From: Candidatus Peribacteraceae bacterium
Lineage (GTDB): Bacteria; Patescibacteriota; Gracilibacteria; Peribacterales; Peribacteraceae
NCBI GenBank assembly: GCA_018061945.1
Contig: JAGOTD010000001.1
Coordinates: forward strand, 1 to 64,000
DNA: 64,000 nucleotides
Direction of reading: 5' to 3'
Part shown: positions 1 to 64,000 of the stretch, piece after piece
Layout of the letters: each line of letters begins with the position of its first letter
Position numbering within the stretch: position 1 is the first letter of the stretch
Program-made: the position numbers and the translations under genes
Notes under the pieces: generated by a model
Told to the model about the DNA's origin: nothing
Seen by the model: only the letters and a program-made list of their open reading frames with translations
Databases searched by the model: none

Positions 1-8
1 ACGCACAT

Positions 9-491
9 ATGTCTAAGCGCACGAAGCCAAGTAACAGCATGAACTGGGTCGCTCCTGGTACTATTGTGGCGCTTATTCTCGGCAGTGGTGTATCGCTATG
101 GATGCAGGCATCGGGCATTAGTTCGGCGGTGTCAGTGAACACGAGTCGCATGACCAAAACAGTTCCCGTGTCGAATACAGTAACGAATAAAACTGTGCAA
201 CATATGGCTGCACCAGCTGTAACAAAGCTGGAACTCATTACATCCAAAGGCCGTGTTCCGGCTCGCTTGAAAATCGGCAAATCCATCACTCTCCTGGCTC
301 GCGGCTATGCGAACGATCAATCGACAGTTGCAAAACCTGTGCCGGTGAATTTCTTCTACAATGGCACGGCTGTTCCCGACTGCCAGATTGTTTCCACGTG
401 TACGTTTAACCCCACTATGGCCGGCACATATTCCATCCGTATCAGCGCAGCGAACAATATGAGTACGACCAAGACAATCCGCGTCTATTAA
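9..491 (+). CDS. Membrane-anchored or secreted protein with a C-terminal Ig-like domain, function unknown
   Basis: A 160-residue protein. Residues about 13-35 form one hydrophobic segment after a basic N-terminus, so it is an uncleaved anchor or signal peptide and the rest faces outward. Residues about 75-160 look like a single beta-sandwich domain. They include a VNFFYNG strand, two cysteines (VPDCQIVSTC) that could form a disulfide, and a closing AGTYSIRISA strand typical of Ig-like or bacterial surface beta domains. The start is the first ATG in the window and only 8 bases lie upstream, so the promoter cannot be judged. I do not recognise a specific family. Confidence 0.7.
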   Translation: MSKRTKPSNSMNWVAPGTIVALILGSGVSLWMQASGISSAVSVNTSRMTKTVPVSNTVTNKTVQHMAAPAVTKLELITSKGRVPARLKIGKSITLLARGYANDQSTVAKPVPVNFFYNGTAVPDCQIVSTCTFNPTMAGTYSIRISAANNMSTTKTIRVY

Positions 492-566
492 CACCATCTC
501 GTACAATGCGGATTTTTATCCGAAAGATGGTACGGTAGATTGAGACTGTCCGGCTCGTGCCGTAGC

Positions 567-2456
567 ATGAGCTTTATTCGCTCTCCTTCGCTGTACGTTC
601 GGCACGCTTTCAAAACGCTCTGCGATTGGCGTCTGTGGGTATGTCTCTTTTTTGTCGGCGGCGTTATCATTGCTCTGCCAGTAAGCGGTCTGCCCTTTGA
701 ATTACCGAAAATAACACTTCTGTCACTGGGAGCGTTTCTCGGCGTTTTCGGCATGCTATCAGAAAAAACCAACTGCATTCATCGGCTGCTTGCCATGCCT
801 CTGGGCAAATTGGCGCTGTTCTTTTTTGCAGTCGCCCTGCTCTCGCCGCTGTGGTCGATTGCGCCGGTTTTGAGCATAGTGGGAGCATCGCCGCGTTTTG
901 AAGGAGCGTTCGCCTACATCCTGTATTTTGCCTGGATGCTCATCGGTATGCATATGGCGCTCGATGCGCAGGGCAGACAATGGGTTCAGCGCATGAGTAT
1001 TGCGGCCACAACGGGAGTCGTGCTCTATGGCCTCGCACAACTCTTTCATGCAGATCCCCTGCAAGACCAATGGCAGAGCGATCTATTTCTGGGTCGCAGC
1101 TTCTCTACTCTCGGTCAACCGACTGTCCTGGGACTCTGGCTTGTCATGATGCTTCCTCTTCTCTGGCAGCGGATGGTTTCCAGTAAAGGCATACGACGTG
1201 AATTGCTGAGCTGCCTGCTGATTGGCGCACTCATTTTGACTCTCGCATCTGTGAGCCGGGCAGCTTTTTTGGGTGTACTTGCGATGATTCTGATTGGCGC
1301 GTGGTGGCAGAAGTCATCCATCAAACGCTACACGTGGCCGCAGTGGTTAGCACTGCTTGTGACAATGATTGCACTGCTTGGCATAGGCAGTTGCTTTGCC
1401 CAAGTACGCTTTAGTGCCGCTGGCGAAGATACGCGCTCCAGCTCATCGCGATTGCTCCTATGGAAAGGCGCGCTGAAGATGATTGCGAGTCGTCCCATTG
1501 GTTACGGGCTCGATACTGTCGGCCTTGTCTCTGCCTCTTTCCTCTCACCGGATATTGTGCGCTACGAACCGCTCACTGTGCGCATCGACCGTGCACACAG
1601 CCAAGTTCTGGACTTACTTCTAACGCTCGGCTGGATCGGTGCCATCGCTTTTTACACATTTGTTTTGGCACTGTTAACTGCAGCTATCGATACGAAAAAA
1701 ACCACAAGCCGGCGCGAGGCAGCACCTTATGCGCTGGCAGTTATCGGCAGTAGTCTGACTCTACTTTTCGTATTTCACACAGTAACAACTGCTGTCACGT
1801 TTTTCTTATGTACCGGCGTACTGCTTGGTATTCTGGCACCTACGCACACACCAAAACACTCGCGCGCAGATAGCATCGGGCTGCACGTCATACTTGTTTT
1901 GTTGGCGCTGATGGCAGTCGGCAGTATCTCGTGGATACACAGTTCGCAGCTGATTACCCGAGCCAACCGCGCGTTAGATAATGCGGATATGCCAACCGCA
2001 CTTGCCTTGTCTATTCAGAGCATCGATGCCTTTGCGTTGGACAGAACGACACTCATTGATGCACTGGAAACGCAGCTGAACATTGTCGATACAGACACAG
2101 ATGAAGCAAGTACTCGCACCGCAACCGAGCATATAAAAAAGGAATTGCTGATTTTGCAACAATTAACCGGCGGAATGGACGGCATGACGTATCTACTAGC
2201 AGCGTGGAAGAGTGCGCTTTATGGCGATGGAAGTCTCACCGAAAAATACATCACTATCGCATCGATGCATTCGCCAGGTCGCGTGACGTATTTGCGGATT
2301 GCTGCGCATTGTTTTGCCCTGTTGGGTGAGGAGGAGAAAGCACAGCGTGCCAACGAATTGATTATCGACTTATTGCCATCCGATTGGAAGAATCCTGTCT
2401 CTCAACGCGCCAGGATCTTACACAAAGAAAATCCGTGGCTGGAGGAACTGAAGTGA
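567..2456 (+). CDS. O-antigen ligase / polymerase-like (Wzy_C) membrane protein
   Basis: About 629 residues. It has some ten or more membrane segments in the first 440 residues and a soluble helical tail of about 170 residues that could be TPR-like. The Wzy_C (PF04932) signature is visible: an SRAAFLG turn in the middle, RPIGYGLDTVG, then the loop RAHSQVLDLLLTLGWIG, which matches the H-x-x-x-L-x-x-G-x-x-G pattern of the ligase active-site region. The family transfers or polymerises lipid-linked glycans at the outer face of the membrane. An upstream in-frame TTG at 540 is possible, but the ATG at 567 begins just before the first membrane helix. The stop is immediately followed by a GACTCA repeat element. 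The glycan substrate cannot be told. Confidence 0.8.
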   Translation: MSFIRSPSLYVRHAFKTLCDWRLWVCLFFVGGVIIALPVSGLPFELPKITLLSLGAFLGVFGMLSEKTNCIHRLLAMPLGKLALFFFAVALLSPLWSIAPVLSIVGASPRFEGAFAYILYFAWMLIGMHMALDAQGRQWVQRMSIAATTGVVLYGLAQLFHADPLQDQWQSDLFLGRSFSTLGQPTVLGLWLVMMLPLLWQRMVSSKGIRRELLSCLLIGALILTLASVSRAAFLGVLAMILIGAWWQKSSIKRYTWPQWLALLVTMIALLGIGSCFAQVRFSAAGEDTRSSSSRLLLWKGALKMIASRPIGYGLDTVGLVSASFLSPDIVRYEPLTVRIDRAHSQVLDLLLTLGWIGAIAFYTFVLALLTAAIDTKKTTSRREAAPYALAVIGSSLTLLFVFHTVTTAVTFFLCTGVLLGILAPTHTPKHSRADSIGLHVILVLLALMAVGSISWIHSSQLITRANRALDNADMPTALALSIQSIDAFALDRTTLIDALETQLNIVDTDTDEASTRTATEHIKKELLILQQLTGGMDGMTYLLAAWKSALYGDGSLTEKYITIASMHSPGRVTYLRIAAHCFALLGEEEKAQRANELIIDLLPSDWKNPVSQRARILHKENPWLEELK

Positions 2457-2612
2457 GGACTCAGAGGAAACAAAGGACTCAGAAGACTCAAAGGATTTTC
2501 TGGTATGAGCCTCTCATACTAGTGTAAGTATTGATAGTCACTCATAGGCAAGATACCCGTGGTACTCCCACTCATCTGAGTCTTTTGAGTCTTCTGAGTC
2601 CTTTGAGTCCTT
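2457..2612. repeat. GACTCA element 1, inverted arms around a spacer
   Basis: The left arm starts at the base after the TGA stop of the ligase gene. It is a 9-base tandem array with consensus RGACTCARA (about 2457-2497). The right arm (about 2572-2612) is its reverse complement, so the RNA could fold into a long hairpin. The spacer resembles that of the element at 3321-3477, sharing a TATGAGC word and the CCCGT...ACTCCCACTC stretch. It lies upstream of the aquaporin promoter, so it may serve as a terminator or 3' end structure. Confidence 0.85.
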
Positions 2613-2714
2613 ATTCATAATTTTACATATAGATAGCTTGCATATGCCGAAAAAATTTCCCTGATCTGTTTTTTGTCTGATAGAATTTCTGCATTCTGTC
2701 CTTTTCTCTCCCCC

Positions 2715-3320
2715 ATGAAAACTTTTCCGTTTACAAAATACATTGCAGAAATACTCGGCACCTTCACACTTGTACTCGCCGTCTCGCTCTCGCTGCTTGG
2801 TAAAATCGGCGCGCTGCCAACACCGCTTCTTGCCGCAATCGTCGTCGGTATTTTTGTCTACACTATTGGTGCAATAAGTGGTGCACACTTAAACCCGGCT
2901 GTAACCATTGGGCTTTGGAGCATCAAGAAAGTAAAAGTCAAAGAAGCGGTTTTGTATATCATCTCCCAGCTCATTGGTGCCGTTGCCGCCATGATGTTGC
3001 TTGCAGCATTTGCGTTTGACGAAACGAAAGTGACAGTGCAGGCCGACTTTTTGACCCTCTGCGCCGAAATAATCGGCACGTTCTTTTTAGCCTTCGGGAT
3101 TTGCTCAGTTGTCTACGGAAAAGTTGCCGATATGGCATCGGGTATTGTCATTGGCGGCTCTCTCCTGCTTGGTATTGTGATCGCCGCCGGACTTGGATCG
3201 AACGGCGTACTCAACCCGGCTGTGGCCTTTGGTATCGGCTCTGCCGGCCCTATGTATCTGCTTGGACCAATTGTCGGATCTGTCGCCGCCATGCAACTAT
3301 ATCGGTGGATGGCGAAGTAA
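2715..3320 (+). CDS. Aquaporin / MIP-family channel
   Basis: 201 residues, a normal size for a bacterial MIP channel. Six membrane segments can be seen, with the two half-helices carrying HLNPAVTIG and GVLNPAVAFG. These are the two NPA boxes that line the pore. In most aquaporins and glycerol facilitators the second NPA is followed by an arginine of the selectivity filter, but here it is valine. The pore may therefore be wider or less selective, and the substrate (water, glycerol or other small solutes) is uncertain. The ATG at 2715 follows an extended -10 box (TGATAGAAT near 2678) and a pyrimidine-rich leader. A longer ORF from 2673 would start upstream of that box and is unlikely. Confidence 0.9.
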   Translation: MKTFPFTKYIAEILGTFTLVLAVSLSLLGKIGALPTPLLAAIVVGIFVYTIGAISGAHLNPAVTIGLWSIKKVKVKEAVLYIISQLIGAVAAMMLLAAFAFDETKVTVQADFLTLCAEIIGTFFLAFGICSVVYGKVADMASGIVIGGSLLLGIVIAAGLGSNGVLNPAVAFGIGSAGPMYLLGPIVGSVAAMQLYRWMAK

Positions 3321-3477
3321 GGACTCAGACGAAACAAAGGACTCAGAAGACTCAAAGGAATGCGTACTATGAGCGTCCCGCCGATCGCGCAAGAAATAAC
3401 AATGACTGACGAGCAAGATTCCCGTTATACTCCCACTCCTCTGAGTCCTGTGAGTCTTCTGAGTCCTTTGAGTCCTC
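3321..3477. repeat. GACTCA element 2, inverted arms around a spacer
   Basis: It starts directly after the TAA of the aquaporin gene. The left arm runs about 3321-3359 and the inverted right arm about 3436-3477. The spacer shares words with elements at 2457 and 4866 (AGCGTC, AAGATTCCCGT), so the whole unit, not just the arms, is a dispersed family. Confidence 0.85.
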
Positions 3478-3529
3478 TTTATAGCAACAGACCGTATTTT
3501 ACCACTTGTAAGCAAGCATGCGCGGCCGC

Positions 3530-3535
3530 CATACT
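3530..3535 (+). promoter_or_regulatory. -10 box for a leaderless lipoprotein gene
   Basis: CATACT ends 8 bases before the ATG at 3544, so transcription would begin at or next to the start codon. A GTG at 3538 is in frame but sits too close to the box. Confidence 0.5.
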
Positions 3536-3543
3536 GCGTGCCT

Positions 3544-4437
3544 ATGCTTAAAAAACTTCTACTCCCTGCCTGCTTTGCGCCTATTACCATTGCATTACTT
3601 CTTTCAGCATGTGGTAAATCGACATCGAACAATTCGAATGATATTTCTGCCGCGCTCTCATCGGCTATTGCCGCAAAAAATACTCAGAATGGGACAGAAA
3701 CTGGCAGTGGGATCACACGCTCCACTCCTGCGCCCTCGCTGCGAACATTGTTCTACGGCTCGACGATTGAAAGTTATCAAACTCTCGATGAAGAGAAGAA
3801 CGTGATTGAAGCCGGCATATTTGTTCCCGTCAGCGCGATTGAAGACGCGAGTAAAGCTTTGGCTGTGAGTGGCAGTAGCTTGCCAGCGCCTGTTATTCAG
3901 CTAGATCTTCCAGCGGAAGTAAAAAAATCGACCTATTTGGATCACGTTGAAATTGCGTACATTCCAACCGTGAAAAACTCTACGGATCCGTACGCGCCGG
4001 GACATTTCGCGTTTCATTTTCTCACTGTTACGCCCGACCAGCAAAATAAGATTAACTGCCTTCTGACACTAGATGTATCGGCCGATCGCTTTCCCGATAG
4101 CTTCGCCATGAATAAGCCAGGCCTGCCGCCGACCGGTGATTGCGTTCCGTTCTTTGGCAATCGCGCCATCGACATTGCCGCTCCCGAGCAAGATTTAGTT
4201 AGAAAGCCGCTGTTCACTCATACGATGGCATTCCAATACTACAGTGGTCGTATTGTGGCTCTGACACCCATGATCACTCCGCAAGAATTCGCCAAAAAAA
4301 TGACTATCATGATGCCAATAAAACAGCCTATTACCATCGGCAAAGACACTCTCTTTCCCTCCCTTTTTAAAGTCACCTATGACCGGACCAAAAAAGCATA
4401 CAAGCTGGCCTTTTCGGAGTGGGTGATGATGAAGTAG
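3544..4437 (+). CDS. Lipoprotein of unknown function
   Basis: 297 residues beginning with a lipoprotein signal: basic MLKKLL, a hydrophobic core, then LLLSAC with the lipidated cysteine near residue 22. A Ser/Asn-rich linker follows, then a mostly beta-type globular domain. No catalytic motif is evident. I do not recognise the family. The protein should be anchored on the outer face of the cytoplasmic membrane. The start is placed at ATG 3544 because of the -10 box just upstream. A variant repeat element follows the stop directly. Confidence 0.75.
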   Translation: MLKKLLLPACFAPITIALLLSACGKSTSNNSNDISAALSSAIAAKNTQNGTETGSGITRSTPAPSLRTLFYGSTIESYQTLDEEKNVIEAGIFVPVSAIEDASKALAVSGSSLPAPVIQLDLPAEVKKSTYLDHVEIAYIPTVKNSTDPYAPGHFAFHFLTVTPDQQNKINCLLTLDVSADRFPDSFAMNKPGLPPTGDCVPFFGNRAIDIAAPEQDLVRKPLFTHTMAFQYYSGRIVALTPMITPQEFAKKMTIMMPIKQPITIGKDTLFPSLFKVTYDRTKKAYKLAFSEWVMMK

Positions 4438-4612
4438 AAGGAAGCAGAAGAAACAGATGATGCAGCCGTTCGAGGCCCTGACGGGCCCTCAGGCCCTGGA
4501 ACGGGAAGAACCAGAGGAAGCGTAGCAATGTGAGAAGGCAAAATGTTGCCGATACCATAAATGCCTCGAAATCCTCTGCATCGTCTGGCTCCTTTGGTTC
4601 TTCTGTTTCTAC
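4438..4612. repeat. Variant GATGCAG-type inverted element
   Basis: It begins right after the TAG of the lipoprotein gene. The arms use the words GAAGAAACAGA and GATGCAG and are inverted copies (about 4438-4470 and 4571-4612). Inside lies a smaller palindrome (about 4469-4504) with GGCCCTGACGGGCCCTCAGGCC. The layout is the same as the GACTCA elements but with a different word. Confidence 0.65.
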
Positions 4613-4620
4613 TTTGTGAT

Positions 4621-4629
4621 TGCTATAAT
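4621..4629 (+). promoter_or_regulatory. Extended -10 box, TGCTATAAT
   Basis: A near-consensus extended -10 box 41 bases before the ATG at 4671. The leader between them is almost wholly pyrimidine, and there is no Shine-Dalgarno site. Confidence 0.65.
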
Positions 4630-4670
4630 TCATCTCCTCACCTCTCTGTCCCCCTTTCACCCTCCCTCCC

Positions 4671-4865
4671 ATGGACCACGCCGAGATTCAGAAGAAATGC
4701 GAAGTATTCTTAACCGAACTGAATGCACCGGGCTTCATTGTGTTCGGCTGGCAAAAGAAAGATGCTGAGTTTGGCATTGTTTCGGCATTCAAAGATGTTC
4801 CTACCAATGCAGCTGTAAAGGGGCTGAGCTGGGCATTGAATGATTTTGTGGGTAAGAATTTATAA
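4671..4865 (+). CDS. Small conserved-looking protein, function unknown
   Basis: A 64-residue soluble protein with a mixed alpha/beta pattern. It starts with a charged helix (EIQKKCEVFLTEL), then two beta-like stretches around FIVFGWQ and FGIVSAF, and a closing helix. No signal peptide or membrane segment is seen. It has its own strong extended -10 promoter (4621-4629) and a CU-rich leader, which supports it as a real gene. The next element starts right after its TAA. Confidence 0.6.
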   Translation: MDHAEIQKKCEVFLTELNAPGFIVFGWQKKDAEFGIVSAFKDVPTNAAVKGLSWALNDFVGKNL

Positions 4866-5005
4866 AAGACTCAGAGGAAGCAAATGACTCAGAAGACTCA
4901 AAGGATTTTCTGCAATAAGCGTCCGACCCATAGTGGCAGTTTTGCTCGTAACTCATAGATAGGATTTCTGTGATACATCAATCCTCTGAGTCCTTTGAGT
5001 CCTTC
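4866..5005. repeat. GACTCA element 3 between convergent genes
   Basis: It fills the space between the stop of the 64-residue gene and the stop of the ABC exporter gene on the other strand. Left arm about 4866-4903, right arm about 4982-5004. The spacer has AATAAGCGTCC and ACTCATAGATAGGA, which resemble the spacers of elements 1 and 2. Its place suggests a two-way terminator. Confidence 0.85.
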
Positions 5006-5008
5006 TCC

Positions 5009-6763
5009 CTATAATTTCTGCTTCTGCCACAGTGCGAAAAACCGTCCTTTCTTTGCAATTAATGTATCAAAGGAACCGGATTCTATGATTGTTCCCTGCT
5101 CGAGCACGATGATCGTGTCCATTTCGCGAATGGTGGTGAGGCGATGAGCGATGACCACGGCTGTGACGGAGCGGAAAAATTTCTGCAGACTGTCGCGGAT
5201 TTTCTGTTCGGATTCCAAATCCAGATGCGATGTTGCTTCATCTAAAAACAGAATATCTGGCTGCTTGAAAATGGCTCTGGCGAGACCTAAACGCTGACGC
5301 TCGCCGCCAGAAAGTTTTATGCCTTTTTCGCCGATAAGAGTATCCACGCCTTGGGGAAGTTTCGGGAGATATTCTTTCACGTGTGCGATTTCCAGAGAAT
5401 TCTTAAGCAGCTGTGCGTCATTCTTTTTGGCAGCCTGCGCAATAGTGATATTGTCCTTTAACGAAAAATTGAATACCTCTGTGTCCTGCAATACTGCCGC
5501 GCTTCGTGCAAAATACTCGTCGCGTTTTATATCGCGCAGCGGCACGTCATCTATGAATATGTCGCCTTCGTACTCTTCGCGCTCTTTCAGGAGAATGCGC
5601 ATCAGCGTGGATTTCCCGGCACCGGACAAGCCGACAATACCGATTTTTTCTCCGCGCTTGATGGTGAAAGACACATCCTTCAAAACCGTATTGCGGCCGT
5701 AGGAAAAACGCAGATTGCGCACTTCCATCTTCTTCCAATTGTCAGGAAATGATGTGTGCCCGGCCGATTGCGCAGGCATACTGAGAATATCGGCCATGCG
5801 CGCGATGGAATACTGCGCACTGGAAAATTCTTGAGCCACTTGCGACAGCTCGTCGACCGATCCCCAAATGCGATCGAAATATCCGTAGAACAAAATGAGA
5901 AATCCCACCGGATAATAACCCTGCCAAATACCGTAGACGATGACTACCACCGCACTCAAACGAAATACCTGCCCCCATCCGCTGAGCGTAATTTGCCGGA
6001 TACGAAACCACAGCACACGCGCACGAATTTTGGTAAAAAGATCATTCATGGAGCTGCGCAGTATGCCAAGTAACGGCTTACGAATGCCGAGAACTTTGAC
6101 CGTACGGATGTTATTGATAATCTCAAATGCCAAACCCGACACTTCTTCCTCGGCAATATTGACGATGTTCACTTTTTCAACCGTCTTACGTGTTAAGCGC
6201 ACCGAAAAGAAAAAATAGGTGATGAGAAATAGAAGAACAATGCACGCCACTTTCCAATCGAACCCGGCAATGATGATGCTCATACCGACAAAGTTGACGA
6301 AGATTTCGATGAAATTGATAAACCACATGCGCGTGATAATGGCCAAACCTTCTGAGCCGCGTTGCAGTCGCTTGATTTTGTTGCCGGTGTTTTCTTTTTC
6401 CTGCCACGACATATTGAGTCGCAACAGATGCGAAATTGCTTCGTACTGAGCATCCAAACCGATACGTTCGGCGATAGTAAAACCCATATATTTTGCCGTA
6501 TCGGTATTCGCAAAACGGATGACAGACGCCACAATCCACAGCCCAATGATGAACGTAATGGCACTTAGTGATTCATCGGATTGGCCTTGCGACAGAATAG
6601 TGACAATGCGAGACAGCGCGTAGGCCGGATACAACCAGATAATATCGGCGGTCAAACGCAGCAACGTTGCAACAATAAACGACCGACGATACGGGCGAAT
6701 GTGGCGCCAAATTTCGTTTACAAGCTGCTTGGCCGAATAGGGTGGAATGGTAGCTTTGGACAT
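5009..6763 (-). CDS. ABC exporter, fused membrane and ATPase domains
   Basis: 584 residues. Residues about 20-310 form a six-helix type I exporter membrane domain. Residues about 345-580 are the nucleotide-binding domain, with Walker A GLSGAGKST, signature LSGGERQRLGLARA, Walker B ILFLDEATSHLD and switch histidine in VIAHRLTT. It should work as a dimer that exports a lipid, peptide or drug-like compound using ATP. No partner half-transporter lies beside it, so it is probably a homodimer. The substrate is unknown. The start ATG follows a leader with a TATACAAT-like box. It converges on the 64-residue gene. Confidence 0.92.
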   Translation of the reverse strand: MSKATIPPYSAKQLVNEIWRHIRPYRRSFIVATLLRLTADIIWLYPAYALSRIVTILSQGQSDESLSAITFIIGLWIVASVIRFANTDTAKYMGFTIAERIGLDAQYEAISHLLRLNMSWQEKENTGNKIKRLQRGSEGLAIITRMWFINFIEIFVNFVGMSIIIAGFDWKVACIVLLFLITYFFFSVRLTRKTVEKVNIVNIAEEEVSGLAFEIINNIRTVKVLGIRKPLLGILRSSMNDLFTKIRARVLWFRIRQITLSGWGQVFRLSAVVVIVYGIWQGYYPVGFLILFYGYFDRIWGSVDELSQVAQEFSSAQYSIARMADILSMPAQSAGHTSFPDNWKKMEVRNLRFSYGRNTVLKDVSFTIKRGEKIGIVGLSGAGKSTLMRILLKEREEYEGDIFIDDVPLRDIKRDEYFARSAAVLQDTEVFNFSLKDNITIAQAAKKNDAQLLKNSLEIAHVKEYLPKLPQGVDTLIGEKGIKLSGGERQRLGLARAIFKQPDILFLDEATSHLDLESEQKIRDSLQKFFRSVTAVVIAHRLTTIREMDTIIVLEQGTIIESGSFDTLIAKKGRFFALWQKQKL

Positions 6764-7055
6764 GAGAATCGATCGAGTCGGAACTATTGAACATATATTG
6801 TATACAAATTTTAGGTCTTTTGTACGCCTGAAAATCGTATTTTGATACTACTAGCTTGCTCGAAGAAAATCTACATTTTTCTCTCTTGATGCTTTCCCCG
6901 CTTTTCGCAACTCAAAAATGAAGCCGAAGCTGCCCGTACACTGTAGGTCATTTCTACCCTTTTTGTCTTTCTGCCCTTGTTTTAATCGAATCTATGACAT
7001 CTACCAATTCGTACATGCATTCACTCATGAGAGCCTAGCCAAAAATAGTAAAATC
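6764..7055. other. Divergent intergenic region, promoters only
   Basis: About 300 bases between the divergent exporter and histidine kinase genes. I see AT-rich promoter-like stretches (TATACAAT on the minus strand near 6797-6806) but no ORF, RNA gene or repeat. Confidence 0.4.
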
Positions 7056-7064
7056 TGCTAGAAT
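7056..7064 (+). promoter_or_regulatory. Extended -10 box, TGCTAGAAT
   Basis: The box ends 9 bases before the histidine kinase ATG at 7074, so the mRNA is expected to be leaderless or nearly so. Confidence 0.65.
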
Positions 7065-7073
7065 AAGAAGATT

Positions 7074-8495
7074 ATGCACACAAAATACACTCTCGTGCAA
7101 AAAGCGTATCGTTCCAACTGGACGATTGCGGTGTATTGCATAACGATTGTTTTGATTGTGGCGCTCATTGGTCTCATGTTTTTCGTGCGCGGGAAAATCA
7201 TTATGGAAAATGAGGTGAAAGACAAGCTTCGCGGCATCGCGGCGGCGGCCGCAATGCAATTTGACGGCGATATTCTGACGACGATTGTAGGACCGCAGGA
7301 CATGAGCGGTTCGTCGTATATCACGACACGCGATCGACTCAAGCGAATAAAAGACACCATTCCGGCAATTCGCAGTGCCTACATAATGCGTCGCACGATG
7401 GACCCCAATGAACTCGCATTTATTGTCGATGGAGACGAGGCAATTCCACTTACAGAGCGCGACAGTAATCGCAATGGCACTATCGACCCAGAGGAAGAAC
7501 CTGCAATTCCCGGACAGTTGTATGATATTTCCAAACAGCCAACGATGAAGAGTGAAGCATTCTTACATCCGTCGGTGGATGAAGAAATTAATACTGATCA
7601 ATGGGGAACGGTTATTTCGGGCTACGCTCCGATTGTCGACAGCACACACAAAACAGTCGCGATTTTAGGCATCGATATGGACGCCGAAGACTATATCAAC
7701 ATTTCGCATAGTATTTTCTCGCCGCTCGCATTCTTGCTCATTATTCTGTCAGCCATCATGATTGCGGGAACGGTTATTTTCTACATCTCTTCGCGCCAGC
7801 TAGAAATTCTCAAACGTTTGGATCTCGAACGTGCCGGACTTCTGCGACTCGCGTTTCATCAACTGGGCAGCCCCCTTACTATTCTCAACTGGTCACTGGA
7901 AATGCTCAAAGACCGCAAAGAGAATGAGCCGATTGATAAATATGTGGCCAGCATGGAAGAAGGCATGAGCCGACTGGGCAATATTTTAAACTCGCTGCGC
8001 GACGCGGATCAGGTGCACGAAGGAACGATTTTGTATCAGCCAGAAGTCGCATCTCTCAGGCAGATTATCACGCACATCGCGCGTGAATTCGAGCCGCGAC
8101 TGGAACGCTATCGCCAGAAACTCGTATTGTCTTTAGACAGCGAAACCAAAATGATGCTCGATAAAAAAATGATTGACGCAGTGCTGCGCGAATTACTCGG
8201 CAACTCCATTGATTTCTCGCCGCCGGGCAGTACCACCACTATCCGCGTAACGCAGACAGTGAAACACGCGCAGATCGAAGTGCATGACCAGGGCTACGGT
8301 ATTCCGGAAGTGGACATGAAACGCATGTTCGAGGAATTCGCCCGCGCCTCGAATGCCAACAAATACAAACCCGATGGCAGCGGCCTTGGACTCTACATTG
8401 TCCGTGGCATCGTGGAGCGCGCCGGTGGCCGCATCTGGCTGGAAAGCAAGCAAGGCAAAGGAACGAGTGTGTATATACAGCTGCCAATTGCTTAA
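7074..8495 (+). CDS. Membrane sensor histidine kinase with an EF-hand-like loop in its outer domain
   Basis: 473 residues. Membrane helices at about 20-43 and 222-245 enclose an outside sensor region of about 180 residues. Within it, DSNRNGTIDPEE fits the 12-residue EF-hand calcium loop (D1, N3, N5, G6, I8, E12). The kinase core follows: the H-box in FHQLGSPLTILNW, the N-box ELLGNSIDFSPPG, the G1 box HDQGYGIP and the G2 box GSGLGLYIVRG. There is no clear HAMP or PAS domain. It should autophosphorylate on the H-box histidine and pass phosphate to a receiver. No response regulator is adjacent; three receiver-only proteins lie elsewhere in the window (36467, 36858, 48742). Confidence 0.92.
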   Translation: MHTKYTLVQKAYRSNWTIAVYCITIVLIVALIGLMFFVRGKIIMENEVKDKLRGIAAAAAMQFDGDILTTIVGPQDMSGSSYITTRDRLKRIKDTIPAIRSAYIMRRTMDPNELAFIVDGDEAIPLTERDSNRNGTIDPEEEPAIPGQLYDISKQPTMKSEAFLHPSVDEEINTDQWGTVISGYAPIVDSTHKTVAILGIDMDAEDYINISHSIFSPLAFLLIILSAIMIAGTVIFYISSRQLEILKRLDLERAGLLRLAFHQLGSPLTILNWSLEMLKDRKENEPIDKYVASMEEGMSRLGNILNSLRDADQVHEGTILYQPEVASLRQIITHIAREFEPRLERYRQKLVLSLDSETKMMLDKKMIDAVLRELLGNSIDFSPPGSTTTIRVTQTVKHAQIEVHDQGYGIPEVDMKRMFEEFARASNANKYKPDGSGLGLYIVRGIVERAGGRIWLESKQGKGTSVYIQLPIA

Positions 8496-8504
8496 GAGCT
8501 GGAA

Positions 8505-8667
8505 GCGATAAGCGGTTAGCGGCAAGCATGAAGGTATATTTTCTTAAAAAAATTTACAGAATCTTTTTGCTGAAAAACGAAAAGAGAAGCTACTCGCTTA
8601 TCGCTAACCGCTTGCCGCTTGTTTACTTATCGCTGCCCGCTTCTCGCTTCCCGCTTACCGCTCTCCT
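8505..8667. repeat. AAGCGATAAGCGG inverted element
   Basis: It starts about ten bases after the kinase stop. The left arm (about 8509-8528) carries GAAGCGATAAGCGGTTAGCG. The right arm (about 8594-8620) is its inverse and continues to 8667 with more degenerate copies of the same word. It resembles the GACTCA elements in layout but not in sequence. Confidence 0.8.
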
Positions 8668-8704
8668 GTTTTCTCAAATGCCTTTCCCCGCCGCGATTTT
8701 TGAC

Positions 8705-8710
8705 TATACT
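8705..8710 (+). promoter_or_regulatory. -10 box TATACT for the iron permease gene
   Basis: GACTATACT lies 58 bases before the ATG at 8769. The leader in its last 30 bases is pyrimidine-rich (CTTCCTCATTTTTTCCCC). Confidence 0.5.
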
Positions 8711-8768
8711 AGGATCGTCGCCTTTTCGATAAAGCGACCATTCGCTTCCTCATTTTTTCCCCGGCCTC

Positions 8769-9590
8769 ATGACTATCTCTCTTCTTATTTCGTTTCGCGA
8801 AACTCTCGAAGCGTCGCTGGTCATTGGTATTATTCTCGCCTACCTGCGCAAGACGCAGAATGGCAATCATGAAAAATTTGTCTGGACTGGTGTGGGGGCT
8901 GGCGTGGTTTTCAGCCTCATACTCGCCTATGTCTTCGATCGATTGCTCGGCGGTTTTACCGGAATAGCCGAAGAGATATATGAGGGAGTCACTATGTTTG
9001 TAGCGGCAGGCCTACTCAGCTGGATGATTGTGTGGATGATGCGACAGAGTGCAGGAATGAAGCGCACTATTGAGCAGAAGGTCGAAACCCACGTCACACG
9101 CGACCATCCGATCGGTCTCATGTTTCTAGCGTTTTTGAGCGTGGCTCGCGAAGGAATTGAGACAGTGATTTTTCTGAAAGCCGCATTCCTCCAGGCGCAA
9201 TCTGCCTATAGTTCGACTGGCGCAGTGCTTGGCATCATGCTCGCCATTGCCGCCAGTTACCTTCTGTTTAAAGGTATGAAATATTTGCCGATCAAATCTT
9301 TCTTTCGCATCAGCAGCATTATTTTGATTCTGTTTGCCGCCGGACTTGCCGCACACGGCGTCCACGAATTTATAGAAGCTGGTTTGCTTCCCGAAAGTAT
9401 GGCGCTGTGGAACTTAACCGCGCATCCAATTTTTTCTGCCGATGCACCGGTTGGCAGTTTGCTGAAAGCGATATTCGGCTACAACGACGAAATGACACTG
9501 CTGGAAGGGATTGTGTATATTCTGTATATCGTGGCAGTCGGCTTGGTGTGGAATAGGATCAGACGGGCCGGCAAAAGCCAGACACTATAA
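8769..9590 (+). CDS. FTR1-family high-affinity iron permease
   Basis: 273 residues with seven hydrophobic segments. It carries the two family motifs that bind iron in the membrane: RETLEASLV near the N-terminus and REGIETVIF in the fourth segment. This is the E-x-x-E / R-E-x-x-E pattern of Ftr1 and EfeU (PF03239). It should import ferric or ferrous iron through the cytoplasmic membrane. The usual partners (EfeO, EfeB or a multicopper oxidase) are not in the window. It has its own promoter and a CU-rich leader. Confidence 0.9.
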   Translation: MTISLLISFRETLEASLVIGIILAYLRKTQNGNHEKFVWTGVGAGVVFSLILAYVFDRLLGGFTGIAEEIYEGVTMFVAAGLLSWMIVWMMRQSAGMKRTIEQKVETHVTRDHPIGLMFLAFLSVAREGIETVIFLKAAFLQAQSAYSSTGAVLGIMLAIAASYLLFKGMKYLPIKSFFRISSIILILFAAGLAAHGVHEFIEAGLLPESMALWNLTAHPIFSADAPVGSLLKAIFGYNDEMTLLEGIVYILYIVAVGLVWNRIRRAGKSQTL

Positions 9591-9648
9591 AAAGGGTTCA
9601 TTTGTTTCCAAAGTTTTGAGATCACTGATTCGATCCGGCTATTGGATT

Positions 9649-9924
9649 CTAATCTCTCTCTCGACCTGAAGAGGGTAGCCTATTGAGTGCTCTTGGCACT
9701 TCATCTACAGTTTTTAGAATAACTCCATACTTGAATGTATTCTCTTTTTGCAAGCCTGATATTGTAGCTTCAATATCCGCTATATCAGCAGTTCTTAGAA
9801 CCATTACTACATGTGTAGGCTGATCCAGTGCGTCACACCCTGTTCCTATCGCTATATACTCCGGAATAGTTTTCATCAATATATCAGTTTCAGCTGCAAA
9901 AACAGGATTTTTCAATATAGACAT
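9649..9924 (-). CDS. Small soluble protein, function unknown
   Basis: 91 residues with an alternating beta and alpha pattern: VVMVLRTADI, then a helix DIEATISGLQ, then FKYGVILKTV. That would fit a small ferredoxin-like fold. No signal peptide and no recognised motif. Upstream on the minus strand there is an extended -10-like TGATAGACT followed by a CU-rich leader that ends at the ATG, which supports expression. Confidence 0.5.
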   Translation of the reverse strand: MSILKNPVFAAETDILMKTIPEYIAIGTGCDALDQPTHVVMVLRTADIADIEATISGLQKENTFKYGVILKTVDEVPRALNRLPSSGRERD

Positions 9925-9980
9925 AGATAGAGAGTAAGAAATAAAAGTCTATCACTCGTTTTTACTATAGTCATTTACTT

Positions 9981-10115
9981 TTACTTTCCGATCACACTCG
10001 CCGAAATGTTCGCAAGAGACGCCTGTATAACTGCTCCGGCTGGAGTGTTTGTCATAATAATGATCCCAATAATGAGAGCAAAAGCGATGGCGAAACTGCG
10101 ACCGATATGATTCAT
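9981..10115 (-). CDS. Small hydrophobic peptide, one membrane segment
   Basis: A 44-residue peptide: a short basic start, a hydrophobic stretch (IAFALIIGIIIMTNTPAGA), then a small alanine/serine-rich tail. The end of the stretch resembles a signal peptidase site, so it may be secreted or stay in the membrane. The ATG follows a CTATACA box by only a few bases, which fits leaderless expression. It lies 32 bases after the VanW-family gene. Function unknown. Confidence 0.4.
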   Translation of the reverse strand: MNHIGRSFAIAFALIIGIIIMTNTPAGAVIQASLANISASVIGK

Positions 10116-10147
10116 GGTTTGTATAGTGAAACGAGTCGCTGCGCAGG

Positions 10148-11542
10148 TCAATGCCCAGCCACCAATTTTGCCTCTTCGTGCACTTTGGCAGTGGCGGCAA
10201 TCCACAAATCGGCAAGGCCGCGTGGCAAGTATTTGTAGCGCGAGACCAGTTGATCATCGACAATACTTCCATCGCTGTAGCGCACCGAACGCAGCCAGAC
10301 GATTTCGTTTTTGCGCACATCACGTTCATTCACTTTCAAATCGGACGGCGCATTCTTCGTAAAATACGGGCCGTTGAGTGTGACACTACGGCCATCGGCA
10401 ACAGAGAAAATACGCACATACGCATCGAAACCGACTGTTTCGGACTGAATAAGAATGGGTACCGCAAAATCATTCTTGAAGCTGAAATCCTGTGAGCCGG
10501 TATAAATCGTGACATCTTGGCCAACTCCATACTGCTCGTAATATTGCACGAATAAGCTGTGACTTTTACGATCCAACAGCGGTAATCCGGCTTGCAAAAC
10601 GGCACGATACAGAGTGGTGGAACTCTGGCACACGCCGCCGCCGGGCGTTGGGCGCAGCTCGCCGCCTTCGAAGATACCAAGGCCCATGCGCCATCCTTTG
10701 CTTATGAAAACGTTGCCGATCATTTTATTGAAGGAGAATGTCTCGCCTGCCGGCACAATAATATTATTCATTTTTTCATCGAGTGCCTTGCGGACATTAA
10801 AAATGCGATTCGCATCCGATCCGCCAAAATTCGATCGTCCGGTTGCAACGAGTGTAAGGACTGTCGAAGATGAACCAGTTGTGTAAACGATATGCGCCTG
10901 ATCATCCGTAAACCGGACAGTCGCGGCCAAGGTATCGTTTGCAAAAGCTTCCTGTAGGGACTTTTTAAGTTCTTTTTGATCGAACACTACGCCCGAACGC
11001 GCCATGCATTTTGGCTTCTGCATGACTGGACGAATAGTACCCTCTTCATCGGTAGTGGTAGAAGTGACGGTACAGACAGTAGCTGGTGGAAAAGATTTGG
11101 TGAGTGAGCGTGCAATATCGGACACCATGAGATCGATATCGATTACTGAGTGAATAGTGGAACCGGCATCTTCGACATGAATCCAGGTCGGATGATCTTT
11201 AAACGGAATAATCCACGGAGCGAGTGGGCGTGCATCAGGAAATGCAAAGGACAACTGAATATTTCTGGCCATGACTACCTGGCGTTCCTGCATCGCAACG
11301 CCAATACGATTATCGCTCGTACGCTGCATCGGGTCGATGATCGTGCGACCGCTTTTCAAGTCGGCAATCGGCAAAATAGTCCGACGTTGCGTTTGTTCAC
11401 GAGGAGCAACAGCTGCAAGAATATTGGGCGCTTGAATCATAAGAGTGCTCATCAGCATTCCCAGTGCGATGGAACCAGACACAATCCCACCGGCGAGAAT
11501 GGGATGATTAAACCGCTTGATTGAGGTATGTGTGAGTTTCAT
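10148..11542 (-). CDS. VanW-family envelope protein
   Basis: 464 residues. A membrane anchor lies at about 15-40, then an outside region with a peptidoglycan-binding-4-like part, then the VanW domain (PF04294) at about 240-385. Its hallmarks are FSFNKMIGNVF and PGGGVCQSSTTLYRAVLQAG. The C-terminal part after about 390 is beta-rich, like the G5-type tails seen in some relatives. VanW proteins sit at the cell envelope; their biochemical role is not settled. The start is supported by a TATAAT box 12 bases upstream (11555-11560). Confidence 0.88.
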   Translation of the reverse strand: MKLTHTSIKRFNHPILAGGIVSGSIALGMLMSTLMIQAPNILAAVAPREQTQRRTILPIADLKSGRTIIDPMQRTSDNRIGVAMQERQVVMARNIQLSFAFPDARPLAPWIIPFKDHPTWIHVEDAGSTIHSVIDIDLMVSDIARSLTKSFPPATVCTVTSTTTDEEGTIRPVMQKPKCMARSGVVFDQKELKKSLQEAFANDTLAATVRFTDDQAHIVYTTGSSSTVLTLVATGRSNFGGSDANRIFNVRKALDEKMNNIIVPAGETFSFNKMIGNVFISKGWRMGLGIFEGGELRPTPGGGVCQSSTTLYRAVLQAGLPLLDRKSHSLFVQYYEQYGVGQDVTIYTGSQDFSFKNDFAVPILIQSETVGFDAYVRIFSVADGRSVTLNGPYFTKNAPSDLKVNERDVRKNEIVWLRSVRYSDGSIVDDQLVSRYKYLPRGLADLWIAATAKVHEEAKLVAGH

Positions 11543-11554
11543 CGTGTTATTTAT

Positions 11555-11560
11555 ATTATA
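11555..11560 (-). promoter_or_regulatory. -10 box TATAAT for the VanW-family gene
   Basis: A consensus hexamer on the minus strand, 12 bases before the ATG at 11542. The mRNA leader would be only about five bases. Confidence 0.6.
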
Positions 11561-11649
11561 CTATATTTTTGAGTTTTTAGCAAATATGTGCAATGCAACC
11601 GCTCACTAACCCTGTAATTTTTTTGCAAACAGAGAACTTAATAGAAACC

Positions 11650-11715
11650 AGAGCGGGCGTTCGCGCCCGCGGACTTGGTTACAATAGGGTCACCGCGGGC
11701 CGAAAGCCCGCTCTG
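11650..11715. repeat. GC-rich hairpin, GAGCGGGC...GCCCGCTC
   Basis: Inverted arms of about 21 bases (11651-11672 and 11693-11713) with a 20-base loop. It lies in the 310-base gap between the DUF11-repeat gene end and the VanW promoter. The rest of the gap holds a short stretch (about 11765-11790) like the dispersed CTCGACAAGCTGA word and no gene. It may act as a terminator for the gene at 11853. Confidence 0.65.
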
Positions 11716-11852
11716 TAGATTGATGATTGTATGAAATCACACTTCCTTCTCCTCGCAGTGGAGATGAGGCCCGCTCGACAAGCTGAAAACGCCACTTGCG
11801 TGACGTCTTACAGCTTCTTCCCTTAGCCTACCAATTTCCACAAAGTTGAGTG

Positions 11853-14800
11853 TTAGATAAAGAATTTCCGAAGTCTGCCGAAGCCAAATGCGCTGACAAG
11901 TCCGCTCATGCTCGTGAGCATCAGGCTCATGGCACCGCCCATATCGGAACCAGTCTGCGGCATAACGTAGCCCTGGAAGCTGATTGGTGGGAGCGGCTGC
12001 TGCACAATCTGCTGTTGCTGCTGTTGCTGTACAACTGGCTGGTAGACAGGCTGCTGATACACCGGCTGCTGGTCGTAGTTGTACGCATACTGTGGGTACG
12101 ATGGCGGAGCGGTGTTGTAGGAATAGTTGTTAATAACCGGATTGAACGTATTCGTGTTCGAGTTCGTGTTGTTGCTGCCATTATTGTTTGGAGCAGCTGG
12201 ACAAAGAATAAGTGACGATACGGTCTGGCTCTGAGCAAAAGCGGCGTTTGCTCCGTTGACGGCGGCGATGTTCAAAATCGAGCGCTGCGAACCGTCACAG
12301 ACAGTCGTGTTGGTTGGAACAGTGAAAACCAACTGGACTTGCTTCTGCTGGCCGGCTGCGACTGTACCGAGCACACACACGATCGTGTTGGTTGTGCCAA
12401 TCATTTGAGCGCTACAACCTGCAGTGCTTTCGGACTGAACGAAGACCAAGCCACCGGCAGGAATCGGATCGGCGATGACAACAGATTGTGCATCGATAGT
12501 CGACGTATTGCTCACTGTCAGCATGTAAGCGATCTTGTCACCGGCATTGACCGATGGAGGACCAACTTTGCTGATAGCAAGAGTGGCCTGCGTTGCAGTT
12601 GGACACGTAACAGTTGTGACAGAGGGAGCGCTGGTGATTTCGGCTACACCTGTTGCGCTCACACGCGCCGTGTTTGTCAGACTGATCTGGGAACATGTCG
12701 TCTGCGTTGGGATGTTAAAAGTAAGGGTATACGCCTGGCTGCTCTGTGCATTCAACTGAGCAAGTTCGCAGCGCACGGTTCCGGACTGATCGATACAACC
12801 CGGGCTCGAGAGAGCGGCGTTGTACTGAAGAGTAGTGGGATACTGGTCGAGAACAACAACGTTTGTCGCAGCGGCGTTACCAGCATTATAGACAGCAACG
12901 CTGTAGCTGATCGTCGTGCTGTTGCTGCGAACGATATTCACCGGAGCCGTCTTGGCGATAGAGAGGATTGGCTGATTGATAACGTTACAATTGATCGTCG
13001 TGTTTGCCGGAGTGCTGTAGACAGCCTGGCTCATGTTGTCTGCCAACGCCTGAGCCGTGTTGCTGATAGAAACAGACGACGTACAGTTGTTGATAGTCGG
13101 AACGTTGAATACGAGCGTCAAAGCCTTGCTTGCACCAACCGTGAGGTTAAATCCGTTACACGTAATAGTGTTAGAGAACAGGCTCTTGGAACATTCGGCT
13201 GAGCTGCCAGTCTGGACGTAGGTGAGCTCGGATGGGAATGAATCCTGCACTGTCACATTGGTAGCAGCGACAGAACCGTTGTTGTACACGCTCACTGTAT
13301 AGATGAGCTGGCCACCGCGTGTCACCGTTGTTGCGGCAGTCTTCGTAATGGAGAGAGTTGGTGACACGATTACTGGACAGTTGAGAGTGGTTGCAGCTGG
13401 AGCGCTGCTCATCTGCGCAACGCCATCAGCAGAAACAGAAGCAACGTTACTGATAGACTGAGTGCTGCAGCTTGTAATCGTTGGCACATCGAAGGTTAAG
13501 TTGATGAGAGCTGTCTGAGCAGGCTGGATTTTCGCGATGTCACACGTAATCGTATTCGAGAACGTGCTCTTGTTACAGAAGGACGGCTTGTTCTGGGCGT
13601 TGAAAATCAAACCAGCTGGGAAGTTGTCTATGACAATCACGTTGTTTGCATCGCCGTTTCCGTTGTTGGCAACCGCAATCGTGTAGGTGAGCTGGCCACC
13701 GCGTGTGACAGCAGATGGAGCAGTCTTCGTAATAGAAAGATTTGGATTCGTGATGATTACTGGACAGTTGAGAGCGGTTGTAACCGTGTTGCTCGTTACT
13801 TGCGGCACACCATCGGCAATGAGAGCCGCTGTGTTCGAGAGAGTTTTGGCAGTACAGTTAGCGATAGTAGGAGCATTGAATGTGAGCGATACCGACTGGC
13901 TCGTGTTCGCTGCAATGCTTGCAAAAGTACAGTGGATCACACCGGAATTGTTGATACAACCAGGAGTGGAAAGAGCTGGGTTGAACTCAAGATCCGCTGG
14001 GAATTGATCGGCAATCTGTACGTTATTTGCAGCTGCATTGCCCGTGTTGTAGATACTCAAGTTGTACGTAAGCGTGTTGCCACGGATAACGGAGACTGGA
14101 GCGCTCTTGGTAAGAGACAAGTTTGGCTGATTGATAGCGTTACAGCTAATCGTTGTCTGAACCATATTACTTGTGACAGTCTGGCTCATGTTGCCTGCCG
14201 ATACCTGCGCAGTGTTACTAATAGATTGCGAGACACTGCAGTTGCTGATAGTTGGGACGCTAAAGACCAGTGTTAAAGCCTTGCTCGCACCAGCTGTCAG
14301 GTTGAAACCATTACATGTGATGGTGTTAGAGAAGAGGCTCTTGGAACACTCCGATGAACTGCCATTTTGAACGTAGGCGAGGGCACCTGGGAATGCATCC
14401 TGCACGCTTACGTTGTTTGCAGTGACAGAACCGTTGTTGTACACATTGATGGTGTAGACAAGCTGGCCGCCACGTGTGACAGATGTTGGAGCAGTCTTCG
14501 TAAGAGAGAGCTGCGTCTGACAAACAGTGCCTGGAAGGATTTCTCCAAACAGACCATTGACCGGCCAGTTGTTGTTGGCATTCGTCGTGTTGCCGTACCA
14601 CACATCGAGCTGGTAGGCGCCACAGCTTGGAACAGTGAGAGTGCCTGGGTAGGTAGAACGAGGGGCGACTGTGCCCATACGTTCATCGATCTGTGTCTGG
14701 ACTCCGCCTGTCAAAACGTTAAATGATGCGTGTGTCACTGGGAAGGAACAGTCGGTGTTGTTGGTGATAGAAACAGAGTTGAGTGAGCCGTTGCGTGCAA

Positions 14801-16904
14801 TGATGATCTTGCCCTGCGCCATATTTGCTTTGACCTGTTCGAGTGTGAGGGTACAGGCTGGGATGCTGGAAGAAGAACTCGAGGAACTGGAAGAACACAC
14901 CGTGCCTGGGAGGATTTCTCCAAACAAACCATTGACCGACCAGTTATTATTTGGATGAGAGCTGTTGCCGTACCACACATCGAGCTGGTAGGCGCCACAG
15001 CTTGGAACAGTGAGAGTGCCTGGGTAGGTAGAACGAGGAGCAACTGTGCCCATACGTTCATCGATCTGTGTCTGAATACCTCCTGTTAGCACATTGAAGG
15101 AAGCGTGCGTCACTGGGAAGGAACAGTCGGTGTTGTTGGTGATAGAAACAGAGTTGAGTGAGCCGTTGCGTGCAATGATGATCTTGCCCTGAGCCATATT
15201 TGCTTTGACCTGTTCGAGTGTGAGGGTACAAGCGGTTGGAATAGAGGATGAGCTCGATGAACATGCTGCGCGTGTGTGACGATTGCCAAACAGAGCATTC
15301 ACCGCCCAGTTATTGTTGGCCTCGGATGTCTGGCCATACCAGGCATCGAAATCGAAGGTACCACAGGCAGGAGTTGCGAGTGTGACCGCAGTAGTAGTAT
15401 TTCGTGCGGCAGTTGCCGGCTTAATATCGAACTGCTGGCCGTTTGTCTGCGAATAAGCAGTAAACGGGAACGAACAATCGGTATCGTTTTTTACCAATAC
15501 CTGAGTTTCTGAATCATAAAAACTAATCTTGCCCTGAGCTATATTTGCTTTGACCTGCTCGAGCGTGAGGGTACAAGCTGTTGGAATAGAGGATGAGCTA
15601 GAAGAGGAACAAACAGTGCCTGGGAGGATTTCTCCAAACAGACCATTGACCGGCCAGTTGTTGTTGGCATTCGTCGTGTTGCCGTACCACACATCGAGCT
15701 GGTAGGCGCCACAGCTTGGAACAGTGAGAGTGCCTGGGTAGGTAGAACGAGGAGCAACTGTGCCCATACGTTCATCGATCTGTGTCTGAATACCTCCTGT
15801 TAGCACATTGAAAGAAGCGTGCGTCACTGGGAAGGAACAGTCGGTGTTGTTGGTGATAGAAACAGAGTTGAGTGAGCCGTTGCGTGCAATGATGATCTTG
15901 CCCTGAGCAATATTTGCTTTGACCTGTTCGAGCGTGAGCGGAGATGTGCACGTTGACGCTGGTGGATTGGCAGTGCCGACAACCGATACGTTAAATCCAC
16001 AATTACCGTAGTTATCATTGTATTTTGAATCCGGGAATGATCCGTAGAGCGCTACTGCGCCAGACGGCACAACCACTGTACTAAACAAGTTTGCCGGAAT
16101 CGCATTGGAACCGTTCATGCCGCCTCCTGGAATAGCGACAACCTGACGGGCGCTATTGACGAACTGGAACGTAGCGACAAGTTTTGGATAGTGTTGCACA
16201 CCATTACCCAGACAGCTGGAAGGGTTGGGTAAGCCCGCACCTCCACCCCAATTGATAGTACCGCGCATGCCAGAAATAGTGACCTGGTCACCGGCTTGGA
16301 GATTGCTGATAACAAGCTGAGCTGGCTTCGATCCTACGCCGGTCCAATGTTCGGTAAAGAATGTATTGAGGCCACGTCCACCACCGAGATCGGGGATAGG
16401 CGCGTGACCGGAACCGATAGTTGTTGAAACAATCACCGCTGTAGACCCCTGTACTGAGACAGATCCGCCGAGTACAGCTGTCTGCACAATATCTTCCTGC
16501 TCTTCCTGCGCTGCTGGAGCAACAGAGGTTTCCTGTACTGCAAGAGGCAAGACAGCTGTCTGACCTGGCAACACAGACGATGTGTCCAGAGTTGGAAGAG
16601 TCGCAGTGGAAGGCGCACTTCCCATTGCAGCCTGCTCAGCTGGCGCAGACGAAGGCTCTACGTACGGCATCAGATCCTGACCGCTATTTGCAAAAAGATC
16701 GATCAGCGAGGGCTGAGTCGATGCAGAAGACGGCAGCAAGGCAAGCTCGAGAGCCTGGCCTTCCACCAATGCAGACAGAGATTCGTCGGCACTGACCGGT
16801 GGCACCAGATTGCCAATGGCAGTACTGATGGCGCTGATGTTCAGCGTCGTGGAGAGAAAAATAGCGAGCGTCAGGGACGCAAGAAGCTTTCGTGAAGTAG
16901 TCAT
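11853..16904 (-). CDS. Giant surface protein: four N-terminal modules, six DUF11 repeats, LPXTG-like tail
   Basis: 1683 residues from the ATG at 16904, the first M before a clear signal peptide. After a variable region come four modules of about 110 residues that begin with LTLEQVKANIAQGK and end with LFGEILPGTVC. They are joined by poly-serine linkers. Then follow six DUF11 (PF01345) repeats of about 135 residues starting LSLTKTAP or similar, each with paired cysteines. Next is an Asn/Gln/Tyr/Pro-rich stretch. The end reads MPQTG, a hydrophobic segment, and the basic tail GRLRKFF, which fits a sortase-type anchor. No sortase is in the window. It is likely a fibrous cell-surface protein. An upstream ATG at 16937 would add 11 residues before the signal and seems wrong. 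Confidence 0.85.
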   Translation of the reverse strand: MTTSRKLLASLTLAIFLSTTLNISAISTAIGNLVPPVSADESLSALVEGQALELALLPSSASTQPSLIDLFANSGQDLMPYVEPSSAPAEQAAMGSAPSTATLPTLDTSSVLPGQTAVLPLAVQETSVAPAAQEEQEDIVQTAVLGGSVSVQGSTAVIVSTTIGSGHAPIPDLGGGRGLNTFFTEHWTGVGSKPAQLVISNLQAGDQVTISGMRGTINWGGGAGLPNPSSCLGNGVQHYPKLVATFQFVNSARQVVAIPGGGMNGSNAIPANLFSTVVVPSGAVALYGSFPDSKYNDNYGNCGFNVSVVGTANPPASTCTSPLTLEQVKANIAQGKIIIARNGSLNSVSITNNTDCSFPVTHASFNVLTGGIQTQIDERMGTVAPRSTYPGTLTVPSCGAYQLDVWYGNTTNANNNWPVNGLFGEILPGTVCSSSSSSSIPTACTLTLEQVKANIAQGKISFYDSETQVLVKNDTDCSFPFTAYSQTNGQQFDIKPATAARNTTTAVTLATPACGTFDFDAWYGQTSEANNNWAVNALFGNRHTRAACSSSSSSIPTACTLTLEQVKANMAQGKIIIARNGSLNSVSITNNTDCSFPVTHASFNVLTGGIQTQIDERMGTVAPRSTYPGTLTVPSCGAYQLDVWYGNSSHPNNNWSVNGLFGEILPGTVCSSSSSSSSSSIPACTLTLEQVKANMAQGKIIIARNGSLNSVSITNNTDCSFPVTHASFNVLTGGVQTQIDERMGTVAPRSTYPGTLTVPSCGAYQLDVWYGNTTNANNNWPVNGLFGEILPGTVCQTQLSLTKTAPTSVTRGGQLVYTINVYNNGSVTANNVSVQDAFPGALAYVQNGSSSECSKSLFSNTITCNGFNLTAGASKALTLVFSVPTISNCSVSQSISNTAQVSAGNMSQTVTSNMVQTTISCNAINQPNLSLTKSAPVSVIRGNTLTYNLSIYNTGNAAANNVQIADQFPADLEFNPALSTPGCINNSGVIHCTFASIAANTSQSVSLTFNAPTIANCTAKTLSNTAALIADGVPQVTSNTVTTALNCPVIITNPNLSITKTAPSAVTRGGQLTYTIAVANNGNGDANNVIVIDNFPAGLIFNAQNKPSFCNKSTFSNTITCDIAKIQPAQTALINLTFDVPTITSCSTQSISNVASVSADGVAQMSSAPAATTLNCPVIVSPTLSITKTAATTVTRGGQLIYTVSVYNNGSVAATNVTVQDSFPSELTYVQTGSSAECSKSLFSNTITCNGFNLTVGASKALTLVFNVPTINNCTSSVSISNTAQALADNMSQAVYSTPANTTINCNVINQPILSIAKTAPVNIVRSNSTTISYSVAVYNAGNAAATNVVVLDQYPTTLQYNAALSSPGCIDQSGTVRCELAQLNAQSSQAYTLTFNIPTQTTCSQISLTNTARVSATGVAEITSAPSVTTVTCPTATQATLAISKVGPPSVNAGDKIAYMLTVSNTSTIDAQSVVIADPIPAGGLVFVQSESTAGCSAQMIGTTNTIVCVLGTVAAGQQKQVQLVFTVPTNTTVCDGSQRSILNIAAVNGANAAFAQSQTVSSLILCPAAPNNNGSNNTNSNTNTFNPVINNYSYNTAPPSYPQYAYNYDQQPVYQQPVYQPVVQQQQQQQIVQQPLPPISFQGYVMPQTGSDMGGAMSLMLTSMSGLVSAFGFGRLRKFFI
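14518..15950 (-). repeat. Near-identical tandem modules inside the DUF11-protein gene
   Basis: Four copies of a roughly 340-base unit: about 15606-15950, 15257-15572 (divergent), 14891-15235 and 14518-14870. The first, third and fourth are almost the same at DNA level over long runs, while the second differs throughout. The serine linkers between them vary in length. This points to recent copying or recombination within the gene. Confidence 0.85.
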
Positions 16905-16937
16905 ACGAGGAGGAGGGAAGAAATCCTTTTTTGACAA

Positions 16938-17385
16938 AAGGGATCAATTGTATGTATTTCAGCATTAATGTCAAGCATTCTTTTCATTCTCTTGTAGATG
17001 CGGTAAACCTGACCTCATGGCCAAAAACTCCCTTTCGCACATCCACCTGCCCGTTTTTCGTCTTTTGTGCGTAAAAAGGCTTACCGAAGCCAAAATCAGC
17101 AAAATCACCGAAAAACACCCATTTTTCAGAAAAAATTGATGAAAACCAGCACCAAAAATGCGGTCTTTTTCGTCTGCATTTGGGAACGAAGGAGGCAATG
17201 GCCAAAGAAGAATGTCTCTATCGATACACATGTTTTTCATCCTCCTTGTGACGCTTATAGGGGAAGGTTATTACACGATGAACGGGCAAAAACCGATCAG
17301 ATGATCATCTTCACTCCTTCTCAAACTATTGCTATTGGAGGACTGCACGCTTTAGCCCTACAATTAGGCCATCCCACCCCTTCTT
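16938..17385. other. Intergenic region upstream of alaS
   Basis: About 450 bases between divergent genes. Short ORFs here look like noise. I looked for a T-box (GGGTGG..CCGCG antiterminator) and did not see one. The last 20 bases before alaS are pyrimidine-rich (CATCCCACCCCTTCTT), as at many starts here. No other feature found. Confidence 0.4.
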
Positions 17386-19263
17386 ATGCAATCACGCACA
17401 ACCGATGAGATCCGCAAGGCCTATCTGGATTTTTTTGCAACCAAAGGCCACGCAATTATTGCCGGAGCGTCGCTCGTGCCCGAAAACGACCCGACTGTGC
17501 TGTTTACAACCGCTGGCATGCACCCGCTAGTGCCGTATTTGATGGGCGAAGCGCATCCAGCCGGCAAGCGCCTGTGCGACGCACAGCTGTGTGTCCGTAC
17601 GCAGGATATCGATGAAGTGGGCGACAATACGCATTTAACCTGCTTTGAAATGATGGGAAACTGGAGCCTTGGCGATTACTTTAAGAAAGATGCGATAGAA
17701 ATGAGCTTTGAGTTCCTCACGAAGATACTAGGGATTCCACTCGAGAAATTCGCCGTCACGTGTTTTGAAGGCGACAGCGACGCACCGCGCGATGATGAAT
17801 CAGCGGAGATCTGGAAGAGTCTTGGAGTGCCAGCAGAGCGCATTGGCTACTTACCAAAAGCCAAAAACTGGTGGGGACCAGCCGGCAAAACCGGCCCCTG
17901 CGGCCCCGATACCGAAATGTTCTACTGGGTGGGGCCAAGCGACTTGCCGCCACCCGGCAGTAATCCGGCAACGGATGATCCAAATTGGATGGAAATCTGG
18001 AACGACGTATTCATGCAATACAACAAGAAGGAAGACGCGACGTTTGAGCCACTTGTACAACAGAACGTGGATACCGGTATGGGACTCGAGCGCGTGGCTG
18101 CTGTGCTACAGAAGGTATCGAATGTGTATGAAACTGATTCGCTCCAGAAAATACTCAGCAAGGTACTGGCTCTGCGAAAGTCGACCGCTGCTTTGACGGA
18201 TTCCGAGAATAAAGCGGCAAGAATTATTACCGATCACCTCAAGGCTGCTACGTTTATGATTGCCGATGGCGTGAAACCTTCGAATGTCGATCAAGGCTAT
18301 GTGCTACGCAGATTAATTCGTCGAGCAATCCGTTCTGCTCGTCAATTAGGGCTAAACGCTGAACAAGGATTGTGTTCATTTGTGAGCAGCGAAGTGGTGG
18401 CAACTTACGCAAGTGCCTACCCAAAGCTTCGTCAGAAAGAAGATGACATTCGCTCAGTTCTCGACGGTGAAGAACAGCAGTTTTCCAAGGCACTGCACGA
18501 AGGCCAGAAACAGTTCGATAAACTCACGGAGCCCTTACAGAAGGGCCAAACCATCGATGGCCAATCGGTCTTTCACTTGTACGATACCTACGGCTTTCCA
18601 GTAGAGCTGACGAAAGAAATGGCAACCGAAAAGGGCCTGCTGATTGATGAAGCCGGATTTACCCAAGCCTTTGAAGCACATCAGAAACTCTCGCGCGCCG
18701 GAGCAGAAAAACGTTTTGCAGGAGGGCTCGCCGACACATCGGACGAGACGACAAAATTGCATACGGCCACTCACCTTCTCAACCAAGCGCTGCGCACAGT
18801 GCTGGGCGATCACGTCTATCAGAAGGGATCGAATATTACCGCCGAGCGCCTGCGTTTCGATTTCTCGCATCCCGATAAAATGACTCCCGAGCAGATCAAG
18901 AAGGCCGAAGACTTAGTGAATGAAGCGATCAAAGCCGATGCGCCTATCAGTTATAGCGTGATGACCGTCGACGAAGCCAAGGCGCAAGGCGCCATTGGCG
19001 TGTTTGGGGATAAATATGGTGAGAAAGTGAAGGTCTATACTATGAGTTCCTCTTCGACCCGTCCGGCTGCATCCGGGCAAGCAGGCTCAGGAGGACAAGT
19101 CTTTAGCAAAGAAATCTGTGGCGGGCCACATGTAGCACGTACCGGCATGCTCGGCAGTTTCAAAATTCAGAAAGAAGAAAGCTCGTCTTCTGGCGTGCGT
19201 AGAATCAAGGCGATTGTGTCTGGCGGACCGGTGGAGGTGGAGGTGGCGGGGGAAAGCGCATGA
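17386..19263 (+). CDS. alaS: Alanyl-tRNA synthetase, short form without the C-terminal domain
   Basis: 625 residues against about 870 in E. coli. The class II catalytic core (1-240) has TTAGMHPLVPYL, FEMMGNWSLGDYF, GPCGPDTEMFY and the motif 3-like GMGLERVAAV. A helical tRNA-binding domain follows. The editing domain holds HTATH (His459, His463) and CGGPHV (Cys578), the zinc site that clears mischarged Ser-tRNA and Gly-tRNA. The protein stops right after editing, so the oligomerising C-Ala/DHHA1 domain is missing. Within the editing domain a Ser/Gly/Ala-rich insert (about residues 552-571) sits just before the cysteine site; its DNA resembles a dispersed repeat word. No T-box is seen upstream. 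Confidence 0.95.
   Translation: MQSRTTDEIRKAYLDFFATKGHAIIAGASLVPENDPTVLFTTAGMHPLVPYLMGEAHPAGKRLCDAQLCVRTQDIDEVGDNTHLTCFEMMGNWSLGDYFKKDAIEMSFEFLTKILGIPLEKFAVTCFEGDSDAPRDDESAEIWKSLGVPAERIGYLPKAKNWWGPAGKTGPCGPDTEMFYWVGPSDLPPPGSNPATDDPNWMEIWNDVFMQYNKKEDATFEPLVQQNVDTGMGLERVAAVLQKVSNVYETDSLQKILSKVLALRKSTAALTDSENKAARIITDHLKAATFMIADGVKPSNVDQGYVLRRLIRRAIRSARQLGLNAEQGLCSFVSSEVVATYASAYPKLRQKEDDIRSVLDGEEQQFSKALHEGQKQFDKLTEPLQKGQTIDGQSVFHLYDTYGFPVELTKEMATEKGLLIDEAGFTQAFEAHQKLSRAGAEKRFAGGLADTSDETTKLHTATHLLNQALRTVLGDHVYQKGSNITAERLRFDFSHPDKMTPEQIKKAEDLVNEAIKADAPISYSVMTVDEAKAQGAIGVFGDKYGEKVKVYTMSSSSTRPAASGQAGSGGQVFSKEICGGPHVARTGMLGSFKIQKEESSSSGVRRIKAIVSGGPVEVEVAGESA
19042..19095 (+). repeat. In-frame repeat-like insert in alaS
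   Basis: The DNA reads CTTCGACCCGTCCGGCTGCA, then CCGGGCAAGCAGGCTCAGGA. It is like the dispersed CTTCGA...GGCAAGC..CTCAGG words at 23538 and elsewhere. It encodes a low-complexity run of Ser, Ala and Gly that normal AlaRS proteins lack. Confidence 0.45.
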
Positions 19264-19416
19264 GCAGTACCATGGACACAATGCGCATGCTACGGATTCT
19301 TCCTCATGAAATAACCACGATGCCATCATAAATATTTCCCCGTCCCGACGACCTCGCTTGCGCCCATCAAACTGATTCTGAATTTGTTTCCTATTATCAA
19401 ACCAAGATCTCTTCAG

Positions 19417-19422
19417 TAGAAT
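19417..19422 (+). promoter_or_regulatory. -10 box TAGAAT for a leaderless gene
   Basis: The box ends 8 bases before the GTG start at 19431. The 150 bases between alaS and this box hold no other feature. Confidence 0.5.
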
Positions 19423-19430
19423 GCTACTCC

Positions 19431-20603
19431 GTGAGACATCGCTTTCTTATTATCGCGTGTAGTATAGGAATAATTGCCGGTGCGCAGAGTACTTTTGCCA
19501 TGCAGGAGCAGGTTCTTTCGCTGCAGAAAGGCGAGGTAAATGCGACGTGGAATGCGTACAATAACCTGCAAGTAGAAGTGCAGGATGATGGTGTATATAT
19601 TGCAGCCAAAGAAACCGGCGTGTTTCTGGCGGACGTTGCAATAAAGCAGTCGGCGCAGACTGCGGTTATTACAACAAGTTCCGATACAAACCAAACACTC
19701 ATGTTTGTATGGGTGCATGGATCGGTGGAAACCGGACAGTGGTATCGTGTAAAACTGTCGGTGCCTGCCGGCAAGCAGGTAACGTCGTCGGTTGCGCTAC
19801 ACATGCACAAACAATGGACCAATGAGGCAACATTGATTGGCATCGAAGCGCCGGCCGGCAGTTCGTTGACACTCCATTCCATAAGCCTTGTGCACGCCTC
19901 GCTGCTGGAACAACTCTACGAAAGTGTTCTGTCTTTTTGGACATTCGATGCCTATCAGCCTTACAGCATCAACTTCGGCTGGGGGCCGCAGGTAGCTGTA
20001 ACGGAGCCCGAGCGACTAACCATGTTCAACTCGCTGCCGCCGCGCGCACTGTCGGGTACATTGATTATCTATCAACTCGTCCTTGCGGCAATGGCGCTGC
20101 TGCTGATTATCGGATTCGTTCGTTTGACCCGTTGGACGCGACCGCGCTTTCTGGTAAGCGGTATGCTCGGTATTCTGTGCGTGGCCTGGCTCGGTATGGA
20201 TATCCGTATGGGCAGCGAATTTTTGTCGTGGATACACAAAGACTCAACGCAGTATATTTTTGCGCCAGTGCAGACGCGCACCTTCCGCGACCGGAATCGG
20301 TTCTACGACTTTGCGGCATTTGCGACTCCGCTTGTTGCCGATCGCAAGCACTATGTATTTTTTGCCGAAGTGCCGTGGCCGTATCTTGGCAATATCGGCT
20401 ACCTTACGTATCCGGCCCTGCCATCGGACAAGATTGACCGCGATGATACATGGGTCGTGTACCGCCGCAGTGATATAAAACAGAATGAAGCAGGTGAGCT
20501 GGTTTCCAACGGAGAAATTGTTTCTGCCCCGGGCAAGATTCTTGGCCGCTTCGATGATTCATCGTTCGTCTTCCGCCTGTATTCTCCGCCGCCTGCTCTA
20601 TGA
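19431..20603 (+). CDS. Membrane protein with an outer beta domain, function unknown
   Basis: 390 residues beginning at GTG. There is a signal peptide (to about residue 24), then a beta-rich domain of about 150 residues that looks like a carbohydrate-binding or jelly-roll fold. Two membrane segments lie near residues 205-226 and 238-256, and an outside C-terminal part has little else to recognise. The stop overlaps the next start by four bases (ATGA), so the two are translated together and probably work together in glycan or lipid-sugar metabolism. I do not recognise the family. Confidence 0.7.
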   Translation: MRHRFLIIACSIGIIAGAQSTFAMQEQVLSLQKGEVNATWNAYNNLQVEVQDDGVYIAAKETGVFLADVAIKQSAQTAVITTSSDTNQTLMFVWVHGSVETGQWYRVKLSVPAGKQVTSSVALHMHKQWTNEATLIGIEAPAGSSLTLHSISLVHASLLEQLYESVLSFWTFDAYQPYSINFGWGPQVAVTEPERLTMFNSLPPRALSGTLIIYQLVLAAMALLLIIGFVRLTRWTRPRFLVSGMLGILCVAWLGMDIRMGSEFLSWIHKDSTQYIFAPVQTRTFRDRNRFYDFAAFATPLVADRKHYVFFAEVPWPYLGNIGYLTYPALPSDKIDRDDTWVVYRRSDIKQNEAGELVSNGEIVSAPGKILGRFDDSSFVFRLYSPPPAL

Positions 20604-22033
20604 TGAATCTTCTTTTGCTGTGCATCGGCCTGTTACTGCCTGCCGCTTCGGGCTGGCTGGCACTCCGGCTGTGCGAAGGCAGATATCCGGTATTACACCA
20701 CATCGAGCGACTCCTGTGGGCAGTCATACTCGGCCCGACTTTGTGGATGCTTGTTGTCAGAATGGTGGCTTGGGCGGGCTGGATCTCTCTTACCTTCAAC
20801 GGATTTTTCGTGACGTGGCTTATTTTGACTGCTGTGCTCGCCGCTATCGCGTGGCGCTTGGGTCTACTCACTGAGCAACACGGCCCTGCCGTGCCACTCG
20901 CTCCCACACATCATCCATCAAAAAAACAGTGGATTGTGTTGGGGATTTTGCTGGCATGGACAGTGGTAAAACTGGGGGCAGGTGCGTTCGATCTGGTATC
21001 GGTTCCCACCTATTGGGATGATTCATTTAACAACTGGAACATGCGCGCAAAGGTATTTTTTCTGACAGGAGATATTACTCCGAACCTACAAGGAGAAACA
21101 CTTCAACTGAGTAGCACAGGCGGCATCAGTTCGTATCCCCCAACGGTTGCACTCATAAAAACATGGCTCGTCACCTTTAAGGGGACATGGGATGACTCAC
21201 TCGTCAACAGCGTTCACTTTGTCTGGTTTCTGCTGCTGATTGGCGCGTTCTTTTTTACACTACGACGTTTTACCGGACTCTTTGTGAGCTTACTTGGCGT
21301 GTACCTGCTTGTATCGATGCCACTCGTACTCTTGCATGGCACCAACCCCTACGCCGATATTTTTGTCGCCATGCATTTACTGGTGACTGTTGCCTGTTTG
21401 CTGCAGGCTGCACGATGCGATGATTACCTTACACTGCGACGATGGTTGTTATTGTTTGCCTTCTGCGCTGCGCTGCTGACATTTACGAAGAACGAAGGCA
21501 CCGCACTCTACCTTCCTCTCTGCATAATCGCTGCTCTATGGGTTGTGTGGCGTACTTTCGCTCAGCGTATTCTGAGCCTACGACAGATAATAATGCTGCT
21601 GTGGCCCGCAGTCGTTTTGTTTGTGTGTGTTGCCGGTCCGTGGTTTGCGTACAAAATGATCAATAACTTGTCGTTTGGAAACGGCAAATATTTATCATCT
21701 CTGAATATCAGCTTTCACGCCGATGCGCTAAATGCCATTCTTTTTCAACTCATGCAGGAAGCGAATTTCCTCCTGCTGCCGCTCGTACTACTTCTGACCT
21801 GTATTATGGGTTGGCGTAAAATTCTTGCTTTGCCGTACAGCATTCTTGCGCTTGTCGGCATAATTGCTGCAGGCGCACAAATCGGCATCTTCATCTTTAC
21901 CGGACTTGCAACCGAAGCCGTCTTACAAACAGGTTTGGCGCGCGGCATGGTACAGGTTGCCCCGCTTCTGTTGATGCTGGTTATTTTGGTGTGGGATAAT
22001 CTCTGGAAAGACGTGAGGACGAGCGATGAATAA
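20600..22033 (+). CDS. GT-C-type glycosyltransferase-like membrane protein
   Basis: 477 residues with about eleven membrane segments. After the third or fourth helix is a large loop with YWDDSFNNWNMRAKVFF. The paired aspartates resemble the D-D/E motif of GT-C enzymes such as ArnT and PMT, which use lipid-phosphate sugars outside the membrane. A TKNEG turn lies later. No closer family can be named with confidence. It overlaps the previous gene by four bases and shares its promoter. Together with the ligase at 567 and uppP at 43294 it suggests surface glycan synthesis. Confidence 0.7.
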   Translation: MMNLLLLCIGLLLPAASGWLALRLCEGRYPVLHHIERLLWAVILGPTLWMLVVRMVAWAGWISLTFNGFFVTWLILTAVLAAIAWRLGLLTEQHGPAVPLAPTHHPSKKQWIVLGILLAWTVVKLGAGAFDLVSVPTYWDDSFNNWNMRAKVFFLTGDITPNLQGETLQLSSTGGISSYPPTVALIKTWLVTFKGTWDDSLVNSVHFVWFLLLIGAFFFTLRRFTGLFVSLLGVYLLVSMPLVLLHGTNPYADIFVAMHLLVTVACLLQAARCDDYLTLRRWLLLFAFCAALLTFTKNEGTALYLPLCIIAALWVVWRTFAQRILSLRQIIMLLWPAVVLFVCVAGPWFAYKMINNLSFGNGKYLSSLNISFHADALNAILFQLMQEANFLLLPLVLLLTCIMGWRKILALPYSILALVGIIAAGAQIGIFIFTGLATEAVLQTGLARGMVQVAPLLLMLVILVWDNLWKDVRTSDE

Positions 22034-22119
22034 GAGCCGCGCAGTTCTTTGGATTATTATCCAATAGTAAAAGAACGTAGAACTGAGAACGTAGAACGGT
22101 AGGATGCTGATTTTTTCTT
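22034..22119. repeat. Short GAACGTAGAAC word repeat
   Basis: The space between convergent genes has two copies of GAACGTAGAAC (about 22071-22099) and a small palindrome TTGGATTATTATCCAA. It may mark the transcript ends. Confidence 0.5.
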
Positions 22120-22776
22120 CTATCGCTGCACATTCTTATTTCGCAGCGTCCATACCGTCAGGTACGTAAGCAGCAGGAACACGCCAAACAACACCGACAC
22201 ACCAATAGTCTGCGGCTCGATGATACGACTGGCGATATCCATAGACAGTGACGGAAGATTGATGAGAAGATCCCAGCTGTTCCAGCGCAGAAAACGACCG
22301 ACGTAAATCCCGAAGCCGCTGAGCAGCTGGACACACACAACCAACACCCAACCCGTGAAAGCTCCGCGTGTCTGCTGGACTAATTTCTGCAGGTGATGCA
22401 GCGACAAAAAACCAAGCAGCAAACCGTTCCACGCACATGAACCGATTAGTACCAAATCGAACCACAGCGGAATATTGGATCGTTCGCGCAGGTGAATGAA
22501 ATCGGTTAAGATGTACGGAGCGTTCGGATAAAACACGAGCCAGACCGCCGCAAGAATGATGAGGGCAACGCGATGCGCCCGCCGCTTCACCGCTTCCACA
22601 ATGAGCAGGGAAAGGCAGAAAGGGATCCACGCCAAACAGAGATTCCAGAGCAAAAAGCCAAATGTCACCCAGCCGGTATAGATGATACGCGTGAAAATGA
22701 GCGTGCAGCAAAATAGTGTGAGCGCTGCAAGCGAAAGCACTATGCCGGCATCTCGAGAGCGAAGAAGGCGTTTCAT
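22120..22776 (-). CDS. DUF1361-family membrane protein
   Basis: 218 residues with about seven membrane segments. The family pattern (PF07099) is visible: WNLCLAWIPFCLSL, LVFYPNAPYILTDFIHL and GFGIYVGRFLRWNSWD. The function of the family is unknown. The start is placed at 22776 because a TATCAT box lies six bases upstream. A longer version from 22821 would overlap the DedA gene and start before that box. It lies just downstream of the DedA gene on the same strand. Confidence 0.85.
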   Translation of the reverse strand: MKRLLRSRDAGIVLSLAALTLFCCTLIFTRIIYTGWVTFGFLLWNLCLAWIPFCLSLLIVEAVKRRAHRVALIILAAVWLVFYPNAPYILTDFIHLRERSNIPLWFDLVLIGSCAWNGLLLGFLSLHHLQKLVQQTRGAFTGWVLVVCVQLLSGFGIYVGRFLRWNSWDLLINLPSLSMDIASRIIEPQTIGVSVLFGVFLLLTYLTVWTLRNKNVQR

Positions 22777-22782
22777 ACAGGA

Positions 22783-22788
22783 ATGATA
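22783..22788 (-). promoter_or_regulatory. -10 box TATCAT, leaderless start
   Basis: TGTATCAT on the minus strand ends six bases before the ATG at 22776, and it lies at the boundary with the DedA gene. Confidence 0.55.
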
Positions 22789-22798
22789 CAGAGAAAAA

Positions 22799-23449
22799 TT
22801 ATGATTTTTTACGTGTGACATGCTTCATCCATCGCCACAGAGTCGGCAGGATTGTCGCGCAGATAATTGCAAGAATGACGAGACTGAAATTCTGCTCTAC
22901 CCAGGGGATAGTACCAAAGAAAAATCCACCAAACAGAAACAGGCTGACCCAGATAAAACTTCCCATGAGATTGTACATCAGGAAAGTTGTGTATTCCATT
23001 CTGCTGACACCCGCTACAAACGGCGCGAATGTCCGCATGATGGGGATAAAGCGTGCAAAGATGATGGTTCTGGCCCCATTTTTTTCGTAGAACTCATGCG
23101 CATTTTCCAGGTGCTTATGATTAAGAAACCACGCGTTTGAGCGATAGACTTTGCGCCCCACATACGACCCGATCCAGTAGTTAGTTGTATCGCCCAGAAA
23201 GCCGGCAAATGCAAACAGAAAAAACAAGATACCCACCTGTAAATTTCCTTTGGCGGCAAAGGTGCCGGCAGCAAACAACAATGAATCGCCGGGTAGAAAC
23301 GGCGTGATGACCAGACCTGTTTCGCAGAATATAATGAGAAACAGAAGCACATAGGTCATTGTTCCGTACTGATCGATAATCACGCCCAAATGCGTGTCCA
23401 GATGCACAAAAACATCGATGAGAGTGTGCAGTAAGTCCATGAAATCCAA
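22799..23449 (-). CDS. DedA-family (SNARE-associated / VTT) membrane protein
   Basis: 216 residues with four to five membrane segments. The DedA hallmarks are clear: FLPGDSLLFAAG, FLGDTTNYWIGSYVG and ARFIPIMRTFAPFVAG. DedA proteins move lipids, such as undecaprenyl phosphate or phosphatidylethanolamine, across the membrane and support envelope stability. Recycling of the lipid carrier would fit with UppP at 43294. The first ATG is used; a second M at residue 4 is also possible. Confidence 0.92.
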   Translation of the reverse strand: MDFMDLLHTLIDVFVHLDTHLGVIIDQYGTMTYVLLFLIIFCETGLVITPFLPGDSLLFAAGTFAAKGNLQVGILFFLFAFAGFLGDTTNYWIGSYVGRKVYRSNAWFLNHKHLENAHEFYEKNGARTIIFARFIPIMRTFAPFVAGVSRMEYTTFLMYNLMGSFIWVSLFLFGGFFFGTIPWVEQNFSLVILAIICATILPTLWRWMKHVTRKKS

Positions 23450-23464
23450 AACGAATGAAATGAA

Positions 23465-23715
23465 AGTTTAGAGTACTGGAAGACACAGCAAGAGCCAAGT
23501 ATCGAGAGGCCAATTCCCAAAATGTTTCATGTATTTGCAGCCGGGACCCTTCGAGGTGCTCAGGGCAAGCGCAGCGTTCCGGGGCTCGATGATGGATGGA
23601 TTGATGACCGCGGCCAGTCCTTCGACCAACCCAGGATAAAAAAAGCCGCTCCCGAGAGATTTTTTTGTAATACAAAAATCCCAAGCCCAAAGTCCCAATC
23701 CCCAATCCCTTCTCT
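23465..23715. repeat. Intergenic repeats downstream of atpG
   Basis: It holds a dispersed CCCTTCGAGGTGCTCAGGGC word with AGCGCAGCG (about 23547-23577). Closer to atpG (about 23678-23712) lies a run of CCCAAGCCCAAAGTCCC and CCCAATCCCCAATCCC. No gene. The run would be at the 3' end of the ATP synthase transcript. Confidence 0.6.
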
Positions 23716-24645
23716 CTACCCAATCGCCGCCGTCGCCGCGGACAACTCACTCAATTCTGTTGTGGTATTGGCCTGACGGGTTTGATTGTAAGTGAGCGTT
23801 AAGTCATCGAGAATATCGGATGCGTTGTCGGTTGCGTTACGCATGGCCACCATACGCGCCGAATGTTCGGCGGCTCCGGCTTCGAGCACAGCCTGATACA
23901 GCTGCACTTCGGTGAGCTGCGGCATAATGGAGTCGAGCACTTCTACAACCGACGGCTCGAACTTGAATTCATCGGCATGGTCAAAAGATGACGAGCTGGT
24001 GCGCTTCTTCTTAGGCCTACGTCGCAGTCCAAATTCTTCCGCCATGGCTTGCACCTCACTCTGCGAAAATGGAAGCAGCACTTTCACTTCCGGCTCCTGC
24101 ACGAGTGCCGACACGAAATCCGGATACAAGACAATAACGTGATCGTAGCTGCCGGCCTTGAAGCTTTCGGTTAAGAGACGTGCAACCGGCAACGCATCGC
24201 GATACCGTGGATGGTTCGAGAAAGCCGGAAACGCCGCAATGATTTTTTGGCCTGTGCGAGCCAGATACTGCTGACCCTTGCGCCCGACGGCTATGTAATC
24301 GACAGTCTCGAATGTCTCGATTTTCTTCAGTTCCTGAAGATACAAATTGAGCGCACGAAATAGTTGCGTGTTCAAACTTCCGCACAGACCGCGATCGGTG
24401 GAGATAAGAACAATGAGCACATTTTGAAGCGGCCTTTCCTGCAGATACGGATGGGCGCCGGGATTGGCCTGCGCAATGTGCTGCAAAATATCCCACGCCG
24501 CCTGTGCGTACTGGCGCAGCATGTGAGCGCTATTGATAGCCTTGCGCATCTTGGACGCAGAGACCAACTCCATCGCTTTTGTCACCTGACGGGTCGACGT
24601 AATGCCTTTGATTTTGCGACGAATGTCTCTGAGGCTTCTTGCCAT
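23716..24645 (-). CDS. atpG: ATP synthase F1 subunit gamma
   Basis: 309 residues. The N-terminal helix has RRKIKGITSTRQVTKAMELV and the C-terminal helix has ATDNASDILDDLTLTYNQTR. These form the coiled coil that turns inside the alpha3beta3 ring. The middle Rossmann-like part has STDRGLCGSLN. Residues about 205-235 hold a basic and serine-rich insert (RRRPKKKRTSSSS) not usual in gamma, likely a surface loop. It is the last gene of the atp cluster. The start ATG is preceded by a pyrimidine-rich leader. Confidence 0.96.
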   Translation of the reverse strand: MARSLRDIRRKIKGITSTRQVTKAMELVSASKMRKAINSAHMLRQYAQAAWDILQHIAQANPGAHPYLQERPLQNVLIVLISTDRGLCGSLNTQLFRALNLYLQELKKIETFETVDYIAVGRKGQQYLARTGQKIIAAFPAFSNHPRYRDALPVARLLTESFKAGSYDHVIVLYPDFVSALVQEPEVKVLLPFSQSEVQAMAEEFGLRRRPKKKRTSSSSFDHADEFKFEPSVVEVLDSIMPQLTEVQLYQAVLEAGAAEHSARMVAMRNATDNASDILDDLTLTYNQTRQANTTTELSELSAATAAIG

Positions 24646-24659
24646 GGGAGAACGGAATG

Positions 24660-24788
24660 AGAGGTAGGGATAATGGAGCTGAGGCGAAGTACGAGGTTCG
24701 AATTACGAATTACGATTTTAGATGTGACGGATTTGCGTAATTCGTACTTCGTGATTCGCAATTCGTCTTCGTGCAAGATAAAACATCA
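24660..24788. repeat. AATTACGA inverted repeat between atpA and atpG
   Basis: A left arm near 24690-24716 (GAATTACGAATTACGA) and a right arm near 24738-24770 (TAATTCGTACTTCGTGATTC) are inverted and degenerate. This is the same word as the long array at 34241. It sits within the operon, so it is transcribed. Confidence 0.7.
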
Positions 24789-26309
24789 TCAATGCTCGTT
24801 TTTCATAAATCCCTCTTTAAATGTTGGAATAATTCTCTTCAGCTTCTCATCAGCCTCTTGCGTGATTTCCATGTTGAGTGCTTCCATGACGTCGTAATTC
24901 TGCGTCTTCATAAATTTGAGGAATTCGTGCTGAAAATCTTTTACCCGCTCCATCGGAATATCATCGATATAGCCGTTGACCGCTGCAAATAGAATCGCCA
25001 CCTGCTCGGAAACCGGCATGGGGGAATACTGCAATTGCTTGAGAATTTCGGTGAGGCGTGCGCCACGGTCAAGTTGCTGCTTGGTAGCAGCGTCGAGATC
25101 GGAGCCAAACTGGGCAAAGACCGCCAGTTCGCGATACTGCGCCAGATCGAGACGCAATTTTCCGGCAACTTTCTTCGTCGATTTGCGCTGCGCGGCAGAT
25201 CCTACGCGTGACACCGATTGACCGACGTTGACCGCCGGACGGATTCCTTTATAGAAAAGATCTGATTCCAGAAAAATCTGACCATCGGTAATGGAGATGA
25301 CGTTGGTCGGAATGTACGCCGAAATATCGCCGGCTTGTGTTTCGATGATGGGTAGCGCCGTAAGCGAACCGCCGCCGAATTTTTCGTCCAAGCGTACGGC
25401 GCGTTCCAGCAAACGAGAGTGGAGATAAAACACATCACCCGGATACGCTTCGCGTCCAGGCGGACGACGCAACACGAGCGAGATCTGGCGATACGCCCAT
25501 GCGTGCTTGGAAAGGTCGTCGTAGACACAGAGAACATCTTTGCCTTGATCGACGAAGTATTCCCCCATCGCGGTACCGGCAAACGGGGCAATGTACGACA
25601 AAGCAGCCGATTCGGATGCACCGGCGGATACGACAATGGTGTAGTCCATGGCTCCGTGTTTTTTGAGTTCGGCAACTGTCTTCGCAACTTTGGATTCTTT
25701 CTGTCCGATGGCAACGTAAATACAAATGACCGGACGATCTGTTTTCTGGGTAAGTTTCTGATTGATGATGGTATCGATTGCCACAGCCGTCTTGCCCGTT
25801 TGACGGTCGCCAATGATCAGCTCGCGCTGGCCGCGACCGATGGGGATCATGGCATCGATGGCCATAATGCCGGTTTGCAGCGGCGTATTGACCGCCTGAC
25901 GTTCGATGACACCGGCCGCGATTTTCTCGACCGGATACATATGGGTTACCGGGATCGCAGGCCCGTCGTCTTTGGCTTCTCCGAGAGGCGAAACCACACG
26001 ACCAATGAGCGCCTGCCCAACAGGCACCGACAAAATCTGGCCCGTCGCTTTCACAATGTCGCCTGCTTTCACTTTCGTAAAATCGCCGAGGATGACGGCG
26101 CCAACCTGATGTGTTTCCAAGTTGAGTGCGCTGCCGATAATGCCATTACCAAAATCGATCATTTCGGAGGATCCGATCTGCGAAAGACCTTCGATCTTGG
26201 CGATGCCATCTCGTACTTCTACCACTGTTCCAATGTGCTCATGGCGCACCTGCTTCTTGTACGCATCGATACGTTCGCTGAGAGCAGCGATGATGGAAGA
26301 TTGTGACAT
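24789..26309 (-). CDS. atpA: ATP synthase F1 subunit alpha
   Basis: 506 residues, normal length. It has the P-loop [13 protein letters not shown], the family signature [17 protein letters not shown], and the usual beta-barrel N-terminal and helical C-terminal domains. Alpha is the non-catalytic partner of beta in the F1 head. It lies between atpH and atpG. The leader is pyrimidine-rich (CTCCCACCCGCCACCC before the ATG). Confidence 0.98.
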
Positions 26310-26445
26310 GGGTGGCGGGTGGGAGAAATCCCAGAATCAGACAAGAAGTAAACGGGAAGCGATAAGTAGTAAGTGTAAAAAGAATTTCTCGTTTTGGTTG
26401 CTCAACGTACAATTCGTAATTCGTGATTCATAATTCGTAATTCGC
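26310..26445. repeat. AATTCGTA words between atpH and atpA
   Basis: About 26408-26445 has several degenerate AATTCGTAATTCGTGATTC copies directly at the atpH stop. It also has a GGGAAGCGATAAG word (about 26355-26368), like the element at 8505. Confidence 0.6.
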
Positions 26446-26856
26446 TTACGAAACAAGTGGCTGTAAAAAATACTCTGTCAGTGCATTAATATCGGACCGG
26501 ATACTGGTGTCGTACATTTCATCGCCAACGTGCAAAACGGCTCCGCCCAGAAGCGTTGGGTCCTTGGATTCACGCAGGTGCACTTTGCGTCCCAGTGCCT
26601 TTTCTATTTTCTTGTGCAGCCGTTCTTTCAGTTCGCCGCTATCGCCGCTTGGCGTAAACAGATGCGCGAACACCACCGAGTCTTGTTTTTCGAGCGCAGA
26701 AACAACGCGGCCTGGAAAATTCTTAAGATCGGATCTGCCTTTTTCCTCCAACATTTCAATTGCTTTGTTGCAGACATCGGCAAAATCTTTTTCCGGAATC
26801 GCTTTGGATAATTCCACAAGAGCCTGCGCGATGGCATCGGGATCAAAATTGCTCAT
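26446..26856 (-). CDS. atpH: ATP synthase F1 subunit delta, short form
   Basis: 136 residues against 170-180 in most bacteria. It keeps the C-terminal signature LRESKDPTLLGGAVLHVGDEMYDTSI-like region (in pieces: LLGGAVLHVG, YDTSIRSDI) that defines OSCP/delta. The N-terminal helical domain is reduced. Delta joins the top of F1 to the b-stalk. Its ATG overlaps the atpF stop (ATGA), so translation is coupled. Confidence 0.88.
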   Translation of the reverse strand: MSNFDPDAIAQALVELSKAIPEKDFADVCNKAIEMLEEKGRSDLKNFPGRVVSALEKQDSVVFAHLFTPSGDSGELKERLHKKIEKALGRKVHLRESKDPTLLGGAVLHVGDEMYDTSIRSDINALTEYFLQPLVS

Positions 26857-27359
26857 ACTTGAGTGGAGGAAATTTCCTTTTCGAGGAGGGCGAGAAGCCT
26901 CTTCTGATCGGCAGGCTTGAATTCGCGCTCCAGTATTTTTTCGGTCATGCGGATAATGAGCGCAGACAGAGTTCCCTGCGCTTCTTCAAAAACTTTCCGT
27001 CGATCTTCGGCAAGTTTCGTCTGGCCTTTGGCGATAATCGCCTCGGCTTCGCGGCGCGCGGAATGCAGAAGTTCCTGTCGCATTTTTTCGGCTTCTTCTT
27101 TTGCCATTTCCAGCATTTTTCCCGCCTCTTTATCGGCTTCACTGAGACGTATGCGTCGCAATTCTTCCAGCTCTTTGGCCTGATTTTCGATACGCGCAAC
27201 TTCGTCCATTGATTTTTTGATACGATCGCGACGTTCATCGAGCAAGCGCAAGATCGGCTTATAGACAAAGTACATCAGCACTCCGGTAATAATTGCAAAG
27301 TTCACAATCTGCGCTATGAGCAGAGTCCAGTTGATGCCGAGCTTTGCGAGGATTTCCAT
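26853..27359 (-). CDS. atpF: ATP synthase Fo subunit b
   Basis: 168 residues. There is one membrane helix near the N-terminus (WTLLIAQIVNFAIITGVLMY), then a long charged helix typical of the b stalk, with MRQELLHSARREAEAIIAKG near the dimer region. The start is put at the ATG at 27359, before INWTLLIAQ, since the 25 residues upstream are not family-like. A pyrimidine-rich leader (TACCCCTCTCTC) comes right before it. It overlaps atpH by four bases. Confidence 0.94.
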   Translation of the reverse strand: MEILAKLGINWTLLIAQIVNFAIITGVLMYFVYKPILRLLDERRDRIKKSMDEVARIENQAKELEELRRIRLSEADKEAGKMLEMAKEEAEKMRQELLHSARREAEAIIAKGQTKLAEDRRKVFEEAQGTLSALIIRMTEKILEREFKPADQKRLLALLEKEISSTQV

Positions 27360-27465
27360 GAGAGAGGGGTAAAGTTCTGCGAAGTGCGAGGAAAGGAATG
27401 AGCTTTTTAGCTTGTAGCTTCTTAAGAGATGCAATAATTCCAGAATCCTAAAAAGCTATATCCTA

Positions 27466-27729
27466 TTAAACAAATTTCAGAATCAGCGCTATAACAAGAC
27501 AGTAAATGGCGATGGCTTCGGCGAAGGCAGCCGTTAAAATCATCGCAGTCTGAATACGCGAGGCAGCTTCGGGATTGCGACCAATGGCCTCAACAGATTT
27601 GGCGCCGATCCAACCGATTGCAAGTGCAGAACCAAGAGGCGTCACCATCATGACCAATGCCACGGCAAAGTTTTTGTCTGCAAGCATCGTACTTGTCTGA
27701 GTTACGAGATCTGTAGCTTCTACTGCCAT
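27466..27729 (-). CDS. atpE: ATP synthase Fo subunit c
   Basis: 87 residues, two membrane helices with the polar loop GRNPEAASR. The ion-binding glutamate is in AAFAEAIAIY of helix 2. The residues that make a sodium site in other c subunits (Gln in helix 1, Ser/Thr after the Glu) are absent, so protons are the likely ion. The leader is strongly pyrimidine-rich (CCCCTCCTCCATT before the ATG). Confidence 0.96.
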   Translation of the reverse strand: MAVEATDLVTQTSTMLADKNFAVALVMMVTPLGSALAIGWIGAKSVEAIGRNPEAASRIQTAMILTAAFAEAIAIYCLVIALILKFV

Positions 27730-27793
27730 AATGGAGGAGGGGAAAAAGTGGGGAAAAGTAAGCGAATATTACTCCTGTATTGCTAGACGAACC

Positions 27794-28588
27794 TCAATGT
27801 CTGGAGGAATGAAGATGCACTTCGTCATGGTGACCGTGAGCGGTCATCGCCATTTTTAGAAAGACAAGTGTCAGCATGGCAAAGACCAATGCCTGAATGA
27901 AGCCGACGAAAATTTCCAGACCCAAAAACGGAATTGGCGCTATATACGGCACCAAAAAAGCGATAACGACTAATAGCACTTCACCCGCAAAAATATTTCC
28001 AAATAAACGAAAGGTAAAGGAAACGAGACGGGAAAATTCGGCGAATAACTCGAGAATACCGACGAAGCTACCGAAGAAATCTTTCCACGGAGCAACGAAA
28101 AATTTTCCCGCGTACGACGAAATGCCAAGTGCCGCGATGCCGAATATCTGTACCGACCCAATGGAGATGAGGGCGAATGCGAGCGTCATATTGACATCGG
28201 CATTCATGGAACGCAGCAGAGGTACTGCCATGAGACGTCCGTCGTGCATAGAAAGAATCGTGATACTGCCGACTCCCGGCAAAATACCCATCCAGTTGGC
28301 GATAATGATGAAAATAAAAATAGTCGCAACAATCGGAAAAATGCGCTTGGTCTGCTTTTCGTCGTGCATGATGGAATTGAAAAATTGAAACAGTTCTCCG
28401 ACAATCATTTCCATCAGTGTTTGAAAGCGTCCAGGAATCAGCTTATAGCCGCTCGCTTTGGTCATAAGAGAGATAATGACAATCACGCCCATAGCCAGCC
28501 ATGCCATGAGCAATGTATTGCGTATTTCAAATGATCCCAGATGCCCGATCACTTCCGATGCCAGTGTAGGTGCGGCGAGGACAGCCAT
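27794..28588 (-). CDS. atpB: ATP synthase Fo subunit a
   Basis: 264 residues with five to six membrane helices. The key arginine lies in FSRLVSFTFRLFGNIFAGE, the ion-path helix facing the c ring. The length is usual. It lies between atpZ and atpE. The histidine-rich C-terminus (HGHHDEVHLHSSRH) is notable but probably only a tail. Confidence 0.95.
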   Translation of the reverse strand: MAVLAAPTLASEVIGHLGSFEIRNTLLMAWLAMGVIVIISLMTKASGYKLIPGRFQTLMEMIVGELFQFFNSIMHDEKQTKRIFPIVATIFIFIIIANWMGILPGVGSITILSMHDGRLMAVPLLRSMNADVNMTLAFALISIGSVQIFGIAALGISSYAGKFFVAPWKDFFGSFVGILELFAEFSRLVSFTFRLFGNIFAGEVLLVVIAFLVPYIAPIPFLGLEIFVGFIQALVFAMLTLVFLKMAMTAHGHHDEVHLHSSRH

Positions 28589-28630
28589 ATCAGTTCATTA
28601 ATGAGAAAGGAGAGCGAAAAGTCAAGGGTC

Positions 28631-28891
28631 TTAGAGCCCACTTTTGTTGATCTCTTGGATCTTTCGCAGCACACCGATAGTCGAAATAGTGAGAGCTAAG
28701 ACAATCCCGAACAATAAAAACGACGGTGATGTTTTCAGATACTTATCGAGATACGCTCCACCGAAGCAAAAAGCGACAGCAGGCAGTGCAATAATGTAGC
28801 CCAGCTCGACTGCAAACTGCAGCGCCAGAGTGAAGGTTTTGTCTTCTTTGACTTGAGCATCAGGCGACCGTGGTGCAGGAGAATCGGACAT
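28631..28891 (-). CDS. atpZ: AtpZ/AtpI-like small membrane protein
   Basis: 86 residues with two membrane helices (about 28-48 and 57-76). It fits the AtpZ / ATPase_gene1 family (PF09527): LGYIIALPAVAFCFGGAYLDKYL and SPSFLLFGIVLAL. Members help c-ring assembly or carry magnesium or calcium. It starts 3 bases after the atpC stop and precedes atpB by 42 bases, so it sits exactly where AtpI/AtpQ-type genes precede atpB. Confidence 0.85.
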   Translation of the reverse strand: MSDSPAPRSPDAQVKEDKTFTLALQFAVELGYIIALPAVAFCFGGAYLDKYLKTSPSFLLFGIVLALTISTIGVLRKIQEINKSGL

Positions 28892-28894
28892 AGA

Positions 28895-29323
28895 TTAGAG
28901 GGAACGACGAGAAGAAGACCTGCGGCGGCGCACGCTTTTCAGACGTGCAAGCTCGCGATCGAGAATGGCAGTTGCCTGGGCAAATCCTTCACTGTCGCCC
29001 TGTCGCTGATTTTTCAGCACTTCTTCCGCCCGCTTCTTGGCCTGCTCAATCGCCTCTTCCTCCAGCGATTCTACGCGATCGGCAATATCACTTAAAATGC
29101 GGATGGTATTGTGCTCCACCTCGACCACACCCTGCGCTACAGCAAAAAACTGCTCGCCGCCCTTGCCATCGCGCACAATGATCGTGCCGGGTTGCAGCGT
29201 GGAAATGAGCGGAATATGTCCGCTGAGAACCGTAATTTCTCCGGCAGTCGTCGGAATCGTAATACTCTGCGCATCTGCAGAGAAGGCTACTTCTTCGGGG
29301 GTGATAATTGAGAGATGAATCAT
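28895..29323 (-). CDS. atpC: ATP synthase F1 subunit epsilon
   Basis: 142 residues. The N-terminal beta sandwich has TPEEVAFSADAQSITIPTTA and GEITVLSGHIPLISTL, then the C-terminal helical pair begins near residue 85. Epsilon joins the rotor and can inhibit ATP hydrolysis. A CATACT box is found six bases before the ATG, so it may have its own promoter in addition to reading from atpD. Confidence 0.95.
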   Translation of the reverse strand: MIHLSIITPEEVAFSADAQSITIPTTAGEITVLSGHIPLISTLQPGTIIVRDGKGGEQFFAVAQGVVEVEHNTIRILSDIADRVESLEEEAIEQAKKRAEEVLKNQRQGDSEGFAQATAILDRELARLKSVRRRRSSSRRSL

Positions 29324-29380
29324 GGAAAAAGTATGCAGTATTCTGAATTCAGAATGAAGAATGTGCGAATTTTTTATATC

Positions 29381-29448
29381 CCGCAGCAGCGATTCGCAAA
29401 TCGCTGTTGTAAGACCCGAGAACCGCGATTTGCGAATCGCGACTGCGG
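29381..29448. repeat. Hairpin inside the atp cluster, between atpD and atpC
   Basis: Two inverted 26-base arms (29381-29406 and 29423-29448) pair with two or three mismatches. Each arm holds its own palindrome, GCGATTCGCAAATCGC and GCGATTTGCGAATCGC. The rest of the 216-base gap has CATAATTC words (about 29511-29538). The structure could lower or stop transcription after atpD. Confidence 0.75.
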
Positions 29449-29539
29449 ATTAAGGGAGTATCAATCATAGATACGTTTATCTTGGCCGTTGATTGCTTAC
29501 TTACAACATTCATAATTCATAATACGTAATACATAATTC

Positions 29540-30922
<1,383 letters not shown>

Positions 30923-31108
30923 CTAAACGAGTCAGATTTGATTGAATCTAGCAAGCTCCCTCTTCTTTGTCGAGGGTCTAAGCAGATGTTTTGGCTGTGA
31001 CAAAAAAGCAACTATCATTCTGGCTTTTTCTTCGGAAATAGCATGATGATTGCACCTGAGCAACTATCACCACTTGGTCAATTTTCCATTATCAATTACC
31101 ATAGCCTC

Positions 31109-31594
31109 ATGCCAACTCCACTCGTCGCCGTTATTATGGGAAGCAAGTCCGACTGGGAAACGATGCAACATGCCGATGGGATACTCAAAGATTTCGGTGT
31201 CGCGCACGAATGCGAAGTAGTATCGGCGCACCGCACACCCAAGTGGATGCTCGAATTTGCCGAGTCTGCCGAAAAGCGCGGAGTAGAAGTAATTATTGCC
31301 GGAGCCGGAGGGGCTGCACATTTACCGGGCATGACAGCCGCCTTTACGACACTGCCCGTGCTCGGCGTGCCGGTTGAAACAAAGACTATTAAAGGAATTG
31401 ATTCGCTCCTCTCCATTGCGCAAATGCCAGCAGGCGTACCAGTTGGCACGCTCGCAATTGGCGTAGCCGGCGCCAAGAATGCGGCACTTCTTGCAATTGC
31501 GATTTTGGCGAATAAGCGACCGGAACTACGCGAGAAACTCAAAAAATTCCGGCAGAAGCAGGAGGAGGAGGTGAGGAAGATGAGGGTGGGATAA
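31109..31594 (+). CDS. purE: N5-carboxyaminoimidazole ribonucleotide mutase
   Basis: 161 residues, the usual class I PurE size. The active-site loops are all present: MGSKSDW, SAHRTP and the [15 protein letters not shown] stretch, then [17 protein letters not shown]. It converts N5-CAIR to CAIR in purine synthesis. The ATG at 31109 is chosen because the family starts with the MGSKSDW region soon after; the 22 residues upstream do not fit. purK follows after 115 bases. Confidence 0.95.
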
Positions 31595-31694
31595 TTGATC
31601 TTAATTTCACCTCAAATCCGCAGATGCGATTGATCAACGGAAATATGAGGAAAATATTCCCTTCTCCGAAGTTTTCGGAAAGCAGAAATAAATC

Positions 31695-31703
31695 TGCTAT
31701 CAT
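31695..31703 (+). promoter_or_regulatory. Extended -10 box, TGCTATCAT
   Basis: It ends six bases before the purK ATG at 31710. The start codon would be at +1 or next to it. An in-frame TTG at 31704 touches the box and is rejected for that reason. Confidence 0.65.
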
Positions 31704-31709
31704 TTGTCC

Positions 31710-32810
31710 ATGTCTCAGATCCAAACCATCGGCATCCTCGGCGGCGGACAGTTAGGCATGATGCTCGGCGAGAGCGCCAAGAAACTAGGGCTGATGTGCG
31801 TATTTCTCGATCCGGCCGACAAACCACCTGCCGCCAAAACTGGCGAAGTCATCAAAGCAAAATACGATGACGAAGCTGCGCTCAAGCAGCTTGCTGATAG
31901 GTGCGATGTGATTACGTACGAATTCGAGAACGTACCGGTGAGTGCCGTCAAATATTTAGAAGGACTTGGCAAAACGGTCTATCCAAAAATGGACGCGCTG
32001 GAAACTGCGCAGGATCGTGTATTTGAAAAGTCCTTGTTCGAAAAAATTGGCATTCCTACACCGCCTTTTAAAGCCGTAAAAACCGAACAAGATTTGTATG
32101 CAGCTATGGAAATAATCGGTGTGCCAGCGGTCATGAAAACATGTCGCCAGGGCTACGATGGCAAAGGTCAGGCGATTATCAAAACATCGGGTGACGTGCT
32201 GCCAGCTTGGAATAAGTTACAGGGACTTGAGCTCGTTATCGAAAAATTCATTTCGTTCCAGCGCGAACTGTCGATGATCTGCGTGCGAAGTACAACCGGC
32301 GAAACCGCCTTTTATCCGCTGAATGAAAACGTGCACCGACAGGGAATTTTGCGCATTACGCGCTCCCCTACTACCGTGACGCCTGCAGTTCAGGCTCAGG
32401 CCGAAAGCTACGCCAAAAAGTTATTGGATCATTTCAATTACATCGGCGTTCTCACCATCGAATTCTGCGATGTTGACGGTCAATTGATGGCGATCGAAAT
32501 GGCGCCGCGCGTGCACAACTCCGGTCATTGGACGATAGAAGGCGCGCAGACGAGCCAGTTTGAAAATCATCTACGCGCGATTACGGGACAGCCGCTCGGT
32601 CCTACGCAAGCGACAGGCTCGTGCGCTATGCTAAATATTATTGGCATAGAGCCAACACTTGCCAGCTTGATTGGTCAGCCGGGTGTGTACATTCATATGT
32701 ACGGCAAACAGCCGCAGCCAGGAAGAAAACTTGGTCACATCACGCTCGTTGCACAAAAACCGGCGGTGCTGCAGGAAATGATTAAGGTCGTGCAACAGGT
32801 GATAGGCTGA
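31710..32810 (+). CDS. purK: N5-carboxyaminoimidazole ribonucleotide synthase
   Basis: 366 residues. The N-terminal GGGQLGMM loop binds AIR, and the ATP-grasp domain has KTCRQGYDGKGQ and EMAPRVHNSGHWTIE. It makes N5-CAIR from AIR, bicarbonate and ATP and feeds PurE, the gene just upstream. It has its own leaderless-type promoter, so purE and purK may be controlled apart. Confidence 0.96.
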   Translation: MSQIQTIGILGGGQLGMMLGESAKKLGLMCVFLDPADKPPAAKTGEVIKAKYDDEAALKQLADRCDVITYEFENVPVSAVKYLEGLGKTVYPKMDALETAQDRVFEKSLFEKIGIPTPPFKAVKTEQDLYAAMEIIGVPAVMKTCRQGYDGKGQAIIKTSGDVLPAWNKLQGLELVIEKFISFQRELSMICVRSTTGETAFYPLNENVHRQGILRITRSPTTVTPAVQAQAESYAKKLLDHFNYIGVLTIEFCDVDGQLMAIEMAPRVHNSGHWTIEGAQTSQFENHLRAITGQPLGPTQATGSCAMLNIIGIEPTLASLIGQPGVYIHMYGKQPQPGRKLGHITLVAQKPAVLQEMIKVVQQVIG

Positions 32811-32811
32811 G

Positions 32812-32918
32812 GCAACTACCAAACACCAAGAAGCCAACCACCAATTTTTTAGGAGTTGAGAGTTGGTAGTTACCGCAGATTGGTAGTTGAGACTTGGAAG
32901 TTGGTAGTTATTCCCAGA
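32812..32918. repeat. AGTTGGTAGTT inverted element
   Basis: The purK stop is followed at once by CAACTACCAAACACCAAGAA (left arm), and the right arm (about 32853-32912) has several AGTTGGTAGTT copies. The last copy supplies TTGGTA at 32901-32906, which lies 18 bases before the -10 box of the next gene. Confidence 0.75.
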
Positions 32919-32921
32919 CCC

Positions 32922-32930
32922 TGCTACACT
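32922..32930 (+). promoter_or_regulatory. Extended -10 box, TGCTACACT
   Basis: It ends seven bases before the ATG at 32938. A TTGGTA -35-like site lies 18 bases upstream, within the repeat element. Confidence 0.65.
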
Positions 32931-32937
32931 TATGCCC

Positions 32938-34149
32938 ATGCCTTCCTACGCCGCATTCGTCGGACATCAGCCGACGCTCAGTATCACCGAACTGTCTGCC
33001 CGTTTGCCAGATATGAAGATTGTCCACAACTTCGAAAATCAGTTTGTGGTGTTTTCAACGGAACAGAAAATCGATCAGAACTTTCTGCAGACTCTTGGCG
33101 GAACGGTTTTGTTGGCGCGTGAAGTGCCGGGCGGCGCAACGGCGACATTTGCGCAAATGCCAACGCTGCTGCTCAATGAAATGGAAGGCGCAAAAGGCAA
33201 GCACACATTTGCCCTTCGTTTTCTGGGACTGCACCGCAGCAAAGGCCGCGAGCTGTATCGCATGTGTAAAGACTTACTCAAGCAGAACGGAAAATCATCG
33301 CGCTATGTGGGTAACGAAAATCAGCCGGCGCAAGCGATTCAATTGCACGACGAAGGACTGATGGAAAAGAGTGGTTGTGAGCTCGTGATTCTTAAAGACA
33401 AACATCATCAGTGGATTGGTAAAACGATTGCGGCGCAGAATGTGAAAGCCTACACCATGCGCGATATGGAAAAGCCGGTACGCGATGTGACAGTCGGCTT
33501 ACTTCCGCCAAAACTGGCGCAGATGATGCTCAACCTCGGTTGGTACATGGCCAATACAAAAGCCAAAAAGCAGCTGAAAACTCTTACCGTGTTCGATCCA
33601 TTCTGCGGCACCGGCGTGATTCCGATGGAAGCCATGCTCCTGCGCTGGAATGTGCTGGCATCCGATGTCTCACTTAAAGCCGTAAACGGTTGTACTAAAA
33701 ATATCGAATGGGTGCGCAAGACGTACAAGATTTTGAAGAAAGACAGCGATGCAACTATTTGGAAACAAGATGCCACGAAAGCTTTTGAACTCAAAGAATT
33801 GCCAGATGTCATTGTGACCGAAGGCTCACTGGGCCCGGCACTGATGCAGCGCCCGACACTCAAGGAAAGTGACACCATGCTCAAAGACAGCGAACGCTTA
33901 GAAAAAGAATTTTTGGAAAACTGCGCCAAAACTCTCCCCGGTGTGCCAGTTGTGATGATGTGGCCTGTTTGGTACACGCAAAAGCGTCCACAGTTTTTGG
34001 ACAAAGCCTTGAAGATCTCGACCGATCTTGGCTACACGCCAGTGCTTCCACCACATATTTCACCTGCCAGCCCCGAACGCTTTACGCTGATCTACCGCCG
34101 GCCGGATCAGTATGTGGGACGAGAGATTGTGATGCTGATGCCGAAGTAA
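32938..34149 (+). CDS. Trm11/TRMG10-like RNA methyltransferase
   Basis: 403 residues. The N-terminal half has a THUMP-like or related RNA-binding fold without a clear signature. The C-terminal half is a Rossmann methyltransferase with motif I in FDPFCGTGVIPMEAML and an acidic ASDVS turn for SAM, as in Trm11 and archaeal TrmG10 (PF01170), which methylate guanosine-10 in tRNA. The usual catalytic motif IV, DPPYG, reads TEGSLGP here, so the substrate may differ. The start at 32938 fits the -10 box. Confidence 0.75.
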   Translation: MPSYAAFVGHQPTLSITELSARLPDMKIVHNFENQFVVFSTEQKIDQNFLQTLGGTVLLAREVPGGATATFAQMPTLLLNEMEGAKGKHTFALRFLGLHRSKGRELYRMCKDLLKQNGKSSRYVGNENQPAQAIQLHDEGLMEKSGCELVILKDKHHQWIGKTIAAQNVKAYTMRDMEKPVRDVTVGLLPPKLAQMMLNLGWYMANTKAKKQLKTLTVFDPFCGTGVIPMEAMLLRWNVLASDVSLKAVNGCTKNIEWVRKTYKILKKDSDATIWKQDATKAFELKELPDVIVTEGSLGPALMQRPTLKESDTMLKDSERLEKEFLENCAKTLPGVPVVMMWPVWYTQKRPQFLDKALKISTDLGYTPVLPPHISPASPERFTLIYRRPDQYVGREIVMLMPK

Positions 34150-34192
34150 AGGACTCAGAGGAAGCAAAGGACTCAAAAGACTCAAAGGATTT
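34150..34192 (+). repeat. GACTCA element, left arm only
   Basis: It follows the TAA of the methyltransferase gene at once. There is no right arm; instead the ATTCGTA array begins about 50 bases on. Confidence 0.8.
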
Positions 34193-34240
34193 TTGAATTT
34201 TCATCAATTGAATCATCTGCTCGTTTATGCATTCAAAATT

Positions 34241-34338
34241 AATTCGTAATTCGTAATTCGTAATTCGTAATTCGTAATTCGTAATTCGTAATTCGTAATT
34301 CGTAATTCGTAATTCGTAATTCGTAATTCGTAATTCGC
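34241..34338. repeat. ATTCGTA tandem array, about 14 copies of 7 bases
   Basis: AATTCGT is repeated about 14 times with no visible change. An ORF across it on the minus strand reads as ELRITNY repeats and is a by-product. Shorter and degenerate copies of this word are in the atp cluster (24690-24770, 26408-26445). Confidence 0.95.
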
Positions 34339-34433
34339 CTGTCCGCCGGAGTCAACCGCGGCTGACGTAGGTGGATAATTCGTAATGTGCTTGCTTCCCA
34401 TTATAAACACCGTCTTTTGATCGAGATTCTGCG

Positions 34434-34439
34434 TAGAAT
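34434..34439 (+). promoter_or_regulatory. -10 box TAGAAT, leaderless GTG start
   Basis: TGCGTAGAAT ends six bases before the GTG at 34446. Confidence 0.55.
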
Positions 34440-34445
34440 ACCGTT

Positions 34446-35003
34446 GTGAAAAAACTGCTGCGAACGCTGGCAACCATCATCATTCCCCTGTTCTGTCTTT
34501 GGCAAATTATTGCGATTGCTGTGTATCTGATTCCCAGTAGCGCCACTCTGCCGCTGATGAATAAAGTTATTACGCCAATCAAAACATTCACATCATCATA
34601 CGTGCTCATAACAAGCCAATGGCAAATATGGGATATTTTTTCTCCCAATCCGCTGAGGCGCGTTTCTCTACACAGCATCGATACGCGTTTGGTCGATGGT
34701 CGATGGCAAACAATACGCCCACTCGATCCGCAATCTATTCCCTGGCCGATTCGGGTGAAAGAACTCAAGATTCTCGGGCGGCTGGAAGAAGACGGCTGGC
34801 GCAATGCGGTGCCAAGTTATTTGGCAGCTCGATGCACGATGGAACAGTTATCCGATATCGATATCCGTCTCCATGTTGTTCGTTATGTCATTCCTCTGCC
34901 TGCCGAAGTACGAGCGTTTGGTGGCTGGCAGAACTGGCAGCCGCAAAAGGAAGAACTGGATCTCGGCTTTACGCATTGTCCCTATTCTGCACGTTCGACA
35001 TAA
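34446..35003 (+). CDS. Membrane-anchored partner of the HTTM protein
   Basis: 185 residues with GTG start. One membrane helix (about 8-30) is followed by an outer domain. The motif WQIWDIFSPNPLRR resembles the W-x-x-F-x-P-x-P pattern in small proteins (DUF5819 or SdpA-like) often found next to HTTM proteins. It lies 51 bases before the HTTM gene, which supports a joint role. Two cysteines are in the C-terminal half (ARCTMEQ, THCPYS). Function unknown. Confidence 0.6.
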   Translation: MKKLLRTLATIIIPLFCLWQIIAIAVYLIPSSATLPLMNKVITPIKTFTSSYVLITSQWQIWDIFSPNPLRRVSLHSIDTRLVDGRWQTIRPLDPQSIPWPIRVKELKILGRLEEDGWRNAVPSYLAARCTMEQLSDIDIRLHVVRYVIPLPAEVRAFGGWQNWQPQKEELDLGFTHCPYSARST

Positions 35004-35054
35004 CGCATTGCGTAAGATTTATACCCTCGTCGACACATTCTCTTTGTATCATTC

Positions 35055-36404
35055 ATGAACCGTTCACACGCATCTACTCCTTGGCTCAGCTGGAAAAAAT
35101 TCTGGTTCGCGCCTGTGTCGGCTAGCGGCTTTGGACTGATGCGCATTGCTTTTGGGCTGTGTGCACTGACCGTTTATCTGCTGCAGATGCCATACATTTG
35201 GTACTACTACAGCGACAAGGGTATTTTTCCACCGCACCTGGTTTCTGTCATGTTGCGACACGCTCATCGCTTTTCGCTGCTCGATAGTATTCACACGCCA
35301 CTGGAAGTCACCTGGTTGTACAGTATTCTCATCGCTGCTCTCATCTGTGTGACGATCGGCATCTTTACACGGCCTGCACTCCTCGTTACGACTATCCTGC
35401 TGTTCTCGTTTCATGAGTATGCACTTGTAATGCTCGATGGCAGTGATACCGTTTTGCGCCTGATTTGCTTCCTGCTTCTGCTTGCACCATCGGGACGAGC
35501 GTTTTCACTCGACAGCGCCATCGCGCGTGTACAAAGCTGGCGGCACTTGGGTCACGATATTCCACATACAGAACGCCGAATGTCTATTTGGCCGTACCGG
35601 CTTTTACTCTGGCAAATGATTTGCTTATACGTGAGTTCGGCCATCGGGAAAATGCAGGGCGATATGTGGTGGAACGGTACGGCTGTCCAAAGCGTTTTGC
35701 TGCACCCGTGGTTCTCGCGCGTATCACCGGACATTGTTCACCGGTACATCGAACCACTCAGTCCGATTCTGACAATCTTTACCGTTCTCGTGCAAATTCT
35801 CTGGCTGGGGATTTTGATTCTCGCAATAGTCCACTGGTTTGTACCGAAGAATGCGAAACGATATGTGCCGGTTGATGCTTATAAACGCGCGCTGATTCTG
35901 TGTGGCGTGTTACTCCACGGCGGCATCGCGGTTTTTATGGATGTCGGCGTGTTTTCATTTGCGATGATGACTGCCTATATCGGCTTGTTTACCGATACGG
36001 ATTTTGAGGAGTTTCGCCACGCCCTCACCAAACACGCACGATCACGCGTCGTTATTTTGTATGACGGCCACTGTCGTCTCTGTCGCCGCATGATGGCAAT
36101 TTTGAGCATGCTCGACTGGCTGCAACGCTTGCAGCTTGTCGACTATCACGATGCCAGTGCGCGCAAACGCATTGTTCCAACAACCTCGCTTGCGACACTT
36201 TCCCATGTCATGCATGCGAAATTGCCCAATGGAAAACTGGTCGCCGGCTTCTTCGCCTTCCGCGCCATCACCTGGCACTTACCTTTTTTGTGGCTGATTG
36301 CGCCGTTTCTCTATGCACCGGGCATCGATGCGATTGGCGCAATGATGTACGAGAAAGTCGCAGCAAATCGCATAAGCTGCAAGGATGGAGTGTGCAAGAT
36401 ATAA
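35055..36404 (+). CDS. HTTM-domain membrane protein fused to a DUF393 thiol domain
   Basis: 449 residues. Residues about 20-310 form an HTTM domain (horizontally transferred transmembrane, the fold of vitamin K gamma-carboxylase and SdpB), with six or more helices and a typical GFGLMRIAFGLCALTVYL start. Residues about 325-449 are a DUF393 domain whose YDGHCRLCRRMM motif has the D-x-x-C-x-x-C pattern of thiol-disulfide enzymes. A final CKDGVCKI has two more cysteines. The fusion suggests a membrane enzyme that also handles thiols. The substrate is unknown. Confidence 0.85.
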   Translation: MNRSHASTPWLSWKKFWFAPVSASGFGLMRIAFGLCALTVYLLQMPYIWYYYSDKGIFPPHLVSVMLRHAHRFSLLDSIHTPLEVTWLYSILIAALICVTIGIFTRPALLVTTILLFSFHEYALVMLDGSDTVLRLICFLLLLAPSGRAFSLDSAIARVQSWRHLGHDIPHTERRMSIWPYRLLLWQMICLYVSSAIGKMQGDMWWNGTAVQSVLLHPWFSRVSPDIVHRYIEPLSPILTIFTVLVQILWLGILILAIVHWFVPKNAKRYVPVDAYKRALILCGVLLHGGIAVFMDVGVFSFAMMTAYIGLFTDTDFEEFRHALTKHARSRVVILYDGHCRLCRRMMAILSMLDWLQRLQLVDYHDASARKRIVPTTSLATLSHVMHAKLPNGKLVAGFFAFRAITWHLPFLWLIAPFLYAPGIDAIGAMMYEKVAANRISCKDGVCKI

Positions 36405-36432
36405 GATTCAGGAGATCGAAGAAGAGGGATAT

Positions 36433-36460
36433 TTGACAAAAAAATCACAGAGAATATTTT
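36433..36460 (+). promoter_or_regulatory. Complete promoter, TTGACA-N16-TATTTT, leaderless start
   Basis: A consensus -35 (36433-36438) and a -10 (36455-36460) end six bases before the ATG at 36467, so transcription would begin at the start codon. Confidence 0.65.
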
Positions 36461-36466
36461 GTCTGT

Positions 36467-36835
36467 ATGCTAAACGTTATCATTCTGGAAGATCATGAGC
36501 ATTATCAGGTAACTATAAGGGCATCCATTCCTGAAGGCATTCAATATGTGCTGGTGGCAACAAGTAGCGAGCTGCAAGATCTTTTGCCTACCACCGACGC
36601 AACTCTGTTTTTTCTGGATGATAATGTGCCAATCAGTCCCAATGGGCATATCGATTACTATTTTCTTTCAAATGCAGCGGCAATACAAAAAAGCAAGCCA
36701 GATGCGAAAATTTGGTATACGGGAAGTATGCCGGGAAGAAAGGAAGAAAGCTTCTGCAACACTCACGGCATTCCAATGATTCCTAAAAACGAGATTGGAC
36801 AAACATTGAAAGATCTCCTCGAAAAATCACAGTAG
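36467..36835 (+). CDS. Receiver-like protein, degenerate
   Basis: 122 residues with the order of a CheY-type receiver: acidic turn in VIILEDHEHY, a likely phospho-acceptor in FFLDDNVP, a Thr/Ser in WYTGS and a lysine in IPKNE. The helices between are unusual, so it may bind a partner without normal phosphorylation. No output domain. It converges with the response regulator at 36858, with only 22 bases between the stops. Confidence 0.65.
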   Translation: MLNVIILEDHEHYQVTIRASIPEGIQYVLVATSSELQDLLPTTDATLFFLDDNVPISPNGHIDYYFLSNAAAIQKSKPDAKIWYTGSMPGRKEESFCNTHGIPMIPKNEIGQTLKDLLEKSQ

Positions 36836-36857
36836 ACACATGCGTTCGGATGTCACT

Positions 36858-37274
36858 CTAGGAATGAGTTTTATCCGTCTCATAGTGCTTCGACACTTCG
36901 TCGACCACTTCTTTGAGTGATGTCTGGGATTTCACAAAGTACCGCTGCGCACCCAGCATTTTGACCGTGCTCACATCGTTCTCGCTCCCAAGTGCGGAGA
37001 GCACGAAAAACGGCGTTTCCTTGTTTTGTGTATCGGTGCGCTCGCGCAGCACATCGAAGCCGGTTTTGCGCGGCATCAGCAAGTCCATAACCACCCCATC
37101 GAAATGCATCTCTTTCAGCTTCTCCAATGCGCCAGTGCCGTCGTACGCAGTAGTAACGGAGTAACCCTGTTTCGTGAATTTAACCGATAACGCCTGCGCC
37201 AGCGCACGCTCATCTTCTACGATCAGAAGTTGCTTGGGTTCGACGTAGGTGTCTGATTTTTGTATCTGCGTCAT
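36858..37274 (-). CDS. Single-domain response regulator
   Basis: 138 residues, one receiver domain: acidic pair in LLIVEDERAL, phospho-acceptor Asp in GVVMDLLMPRKTG, switch Ser in FVLSALG and the conserved Lys in YFVKSQ. No DNA-binding domain, so it acts by protein contact or in a relay. A TATACT box lies six bases before the ATG. The orphan kinase at 7074 could be one partner but nothing in the sequence proves it. Confidence 0.9.
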   Translation of the reverse strand: MTQIQKSDTYVEPKQLLIVEDERALAQALSVKFTKQGYSVTTAYDGTGALEKLKEMHFDGVVMDLLMPRKTGFDVLRERTDTQNKETPFFVLSALGSENDVSTVKMLGAQRYFVKSQTSLKEVVDEVSKHYETDKTHS

Positions 37275-37280
37275 CCAAAT

Positions 37281-37286
37281 AGTATA
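37281..37286 (-). promoter_or_regulatory. -10 box TATACT, leaderless start
   Basis: TGTATACT on the minus strand ends six bases before the ATG at 37274. Confidence 0.6.
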
Positions 37287-37315
37287 CAGGAAAACGCCTT
37301 TTCGCGCTAGTGGCT

Positions 37316-37472
37316 GCCCTCACCCCCAACCCCTCTCCCCGCTAAAGCGAGGAGAGGGGAGCTTTAATTTAAAAAGATTGGATTTGGTTCAAAGAATGAC
37401 AAATACTTCTTTTGAATGTCCCTCTCCATGCTTCAGCAGGGAGAGGGTGGCCGAAGGCCGGGTGAGGGACGT
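37316..37472. repeat. CCCTCTCCC / GGCCGAAGGCC inverted element
   Basis: The left arm (about 37316-37366) has CCCTCACCCCCAACCCCTCT and a small inner hairpin. The right arm (about 37417-37472) is the inverse, with GGGAGAGGGTGGCCGAAGGC. Related copies lie at 43182-43312. Confidence 0.8.
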
Positions 37473-37541
37473 AAAGAAACTCCCCAAATCCGTAAGACTG
37501 TCGTGTAAGAGGCGTCATGTGTAGTACTTTCTTTCCTTTTC

Positions 37542-37628
37542 ATGACCAAAGTGCACCTACAACTCCTCTCTGGCATTTCGCTCGCGATGTGGGCGTTTAT
37601 GATCAAAGTACACGCTACAGGAATATAG
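37542..37628 (+). CDS. Possible 28-residue peptide
   Basis: A tiny ORF with a basic start and a hydrophobic stretch (LLSGISLAMWAFMIKV). A TGTAGTACT box and a CU leader (TTCTTTCCTTTTC) precede the ATG, as for larger genes here. It may be a small membrane peptide or chance. Confidence 0.25.
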   Translation: MTKVHLQLLSGISLAMWAFMIKVHATGI

Positions 37629-37685
37629 GCTAAATCTTTGCCAGAACCCTTGCGAAGCGCAGTCAAATGCCCGACAATACGCGCA

Positions 37686-38576
37686 ATGGCTCCCCTATTC
37701 GCTATCACCGCATTTTACAAATTCTTTCCGATTGGAAAGGATGAGCTGCAACCACTGCAGTCTTTTTTGCAAGCCGAGGGAGACAAGTTAGATATGTGCG
37801 GTCTGCTGCTGATTGCGCCAGAAGGGATGAATGCCACGGTTGCCGGATCGCCCGATGCGGTTGCGGCATTTAAAAAAGTGATAGAGGCAAAGGCCGGTTC
37901 CGTCATCTTCAAAAACAGTACTACCGACACCAAACCGTTTAAGCGCTACAAAGCCAAAATTCGCGAGGAAATTGTCTCAATTGGCGATACCAGCAATGTG
38001 CCCCGCGACTCACTGACGCACGTGACACCGGATGAATGGGACGCCATGCTGCAAAACGAAGATGTCTTGGTGATTGATACGCGTAACGACTATGAAACAG
38101 CGATCGGCATGTTTGAAAAGGCAGTCGATCCGAAGCTGAAAACATTTCAGGAATTTCCAGAGTACGTACGCAACGCCGACATTCCAAAAGATAAGAAAGT
38201 GATGATCTACTGCACTGGCGGCATTCGCTGCGAAAAAGCGGCAGTGGAACTCAAGCGACAAGGTTACAACAATGTCTATCAACTGTCGGGCGGCATTCTC
38301 AAATATTTAGAAGAGAAGGCGAAGAGCAAATTTCATGGTGAATGTTTCGTGTTCGACCATCGCGTTGCGGTGGATGAAAAACTTGAACCGTCAAAAAAAT
38401 ACAAGCTGTGCCCGCACTGCGGCGATCCAGGCGACGAAACGATCGTCTGCGGCGAGTGCAAGCAATCCGCTATTATTTGCAAAGATTGCAGTCGTACACC
38501 TACTCTTCGTACGTGTTCCAAAAACTGCGCGTACCATCATGAAAAACACCTCGACTCTTCCCTCGCTCATGCGTAA
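37686..38576 (+). CDS. trhO: tRNA uridine(34) hydroxylase, rhodanese family
   Basis: 296 residues. The N-terminal acylphosphatase-like domain (1-95) is followed by a rhodanese domain with the active loop YCTGGIRCEKA and then a cysteine-rich zinc-like tail (CPHCGDPG, CGECKQ, CKDC, CSKNC). This is the order of TrhO/YceA (UPF0176), which makes 5-hydroxyuridine in tRNA wobble positions using oxygen. The ATG at 37686 fits the family N-terminus (APLFAITAFYKF). Its stop overlaps the next gene. Confidence 0.92.
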   Translation: MAPLFAITAFYKFFPIGKDELQPLQSFLQAEGDKLDMCGLLLIAPEGMNATVAGSPDAVAAFKKVIEAKAGSVIFKNSTTDTKPFKRYKAKIREEIVSIGDTSNVPRDSLTHVTPDEWDAMLQNEDVLVIDTRNDYETAIGMFEKAVDPKLKTFQEFPEYVRNADIPKDKKVMIYCTGGIRCEKAAVELKRQGYNNVYQLSGGILKYLEEKAKSKFHGECFVFDHRVAVDEKLEPSKKYKLCPHCGDPGDETIVCGECKQSAIICKDCSRTPTLRTCSKNCAYHHEKHLDSSLAHA

Positions 38577-39330
38577 GCATGTTCCTGCGACTCTGTCGGT
38601 TGCCTTACTGCTAAGCGCTTTTGCTGCGTGTAATTCGCAGACGGTTGTTCCAGATGCCACAAACACATCGTCATCGCAGCAACAACCATTATCGAGTTCA
38701 GACGCTATGATTTCTTCGTCGATAAGTTCGCTTGCAACCACATCGCCTTCTTCTCACTCGTCTTCATCGATCGTTTCGTGGGTCAAGTCCTCAGCCGAAA
38801 GGAAAAATCGTGTGCAGCCTGCCTTTTCCAATGCGAACGATGTGTGGCGCGGAAATTTCCCCGTTACGCGAATCGGCAAACAGGTGCTGACAGCGTTCCT
38901 TATAAAAGCCGGCCTTCCCGAAATTGCATCGCTGCACGTTGGTGGCGGGACTTCTGCTCTTACGCCAGAGATCTGCAACAAACTCTTTGGCAAGTATCAG
39001 GTTATTGCCAAGACGAATGCGAATGCTGGCCGTTGTACCAACAATCTTTTAAGCGACGGAACATTTGCCGATAGCGATCCGATCGTCATTAATCTTAGTG
39101 AATTTGACGGGAAATACCTGCTGCTTATAGTGGATGAAGAAGGCCTGGGTGCAGCTAAAATGTTCTCCTACGTCTACTCGATTGAAACCGGAGATTTCTC
39201 TGTTATTCATCGCACAAAATTTGGCGATACCTACATTTATTATAGCGACTTCGTTCTCTACTTCGTCGCGCCAGACGGCAAGCTGACGTATACGTACGAC
39301 TTGGAGCGGGAGGAGTTGGTGAAGCGATAA
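38569..39330 (+). CDS. Lipoprotein of unknown function
   Basis: 253 residues. The signal reads MRKHVPATLSVALLLSAFAA, then Cys21 as the likely lipid site. A serine-rich linker of about 60 residues follows, then a globular alpha/beta domain with no known motif. The ATG at 38569 overlaps the trhO stop by 8 bases; an alternative ATG at 38539 would add ten residues. It is possibly co-transcribed with trhO. A GACTCA element begins one base after the stop. Confidence 0.7.
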   Translation: MRKHVPATLSVALLLSAFAACNSQTVVPDATNTSSSQQQPLSSSDAMISSSISSLATTSPSSHSSSSIVSWVKSSAERKNRVQPAFSNANDVWRGNFPVTRIGKQVLTAFLIKAGLPEIASLHVGGGTSALTPEICNKLFGKYQVIAKTNANAGRCTNNLLSDGTFADSDPIVINLSEFDGKYLLLIVDEEGLGAAKMFSYVYSIETGDFSVIHRTKFGDTYIYYSDFVLYFVAPDGKLTYTYDLEREELVKR

Positions 39331-39461
39331 AAAGGACTCAGAGGAAGGAGAAGACTCAAAGGACTCAAAAGATACTTAGTTATTCATTGCATTCAAATAT
39401 GGAGTAGTGGGAATATAAAATATCCTTTGCTTCCTCTGAGTCCTTTGAGTCTTCTGAGTCA
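39331..39461. repeat. GACTCA element between convergent genes
   Basis: The left arm (39332-39372) starts after the TAA of the lipoprotein gene. The right arm (39422-39461) overlaps the TGA of mgtE on the other strand: the stop is the TGA of TGACTCAG. The spacer has GGAGTAGTGGGAATATAA, which looks like the inverted form of the spacer word in element 2. Confidence 0.88.
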
Positions 39462-40793
39462 TTTAATAAACGCCGATGCCAAACCTAAAAACGCCAGGAA
39501 GCCTACGACATCTGTTGCGGTCGTCACAAAAACGGTTGCCGAAATGGCTGGATCAATTTTGAGCGCCTTGAGCGCAAGCGGCACAATCGCTCCAAAAACA
39601 CCGGCGACGACGAGGTTAATGATCATGGAAAACAGCAAGATAATGGCAATGTTGGCAGTTCCATTGAGGAGAAACACCACTGTAGCCACAATGAGACCGT
39701 TGATGAGGCCGTTAATGAGGCCGGCAATCGCTTCTTTGCTGATGACATGCCACCACCAACCCTTGCGCCTGGTACCTTCGCCAAGTGCCAGACCACGCAC
39801 GACAACAGCCAGTGTCTGCGTTCCGGCATTGCCACCCATGCCAGCAACGATTGGCATGTAGGCTGCCAGTATGGCGGTTTTGGCAATTGTTCCCTGAAAC
39901 CGCGACACCACAAACGCAGCCAGAAAAGCGGTTGCCAAGTTAATAATGAGCCAGACGTACCGAAATTTTACCGCCGCAAATGCGGAGTCGGATAATTCTT
40001 CTTCTTTGTTTACACCGGCGAAGAGGTAGAAATCTTCTGTCGCCTCCATCTGAGCTACGCGCAGTAGATCTTGCAGGTGAATAACGCCGAGAAATTGATT
40101 ATCATCGACAACGCCAATGAGATCTGCTTTCTTCTGCGTTGCTATTTTCAGGACTTTTTCCTGATCCGTTTTGGACGAAGTGGTGACAAGAGGAGTGAGC
40201 AAATCCGCCACCGGCTTCGTCGGTGGGTTGAACATAAGAGTTCGATACGGCACAAACCCCAGCAAATGTTCGTGCGAATCGACAACGATCACAATCGGCG
40301 CCTGCTTGTGAACCTGCGCATGCTGACGGACTTTGTCGGACACTTCTTTGATGGTGCTCTCTTCGATGACGGTGATGAAGTTCAAGTCCATGAGTCCTCC
40401 AGCTGTATCGGGACTAAATTTAAGCAGCTTCTCGATTTTCGTCCGCTTATCATCTTTGATGTGTCGCAAAATAAGACTGCGACGTTCTTCGGGTAATTCG
40501 TGCAGCAAGTCGGCGGCATCATCCTCGTTATTGAAGTGCAGAAAACGAGCCAACGCGTGATCCGACAGACGCGGCAAAATGAACGCGCGCGTGTTTTCTG
40601 TAACGAGCAACGCCACTTCGGCCTGTATTTCTGGTGGCAGCAACACAAATGCCTTGCGCTTGCCGTGCGATAATCTGTCGAGCACAAGAGCAACGTCGCC
40701 ATGCCCATGACGCATCAGAAGATTTTTAAGTTTCAAATCTTCTTTTTTTCCGAGGAGGCCGTCGACGTGCTCAAGGAGGTTGGAAATTACCAT
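39459..40793 (-). CDS. mgtE: MgtE-family magnesium transporter
   Basis: 444 residues. An N-terminal helical MgtE_N domain (LHELPEERRSLILRHI), two CBS domains (about 130-250, with LLGFVPYRTL and FLGVIHLQDLL), then five membrane helices with the pore motif MPIVAGMGGNAGTQTLAVVVRG. It imports magnesium and is gated by the cytosolic domains sensing magnesium. The start at 40793 (MVISNLLEHV) is preferred; the longer ORF adds an unlikely 35-residue lead. The stop codon lies within the GACTCA element. Confidence 0.93.
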   Translation of the reverse strand: MVISNLLEHVDGLLGKKEDLKLKNLLMRHGHGDVALVLDRLSHGKRKAFVLLPPEIQAEVALLVTENTRAFILPRLSDHALARFLHFNNEDDAADLLHELPEERRSLILRHIKDDKRTKIEKLLKFSPDTAGGLMDLNFITVIEESTIKEVSDKVRQHAQVHKQAPIVIVVDSHEHLLGFVPYRTLMFNPPTKPVADLLTPLVTTSSKTDQEKVLKIATQKKADLIGVVDDNQFLGVIHLQDLLRVAQMEATEDFYLFAGVNKEEELSDSAFAAVKFRYVWLIINLATAFLAAFVVSRFQGTIAKTAILAAYMPIVAGMGGNAGTQTLAVVVRGLALGEGTRRKGWWWHVISKEAIAGLINGLINGLIVATVVFLLNGTANIAIILLFSMIINLVVAGVFGAIVPLALKALKIDPAISATVFVTTATDVVGFLAFLGLASAFIK

Positions 40794-41033
40794 AAGTGGA
40801 AGGGCAGCTTGTGTGGAAGACACGCATTCGAGTGCGTTTTGTCGATTCTCTCCGCCAGTGTCTGACTCCTTTATGCCCCTCCGCGCGCAGGAAGACAAGG
40901 GGAAATGGCGGGGAGGGCGAGGGTTGGGGTTAGGGATTGGAATGGAATATTTGTTTGTTTATTCGTTTTTAGTTTATGGTTTTTCGTTATCTTTATTCTT
41001 CTGGAATCCGAAGATTGGGACTTGATAACTTCC

Positions 41034-41115
41034 ACTGACTCCTTTGATTTTTCTGCATCCTTCCTTTGAGTCCTCTGAGTCTTTTGAGTCTTCTGAGTCC
41101 TTTGCTCTGCATCCT
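41034..41115 (-). repeat. GACTCA array downstream of the DUF1624 gene
   Basis: Read on the minus strand, it begins a few bases after the stop at 41119 and has about seven 9-base units, with a GATGCAG word at each end. There is no clear inverted partner. The 40870-41030 stretch on its left has another word, GGTTGGGGTTAGGGATTGG. Confidence 0.75.
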
Positions 41116-41118
41116 CTA

Positions 41119-41883
41119 TTACATCATCAATTGCCACTTTCCAACTATCAGACTCAGCACCAAAAGAATCAGCGGCTGATGGATAAGATAAATCAGCAGT
41201 GAATAGCGTCCCGGCAGTCCGATGATGCCGATTGATCGATGACGGAGAAACTGATCGAGACGTTTTGTTCGCCAATGCGGATTGCGCACAAAGAAAAAAT
41301 GACCAATTGCAACACCAATGAGCACGACGCCAAACCATGGAAACAGCGGAAAATAATCGATGGTCTGAAAGCCGGTATACGTAATGCCAAACGGCAGTAA
41401 GAGTGATGAATGAATAAATATTGTACTCACGTATTTTCCTATGCATATAGACAAAATTCCGATCACAATATTATATTCTTTCAATCGATAAAAGAACGGC
41501 AGCACAAGAACGCTCACACCAATCAGATGTAAAATGCCGAACCGAACGTAGGTCTGTGTATCAAAAATATACGTCGTCAGGCTGATCAGTACTCCATAGC
41601 CGATGATCCGAAGACCGCGCCGAAGATATTTGCGATACACTAATTTGCCCGGATTCGCTGCAGTGCGCTGATACGACAAAACAAAGCTGATGCCGACCAG
41701 AATGAGAAAGAGCGATGCGCTGCAGACTTGAAATGTCTTCCAGAACGGTACAGAGAGATCGATCGAGGATGATCCGTACAGAAATTCCAAGTCGAACAGG
41801 ATGTGATAGATAACCATTAGAAAAATCGCAATCGTGCGTAGGAGATCGATTTCCGGATAGCGATGCTGCATTGAATGACTCAT
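41119..41883 (-). CDS. DUF1624 / HGSNAT-like acyltransferase membrane protein
   Basis: 254 residues with about seven helices. The N-terminus RYPEIDLLRTIAIFLMVIYH is the DUF1624 (PF07786) hallmark, with the helix-1 histidine of that family. Relatives include heparan-alpha-glucosaminide N-acetyltransferase and other membrane O- and N-acyltransferases, so it may acetylate surface sugars. The exact role is unknown. A TTACTAT box lies seven bases before the ATG. The two stop codons (TAA TAG) at the end are followed by the GACTCA array. Confidence 0.82.
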   Translation of the reverse strand: MSHSMQHRYPEIDLLRTIAIFLMVIYHILFDLEFLYGSSSIDLSVPFWKTFQVCSASLFLILVGISFVLSYQRTAANPGKLVYRKYLRRGLRIIGYGVLISLTTYIFDTQTYVRFGILHLIGVSVLVLPFFYRLKEYNIVIGILSICIGKYVSTIFIHSSLLLPFGITYTGFQTIDYFPLFPWFGVVLIGVAIGHFFFVRNPHWRTKRLDQFLRHRSIGIIGLPGRYSLLIYLIHQPLILLVLSLIVGKWQLMM

Positions 41884-41932
41884 CTGAGCAATAGTAACAC
41901 GTCTACTCAGTAGGTAGCTTATGGTTTATTTG

Positions 41933-41964
41933 GGGTAGCCGGCGGTTTAAACCGCCGGCTACCT
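41933..41964. repeat. Perfect GTAGCCGGCGG palindrome
   Basis: GTAGCCGGCGGTTT and its exact inverse form a 28-base perfect palindrome (41935-41962), with GAGG/GGGG edges that also nearly pair. A related imperfect GTAGCC...GGCTAC hairpin is at 44140-44183. Confidence 0.9.
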
Positions 41965-41980
41965 CGACGAGAGTACAAGC

Positions 41981-42514
41981 CTATATTCCGTCGACTTCGC
42001 TGCTTACTTCGACCGATGCGGCCGAAATATCGGCACTGGTAGCACCCGAGAGTTTTACCCCATCGACGTACGCTTTGTGCGCAGCTTTTACTGCCTCTCT
42101 CTTTGTCTGGGACAATGCGCGCACTGCTTTGTTGAATACATCCCACGCAGTCTTGCGAGCAGTAATATCTTTGGCAGTCCAGGCAGCAACGAGAGATGTT
42201 TTAAGTGTCGTGCGAGCGACCTCCCACGATGCAAAGGCAGTTTTGTGCGCAGCGATAATTGCATCTTCGCGCGTGGAAACGAGAGCGGCGATTGCGACTC
42301 CATCCAGAGCCTGCTTGGCACTGGAAGATTGGCGCGTCATCGCTTTCTCAGTTTTGCTTGTCTGAAGATTGCGACGCGACAAGCCAGCCTGCTGACGGAC
42401 TGTTGCGGTGCGAGAAGGAAGCGCTGTCGTCATGGCATCGGCCGCGAACGCAGGAACTGCAGCAGTGAGAGTGAGCACGCCGATCGATACGAAAGAAATG
42501 AATGTATTTTTCAT
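41981..42514 (-). CDS. Secreted helical protein, alanine- and lysine-rich
   Basis: 177 residues. A signal peptide ends near AAVPAFA/A (residue 24). The mature part is nearly all helix, rich in Ala, Lys, Arg, Thr and Ser, and has no cysteine. This sets it apart from the cysteine-clamped helical proteins at 51-55 kb although the overall look is alike. A TGCTATGCT-type box and a CU-rich leader precede the ATG. Function unknown. Confidence 0.7.
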   Translation of the reverse strand: MKNTFISFVSIGVLTLTAAVPAFAADAMTTALPSRTATVRQQAGLSRRNLQTSKTEKAMTRQSSSAKQALDGVAIAALVSTREDAIIAAHKTAFASWEVARTTLKTSLVAAWTAKDITARKTAWDVFNKAVRALSQTKREAVKAAHKAYVDGVKLSGATSADISAASVEVSSEVDGI

Positions 42515-42604
42515 ACATGAAAGGGAGAAAATAAGACTTCTAGCATAGCAGCAGGAAAGACTATGAAAGTTTTTTTGGACATATGGTCAAGTAAAAAAGT
42601 GGTA

Positions 42605-42643
42605 TAAAAAAAGGCGGCACCTGTCCTGAGAGTGCCGCCTTTT
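42605..42643 (-). terminator. Intrinsic terminator for the GlsB-like gene
   Basis: AAGGCGGCAC and GTGCCGCCTT pair around an 11-base loop. On the minus strand the stem is followed by a run of seven Ts. It lies 13 bases after the stop at 42656. Confidence 0.85.
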
Positions 42644-42655
42644 CCTCTTCTTCCT

Positions 42656-42919
42656 CTATATTCGTCTCGTTGGATGCGATGTGGACCGGAATGCGTTGAG
42701 CAAAAACAGCAGCACAACAGCACCAACGACAGAAGTAATGAGGGAACCGATTAATCCGTATGTTCCGATGTTCAGCATGTCGAAGATGAATCCGCCGACA
42801 AGCGCGCCTAGAACACCCACAATGAGGTTCCCGATCAACCCGAAGCCCGAACCTTTCATAATTTCGCCGGCTATCCAGCCAGCTAACATGCCAATGATGA
42901 GAAACAGAACGATGTTCAT
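42656..42919 (-). CDS. GlsB/YeaQ/YmgE-family membrane protein
   Basis: 87 residues with three membrane helices. The family (PF04226, transglycosylase-associated) motifs are clear: GMLAGWIAGEIMKGSGFGLIG and GVLGALVGGFIFDML. These small proteins are often stress-induced; the function is not firm. A close relative is at 62520. The leader is pyrimidine-rich (CTTCTTTTCCTTCTTATCTC). Confidence 0.92.
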   Translation of the reverse strand: MNIVLFLIIGMLAGWIAGEIMKGSGFGLIGNLIVGVLGALVGGFIFDMLNIGTYGLIGSLITSVVGAVVLLFLLNAFRSTSHPTRRI

Positions 42920-43047
42920 AGAGATAAGAAGGAAAAGAAGTAGAGAAACTGGTGAGAATTTTTATCGACATATGCCTAGACGACCCTCGACTGGTATCAT
43001 TACACGTTGGTATTTACATTTTTGAACTTTGTTTTTTAATCATGGAG

Positions 43048-43090
43048 AGGAGTCAGAGAAAACAAACGACTCAAAAGACTCAAAGGATTG
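43048..43090 (+). repeat. GACTCA array, single arm
   Basis: A run of 9-base units in the 370-base gap between the genes at 42919 and 43294. It starts with AGTCAGAGAAAACAAACGAC and has no nearby inverted partner. It is not next to a stop codon, unlike most copies. Confidence 0.7.
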
Positions 43091-43181
43091 GAAGTGCAGG
43101 AACGAAAATAAGACACGAAAAAAAGATGTAGATATGCATCGCATAGAGAAGACGGGGAGAGGGTGAGAAACTTACTGGTCG

Positions 43182-43312
43182 GACCTCATCCGGCCTTTGG
43201 CCACCTTCTCCTGCGAGGAGAAGGAAAGTATGTATAAATTTCAAGTAAAATCTTTCCTAAGATTCCTCTCTCCCCGCGGGAGAGAGGTGGCCATCAGGCC
43301 GGAGTGAGGCCC
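43182..43312. repeat. GGCCTTTGGCC / GGCCATCAGGCC inverted element, overlaps uppP end
   Basis: The left half (about 43182-43226) and right half (about 43263-43312) are inverted: CCTCATCCGGCCTTTGGCCA against TGGCCATCAGGCCGGAGTGA. The right half runs into uppP, so the last five residues (GLTPA) and the stop of that gene come from the repeat. Confidence 0.8.
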
Positions 43313-44082
43313 TGCATCATCAACCCTCCAACCATAATCGCAATCACGATCCGATAGATACCAAACCCGATGAACGAATGTTTTTGTACGTAACGAATGA
43401 ACCATTTGGCAACGATATATGCAACGATGAAAGCCGTGATAAAACCGACTGCCAGCTGCACATATTCATCCCCGGAAAATTCGCTGCCAGATTTTACGAG
43501 ATCGAGTCCCGATGCCGCGAGCATAGTAGGAATGGCGAGGAGGAAAGAGAAATCAACAATCGTTTTACGCTTGATGCCAAGCAGCATGCCACCGACAATA
43601 GTAGCGGCAGAACGCGACACGCCGGGGATAACAGCAATAGCCTGAAACACGCCAATGGCTGCGGCTTTCCAGTACGGTAAATGAGCAATGTCGTCGATAG
43701 ATGCCTCTTTTTCGCGATGCAGAAGTTCGAAGATAATCAGCAGAATACCGCCGATAAAGAGTGACCACGTGACAACAGTGATGTTGCCAATCAGAAATTT
43801 TTTGATGAAATGATGCAGTACGAAACCGATGATGCCAGTTGGAATAAATGCCGCCAGAACTTTGAGCCATACTTTTTTCCTGCGCAGAAGAGATGAAGCG
43901 TACAGAACAACAACGGAGAGAACGGCACCAAGCTGAATGACAATCTCAAATGTTTTCTGAAATTCGGTTTGCGGAATGTACAAAAATTTTGATGTAATGA
44001 TGAGGTGCGCGGTGGAAGAAATCGGCAAAAACTCGGTCACGCCTTCGACGATTCCGAGAAGTATAGAATGAAAAATGGTCAT
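43294..44082 (-). CDS. uppP: Undecaprenyl-diphosphatase
   Basis: 262 residues with about eight membrane segments. The two family motifs are present: EGVTEFLPISSTAHLII and PGVSRSAATIVGGML (BacA/UppP, PF02673). It removes a phosphate from undecaprenyl diphosphate to recycle the lipid carrier for peptidoglycan and surface glycans. The C-terminal residues are encoded by a dispersed repeat. The start is the first ATG. Confidence 0.96.
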   Translation of the reverse strand: MTIFHSILLGIVEGVTEFLPISSTAHLIITSKFLYIPQTEFQKTFEIVIQLGAVLSVVVLYASSLLRRKKVWLKVLAAFIPTGIIGFVLHHFIKKFLIGNITVVTWSLFIGGILLIIFELLHREKEASIDDIAHLPYWKAAAIGVFQAIAVIPGVSRSAATIVGGMLLGIKRKTIVDFSFLLAIPTMLAASGLDLVKSGSEFSGDEYVQLAVGFITAFIVAYIVAKWFIRYVQKHSFIGFGIYRIVIAIMVGGLMMQGLTPA

Positions 44083-44139
44083 GCCTGTACGGTAATTGAG
44101 AACCGAACTGAGCGGAAGACATTCTGGATTTTCTTATGG

Positions 44140-44183
44140 GTAGCCGCCCAATCGTACAAAGACGACTGGGCTGGCTTGGCTAC
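44140..44183. repeat. Imperfect GTAGCC...GGCTAC hairpin
   Basis: GTAGCCGCCCAATCGT pairs with ACGACTGGGC..GGCTAC around a short loop. It lies between uppP and the 85-residue gene and may end the latter's transcript. Confidence 0.6.
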
Positions 44184-44202
44184 TTTGTAGTAACCACGTT
44201 TC

Positions 44203-44460
44203 TTATTTCGAATCATTACAATGCTTCCACATGCACAGCAGCGACCTTCGCAGCGCTCTGCTCAGGCTCTCCCTGCGTGTTGAGTCGAGTTGATCAAGCG
44301 CATATAATGCGCTGAAAAGCTGGACTTCTTTTGAATCGGCAAGACGCCGATCAATCTCGCCTTCAATAGGATCCTTGTCGTCTGTAAACGTCAGCGTGTG
44401 ATCTCCATTTTTCTTGATACTGACAATGACAAAGACCTGTTTGTCGACGGACATGCTCAT
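44203..44460 (-). CDS. Small protein, function unknown
   Basis: 85 residues. It begins with a beta-like part (QVFVIVSIKKNGDHTLTFTD) and ends in a helical basic part. No signal peptide. The start at 44460 is preferred because TATAAT and TATACT boxes lie downstream of the longer ORF's ATG at 44535. There is a leader of about 35 bases. I do not recognise it. Confidence 0.5.
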   Translation of the reverse strand: MSMSVDKQVFVIVSIKKNGDHTLTFTDDKDPIEGEIDRRLADSKEVQLFSALYALDQLDSTRRESLSRALRRSLLCMWKHCNDSK

Positions 44461-44536
44461 TTTCTCCGAGTGAAAGAGGGCAATTGTCGAAAGAAACGAT
44501 AAGTATATTATTACATTATATAAAGTTATTTGCAAA

Positions 44537-45151
44537 TTATTGCTCCAATTCCACCGACTTAAAAATATTCGTGATGATCGATAAAGCAGAATCGAAATGA
44601 TTTTCTACCACTTCCGGAATCACCTCGCACGATGGAGTGGCAACCGTAGGATCTTGCGGATGAATCCGTAACACAACCGACTTGGTTTCGCCCATCGGCC
44701 GGCCGTTGCTGGCTTTTTCCTGCACACTGCACTCCACTAAATCGGCAACAAAGGCTTCTGTGCCGCGCACCAGATTGCGCGAATGAATGACACATGTTCC
44801 ACCCGGCGGCTTACTGCTCATAGGACAACGAAGCTGAGCCCGGCGCGTTTCTTTGCTATCTTGAAAAATGCTGTTGATCGCAGTCGCCCCGCTTTCTGCT
44901 ACTCGATAGGATTTGATGATCCATGGCGATGGATACACGAACCGAAAGCCGCATACTGTTATCTGATGCCCACCCGCTACCCTCTTAAGCGCAATATCGG
45001 ATTGGCACGACTTCGTCGCCACAGAAGATGATGGCGCAGAGACCGGCGGAGTTTGCGGAATCGATTCGAAGGTGACAAGAGCTGCGGCAGCCACCGCAAT
45101 AACCGATACCACAATGTGCCCGGTAAAACGGGCGCGAGTAAGACGACGCAT
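44537..45151 (-). CDS. Membrane-anchored or secreted protein, function unknown
   Basis: 204 residues starting at 45151. The N-terminus is basic with one hydrophobic helix (HIVVSVIAVAAAALVTF), then an outer domain with five cysteines that might form disulfides. No family is recognised. The start is well supported, as TGCTACACT lies six bases upstream. A longer ORF to 45289 crosses that box. Confidence 0.65.
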   Translation of the reverse strand: MRRLTRARFTGHIVVSVIAVAAAALVTFESIPQTPPVSAPSSSVATKSCQSDIALKRVAGGHQITVCGFRFVYPSPWIIKSYRVAESGATAINSIFQDSKETRRAQLRCPMSSKPPGGTCVIHSRNLVRGTEAFVADLVECSVQEKASNGRPMGETKSVVLRIHPQDPTVATPSCEVIPEVVENHFDSALSIITNIFKSVELEQ

Positions 45152-45157
45152 TGGGAG

Positions 45158-45166
45158 AGTGTAGCA
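45158..45166 (-). promoter_or_regulatory. Extended -10 box, TGCTACACT, leaderless start
   Basis: Same sequence as the box at 32922. It ends six bases before the ATG at 45151. Confidence 0.65.
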
Positions 45167-45399
45167 TAGAGGATGAGAAGATGTGAGGAGGAGAGGATGA
45201 AAGGAAAGGTACGCAACTCGTAACCAATACTTTCCTCGCATCCTCTCAAACGTCGTATCCTCGTATCTTCTCAGAAAATATCGCTTCACAAACGAAGCGA
45301 GAGTAGACTGTCAGCAAGCCAAGGAAAAAACTTGTCTTCAAACATTTCAGTCCCACCGTCTGCGCTTCATGCCGTTTTCCCGGCTCTTCCCCCGATTCC

Positions 45400-47253
45400 A
45401 TGCCTTCATTCAATCTTCGTTCAGCAATTCCCCTCTTTGTGCTTTTGGGACTGATTGCCGCCGGTATCAGCTTTGCGATCAATCAGCATGCCATCGCCGA
45501 TTTCATTCTACTGGTCACTCTGATCATCGGCTCGCTCCCACTTGTATGGCAGATTTTTCAGTCGATGCTCCGCAGACATTTCGGCGTGGATCTCATTGCC
45601 ATTGTGGCGATTGTCGCATCGCTCATCTTGCATGAGTATTTGGCCGGAACGGTGATTTTACTGATGCTTTCGGGCGGCGAAGCGCTGGAAGGCTACGCTC
45701 TGCGCCGTGCACGCAAAGATTTAACAGAACTTATAGAACGCGCACCGACCAAGGCACACAAAAAAATGGGTATGGACGTTATCGAAGTACCGATTGAATC
45801 GATTGTGATTGGCGATACTATTGTCGTAAAACCAGGTGAAATTGTTCCTGTTGATGGAGAAGTAGAAGAAGGCATTTCGATGGTCGATGAATCGGCTCTT
45901 ACTGGCGAATCGATGCTCATCGAAAAGCGCAAAGGCGCGAGTGTGATGAGCGGATCGGTCAGCAAAGATGGCCTGCTGGAAATCCGCGCGCTAAAGGCCA
46001 GTCACGAAAGCAAATACGCGCAAATCATCAAACTAGTGCGCGAGGCCGAGCAACAGAAAGCACCTTTCGTACGATTGGCTGATAGATACAGCGTGTTCTT
46101 TACGATCATCACGTTTGTTCTCGCTATTGCAGCGTGGCTTCTGTCGAAGGATCCTATTCGTGTGCTGGCCGTCCTCGTTGTCGCCACTCCCTGCCCGCTC
46201 ATTCTGGCAACACCGATTGCGTTTGCATCCGGCATCAGTCGTGCGGCGAAGCGCGGTATCATTGTGAAAAATGGCGGCGCGCTCGAAAAACTCGGCGAGG
46301 CGCGCAGTTTTGCCTTCGATAAAACCGGCACCCTCACGCTCGGTGTACCCACAATTGCATCCGTAGATGGAATAGCTGTGACCGCGGAGAAAGCCCTGCA
46401 CATTGCCGCATCGCTCGATCAGCTGTCCGTTCATATTTTGGCACGCGGACTCCTGCAACATGCTCGTGAGACGGGCTTAACACTGTCATACCCGACGTCG
46501 TTTAGCGAATCGATTGGCGAAGGCGTCAAAGGAATGATCGATGGAAAAACCTACTACTTCGGACGCATTCGCTTTCTGCGCACCCAAAAAATAAGCGTGA
46601 GTGACGAACTGGAACAGCTGCACGACGCAGCACGTACGGAAGGCAAGCTTCCCGTGTATCTGGCCGACGACAAACAGGTGATCGGCACGATCTTTTTTCA
46701 GGATACTGTCCGCCCCAATGTCCGCACTCTGTTTACGCACCTGGCATCACTGGGCATCAAAAAAACGTTATTGCTCACCGGCGACAAGCACCCTGTTGCA
46801 CTGCGCATCGCCAAAGAAATAGGGCTACCGGAAACTGACGTACGAGCCGAAATGCTCCCGGAACAAAAAGTGGAAGAAGTGAAGAAACTCCGCGCAGAAT
46901 TTGCGCCGACAATTATGGTGGGCGATGGCATTAATGATGCTCCAGCACTGGCAGCAGCCGACGTTGGCATCGCGATGGGCGGACACGGCAATACCGCGTC
47001 GTCGGAATCTGGTGATATTGTGATACTGGTCGATAAAATCGAGCGCGTAGGCGAAGCGCTGCTGCTTGGCCACCGCGTGCTGCGCATTGCCAAAGAAGGC
47101 GTGTGGATCGGCATGATCCTGAGTATTGGACTTATGGTGATTGCCGCCTTTGGATTTATCGTCCCTGTCTACGGTGCCCTGCTGCAGGAAGTGATCGATG
47201 TCGTGGTGATATTCAATGCGCTGCGCGTGCTGATTGCGAAGACGACTATTTAA
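45400..47253 (+). CDS. P1B-type metal-transporting ATPase with a TPC motif
   Basis: 617 residues, without an N-terminal metal-binding domain. It has the actuator motif ALTGES, the ion-path motif VATPCPLILATP in the sixth helix or so, the phosphorylation site FAFDKTGTLT, and the hinge GDGINDAPALAAADVGIAMG. The cysteine motif is TPC rather than the CPC of copper or zinc pumps, so the metal is uncertain (perhaps a minor P1B class such as nickel, iron or cobalt). It exports metal from the cytosol. Its CU-rich leader (CGGCTCTTCCCCCGATTCC) fits the local pattern. Confidence 0.93.
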   Translation: MPSFNLRSAIPLFVLLGLIAAGISFAINQHAIADFILLVTLIIGSLPLVWQIFQSMLRRHFGVDLIAIVAIVASLILHEYLAGTVILLMLSGGEALEGYALRRARKDLTELIERAPTKAHKKMGMDVIEVPIESIVIGDTIVVKPGEIVPVDGEVEEGISMVDESALTGESMLIEKRKGASVMSGSVSKDGLLEIRALKASHESKYAQIIKLVREAEQQKAPFVRLADRYSVFFTIITFVLAIAAWLLSKDPIRVLAVLVVATPCPLILATPIAFASGISRAAKRGIIVKNGGALEKLGEARSFAFDKTGTLTLGVPTIASVDGIAVTAEKALHIAASLDQLSVHILARGLLQHARETGLTLSYPTSFSESIGEGVKGMIDGKTYYFGRIRFLRTQKISVSDELEQLHDAARTEGKLPVYLADDKQVIGTIFFQDTVRPNVRTLFTHLASLGIKKTLLLTGDKHPVALRIAKEIGLPETDVRAEMLPEQKVEEVKKLRAEFAPTIMVGDGINDAPALAAADVGIAMGGHGNTASSESGDIVILVDKIERVGEALLLGHRVLRIAKEGVWIGMILSIGLMVIAAFGFIVPVYGALLQEVIDVVVIFNALRVLIAKTTI

Positions 47254-47411
47254 AAATGTAAAATTGACAATTGAAACTGTGCAATGAATGCTGGTTTTTC
47301 TTCGTCCAACTTGGTTCAGATTATCTGATAAATAAAGCATTTCAAGGACTTCAATTTGCGCCTAAAACACTTGCTTTTTATCATAAATGTTGCTTAAATA
47401 TACATATTATT

Positions 47412-48083
47412 ATGCAATCACTTACTTCCCGTATTGGCCTTACAGTGGCTTTGCTGCTGGTAACAGCCCAAACTGCTTCTGCGTATTCGCCGTACGATCG
47501 ATGGTATTTTAGTACTCCTGCAACCACATCCTATTCGCGCGATTACTCAGCGACAGGAAATAATTGCCCTTTGTACGACTACGCCAATCCCCCGTCGGGC
47601 TACCGCTATCAATGTACGAAAGATAGGAATAATTGTACGCGCTGTACGTTGCAATATGCTGGCCCCACGCAAACGATAGATAATCGAATCTGCAGCCCGG
47701 CCGCGTGCGAAGGTGACGCAACTGTGCGCACCTGCAGCAACGGGACTATTTTGTACCCGTCGTGCAGCCGCCAAACCGATGGGCGCTGCGTGCGTTCTAC
47801 CCCTCAGTGTCCGGCCAACACCACAACTTTGTACTACAATAATAATTATTATTCAAACGTTCAAAATATCTTTCCTCAGCCGCTCTCGAATTGTTCGACA
47901 AAAGCGCCCGTACAGATTCCAGGCTGCCAATACATTTGCAGCGACAATCAAATCGGTCGCTGTCCCAGCTGTCGCTACTACTGCAGCAGCTACGCGCAGT
48001 TCCCAGTGTCCCCTGTTACTCAGCCGGACCAGACGATTTTCTTTCCGTACAACACCGATCGCATACGCTCGATGACACAGTAA
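47412..48083 (+). CDS. Secreted cysteine-rich protein
   Basis: 223 residues after an ATG placed before a signal peptide that ends near QTASA/Y (residue 22). The mature part holds about 22 cysteines in short spaced groups (CTRCTL, CSPAACEG, CSKA-like), with many Tyr, Asn, Gln and Pro. It is like the protein at 50483 in style and probably folds around disulfides as a small surface or extracellular protein. No known motif. A TATACAT/TATTAT box is close upstream. Confidence 0.7.
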   Translation: MQSLTSRIGLTVALLLVTAQTASAYSPYDRWYFSTPATTSYSRDYSATGNNCPLYDYANPPSGYRYQCTKDRNNCTRCTLQYAGPTQTIDNRICSPAACEGDATVRTCSNGTILYPSCSRQTDGRCVRSTPQCPANTTTLYYNNNYYSNVQNIFPQPLSNCSTKAPVQIPGCQYICSDNQIGRCPSCRYYCSSYAQFPVSPVTQPDQTIFFPYNTDRIRSMTQ

Positions 48084-48209
48084 ACTATCAGTTAATAATT
48101 TGATGATCTGGTAATGAGAATTCAGAATAATCTCATTCTCTTTTTTTGGCGCGTAAGAAAATCTGTGCAGCTTCGTCGTAGATGGCATACTTATTTTCCC
48201 TCTTTTTTT

Positions 48210-48575
48210 ATGAACACTCGTCAATATATGACCATGTTTGGCACCGTCGGTGCAGCACTTGCCGGTTACCTCCTTGCCAACGAAAAACTTCGTCACGAAC
48301 TGCGCAACGCAGAAGATGCCGAAGACGCGGTAAAGCTCTTGAGCAAGCACGTGAAAAACGACACGACGCGTTTTGCAATCGATATCAAAAAATACGCACG
48401 CAGCGGTGCACTCACTAAAAAGTGGCACAACACGCAGGACTACATGAAGGACAAATTCGGTGCCATGAAGCGCACGGCTAAGCGCGAAGCTAAAGAAGTG
48501 AAAGCCAAGGCAACGGACATGGCGCACAAGGCAAAAGATGCAGTTGCTGCAAATGACACACGCAAGGCTGCGTAA
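48210..48575 (+). CDS. YtxH-like small membrane-anchored protein
   Basis: 121 residues. A short hydrophobic helix near the N-terminus (FGTVGAALAGYLLANE) is followed by a long, charged, lysine- and alanine-rich helix (KRTAKREAKEVKAKATDMAH). This layout matches YtxH-type stress proteins, though the match is by pattern only. The ATG is preceded by CATACT and a pyrimidine-only leader (TTTTCCCTCTTTTTTT). An intrinsic terminator follows. Confidence 0.65.
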   Translation: MNTRQYMTMFGTVGAALAGYLLANEKLRHELRNAEDAEDAVKLLSKHVKNDTTRFAIDIKKYARSGALTKKWHNTQDYMKDKFGAMKRTAKREAKEVKAKATDMAHKAKDAVAANDTRKAA

Positions 48576-48591
48576 CGATTATCGGATCTTT

Positions 48592-48637
48592 GGAGGACAG
48601 GAATCATTCATACGAGAATGACTTCTGTCCTCTTTTT
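48592..48637 (+). terminator. Intrinsic terminator
   Basis: GGAGGACAG pairs with CTGTCCTC, with the inner TCATTC and GAATGA also pairing, then TTTTT. It lies 17 bases after the stop at 48575. Confidence 0.85.
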
Positions 48638-48741
48638 GATTGTATGAAGCAGCACTCAATTTGTGATCCGATCGCTGCCGATGTATCTTTGGCTGGCTAG
48701 GAAACTGTCCACGCCAATTTTTCACTCCTGATTCCTTACTT

Positions 48742-49107
48742 ATGAGTACTGTTGTATTTCTTGCCGAAGATGAACCGCTCCTGCGTGAGATGATGGAAAT
48801 GGAACTGCGCGAAGCCGGCATGACCGTTCATGCATTGCGTAACGGAGCAGAATTGTTGGAGCTCCTAAGCACTAAACAGCCATCGATTATTTTACTTGAT
48901 TTACTGATGCCGGTCATGGATGGCTATGCGGTTTTACAACAATTGCAGCAACGCAAAACAACCACTCCCATCGTCGTATTATCGAACATCAGTGATCCGG
49001 CCGAAGAGCAGAAATGCCTGTCACTTGGCGCCTGCGATTTTTTGATCAAAAGTCATTTGGACTCAACCGAACTTGGAAATATTGTGCTGAAGTATGTATC
49101 GAAGTAA
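48742..49107 (+). CDS. Single-domain response regulator
   Basis: 121 residues, one receiver domain: acidic pair in VFLAEDEPLL, phospho-acceptor in IILLDLLMPVMDGY, switch Ser in VVLSNIS and Lys in FLIKSHL. No output domain. It is an orphan without a kinase nearby. The TAA is followed at once by a GACTCA element. Confidence 0.92.
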   Translation: MSTVVFLAEDEPLLREMMEMELREAGMTVHALRNGAELLELLSTKQPSIILLDLLMPVMDGYAVLQQLQQRKTTTPIVVLSNISDPAEEQKCLSLGACDFLIKSHLDSTELGNIVLKYVSK

Positions 49108-49232
49108 GGACTCAGAGGAAACAGAGGACTCAGAAGACTCAAAGGATTTAAGTATTTTGAATAATCAGATTCTGAGGTTGTGTTCCTTCATTCCTCTGTT
49201 TCGTCTGAGTCTTTTGAGTCCTCTGAGTCCTT
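49108..49232. repeat. GACTCA element after the response regulator
   Basis: Left arm 49108-49148 starts at the base after the TAA. Right arm about 49192-49232 is inverted. The spacer (about 45 bases) is unlike the others, so arms are more conserved than spacers. Confidence 0.85.
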
Positions 49233-49314
49233 ATCCTGACAATCGTTCGTTACACTCTACTTTCGCCTTGCTGCCAATTTGAGCAAACAACCAAAAGTGA
49301 GTAGGCTGTAGCTC

Positions 49315-50274
49315 ATGTCTGCACATCGCTTCCTTCTTGGCATAGAGTTCGCAGAAGCAAAAATACGTTTGGCCAGATCGGGGACCAAACCCTTGTCTCT
49401 GAGCGCTTCGCACGCCATCACTGTTCCAAAGAATGCGATTGTGAAAGGGGTAATCCAAGAGAGTGCGACACTCATCCATTTACTGTCGGATGCAGCAACA
49501 TCGCTTGTAAAAAGCGGTAATGAATGTGTGATACTTATTCCTTCCGATATTGTTTACAACTTCGTCTTCACGTATTCCACAAAAAGTCGTCGGCCATCAC
49601 TTGCCTCACTTATAACAGACAAACTCGGCGAGCCATCACATGCTTTTACTGTTGTGAGCCATACACTCTCGACAACCGCAACCGAAACACATATCGGTGT
49701 GAGTGCGGTACGCAAAGAGTGGCTGCAGGCGTATCTGACTGTTTGCGCCCGAGCCGGGCTGAGTGTGCGTGGGGTTTCCACCGCGCCGGCTATTGCACTG
49801 GCTTTGCAGAAAGAGAAAACTTCATCGCCATTTGCCCTGCTGTATGTTCCGTCTGTCGATGAAAAATCATCAATCAGCTTGGTCCGACATGGCTGGATTT
49901 TTGAGGATACGGTTATTTCGGCCAAGCGCGGATTTGCCAAAATTTTCCAGACGACCGCTACGATGATTGAGGCAAAGGGAGAACGTCCAGCAATCAAACA
50001 TATTCTCATTCATGCAAGTAGCGATGCCAGCACCTCTGCCAAAAAAACATTCGGCGCCGCCAAACGCAAAGCGGGTAGAGTGGCGGTGAATAAAGCGTTT
50101 GCCATTGCGGAAGAAGATCGCGTGTACGCCGGCGCACTGGGCGCCTCCTCCAGCGCACCCGCCTCGATGCACTTTAATCTGCTGCAGAAGCATACCGGCA
50201 GTCGCAAGCATCTTATAACGCTTGGCCTCATTGTGTTTGCTATTGTGTTTGTAGCACTGACGTTTGTGCAGTAG
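49315..50274 (+). CDS. PilM-like actin-fold protein with a C-terminal membrane helix
   Basis: 319 residues. The N-terminal pattern LLGIEFAEAKIRLAR and NAIVKGVIQES matches the start of PilM/FtsA-type ATPases. The later AGLSVRGVSTAPAIALAL and SLVRHGW turns also fit. It ends with one membrane helix (LITLGLIVFAIVFVALTF), unlike normal cytosolic PilM. It might be PilM joined to a short PilN-like anchor, which would link it to a type IV pilus-like machine for the prepilin-type protein at 54860. A TTGAGC-N17-TAGGCT promoter ends seven bases before the ATG. Confidence 0.6.
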   Translation: MSAHRFLLGIEFAEAKIRLARSGTKPLSLSASHAITVPKNAIVKGVIQESATLIHLLSDAATSLVKSGNECVILIPSDIVYNFVFTYSTKSRRPSLASLITDKLGEPSHAFTVVSHTLSTTATETHIGVSAVRKEWLQAYLTVCARAGLSVRGVSTAPAIALALQKEKTSSPFALLYVPSVDEKSSISLVRHGWIFEDTVISAKRGFAKIFQTTATMIEAKGERPAIKHILIHASSDASTSAKKTFGAAKRKAGRVAVNKAFAIAEEDRVYAGALGASSSAPASMHFNLLQKHTGSRKHLITLGLIVFAIVFVALTFVQ

Positions 50275-50401
50275 CGGCAATCATTGCTAGAAGCATTGAA
50301 ATCTTTCTCTCTATGAAACACCAACCAATTTGATGCTCTGACAGAGTGCAAATTCGTCATACAATCATATTTTCACGCCTTATCATGCGTTTATGATGTC
50401 T

Positions 50402-50482
50402 CTCTCATGTCATGGCTCGACTCCGCTCACCATGACACTGTGTCACTCTGAGCGCAGTCGAAGAGTGAGCGCAGCCGAAGAG
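50402..50482. repeat. Dispersed CACTCTGAGCGCAGTCGAAG word
   Basis: It starts with an imperfect palindrome (TGTCATGG...CCATGACA), then CACTCTGAGCGCAGTCGAAG and a second copy, GTGAGCGCAGCCGAAG. Words of this type are common dispersed repeats in many bacterial genomes. It lies at the 3' end of the gene at 50483. Confidence 0.65.
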
Positions 50483-51223
50483 TTAATACCGCAGCTGTCT
50501 GTCACGCATCGCGCTTGTCATGCCGCTGGTTGTGTCGCGCACGCAGTACGAACGATTGTTATCGGCGCGGAAACCCGGGTCGCAGTAGCAGCCGCGATCA
50601 TTCGTATCGTAATCGTACTGATACGAGGCGTGCGCATCGACACGTGCGCAGTAGTCGTTTCGCACAGGGACACACTGGCGATTCTCGTTCCACATGCCGC
50701 CGTTGCCGCAGTAACAACCTGGATCGTTATACGAGGTGCGCTTGCCGGTCATCAGGTAACAACCGGTATCGAGACTACGAATATCGGAGCGGTATGACGC
50801 AGGGACGCACTCGGTGCCATTGGCATTCCACTGGTAACCGTCGATACAGGTACAACCGCTTTGTACGCCAGCGTAGCGCGAGAAAATACCGTACGTCGAA
50901 CACGAACCGTAGTTATTGTTTGGATAATATGGATGATAATTCGATGGATAATTGCCATTCCATGTCGGGCGGTAATTGATTTGCTGATTGTACGGATACA
51001 CAGGCTGAGGATAGTACGGGGAATACATTGGCTGCGGCGACTGTGACTGCGATTGTGTCTGATACACAATCGGAGCCGGCGTCTGAACAATGACCGGATA
51101 CAGGACAATATTGATAGGCTGCAGTTTCGGTGCAGCTTTTTTGGCTGTAGCTGCAGAAGCAACAGGCGAAAGGCCAAGAGAGAAAACCAGAATGCCGATA
51201 ATGGAGAGTGTTCGGATGCTCAT
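50483..51223 (-). CDS. Secreted protein with EGF-like cysteine repeats
   Basis: 246 residues. A signal peptide ends near SPVASA/A (residue 24). A Pro/Gln/Tyr/Asn-rich stretch (about 45-105) follows, then three short repeats: GCTCIDGYQWNANGTECVP, GCYCGNGGMWNENRQCVP and GCYCDPGFRADNNRSYCVR. The C-x-C-x-x-G pattern resembles EGF-like units. It is probably an extracellular adhesion or matrix protein. It is the last gene of the minus-strand surface locus. Confidence 0.75.
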   Translation of the reverse strand: MSIRTLSIIGILVFSLGLSPVASAATAKKAAPKLQPINIVLYPVIVQTPAPIVYQTQSQSQSPQPMYSPYYPQPVYPYNQQINYRPTWNGNYPSNYHPYYPNNNYGSCSTYGIFSRYAGVQSGCTCIDGYQWNANGTECVPASYRSDIRSLDTGCYLMTGKRTSYNDPGCYCGNGGMWNENRQCVPVRNDYCARVDAHASYQYDYDTNDRGCYCDPGFRADNNRSYCVRDTTSGMTSAMRDRQLRY

Positions 51224-51389
51224 AGGAAGCGCATGCTAGCAAGGACAAAGCAGTTTGCGCAATACAACAATACAAGAGTCTATCAAGGTTATGAGCAACA
51301 CTAAGGGAACAAATCCACTATCTTCACTTATTTACAACGACACCGTATTGGAAGCTCTTATTTATAAATACAATACATGCTCATTCACC

Positions 51390-51420
51390 AAAAAATCCCC
51401 CATACAATTTGCATGGGGAA
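51390..51420 (-). terminator. Intrinsic terminator after the 173-residue gene
   Basis: On the minus strand TCCCCAT and ATGGGGGA pair around a 9-base loop, followed by TTTTTT. It lies 17 bases after the stop at 51437. Confidence 0.8.
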
Positions 51421-51436
51421 TTCTCTCAAATAATTT

Positions 51437-51958
51437 TTAGTAGGCGACGATATCTAGAGAGGTAGCATCTTCTATCGATGTATCTAGAGCAATAGGCCCC
51501 TTTGGCATAGGTTTAGGCATATTTTTTTCCAAACAATCATGTAAGGCATCATCTGCTGCATTGAACGCAATTTCAGCATTAAACCATGCATCAATTGCAG
51601 CACTTAGCGCCTCGCTACTTTTGGATAAATCAGCACTCATTCTTTCGAGTTCTTTCACTCGTTCCTCCAATTTTGCAGGATCACCCTTCGTAAGATTGGT
51701 AAGTGCTTCATCCACTAATTTTCTCAGTGTATCATTTTCTTTCCGTGCTTTATTCATTGCCTCTTCTGCAGCTTTAACAGCCTTTTGAGCAGCATCGAAA
51801 GATTTTTGTTCTTTTTCGCATGGGTTAACAGCTTTTTTCTGCCCATCCTCAACAGTAACCGCCGTATCAATTTCCTCTGCGTGTAGAACCGAAACTACCG
51901 ATGTCATACACAGGAATATAACGAGGAATGGTGCAATTTTAAGAGAAAAATGAGACAT
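51437..51958 (-). CDS. Secreted helical protein with two terminal cysteines
   Basis: 173 residues. A signal peptide ends near VLHA/E (residue 28). The mature part begins with NPCEKEQ and ends with HDCLEKN, the only two cysteines. Between them lie about 105 residues of coiled-coil-like helix (KAVKAAEEAMNKARKE, LEERVKELERM) broken by a GDPAK turn. So it looks like a helical hairpin that a disulfide could close. The four genes upstream have the same plan. A TATAGT box and a leader of CCTCCCCCCTTTTTT precede the ATG. Function unknown. Confidence 0.75.
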   Translation of the reverse strand: MSHFSLKIAPFLVIFLCMTSVVSVLHAEEIDTAVTVEDGQKKAVNPCEKEQKSFDAAQKAVKAAEEAMNKARKENDTLRKLVDEALTNLTKGDPAKLEERVKELERMSADLSKSSEALSAAIDAWFNAEIAFNAADDALHDCLEKNMPKPMPKGPIALDTSIEDATSLDIVAY

Positions 51959-52049
51959 AAAAAAGGGGGGAGGTAAAGTAACTATAATTTATATTAAAAC
52001 ATACTTTATTAAAATATACAATATATTTAACTACAAATTTAAATGTATT

Positions 52050-52085
52050 CAAGCACTCCCCGCTCCAAATGAGCGAGGAGTGCTT
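52050..52085 (-). terminator. Hairpin AAGCACTCC...GGAGTGCTT
   Basis: A 15-base stem with a short loop, 15 bases after the stop at 52100. It has no long T-run. A near copy is at 53658. Confidence 0.65.
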
Positions 52086-52099
52086 CAATTACAAGAATA

Positions 52100-52591
52100 C
52101 TAACTATGGATACAAGCAATGTAAGTATTCCATGCGTTTTTTTCATCAAGTGTTGCTTGTGCAAATGCCAAAGCTGCGTTGTCTTGTGCAATTTTCGCTG
52201 CATTAGTTGCAGCGATTGCTGCGTTCATTGCCGCAAAGGTGGTATCTCTTGCATTTACCCACTCAGCTCTCGTGTTATACGGATAATACATATTATTTTG
52301 CTGTATAGGGCGCACTAATGGTATCCCTTTAATAATTTGGTAATTTTGCACAGCTTGTGCCTCATCCTTTTGTGCATTTTTTAAAGAATTCCTTGCATCC
52401 TTGTAAGCTTTTTCCGCTGCTATAACTGCATACATTGCACCCATAAATGAATCAAGTTCATCACTACAATCTGGTTCGTCGCCGCCTCCTGTTGGAGGAT
52501 CTGCGTATGTTGTAGGAACAAATGCAGTGGCAGAAGGTAATAAAATCATGATGCTCATCGTGAGCGATACCAATTTTTTTCTACTATTCAT
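52100..52591 (-). CDS. Secreted helical two-cysteine protein, paralogue A
   Basis: 163 residues. The signal peptide ends near TTYA/D (residue 31), then PTGGGDEPDCS holds the first cysteine. The end is YIACIHS. In between are two alanine-rich helices joined by a loop with YYPYNTRAEW. The first 43 codons are the same as those of the gene at 53708 apart from one silent base; the mature part is homologous but mostly different. It lies 32 bases after the 159-residue gene and is probably in one operon with it. Function unknown. Confidence 0.78.
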   Translation of the reverse strand: MNSRKKLVSLTMSIMILLPSATAFVPTTYADPPTGGGDEPDCSDELDSFMGAMYAVIAAEKAYKDARNSLKNAQKDEAQAVQNYQIIKGIPLVRPIQQNNMYYPYNTRAEWVNARDTTFAAMNAAIAATNAAKIAQDNAALAFAQATLDEKNAWNTYIACIHS

Positions 52592-53127
52592 TGTTGGAAA
52601 GAGAAAAGAAATAAAAAAAGAAACTACGCAGCCATACAGACGTCGTAGTCTTCCAATGCCCCATCTAAGGCATCGTAATCAATTGTCTCATACAGAGCAT
52701 CCCATGACGATTGAAGTGATGCGACTGATCCAGACATCGTAGCGTGAGAGACAAAATTTGCACTGGCAACACTATTCGTAGACGAAGCAAGAGATTGAGT
52801 GCTACTAGTGGCAATTTCACTACCAGTAGCAGTAGCATAAAATGTCTCGAGCATATCTGATGTGTCTTCGATAATAGTAGCCATGCTGCTACGCAAAGAA
52901 TAAATTGAGCCAGACAAAGTAGCCATACTAGAGTCGATACCATTGAGCGACGAGTAGGCTGCCTCTACGGCTGCCCATTCGGTGGTGCAGTCGTTTGTGC
53001 CGTGTGCTGTGGGCGGTTGATACGCGGTGGTGATACCAGTGACGGCAAGAATGCCGGCAAGTATCAATCCCGATTTCTTTCTGACGGAGAAGGAATGGAG
53101 CATAGAACAGGAAAGGAAAAAGTAATT
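52462..53127. repeat. 666-bp segmental duplication, copy 1
   Basis: It matches 54064-54729 with one difference that I could see (T at 52538, C at 54140). It covers the leader and all of the 159-residue gene, the 32-base gap, and the first 43 codons of the next gene. Homology stops sharply on both sides. Confidence 0.95.
52624..53103 (-). CDS. Secreted helical two-cysteine protein, duplicate of 54226
   Basis: 159 residues. The signal peptide ends near HG/TNDC or slightly before. The first cysteine is in TNDCTTEW and the second in DYDVCMAA. The mature part is helix-prone and rich in Ser, Ala and Thr. The protein is identical to the one at 54226. The -10 box differs (TATAGT, 53133-53138, against TATACT for the other copy), so the two copies may be expressed at different levels. 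Function unknown. Confidence 0.78.
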   Translation of the reverse strand: MLHSFSVRKKSGLILAGILAVTGITTAYQPPTAHGTNDCTTEWAAVEAAYSSLNGIDSSMATLSGSIYSLRSSMATIIEDTSDMLETFYATATGSEIATSSTQSLASSTNSVASANFVSHATMSGSVASLQSSWDALYETIDYDALDGALEDYDVCMAA

Positions 53128-53261
53128 CCTTTACTATATTCGCTTCATGCAGATTAACGATTGTCAGAGCAGTAAATAAAATATTTACTAGCACAATGGC
53201 AAGAATTATTCCTTGTTTATCGAATATTATATTTGCCTACTTTTATTTTAGACACTATTTT

Positions 53262-53492
53262 TTACAGCTGTGTTGTAAATATCCTATCGCCGGATATGGC
53301 CTGACCATCCTGTGCATTTTTGGAGATAATGCGATAATGGTACAGCATATTTGGCAAGAGCCTCATTATTGTCTGGGCATGGTCGAGCTGGAGTGTAGCG
53401 TCGAATGATGTCGATGATCCGTACGACATTGTTGTTCCGTATTCGATGAGTGAATCACTTGGCTCATCGGTGGACCACTTTACAAACTCTGT
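53262..53492 (-). pseudogene. Remnant of a giant adhesin gene, last fibronectin-like repeat
   Basis: The minus strand reads KWSTDEPSDSLIEYGTTMSY, then later LPNMLYHYRIISKNA and ends RIFTTQL and a stop. This matches the last repeat of the giant protein at 54860 (SWSTNEQTDAMVEYGLTTAY, LTPNTLYHYRVVSKDA, QTFTTLP). The frame is closed by a TGA just upstream, near 53493-53495, and no start or signal exists. So it is a decayed 3' end of a second giant gene, in the same place relative to the 159-residue gene as the intact copy. Confidence 0.8.
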
Positions 53493-53494
53493 TC

Positions 53495-53657
53495 AAACTA
53501 TTTCGAATTTTGCATGATAAATCTTCGCAAGATTGGTCAAACTTCATCCAATGCCTTCCGAATACCTCTATCTTCTTTTTACGCTTTATTCTATGTCTCT
53601 CTGTAGCATTTAGAACTTTTTTGTACCAAGGAATTATATGATAACTTTACGTCTACC
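53495..53657. other. Degraded region upstream of the adhesin remnant
   Basis: AT-rich, with many stops in all frames. On the minus strand it could hold more decayed coding sequence from the lost giant gene, but I cannot align it by eye. Confidence 0.35.
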
Positions 53658-53694
53658 CAAGCACTCCCCGCTCCAAATGGGCGGGGAATACTTG
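53658..53694 (-). terminator. Hairpin CAAGCACTCCCCGC...GCGGGGAATACTTG
   Basis: A near copy of the hairpin at 52050, 13 bases after the stop at 53708. The stem is about 14 bases with small mismatches. Confidence 0.65.
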
Positions 53695-53707
53695 AGTTAC
53701 ACGCATG

Positions 53708-54193
53708 CTAACTATTGAGGCAGGCTATGACATCTGCATATGCTAGATGTGCAGCTTGCTGTGCACGTGCTAATAAAACTGATTTATCTATTTCTTCTTT
53801 CTGTGCGGCACGTTTTGCCGCTATTGCTGTAGCATGTGCAACTTTCGCCGCGTCTCTTGCTACGATCCATGCAGCCCTATTGGCATAAGGACTATATGGA
53901 GCACTCGGACTTCCAGCACTCGGTATTAATGTTATTAAACGTAGCGCCGTAAAAGTGGCAGCTTCATCTTTTTCCGCAGCTCTAGCAGCCTGGCGTGCAA
54001 CGTTGGCAGCGGTAGCTGCTACTTTTACCTGCGCTGCTAAAGCAGCCCACAACAATATTTCAGCACTACAATCTGGTTCGTCGCCGCCTCCTGTTGGAGG
54101 ATCTGCGTATGTTGTAGGAACAAATGCAGTGGCAGAAGGCAATAAAATCATGATGCTCATCGTGAGCGATACCAATTTTTTTCTACTATTCAT
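53708..54193 (-). CDS. Secreted helical two-cysteine protein, paralogue B
   Basis: 161 residues. It has the same signal peptide and first cysteine as the gene at 52100 (DEPDCS), then departs: AEILLWAALAAQVKVAATAA and two Ala/Arg/Lys-rich helices around a loop with YSPYANRAAW. It ends VIACLNS. The loop and end positions match those of paralogue A, so the fold is shared while the surface has changed. It lies 32 bases after the 159-residue gene at 54226. Function unknown. Confidence 0.78.
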   Translation of the reverse strand: MNSRKKLVSLTMSIMILLPSATAFVPTTYADPPTGGGDEPDCSAEILLWAALAAQVKVAATAANVARQAARAAEKDEAATFTALRLITLIPSAGSPSAPYSPYANRAAWIVARDAAKVAHATAIAAKRAAQKEEIDKSVLLARAQQAAHLAYADVIACLNS

Positions 54194-54729
54194 TGTTGGA
54201 AAGAGAAAAGAAATAAAAAAAGAAACTACGCAGCCATACAGACGTCGTAGTCTTCCAATGCCCCATCTAAGGCATCGTAATCAATTGTCTCATACAGAGC
54301 ATCCCATGACGATTGAAGTGATGCGACTGATCCAGACATCGTAGCGTGAGAGACAAAATTTGCACTGGCAACACTATTCGTAGACGAAGCAAGAGATTGA
54401 GTGCTACTAGTGGCAATTTCACTACCAGTAGCAGTAGCATAAAATGTCTCGAGCATATCTGATGTGTCTTCGATAATAGTAGCCATGCTGCTACGCAAAG
54501 AATAAATTGAGCCAGACAAAGTAGCCATACTAGAGTCGATACCATTGAGCGACGAGTAGGCTGCCTCTACGGCTGCCCATTCGGTGGTGCAGTCGTTTGT
54601 GCCGTGTGCTGTGGGCGGTTGATACGCGGTGGTGATACCAGTGACGGCAAGAATGCCGGCAAGTATCAATCCCGATTTCTTTCTGACGGAGAAGGAATGG
54701 AGCATAGAACAGGAAAGGAAAAAGTAATT
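54064..54729. repeat. 666-bp segmental duplication, copy 2
   Basis: The partner of 52462-53127, offset by 1602 bases. See that entry for content. Confidence 0.95.
54226..54705 (-). CDS. Secreted helical two-cysteine protein, duplicate of 52624
   Basis: 159 residues, identical to the product at 52624: signal peptide, Cys in TNDCTTEW, a Ser/Ala/Thr-rich helical body (TLSGSIYSLRSSMATI, SVASLQSSWDALYE) and Cys in DYDVCMAA. It lies 154 bases after the giant prepilin-adhesin gene on the same strand, with its own TATACT box (54735-54740) and a CU leader (CTTTTTCCTTTCCTGTTCT). It could be a partner of the giant protein. Function unknown. Confidence 0.78.
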   Translation of the reverse strand: MLHSFSVRKKSGLILAGILAVTGITTAYQPPTAHGTNDCTTEWAAVEAAYSSLNGIDSSMATLSGSIYSLRSSMATIIEDTSDMLETFYATATGSEIATSSTQSLASSTNSVASANFVSHATMSGSVASLQSSWDALYETIDYDALDGALEDYDVCMAA

Positions 54730-54734
54730 TTTAA

Positions 54735-54740
54735 AGTATA
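54735..54740 (-). promoter_or_regulatory. -10 box TATACT for the 159-residue gene, copy 2
   Basis: It lies just outside the duplicated block, 29 bases before the ATG at 54705. In copy 1 the same place has TATAGT (53133-53138). Confidence 0.5.
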
Positions 54741-54859
54741 CTTTTTTCTCATGTATTTGCGATTGTAGGCACGTTCAAAAAGATTGCCGATGAGCGAAAG
54801 GGAAGAATGTTTACTTGATGAAAATGCTGAAATGCCGGTATATCAATTTTCAATTTTTC

Positions 54860-57800
54860 CTACGGCAACGTCGTAAACGTCTGGTCTTCCGAGACCGTCT
54901 GTCCGCCGTTTGCGTCTTTGGACACGACACGGTAGTGATACAACGTATTAGGTGTGAGTGGCGTTAAGAGTTCGGAGTGATCTATGCTCAGCGTCGCATT
55001 GAGTGCTGTAGACGAACCGTAGGCAGTCGTGAGTCCGTATTCGACCATCGCGTCTGTCTGCTCATTGGTAGACCAGGAGATAGCTGCATTGGTTTGCCCG
55101 ATAGGCGAAGCAGAAACAGAATTGATAATCGGCGGTGCGTTGATGGTCGTAAAATCGTAATCAATAGAAATGTTCTGATTGCCGGATTTATCACTGGTTT
55201 TAATACGATAGTGATAGGTTGTCAGTTCGCTCAGCGGCGAGACGGCTACTACATGCGCTGTTACAAGCGCAGGATCGAGGATAGTCGTAAGGCCATAGGC
55301 ATTCGTAAGGCCGTATTCGATTTGCGACGTTGCCGGTTCATCGGTGGAAAATACCAGTCGCGCACCAGTGCCGGTAATCGTAAGTGGTGCAACCGCCGAG
55401 ATAACCGGCGGAACGAAATCCAGTATATAATTTGGCGAAATGCCAAGATTGCCCGACGCATCGCGCGAGCGAACGCGGAATTGATAGAGCGAATTGGGCT
55501 GGGGAACGGTCACTGTTTGGGTGTGCGTTGTGACCAAATTCGAATCGAGCGCAGTGGTATTGCCATACGCAGTTGTCACTCCCCATTCAATTTGCGAATT
55601 GGAAATCTCGTTCGTTGTCCAGGTAACGGTTGCAAGAGTCGGAGCGGTTGTCACCGAGTCGACTGTCAGGAATACCGGAGAGGTTGTATCGGGTGTCGTG
55701 AAGCTTCGGTTATTGGACATGCCAAGATTGCCGGTAATATCTTTTGATTTGACGCGATACTGATACGTCGTATTGGGCGCCAGTCCGACAATTGTCACAC
55801 TATGCCCAGCAGTGTAAGCAGTCGGCAGCGTCGTCGATGTACCATACGCGGTGGTTGGACCGTATTCCACCTGGCTGTCGGCATTTTCGTTGGTATCCCA
55901 GGAGATAATGGCCGTCGTATCCGTGAGCGGACCGGACACAAGGCTGAAAACGGCTGGCGGCGTAATATCGGCTTGTGTTGTGAACGTATATGTCTGCGTC
56001 GACACACCTGTATTTTGTGCCAAGTCGGTTGATCGTACGCGGAAATAGTAGAGGGTACTGCCAGTCAGATTCGACAGGTTCATGCTGTGATTTGTGACCG
56101 ATGTCGTCGGAAGAGTAGTCGACAAACCGAGAGCGGACGTAAGTCCGTACTCCACTTGGCTGTCGCTCAATTCATCGGTGAGCCAGGTGATAACCGCTGT
56201 GCTGGCAGTAATGCTTCCGACGTTGATGGAGAAGAATTGCGGCGGAGTTGAGTCGCTGGTTAAGAAGGTACGATCGGTTGTGGTGGTCAAATTACCCGCG
56301 CTGTCGCGGGACTTGATACGATAATGATACTCGGTATTTCCCTGCAGGCCCGTAATGGTTTGTAAGTGATTCACCTGGAGTGAGGAGTCCAGTGTTGTCG
56401 ATGTTCCGTAGTTTGTCGTTGTACCGTACTCCACCTGCGAATCGGCTGTCTCGTTGGTAACCCAGCTCACACTCTGGCTGCTGTCTGACACATTTCTTGA
56501 CACAATGGATGAAATAATCGGCGCAGTGGTGTCAGGTGTCGTGAAGACGAAGTCGGTTGAATACCCGATATTGGCGGCGCCATCGACGGATTTGACGCGG
56601 AAATGATAGGTAGTATTCGACGTAAGTCCGGTGAGCGTCTGGCTATGGCTTGTGACCAACGCAGCATCAACCGTATTGCTGAATTCATAAGGAGGAACGG
56701 CACTGGTCGGATCGTACTGGATTTGGGATGTTGACGCCTTGTTTGTCGTCCACGTAATGCGCACGGAGGTATCAGTAAGAATCGTTGCCACAACAGACGA
56801 GAAAATCGGCGGCTGTGTATCGAGAGTGGTAAATGAACTCCCCGTCGATAGTCCCAAGTTACTGGCTGTATCCTGGGAACGAGCACGCAAGAAATACTGC
56901 GTATTCGGCGTCAATCCTGTAAGGAAAATGCTATGACCACTCGACATAATCGGGTTAATTGTCGTCTGCGTACCGTAACTGGTAGTAAGTCCATATTCCA
57001 CCTGCGAATCGGCTACTTCATTGGTTGTCCATGTCACGAGCGCCGATGTACCAGTGATGGCCGAAACAGTAGTCGCAGAGAGAATAGGCTCCGCCGTATC
57101 AGAAATCGTAAAGACGCCGTCGCCGGAAATAGTCAGATTACCGGCCAGATCTTTCGTTTTAACGCGATAATGATATTGCTGTGCCGGCACAATGCCCAAA
57201 ACAGTCACCGAGTGACTGGTAACACCCGTCGCATCGGCAGGCACCGTAGGGTAGAAAGATCCATAGGCGGTTGTCGGGCCGTATTCCACCTGCGAATCGG
57301 ATGCCTCATTGGTTGTCCAGGTAATGGCGACGCTGTTTTGCCCTGCCAGTGAAGAGGTTGGTCCCGTCTGAATGGACGGCGCAGTGACATCGGTCGAGAA
57401 TGTCGCATCCGGACCGACGACCGTATTGCCGAACCGATCTTTGCTGGTGACACGGTAATGATAGGTGTTGTTAGGAGACAGGTTGGAGAAAATGGCAATG
57501 CTATGGGGATTGGCAACCTGCGTACTATTGATGACGGAGTATCCGTACGCCGTTGTCAGACCATATTCAACTTTGGTGTCGGACCTCTCGCTCGTACTCC
57601 AATTGATGATACAGCTGGTGCCCGTAATATTGGAGGCAGACGACGGCACAGTAATGGTCGGAGGAATGGTATCAAAGATCCAACCGCGCGATGGCGTCAT
57701 ATTTGTTGAGGCATCAGCGGATTTCAGCCGGAAATGATACGTATTACCCGGCGTCACTGCAATCGGCAGTGAGCGACTAAAGACCAATGCCGGATCTGGA

Positions 57801-60800
57801 GAGGCTGGAGAAAAAGTGCCGTAGGAAGGCGTTAGGCCATATTCCACCTGCGAATTGGCGATTTCAGATGTGTTCCATGTCACTGTCGCGGTGGTACCTG
57901 CTGTGTCGACGAGTACGCCTGTTGCGCTGTAGATCGGTGCGACAAAATCACCCGAAGTTGCAAACGAATAAGGTCCGTACGTTGCGGTATTCCCTACTCC
58001 ATCACGCTGCGTAATGGTGTACTGATAACTGGTTGCCGGCCTAAGACTGCTCAGCGACACTGAATGAGACGAGATGAGGTTCGCTCCCGATATCGCCCAC
58101 AGATTGATGAGACCACCACTGCCGTACTTCACTCTATCGGTCGATGGCTCATCGGTTGTCCAGGTGATGGTGGCAGCATTTGCCGTTGCCACAACGCTCG
58201 GACCGACTGTAATGACAGGAGCATCGGTATCCCAATTGCCAGTGCGTGCGGCAAGTCCGGCAGCCGTCGCGTCATCAATGGCATAGTTATACACACGGAA
58301 TTCATCAAGATATCCCCCAAAGAAACTGCTCGTTCCCATGCTGCTAGCAGCATATTGGCCAATAGCAAAATAGAACGTTGTTGTTCCATTGGTCCATGGA
58401 GTTGCACGCGAGACGCCGTTTAACGGAGCGGATTTCACGCTGTTTAAGAAGCCGTCGAGCCTGCTTGCGGTTTTGTCGTAGCGCACGATCGCATGATTCC
58501 AGTTATTAAAGTTGGCACCCCCCAGCGTAATCGGCGTCAAATTCCAGACGCGCGCTTTGACGACACCGGCTGGAGATACTTCCAACTGGCTGTTACGCCA
58601 GTAGTTTGGATCTCCATTTTCCTGCACGATAACACCGGCAGTAGTAGGATAAAACCAAATGGAAAACGAGATCGAATCATCGCGTATGTAGGGTCGCAGA
58701 TCGGGTGTGGCCATCGAGTGAGTGGTTCCGTTGAGCTGCATACTCTTTACGTTGCCCGATGCAATGGGAGCACGAATGGAAGCGGAGTTTCCAGGTGAAT
58801 TTGCTTTCGCCCCATTCAATGCGTATGGTCCGTTGTCCAGTGCCACAGAGGCGCTTGGTTCGTCGAGTTGCCATTGACCGATCATCCCTGCTACCACCGG
58901 ATTGAGAGTGGTAAACGAACCAGTGTATGTTGATACGTTTTCCGCAGCATCCCTCGAGGTAATGCGATAGTAGTAGGTAGTCGCCGGACTGAGTCCGGTT
59001 ATAAGCGGAACAGAATGATTCGCTTGATAACTGGTGATCGTGTTGACAGTAAGGCCATACGAGGTTGTTGGTCCATAATCCACTTTATCCAGTGTCTGCT
59101 CACTTGTACTCCACTGCACGGTCGCCGATGAATTGGTAATATTCACAACTGCTGGACTACTGATGACCGGAGGCGTGACATCGATGGCAACGTTACTCGC
59201 TGCAGCCGCCTGAATTTCGGCTTGCGACAGAACTTTATTGTAAAAACGCAGATCATCTATTTTTCCTGCAAACGAACTCGGTGAGCCGGTCACGGCTCCT
59301 CCCAGCACAGGATCGATGGAGTTAACGACATTGTATGATGTTCCGCTCGCCCGCAGCGTTCCATTCACATATATTTTTCGCAAGCTCGCATCTTGCGTGA
59401 CAGCAACATGCTGCCATGCGCCGGGGGTAAGATTTCCGTAGAGCATTGCTCCGCCATAGCTATTAAATTGCCATTGGTTGTTTCCGTTAATACCCAGATA
59501 CCATGTGTTAAATCCGCCATAAGTACCACGAGTCACCACTGCCCTCCAGCCTGATGGAGTGGCAGGGACGTACGCCCACAGCATGATGGTTGTCGGTTGC
59601 GATGTACTGAAAATTGTATTACTCAGATTGCCGAAAGAAGCATAGTTCGTTGTGCCATTAAAACTGATGCTACGCACGTTTGGCAACGCAGACGTTGTCG
59701 GCGGCAGACTGGTGTCTATGGACGTGCCACTTACGAGGGCGCCATTTTGCGCATTGCCACCAGAATCGCTGGCCACCGTTCCACTTGTTTCATCGAATTT
59801 CCAGTAATAGATAAGATTGGGAAATGGCGGTGTAACGGTTGAAAAGGTCGCAGTCGTTGAAGCTGATTGATAGCCGTGTGATTCGCGCGACAGTACGCGG
59901 AAATTATAGGTCGTCCCGACTGTCAGACCTGTGACCCACATCGCATGCGATGTGACATAGGCTGAATCTAACGCCGTTTGTGAACTAAAACTTAGGTCAG
60001 TACTGTAGACTACTTGTGAGGTGGAAGGCACATCGGTTGTCCACGTGATGAGCGTTTTCCACTGCGTTGTCGCTGCGCCCGAAGCAGTGACCGTACTTAT
60101 GACCGGGAAAAAGCTTTTGGCAGAGAAAGTATAGTTAGTCGATGACAGCACGTTACCGGCACTATCGCGGGATTTCAGCTGATAATTGTACGTGGCGCTT
60201 GGTGTAAGATTGATCAATTTCTGCGAGTGAGTGGTGACATACGCGCCGCTGAAGGTTGTTGCATTGCTGTAGGCTGTGGTAAATCCATAGAGGATTTGTG
60301 TCGTTGACGGCTCGTCGGTTGTCCAGGTGATGACAGCCGATGTTCCGGTGTTCTGGGTGATGACAGGACCGCCAGTAATAACCGGCGCAACGACATCGAC
60401 AGTCGTAAATGTCAGATCGTTCGATAGCGCCATATTTCCCAGCGCGTCGGCAGTGCGAATGCGATAATGATAGAGCGTATTCACCGTTAAAGACGAAAGA
60501 ACAATCGTGTGCGTTGTCACACCTTGCGGATCGGCGGGAATAAACGGTTGGCGCGGTCCGTAGCTGGCAGTTATTCCGTAATCAATTTGAGAGTCGGCGT
60601 TTTCGTCGGTCGTCCAAGTAATGGTGGCACTGGTACCGTCGGTACTGACAGCACTGATGTTGGAAATAACGGGCGGCACCGAGTCGCGAGTTGCAAAGGA
60701 ATACTCGGGCGACGTGGTGAGATTTCCAGCCGCGTCGCGCGAAAGAACGATGTAGTAATACGTCGTTTGCGGAACAAGTCCCAGCATCTGAATGGAATGC

Positions 60801-62353
60801 TCTTCCACAAATGATCCGTTGACCGGCGTCTGGCTTGTATAGTTCCCACTCGTCGTTCCCCACTTTACTTGTGCAGTAGTCAACTCATCCATGGTCCAGG
60901 AAATAAGCGCACTGGTGCCGGTAAGATTCGCTGTCACGGAATTTGGTCCGCTCACAATACTCGGTGACGTGTTGTCGTTCGTTGTAAACGAAAAATCTCC
61001 CGACTGAGCGGCATTGTCCGATTCATCACTGGAAATAACCCGGAAGTGATACAGCTGGTTGGGCGATAATCCGTTGATGGTGATGGAGTGTCCTGTACCG
61101 TAGACGCTCGTTGGCGCACTAGGCACCACCAGACCATACGCAGTTGTCGATCCGTATTCCACCTGGCTGTTTGCGTCTTCGTCGGTATCCCACGTAATGG
61201 TGGCAGAAATACCATTCGTACTGACAGACGTGATGTTCGAAAGAATCGGCGGAACGGTATCGACCAGAGTGGTGAAAGTTGCATCATCGGACATTCCCAT
61301 GTTGCCAGCTGAATCGCGCGACAGCACACGGTAATGGTACAGAGTGCTTCCCTTAAGTCCGGTGAGCGGCATTAAATGTGCCAGGTGCAGAGTCTCATTG
61401 AGAGGCGTTACTTTTTCGTACGCCAACGTTTTGCCATATTCGACCTGGCTCGTGGCCGGCTCATCAGTATTCCACGTAATGTACGCGGCATTGTAAGACA
61501 GTCCGGATGGAATGACCGCGGAAATATACGGCGGTGTTGTGTCGAGAGTGGTAAACGAACCACCTGCATCGACTGCATACAAGTTGCCCGCCGGATCAAT
61601 TGCCCGTACGCGAATATAGTAGGTGGTACTCTGGGTCAATCCACGGATCACCACGGAGTGAGAGAGTGACAACGTTTCGGTAAACGCCGTATTGTTATCG
61701 TATTCGCGAGAGTTTCCATACAACACCTGCACGTAGGCAGGTTCATCGGTAAAGAATGTAATCGTCGCCTCATCACCGGTCACATTGATCATGTTGATAT
61801 TCAAAATGTCGGGCGCGAGTGTATCTGCCAGACAATGATCGAGCGGCAATCCTTCGCCAGCACCATGACCTAAATTGGAGATAGTCACAATAATGCGCTC
61901 TGTCGGATCTTTGTATAAACCGTAGCCAGAATACGACCTACAAGGCTCAGCCGGATCATTCAGATTTTTAAGCGAAATATACTCACTCAAAGAAAACGAA
62001 CCAATGGGATAACAGCTGCTATCGCGTGTTCCGATTGCCTCTTTGCAGATAGCAGTCGGATTGAGTGGATCTGTCGAAATCGTCTGTTGTTTTGGGATGG
62101 CATTATGATCCAACTGATACGCCTGAAAAGCATTTTGCAACTGACGTGCGTACGTCTGTCGCTGCACATTGTACGTCGCCACCAGAATGTTTTTCGGCCC
62201 GATGAGCGCGATACTCGCCGCCGACACGGCACCGACGACACCGATTGCGATAACCAACTCGACTAACGTAAACGCATGGCGTTCGCGCTTGCGGCGATGA
62301 CCGTGCTTTTTTTTGTGCCGAAGCGGATGCTGTGGGTGTGAGTGCCTGGTCAT
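54860..62353 (-). CDS. Giant prepilin-like adhesin with 20 fibronectin-like repeats and two LamG-like domains
   Basis: 2497 residues. A basic, His-rich lead of about 25 residues ends in HAFTLVELVIAIGVVGAVSA, a type IV prepilin site (cleavage before F, Glu at +5) and helix. A pseudopilin-like part with four cysteines runs to about residue 190. Then come 20 repeats of about 95 residues with the core ITWTTDEPSTSQVEYG, as in fibronectin III or the N-terminal domain of purple acid phosphatases. Two LamG-like jelly rolls interrupt them (YYWKFDETSGTVASDSGG near residue 850 and GQWQLDEPSASVALDNG near 1150). The start at 62353 is chosen because the upstream ATG lies inside the -10 box. Likely a surface or pilus-tip adhesin. 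Confidence 0.9.
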   Translation of the reverse strand: MTRHSHPQHPLRHKKKHGHRRKRERHAFTLVELVIAIGVVGAVSAASIALIGPKNILVATYNVQRQTYARQLQNAFQAYQLDHNAIPKQQTISTDPLNPTAICKEAIGTRDSSCYPIGSFSLSEYISLKNLNDPAEPCRSYSGYGLYKDPTERIIVTISNLGHGAGEGLPLDHCLADTLAPDILNINMINVTGDEATITFFTDEPAYVQVLYGNSREYDNNTAFTETLSLSHSVVIRGLTQSTTYYIRVRAIDPAGNLYAVDAGGSFTTLDTTPPYISAVIPSGLSYNAAYITWNTDEPATSQVEYGKTLAYEKVTPLNETLHLAHLMPLTGLKGSTLYHYRVLSRDSAGNMGMSDDATFTTLVDTVPPILSNITSVSTNGISATITWDTDEDANSQVEYGSTTAYGLVVPSAPTSVYGTGHSITINGLSPNQLYHFRVISSDESDNAAQSGDFSFTTNDNTSPSIVSGPNSVTANLTGTSALISWTMDELTTAQVKWGTTSGNYTSQTPVNGSFVEEHSIQMLGLVPQTTYYYIVLSRDAAGNLTTSPEYSFATRDSVPPVISNISAVSTDGTSATITWTTDENADSQIDYGITASYGPRQPFIPADPQGVTTHTIVLSSLTVNTLYHYRIRTADALGNMALSNDLTFTTVDVVAPVITGGPVITQNTGTSAVITWTTDEPSTTQILYGFTTAYSNATTFSGAYVTTHSQKLINLTPSATYNYQLKSRDSAGNVLSSTNYTFSAKSFFPVISTVTASGAATTQWKTLITWTTDVPSTSQVVYSTDLSFSSQTALDSAYVTSHAMWVTGLTVGTTYNFRVLSRESHGYQSASTTATFSTVTPPFPNLIYYWKFDETSGTVASDSGGNAQNGALVSGTSIDTSLPPTTSALPNVRSISFNGTTNYASFGNLSNTIFSTSQPTTIMLWAYVPATPSGWRAVVTRGTYGGFNTWYLGINGNNQWQFNSYGGAMLYGNLTPGAWQHVAVTQDASLRKIYVNGTLRASGTSYNVVNSIDPVLGGAVTGSPSSFAGKIDDLRFYNKVLSQAEIQAAAASNVAIDVTPPVISSPAVVNITNSSATVQWSTSEQTLDKVDYGPTTSYGLTVNTITSYQANHSVPLITGLSPATTYYYRITSRDAAENVSTYTGSFTTLNPVVAGMIGQWQLDEPSASVALDNGPYALNGAKANSPGNSASIRAPIASGNVKSMQLNGTTHSMATPDLRPYIRDDSISFSIWFYPTTAGVIVQENGDPNYWRNSQLEVSPAGVVKARVWNLTPITLGGANFNNWNHAIVRYDKTASRLDGFLNSVKSAPLNGVSRATPWTNGTTTFYFAIGQYAASSMGTSSFFGGYLDEFRVYNYAIDDATAAGLAARTGNWDTDAPVITVGPSVVATANAATITWTTDEPSTDRVKYGSGGLINLWAISGANLISSHSVSLSSLRPATSYQYTITQRDGVGNTATYGPYSFATSGDFVAPIYSATGVLVDTAGTTATVTWNTSEIANSQVEYGLTPSYGTFSPASPDPALVFSRSLPIAVTPGNTYHFRLKSADASTNMTPSRGWIFDTIPPTITVPSSASNITGTSCIINWSTSERSDTKVEYGLTTAYGYSVINSTQVANPHSIAIFSNLSPNNTYHYRVTSKDRFGNTVVGPDATFSTDVTAPSIQTGPTSSLAGQNSVAITWTTNEASDSQVEYGPTTAYGSFYPTVPADATGVTSHSVTVLGIVPAQQYHYRVKTKDLAGNLTISGDGVFTISDTAEPILSATTVSAITGTSALVTWTTNEVADSQVEYGLTTSYGTQTTINPIMSSGHSIFLTGLTPNTQYFLRARSQDTASNLGLSTGSSFTTLDTQPPIFSSVVATILTDTSVRITWTTNKASTSQIQYDPTSAVPPYEFSNTVDAALVTSHSQTLTGLTSNTTYHFRVKSVDGAANIGYSTDFVFTTPDTTAPIISSIVSRNVSDSSQSVSWVTNETADSQVEYGTTTNYGTSTTLDSSLQVNHLQTITGLQGNTEYHYRIKSRDSAGNLTTTTDRTFLTSDSTPPQFFSINVGSITASTAVITWLTDELSDSQVEYGLTSALGLSTTLPTTSVTNHSMNLSNLTGSTLYYFRVRSTDLAQNTGVSTQTYTFTTQADITPPAVFSLVSGPLTDTTAIISWDTNENADSQVEYGPTTAYGTSTTLPTAYTAGHSVTIVGLAPNTTYQYRVKSKDITGNLGMSNNRSFTTPDTTSPVFLTVDSVTTAPTLATVTWTTNEISNSQIEWGVTTAYGNTTALDSNLVTTHTQTVTVPQPNSLYQFRVRSRDASGNLGISPNYILDFVPPVISAVAPLTITGTGARLVFSTDEPATSQIEYGLTNAYGLTTILDPALVTAHVVAVSPLSELTTYHYRIKTSDKSGNQNISIDYDFTTINAPPIINSVSASPIGQTNAAISWSTNEQTDAMVEYGLTTAYGSSTALNATLSIDHSELLTPLTPNTLYHYRVVSKDANGGQTVSEDQTFTTLP

Positions 62354-62373
62354 AATCACAAAATTTTCTTTAC

Positions 62374-62382
62374 AGTATAGCA
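62374..62382 (-). promoter_or_regulatory. Extended -10 box TGCTATACT for the giant adhesin gene
   Basis: It ends 20 bases before the ATG at 62353 and overlaps the start of the longer ORF. Confidence 0.65.
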
Positions 62383-62519
62383 TATATTACCTCTGATTGT
62401 TGACATAATTGTTCTATAAAGTACTATTATTAATTTTCGTCAATATTACAAAGGTGTAAGGAGGAGGGCAGTTGTACGTCTTAAGATATATATCTTTTTT
62501 CTCTTTCTTCTGTATTTTT

Positions 62520-62780
62520 ATGGCTACTACCTCTCTTCTCACGTTTCTGTTTATCGGTCTTGTTGCCGGCTGGCTCGCCGGAGAGCTCTACAAAGGCTAC
62601 GGTTTTGGTCTGATCGGCAACATTATCGTCGGTATTCTCGGCGCCCTCATCGGTGGCTGGCTCTTTGGCGGCACAGTATCGATTGGCGGCAATCCGCTAC
62701 TGTCTTCGATTATTACCGCTACGATCGGCGCACTGATTCTGCTCGCGCTCATTGGTTTCTTCCGGCGCACAAAGGTCTAA
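62520..62780 (+). CDS. GlsB/YeaQ/YmgE-family membrane protein, second copy
   Basis: 86 residues with three membrane helices. The motifs GLVAGWLAGELYKGYGFGLI and GILGALIGGWLFGG match the protein at 42656 closely. The start at 62520 comes after a pyrimidine-rich stretch (TCTTTTTTCTCTTTCTTC); a longer frame from 62472 is less likely. Role unknown but often linked to stress. Confidence 0.9.
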   Translation: MATTSLLTFLFIGLVAGWLAGELYKGYGFGLIGNIIVGILGALIGGWLFGGTVSIGGNPLLSSIITATIGALILLALIGFFRRTKV

Positions 62781-62782
62781 AC

Positions 62783-62866
62783 GGCGAACTACCAAGCACC
62801 AATTCCCAACTCCCAATTCTTCACTTTTTGGGAGTTGGTCTTTGGACATTGGGAGTTGCTGTGTAA
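62783..62866. repeat. AGTTGGTAGTT-type inverted element
   Basis: It begins just after the GlsB-like stop: CTACCAAGCACCAATTCCCA on the left, and GGGAGTTGGTCTTTGG with GGGAGTTGC on the right. It is the same family as the element at 32812. Confidence 0.75.
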
Positions 62867-62872
62867 CGGGCG

Positions 62873-62878
62873 TATACT
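62873..62878 (+). promoter_or_regulatory. -10 box TATACT, leaderless start
   Basis: It ends eight bases before the ATG at 62887. Confidence 0.6.
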
Positions 62879-62886
62879 GAGCACCT

Positions 62887-63420
62887 ATGCACTCACGTAT
62901 GCTTGCTTTTTTTGTCGCCACTCTCGCTCTTATCGGGTGTGCTTCGCATACATCTAATCCTCTCCTCCCCTCCTCTTCGTCCTCTTCTTCTCTGCAAGCG
63001 ACTCCTTCGTCTAGTCGATCAGAAACGAGTGATATTCCAACCGATGCGCAGCTCAAAAAAATACTAAGTCCTCTTGCCTACTCCGTCTTACGCCAAGGTG
63101 CAACCGAGGTGCCGTTTACGAGTGACTTACTGCACGAAAATCGTACAGGAACGTATGTGACTGCCGACTGCAACGAGCCGGTTTTCCGATCGGAACAAAA
63201 GTTCGATTCTGGTACCGGCTGGCCCAGTTTTTGGGCGCCGATTACAGCCGATGCAGTGATTCTGGAAGAAGATACGACACTCGGCATAACGCGCACCGAA
63301 GTACGCAGCAAGAAATGCAACAGTCACCTCGGACATGTGTTCGATGATGGACCACTGCCAACAGGAAAGAGGTATTGCATAAACGGCGTGGCGCTTAAGT
63401 TTGTGGCGGATGCGGAATAA
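62887..63420 (+). CDS. msrB: Exported peptide-methionine (R)-S-oxide reductase, lipoprotein
   Basis: 177 residues. A lipoprotein signal (LALIGC, Cys near residue 18) and a serine-rich linker (to about 48) lead into a full MsrB domain: KFDSGTGWPSFWAPI, RTEVRSKKCNSHLGHVFDDG and the catalytic Cys in GKRYCING. A further Cys in SKKCNS could resolve the disulfide. The usual zinc-binding CxxC pairs are not complete (ADCNEP only). It should repair oxidised methionine in surface proteins. The TAA is followed at once by a GACTCA element. Confidence 0.93.
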   Translation: MHSRMLAFFVATLALIGCASHTSNPLLPSSSSSSSLQATPSSSRSETSDIPTDAQLKKILSPLAYSVLRQGATEVPFTSDLLHENRTGTYVTADCNEPVFRSEQKFDSGTGWPSFWAPITADAVILEEDTTLGITRTEVRSKKCNSHLGHVFDDGPLPTGKRYCINGVALKFVADAE

Positions 63421-63576
63421 GGACTCAGAGGAAACAGAAGACTCAAAGGACTCAAAAGAAAGACGCTATAGTTGTGTCGGTCATAGAGGAAGAATCGATT
63501 ATAGTCCATAAATATGATGCATGTGATTTCTCATTCCTTTGTTTCCTCTGAGTCCTTTGAGTCTTCTGAGTCCTTA
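63421..63576. repeat. GACTCA element that forms the end of the EVE-domain gene
   Basis: The left arm (63421-63460) starts right after the msrB stop. The right arm (63535-63576) is read through by the EVE-domain gene on the other strand, which takes its last 14 residues and stop from it. The spacer has GACGCTATAG and TAGAGGAAGAATC, like parts of other spacers. Confidence 0.88.
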
Positions 63577-64000
63577 TAAAGCCCCATCCTCTCCACCTCC
63601 AAAAACTCCTGCTGACTCACCGGAAAAACCGAGAGACGATTCCCGCGTTTGAGTAATTGCATGCCGAGTAGTTTAGGATTTTTCTTGATAGATTCGACGG
63701 AAACAGGCTGCGAGAATTTTTTGCGGAAGGCGATATCCACTACAAACCAGCGCGGATTGCGTGGATCGCTTTCCAAATCCGGATGATCACTTTTCGGGTC
63801 AAACTGGGTCGGATCTGCGTAGCCTTCGCGCACAATTTCGGCGATGCCGGCTGCATGCGGCGGAGTGGTGCTCGAATGGTAAAAAATACACAGATCGCCT
63901 ACCTTCATGTTGTCGCGCAGAAAGTTGCGCGCCTGAAAATTGCGCACACCATCCCAGTGCGTTTTTTTGTCACGTTTGAGATCATCTATCGAATAGCAAT
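63531..64000 (-). CDS. EVE-domain protein, partial (cut by the window edge)
   Basis: At least 156 residues. The frame runs on to the window end: before the GTG at 63947 it reads YSIDDLKRDKKTHWDGVRNF, which is the normal EVE-domain N-terminal part, so that GTG is not the start. The core has RNFQARNFLRDNMKVGDLCI, FYHSSTTPP, NPRWFVVDI and RLSVFPVSQQEF. EVE domains bind modified bases in RNA or DNA. The C-terminus KDSEDSKDSEETKE is encoded by the GACTCA repeat and is not part of the fold. Confidence 0.92.
   Translation of the reverse strand, partial: CYSIDDLKRDKKTHWDGVRNFQARNFLRDNMKVGDLCIFYHSSTTPPHAAGIAEIVREGYADPTQFDPKSDHPDLESDPRNPRWFVVDIAFRKKFSQPVSVESIKKNPKLLGMQLLKRGNRLSVFPVSQQEFLEVERMGLYKDSEDSKDSEETKE

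Follow-up and report, generated by a model that had tools for sequence, protein, structure and literature searches.

Repeat arrays in the 64-kb window

The DNA analysed here (the window) is a stretch of 64,000 nucleotides, G000:C2:1-64000, from the genome of a Candidatus Peregrinibacteria bacterium (G000; 1.37 Mb in 15 contigs, GC 48%, completeness 94.6%). The 1051 genes of this genome were predicted with a simple purpose-written gene finder and have approximate borders, mainly at the starts; the stop codons used for distances are those of long, well-scoring ORFs. The ORFs of the window are accompanied by short arrays of tandem units, standing singly or as pairs that form hairpins (Table 1), and those built from the 9-nt unit RGACTCARA are referred to as family A.

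Table 1. Tandem-unit arrays and hairpins in the window, with their relation to neighbouring ORFs.
Feature	Position	Strand	Context
Family-A hairpin	2457-2612	+	Directly 3' of the stop of the ORF ending at 2456; four 9-nt units in each arm, at 2457-2495 (+) and 2575-2612 (-)
Family-A hairpin	3321-3475	+	Directly 3' of the stop of the ORF ending at 3320; spacer related to those of 2457 and 4867
F-type hairpin, related (GGAAGCAGA/GAAACAGA/GATGCAGC units)	4431-4610	+	At the end of the ORF ending at 4437
Family-A hairpin	4867-5004	+	Between the stops of convergent ORFs (ends ~4865 and 5009); two clear units in the right arm
Converging heptamer arrays, AGCGGTT type	8497-8662	+	Gap without arrays in the sister genome G001
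Heptamer array, CGAATTA type	24685-24718	+	
Heptamer array, CGAATTA type	26411-26444	-	~1 nt past the stop of minus-strand ORF 26446-26856
Heptamer array, GAATTAT type	29508-29546	-	Overlaps the stop of ORF 29540-30904 (minus strand); paired with the array 29330-29363
Single family-A array	34150-34189	+	After the stop of the ORF ending at 34149; GAAAC/GAACC units at the orthologous G001 site
Perfect CGAATTA heptamer array, ~14 units	34240-34337	-	Faces the family-A array 34150-34189
Family-A hairpin	39331-39464	+	Fills the gap between two convergent stops
Single family-A array	41062-41100	-	~18 nt past the stop of minus-strand ORF 41119-41871
Degenerate single family-A array	43049-43087	+	No stop codon adjoining
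Family-A hairpin	49105-49233	+	Hairpin base includes the TAA stop 49105-49107
Family-A hairpin	63417-63577	+	Left arm directly past the stop at 63420; right arm 63538-63573

Two-unit matches to RGACTCARA with up to three mismatches number 44 in the window, against 0.54 expected and a maximum of three in 100 shuffles, and all nine sites at which a first-pass annotation of the sequence had noted units of this type are present, as are all six of the inverted second arms it described. That annotation had most units starting 0-3 bases after a stop codon, which holds for seven sense arms (0, 0, 1, 1, 3, 0 and 0 nt past the stops of the ORFs ending at 2456, 3320, ~4865, 34149, 39330, 49107 and 63420, respectively) and fails for the minus-strand array at 41 kb (41065-41100; 18 nt) and for that at 43049-43084. 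The likeness it saw between spacers is visible in 2457, 3321, 4867 and an extra copy at C7:255365, whereas most other copies have unrelated spacers; its suggestion that 39331 is the same element turned around finds no support in the arms, since AgAA comes first there as it does in 2457. Predicted RNA folds give -72 kcal/mol (z -6.8) for the 2457 hairpin and a very stable stem (z -6.6) for the arm at 49108 with its facing arm. The right arm of the 63421 element lies in frame within the C-terminus of the minus-strand ORF 63531-64037 (..KDSEDSKDSEETKE*). No Rfam family matched the window above its gathering score.

The window contains further features. The ~14 perfect CGAATTA units at 34240-34337 are a recent slippage expansion of an array. 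At 52035-54705, direct copies ~1.6 kb apart (52457-52756 and 54059-54358, 99% identical) cover a duplicated 159-aa ORF and have a flanking 87-nt repeat (77%), and 54860-62383 is a single minus-strand ORF of 2507 aa.

Architecture and placement across the genome

The first impression of a real dispersed family is confirmed by the whole genome, which holds 86 family-A arrays. A family-A arm nearly always has four units of 9 nt, which read RGA-CTC-ARA or show the variants AAC or AGC, and GGA comes after the last unit. At least six unit families, RGACTCARA among them, are present in G000, and the feature is a class with many unit words and not one family; further words are of 9 nt (GTANNGTAN, RGANNCCAA, RGAACCAGA and AGGGCAGAA) or of 7 nt (CGAATTA, AGCGGTT and AGAACGT), and each unit combines nearly fixed positions with two or three that vary freely. 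The lag spectrum of all intergenic DNA has 58 segments at period 7, 86 at period 9 and five at period 8, plus multiples, with almost nothing beyond these and none in shuffled sequence; the strong periods are only 7 and 9 and their multiples. A scan with a laxer threshold than that of the lag spectrum yielded 332 tandem arrays, 295 of them intergenic. Array lengths peak at 30-35 nt for period 7 and at 38-43 nt for period 9, which is about four units for both, and 3.5-5 units are found in 99 of the 128 intergenic arrays of period 7 and in 128 of the 167 of period 9.

A search for inverted repeats found 122 in G000, all but three of them (119) intergenic, and none in a Markov control of one contig; GC-rich REP-like palindromes aside, they are mostly tandem arrays. 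Two converging arrays make up an imperfect inverted repeat of ~65-210 nt: in gaps with two arrays the pair converges in 62 of 62 cases, with the purine-rich strand inward, and among the 295 intergenic arrays the complement lies 3' of the purine strand in 180 and 5' of it in 3. Single arrays and pairs of mixed family are both present, and about a third of the stop-adjacent arrays have no partner arm. Family-A elements have in common an inherited left/right polarity, the variant second unit occurring in exactly one arm in 17 of 18 elements (P=0.0001), and because of this polarity the two arms of an element are less alike than swapped arms; the idea that arms are in-place inverted copies of each other was rejected accordingly. 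Spacers are shared by only a handful of family-A copies, and the conserved interior typical of a MITE was not found.

Placement at stop codons was assessed for the 134 arrays whose purine strand lies behind a same-strand stop. In 69 of them the distance from stop to array is at most 5 nt. Arrays placed at random within these gaps would lead to an expectation of 11 of 134, rising to 24 (maximum 33) in a variant that forbids up to 100 nt before every start, and the excess at stop codons survives both controls. In convergent pairs one element serves both stops, as had been proposed from the window: the residual gap has a median of 8 nt, compared with 93.5 nt for convergent gaps that are empty. 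Among gaps of 80-300 nt, arrays are found in 37 of 87 convergent, 74 of 280 codirectional and 26 of 116 divergent ones.

Arrays inside genes and in related genomes

Single arrays also stand in frame in conserved genes, namely carA, an RluF/RluB-like pseudouridine synthase gene, yebC and rsmA (named by PDB matches). Further genes that carry such arrays are, judged by their sequence, a putative carB, glycosyltransferases and a sortase, and other arrays form C-termini that end at the stop, for example in a putative lgt and a putative dihydroorotate dehydrogenase. The carA gene of G000 (G000:C7:78783-79934; L051:18783-19934) was compared with the stretches L204, L205, L206 and L207. Its array translates as KDSEDSKDSKDSE and occupies a loop of which mitochondrial CPS1 has a shorter version; this loop holds a GACTC array in G000, a GAAAC/GATGC array encoding KETEETDDAEETEE in G001, a sister genome of the same genus, and heptamer arrays in two other genera, GGGTCAG-like in G025 and GAATTAC in G003. 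A second carA loop has heptamer arrays in G025, G003 and G011. Judging from these sequences, carA looks like a repeated landing site for arrays, and the first loop, with four different arrays in four genomes, offers a ready natural experiment. In a Bacteroidaceae gcvPB-like gene (L177:101-1666), two tandem-heptamer inverted pairs lie in frame at 175-250 and 1070-1156, and one of these pairs coincides with a 21-residue gap in the Thermus protein.

The distribution of the unit words among relatives is patchy. Exact matches to RGACTCARA number 109 in G000, 12 in G001 and 0-4 in other members of the family, and the CGAATTA and GTANNGTAN words are equally scattered. Samples from other genera have the same architecture with other words (among them AATGTAC, AGTATGC, AATTGAC and GAATCCGAA), and in several samples from relatives, including 75 kb of G027, arrays are weak or absent. 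Outside Peregrinibacteria, exact matches to family A resemble coding sequence or perfect repeats, and the presence of this family in other phyla was rejected.

Comparison of G000 with 363 kb of G001 provided 194 syntenic gaps, with arrays in both genomes in 28, in G000 only in 27 and in G001 only in 14. The gap at 39331-39458, for instance, measures 128 nt in G000 and 14 nt in G001. At 34150, 49108, C9:268359 and C4:34941 there is an array in both genomes, of the GACTC type in one and of the GAAAC/GAACC type in the other. That at least four loci have arrays of different type in the two species could also mean selection for having one, although their number does not exceed that expected from chance overlap. 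Arrays that are retained show no greater conservation than the remaining gap sequence (78% versus 83% identity between G000 and G001). No target-site duplication was seen at the presence/absence sites, whose flanks have diverged too far.

Origin of the arrays and comparison with known systems

Several unrelated unit families are dispersed in this genome with a common architecture, are gained, lost and replaced at orthologous sites, and are concentrated at stop codons. With modest confidence, we favour the view that the arrays are dispersed, replaceable elements of an insertion type that settle at harmless sites, chiefly behind stops, and whose module comprises some four units of 7 nt or 9 nt in tandem. 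Arrays would be copied from a within-genome pool by a process of insertion or recombination, and selection would retain them only where they do no harm: behind stops, in gaps, at C-termini and in surface loops. Two arrays would usually converge in a gap to give the imperfect inverted repeat, and in a gene the single array would stand alone in frame. The process or the site probably prefers the stop codon, because the placement is tighter than tolerance alone predicts. As a side effect, the hairpin would probably become the 3' end structure of the mRNAs of neighbouring genes, and it may have a part in forming mRNA 3' ends, either incidentally or through later recruitment. Dispersal by insertion or replacement of the array module, together with selection, explains most of the data. 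Against this view it counts that no mobilising enzyme was found, that most copies of the same family share arms and not spacers, which simple transposition of a whole element would not give, and that so flush a fit at stops suggests some function or targeted placement.

The arrays might instead be functional 3' end hairpins, acting as bidirectional terminators or RNA-decay barriers, which selection maintains where transcription units end, with the tandem units merely the origin of the stem. Such hairpins would sit well with the flush position of arrays at stops, which in convergent gaps holds at both ends, with the more frequent occupation of convergent than of divergent gaps of 80-300 nt, and with the great stability of the predicted RNA stems (z about -6.7). 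T is also slightly raised just past the second arm, at ~0.4 for positions +1 to +4 and near 0.3 thereafter (examples are CCTTATTCAT and CCTTCTCCCT), and canonical U-tract terminators are scarce in G000. In codirectional gaps, canonical hairpins with a U-tract stand at 0.09 on the coding strand versus 0.07 on the opposite strand; given that they are barely commoner on the coding strand, a distribution complementary to that of the arrays could not be shown. A reading as terminators only fails, however, because arrays occur in divergent gaps as well, single arrays stand in frame within housekeeping genes, about a third of the stop-adjacent arrays lack a partner arm, and mismatches on the coding strand have no excess of G-U over A-C (65 versus 77), so that a constraint on pairing at the RNA level was rejected. 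Arms also resemble their own partners less than they do the arms of other elements, and the stem is followed by no strong U-tract of the kind that marks an intrinsic (Rho-independent) terminator. We consider 3' end hairpins unlikely as the primary explanation, although they deserve to be taken seriously. The first-pass annotation had offered a two-way terminator, a protector of mRNA 3' ends and a mobile element with a preference for stop codons; an inserted element that favours stops fits best, while an obligate two-way terminator fits poorly with the divergent gaps, the arrays in genes and the missing G-U bias.

Replication slippage, producing ordinary simple-sequence repeats that are tolerated outside genes, has clearly generated some arrays, such as the expanded CGAATTA array at 34240-34337, and the excess of heptamers seen in bacteria has been connected with slippage of the polymerase (PMC4692102). 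As a general origin it is improbable, given that array lengths peak at about four units with no tailing off and that dozens of loci have one degenerate word in common; neither the fixed inward orientation nor the anchoring at stops is expected from slippage, and the statistics of length and orientation already disfavour it. We judge it quite improbable that the arrays belong to a REP or MITE family whose mobility is due to a known transposase, for example the Y1 (RAYT-type) enzymes of G000. Four Y1_Tnp genes are present in this genome (G000:C7:5771-6097, C10:16724-16912, C9:143846-144130 and C7:316102-316314), the elements are small, dispersed and inverted, and a handful of family-A copies have common spacers; but no Y1 transposase was found linked to the arrays, whose presence is uncorrelated with Y1 genes (G027 has six of these genes and no strong array in 75 kb), and RAYT was rejected as the driver. 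The arms, moreover, are built as tandem arrays in place of a single palindrome, there are unpaired arrays as well as pairs of mixed family, and no target-site duplication was seen in the strongly diverged flanks of presence/absence sites. Near two of the Y1_Tnp genes there are GC-rich palindromes that look like ordinary REPs, unlike the arrays. Recognition words for DNA uptake, which form inverted pairs in terminators in Neisseria and Haemophilus, are brought to mind by the 9-mers of G000, which stand behind genes as inverted pairs and, as inferred from the array scan, amount to about one unit per kilobase. Uptake words, however, are single and uniform, whereas here one genome has several unrelated words, always in tandem groups of about four, which makes this origin hardly credible.

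Among known systems, Rickettsia palindromic elements are small, inverted, and occur between genes as well as in frame within them. By description, the G000 arrays are like them in lying in frame in coding genes (the carA loop and others), and differ in being built of tandem 7-nt or 9-nt units and in having single arrays as their in-gene copies. REP/REPIN sequences with RAYT are, like the G000 elements, dispersed extragenic inverted repeats often found behind genes; a REP, however, consists of one short palindrome tagged with GTAG or CGTC (PMC3733652), whereas the arms in G000 are tandem arrays whose presence is independent of Y1 genes. The TAACTGA heptamers described by MacGregor in Beggiatoaceae, some Cyanobacteria and Bacteroidetes (PMC4679880) share with our arrays the form of short intergenic tandem sets with a patchy distribution across distant lineages. 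Unlike the G000 arrays, they lie mainly before start codons, toward which most are oriented, and nearly all are direct sets, a single indirect repeat having been reported against 169 direct ones (PMC4679880).

The closest counterpart is provided by the heptamers GGGAATC and GGGGA(C/T)T that Rehm and colleagues reported from Xanthomonas and Nostoc (PMC4692102). These are intergenic, mostly of four units with degenerate positions, form 70-75 convergent pairs per genome in Xanthomonas and come closest to stops on the coding strand, overlap with the stop included; their length and sequence vary between sister species, and no mobilising element is known for them (PMC4692102). The G000 arrays are likewise mostly of four units, in convergent pairs and stop-proximal on the coding strand, and the first-pass view that no described family combines this sequence and placing must be amended: while the sequence is new, its placing and architecture were already described for these heptamers. 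In place of one G-rich 7-nt GGGANTN word per genome, G000 has several families with 7-nt and 9-nt units and other words, family A being of 9 nt, and it differs further in its tighter anchoring at stops, its in-gene copies and the replacement of arrays at one locus. G-quadruplexes were proposed as the reason for four units in Xanthomonas and Nostoc (PMC4692102), a reason that cannot be general, since four GGG runs are found in only one of the 295 intergenic arrays of G000; with the four-unit rule kept by 7-nt and 9-nt arrays that lack G-tracts, something other than a G-quadruplex would set the number.

In open-access papers we found no account of such repeats in Peregrinibacteria or CPR, nor of such 9-nt arrays, several families per genome or in-place replacement. 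The class itself is already known, mainly from two unrelated bacteria, and its 9-nt units, multiple families and in-place replacement would be new. If a single process accounts for the spread of these arrays in distant phyla, it would be an unrecognised force reshaping gene ends and protein loops. We put forward tentatively, as a conjecture that may well prove wrong, that four-unit arrays with 7-nt or 9-nt units form, whatever their word and unit length, a single class of mobile element spanning phyla, which a dedicated unit-counting machinery places at stops and in protein loops; the repeats of Xanthomonas, Nostoc, Bacteroidota and Peregrinibacteria would all be cases of this class.

Follow-up and report, generated by a model that had tools for sequence, protein, structure and literature searches.

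In the window, i.e., the whole 64,000-nucleotide stretch of DNA that we analyzed, we identified an orphan copy of the last fibronectin-like repeat of a neighboring giant gene, and this orphan is probably the relic of an old tandem duplication in which a 671-bp tract was later copied between the two duplicated units. The intact and decayed elements of the array are listed in Table 1; in the direction of transcription, they are the intact giant gene, a 159-aa gene, the helical gene h161, a hairpin, a dead third gene, a dead giant tail, a second 159-aa gene, the helical gene h163, a second hairpin, and an intact third gene.

Table 1. Elements of the duplicated array and their positions in the window
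Feature	Position	Strand	Remarks
Intact giant gene (2507 aa)	54860-62383	-	last repeat at 54860-55087
Near-identical tract, unit 1 copy	54059-54729	.	671 bp, 2 mismatches
159-aa gene, unit 1	54226-54705	-	protein identical to other copy
h161, helical secreted-looking gene, unit 1	53708-54193	-	first 43 codons inside identical tract
Hairpin, unit 1	53655-53690	-	-34.5 kcal/mol for 53645-53700, z -7.7; similar to 52050-52086
Third small gene remnant (173-aa type)	53488-53648	-	core 53503-53621 matches 51666-51786; frameshifted, without start and 3′ part
Abrupt junction of third-gene remnant and orphan repeat (approximate)	53478-53488	-	third-gene similarity reaches junction; repeat similarity begins at W codon
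Orphan repeat (dead), copied from the final fibronectin-like repeat of the giant and including the stop codon	53262-53486	-	tblastn, genome search, tree
Near-identical tract, unit 2 copy	52457-53127	.	671 bp, 2 mismatches
159-aa gene, unit 2	52624-53103	-	protein identical to unit 1 copy
h163, helical gene, unit 2	52100-52591	-	
Hairpin, unit 2	52050-52086	-	-32.9 kcal/mol for 52040-52095, z -8.7
Intact third small gene (173 aa), unit 2	51437-51958	-	relatives follow helical gene at second locus, both genomes

The last fibronectin-like repeat and its stop, which an earlier, sequence-only reading had described, can be read directly on the minus strand, where translation of 53262-53486 gives FVKWSTDEPSDSLIEYGTTMSYGSSTSFDATLQLDHAQTIMRLLPNMLYHYRIISKNAQDGQAISGDRIFTTQL followed by a stop codon (53262-53264) in the same place as in the terminal repeats. 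A tblastn search with the giant protein (P0001) against positions 53200-53720 aligned 71 ungapped residues at 52% identity (E 1e-26); the best match was the giant's own last repeat (residues 2435-2505), with all other giant repeats scoring below it, confirming that the orphan matches the end of the giant. The alignment goes well past the conserved W..DE..YG core, beyond which that reading had allowed that nothing significant might align, and it is specific to the terminal repeat. Of 74 residues, the orphan shares 37 with the terminal repeat of the neighboring 2507-aa giant and, as its closer match, 51 with that of the syntenic giant in a same-genus relative. Of the extent originally proposed, 53262-53492, the repeat and stop stand, but the homology ends near 53477-53486 and not at 53492. 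Our search of 59 whole genomes (the window's own, one same-genus genome, and relatives from the family and class) found any match to the orphan in 13; the best non-self match was the last repeat of the same-genus syntenic giant (72%, E 2e-33) and the second best was the last repeat of the window's giant (52%, E 2e-24), with the remainder weaker.

Examination of the adjoining sequence demonstrated that the rest of the giant gene is missing beside the orphan, i.e., no preceding repeat is present and an in-frame stop lies just upstream. The orphan frame contains in-frame stops upstream, its first start codon does not occur before mid-repeat, and disabling changes are present in the neighboring frame. 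The single orphan repeat scores 22 bits against the Pfam fibronectin-like domain PF16656 (E 0.00024), below the curated cut-off of 30 bits. Since this region lacks a start and the remainder of the gene, and since near-invariant repeat positions are changed, we assume that it has no product and infer that it is a pseudogene relic.

The intact giant scores 404.8 against PF16656 as a whole protein, and contains fibronectin-like repeats, two laminin-G-like domains, and a weak prepilin-type motif below Pfam's cut-off; it is probably a cell-surface protein. Giant residues about 811-1620, including both laminin-G-like domains, are only 39-41% identical to the same-genus giant, with flanks that are 70-71% identical, and this divergent middle may reflect module exchange or fast evolution of a binding region.

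The orphan sits before a 159-aa gene just as the intact giant sits before the other copy, as had been claimed, with a stop-to-gene spacing of 158 nt vs 154 nt. Alignment of unit 1 (53655-55085) with unit 2 (52050-53487) in 75-bp blocks showed homology that is collinear over the tail, spacer, 159-aa gene, helical gene, and hairpin. Block identity is 0.56-0.60 in the giant tail and 0.51-0.59 in the spacer, rises to 0.99-1.00 over the 159-aa gene and the first part of the helical gene, falls to 0.36-0.56 farther along the latter, and is 0.65-0.82 over its end and the hairpin, with one block of 0.80 that straddles the tract edge. Homology of the spacer is barely above shuffles (score of 140 vs a maximum of 134 in 500 shuffles). 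The duplicated unit as first described (giant end, 159-residue gene, helical gene, and hairpin) is therefore borne out by this collinearity but incomplete, since a third small gene also belonged to it. The two hairpins, which are located between the helical and third genes, are very stable, lack an obvious T run, and might act as partial terminators or as ends that protect the mRNA; another hairpin, which does have a T run, follows the third gene at 51375-51435.

The third gene was identified in the stretch between 53495 and 53700, which the sequence-only reading had singled out as a place to look for further giant remnants; we found none there, and the stretch is instead a remnant of the third small gene. 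Alignment of the remnant core with the 173-aa gene scored 287, with 0 of 1000 dinucleotide shuffles as good (maximum, 227), and an ungapped 49-bp piece of the remnant has an E of 1.5e-5 in the whole window. The remnant contains frameshifts, stops, and several indels; comparison of spacing indicates that ~230 bp of the start region are missing after the hairpin, and nothing is present past about codon 106, where the orphan repeat begins. At a second locus, three small genes occur in both the window's genome and the relative's in the order 159-type, helical, and 173-type, and this order, together with a decayed 173-aa-type gene at the relative's giant locus, identifies the 173-aa gene as the third gene of the operon. 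A third gene was probably located behind the giant before the lineages split. Alignments of the remnant with the relative's decayed third gene and with the two second-locus copies were equaled by 508, 444, and 181 of 1000 shuffles, and because these alignments are not above shuffles, the remnant is not datable with those copies.

Analysis of the near-identical tract demonstrated that it spans the 159-aa gene and codons 1-43 of the helical gene and is 99.7% identical between units, with flanks diverged to about 36-60% identity; such sharp-bordered identity within a diverged duplicated unit is what a gene-conversion tract leaves. Our results thus only partly agree with the proposal that the small genes were kept nearly identical: this holds for the 159-aa gene, with its identical protein, but not for the helical genes, which have 31% protein identity beyond codon 43. 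Selection to keep genes intact was considered as the cause of the identity contrast and rejected, since both helical genes are intact yet diverged to this level. As near-identity is confined to one sharp-bordered tract that is diverged on both sides, we conclude that the tract was homogenized long after the duplication, the simplest process being gene conversion or some comparable recent transfer from one unit to the other; the identity could in part reflect assembly.

The duplication itself appears to be old, as judged by the divergence of the tail, the third-gene remnant, and the helical genes, with the identical tract arising later. Among 72 residues aligned across the three tails (the orphan plus each giant's terminal repeat), 35 are shared by all; at 17 the orphan alone is different, at 16 the tail of the window's giant alone, at 2 the relative alone, and at 2 all three differ. 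At third positions, the two window tails differ from each other by 0.64 and from the relative by 0.46-0.51; differences to the relative are 0.34-0.56 in five neighboring genes and 0.57-0.60 in the conserved flanks of the giant. Compared with these neighbors, the third-position differences of the tails suggest that the duplication has an age similar to or greater than that of the split from the same-genus relative, an order of events that is based on one comparison, between two genomes of the genus. Of 9 genomes searched, 3 contained a match to a 319-aa neighbor; the two from outside the genus were 26% identical, too distant for a relative-rate test. This locus is a clean example of identity between small tandem genes giving the wrong age for a duplication.

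Based on these findings, we propose that a unit containing the giant end, 159-aa gene, helical gene, hairpin, and third (173-aa type) gene would have been duplicated in tandem at about the time that the same-genus relative split off, or earlier. Long after, the tract comprising the 159-aa gene and the helical gene's signal-peptide end would have been copied from unit to unit, which would make the array look recent. The second giant copy may once have been longer than its last repeat, with a deletion fusing its tail to the third-gene remnant, and this is the course toward which we lean slightly. Consequently, the sequence-only reading of a second giant gene that has decayed is supported as far as a giant tail in the right place is concerned, and a whole second giant gene is possible.

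A simpler history, in which only a partial tandem duplication occurred, with one breakpoint where the giant's last repeat begins and the other midway through the third gene, is a serious contender that we nevertheless rate below even chances. The orphan would then never have been part of a second giant, but would have begun as the end of a chimera between the 5′ part of the third gene and the last repeat. This single step accounts for the abrupt junction and for the absence of both the giant body and the 3′ part of the third gene, and yields the same map with one event fewer; furthermore, no other giant repeat was found in the array. Against this, a codon model of the three tails gave an omega of 0.22 on the orphan branch vs 0.10 on the others, and an omega of 1 on the orphan branch was rejected (LRT of 5.66, reached by 1 of 120 simulated replicates), i.e., the neutral evolution over the whole branch that marks a pseudogene was not found. 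Either the orphan lost its function late, or its shortness misleads the test. These values come from 72 codons with near-saturated synonymous sites, and one omega for all branches was not rejected (lnL -639.67 vs -638.89). The tail also contains 0 indels in 226 aligned columns, compared to several in the third-gene remnant, and seems to have been protected for longer. Together, the omega result and this contrast in indels suggest that the tail was long part of a working gene and died after the third-gene remnant, which favors a longer second giant gene that was removed by deletion.

The relationship of the three tails was also examined in a tree of 41 repeats, i.e., 40 from both giants and the orphan. 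Repeats of one giant mostly have a single counterpart in the other, and the two terminal repeats form one clade with the orphan (support of 100/98), within which the orphan pairs with the tail of the relative (97/82). This pairing is what would be expected if the orphan were the original tail of the giant, with the present tail and the 159-h161 unit having been recombined in from a diverged copy, cutting the orphan off; the orphan is also no more diverged from the relative than the present tail is (51/74 and 54/75, respectively). We consider such a displacement improbable, as the grouping is not significant by AU test, the other two pairings of the three tails not being rejected (p of 0.35 and 0.38). 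In addition, at most of the sites that set the present tail apart, the orphan's residue tends to recur in the other repeats, which points to changes in the present tail and not to a foreign origin, and the divergence of the present tail from the relative is typical for the giant. As the AU tests reject neither alternative pairing, the tree does not settle whether the duplication came before or after the species split. Although fibronectin-like repeats are common in the window's genome, a chance or convergent sequence unrelated to the end of this giant is scarcely conceivable given terminal-repeat-specific matches in two genomes, a clade supported at 100/98, and the same position before a 159-aa gene.

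It is very doubtful, if conceivable, that the array serves as a small recombination reservoir for the surface-protein locus, with the orphan-type tail being exchangeable with the tail of the expressed giant. If this were so, the 159-aa gene and signal peptide would be homogenized, and the mature helical proteins and the giant tail would be kept variant; the closest relative of the orphan-type tail is located on the giant that the sister species expresses. A silent-cassette antigenic variation system would have several donor cassettes and transfer into the expressed gene; here, the array contains one orphan tail only, and the 159-aa tract shows a recent transfer but the tail of the giant does not.

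The same three small genes are located at the second locus at L029 7082-8723 and L030 6640-8135 (minus strand), where orthologues are only 29-36% identical, compared to mostly above 70% for genes beside the giant locus, indicating that these secreted-looking proteins evolve very fast, yet keep two cysteines. All 10 of the 10 mature small proteins examined from the two loci, with signal-peptide cysteines set aside, contain one cysteine near either end, an arrangement that would suit a disulphide-closed helical hairpin. The 159-aa protein is modeled as all helical, at low confidence (mean pLDDT of 58.7 with 3 sequences), and the 159-aa family is present in 2 of the 59 genomes. In the relative, the second-locus operon lies directly behind a gene encoding a 1516-aa laminin-G-like surface protein (L030 8795-13345, minus strand), and this large gene is absent beside the operon in the window's genome. 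The locus also links a giant surface protein of an uncultured lineage with three small, secreted-looking proteins that evolve rapidly.

The one same-genus genome compared, a Candidatus Peregrinibacteria MAG (CALMES010000105.1), contains an orthologous giant that is about 61% identical, in the same gene order and with the same downstream neighbors. Right behind this giant is the decayed, frameshifted 173-aa-type gene (L034 2860-3156, minus strand), which begins within about 10 bp of the stop of the giant, as if the 159-aa and helical genes had been removed by deletion, and is followed by a 246-aa gene. Unlike the array in the window, this locus contains no duplication and no orphan tail, and 159-aa and helical genes are not here but elsewhere on the same contig. 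The region after the relative's giant showed no similarity to the window spacer (157 of 500 shuffles as good), and the giants in two further genera (n = 2) have no recognizable small genes of this kind behind them.

Among the matches listed for Peregrinibacteria fibronectin type III and for Patescibacteria giant adhesins or gene conversion, none concerned this locus by title. One study describes concerted evolution in prokaryotes, with tandem paralogues homogenized by gene conversion (PMC6053082), and as here, copies within a genome are far more alike than their surroundings or the relatives in other species; that case is long-lasting and in a core pathway, whereas ours is a short tract in a lineage-restricted small secreted gene beside decayed neighbors. 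A second study describes giant surface-protein gene clusters of fructophilic lactic acid bacteria shaped by intragenic recombination (PMC12863079), which likewise involve very large surface-protein genes and recombination, but the proteins are unrelated, and several intact giants are present there compared to a stump with small operon genes here. Apart from its two-age signature, the array is a case of ordinary duplication, decay, and homogenization; these processes are already known in tandem surface-protein genes, and this locus is a new instance of them and not a new kind.
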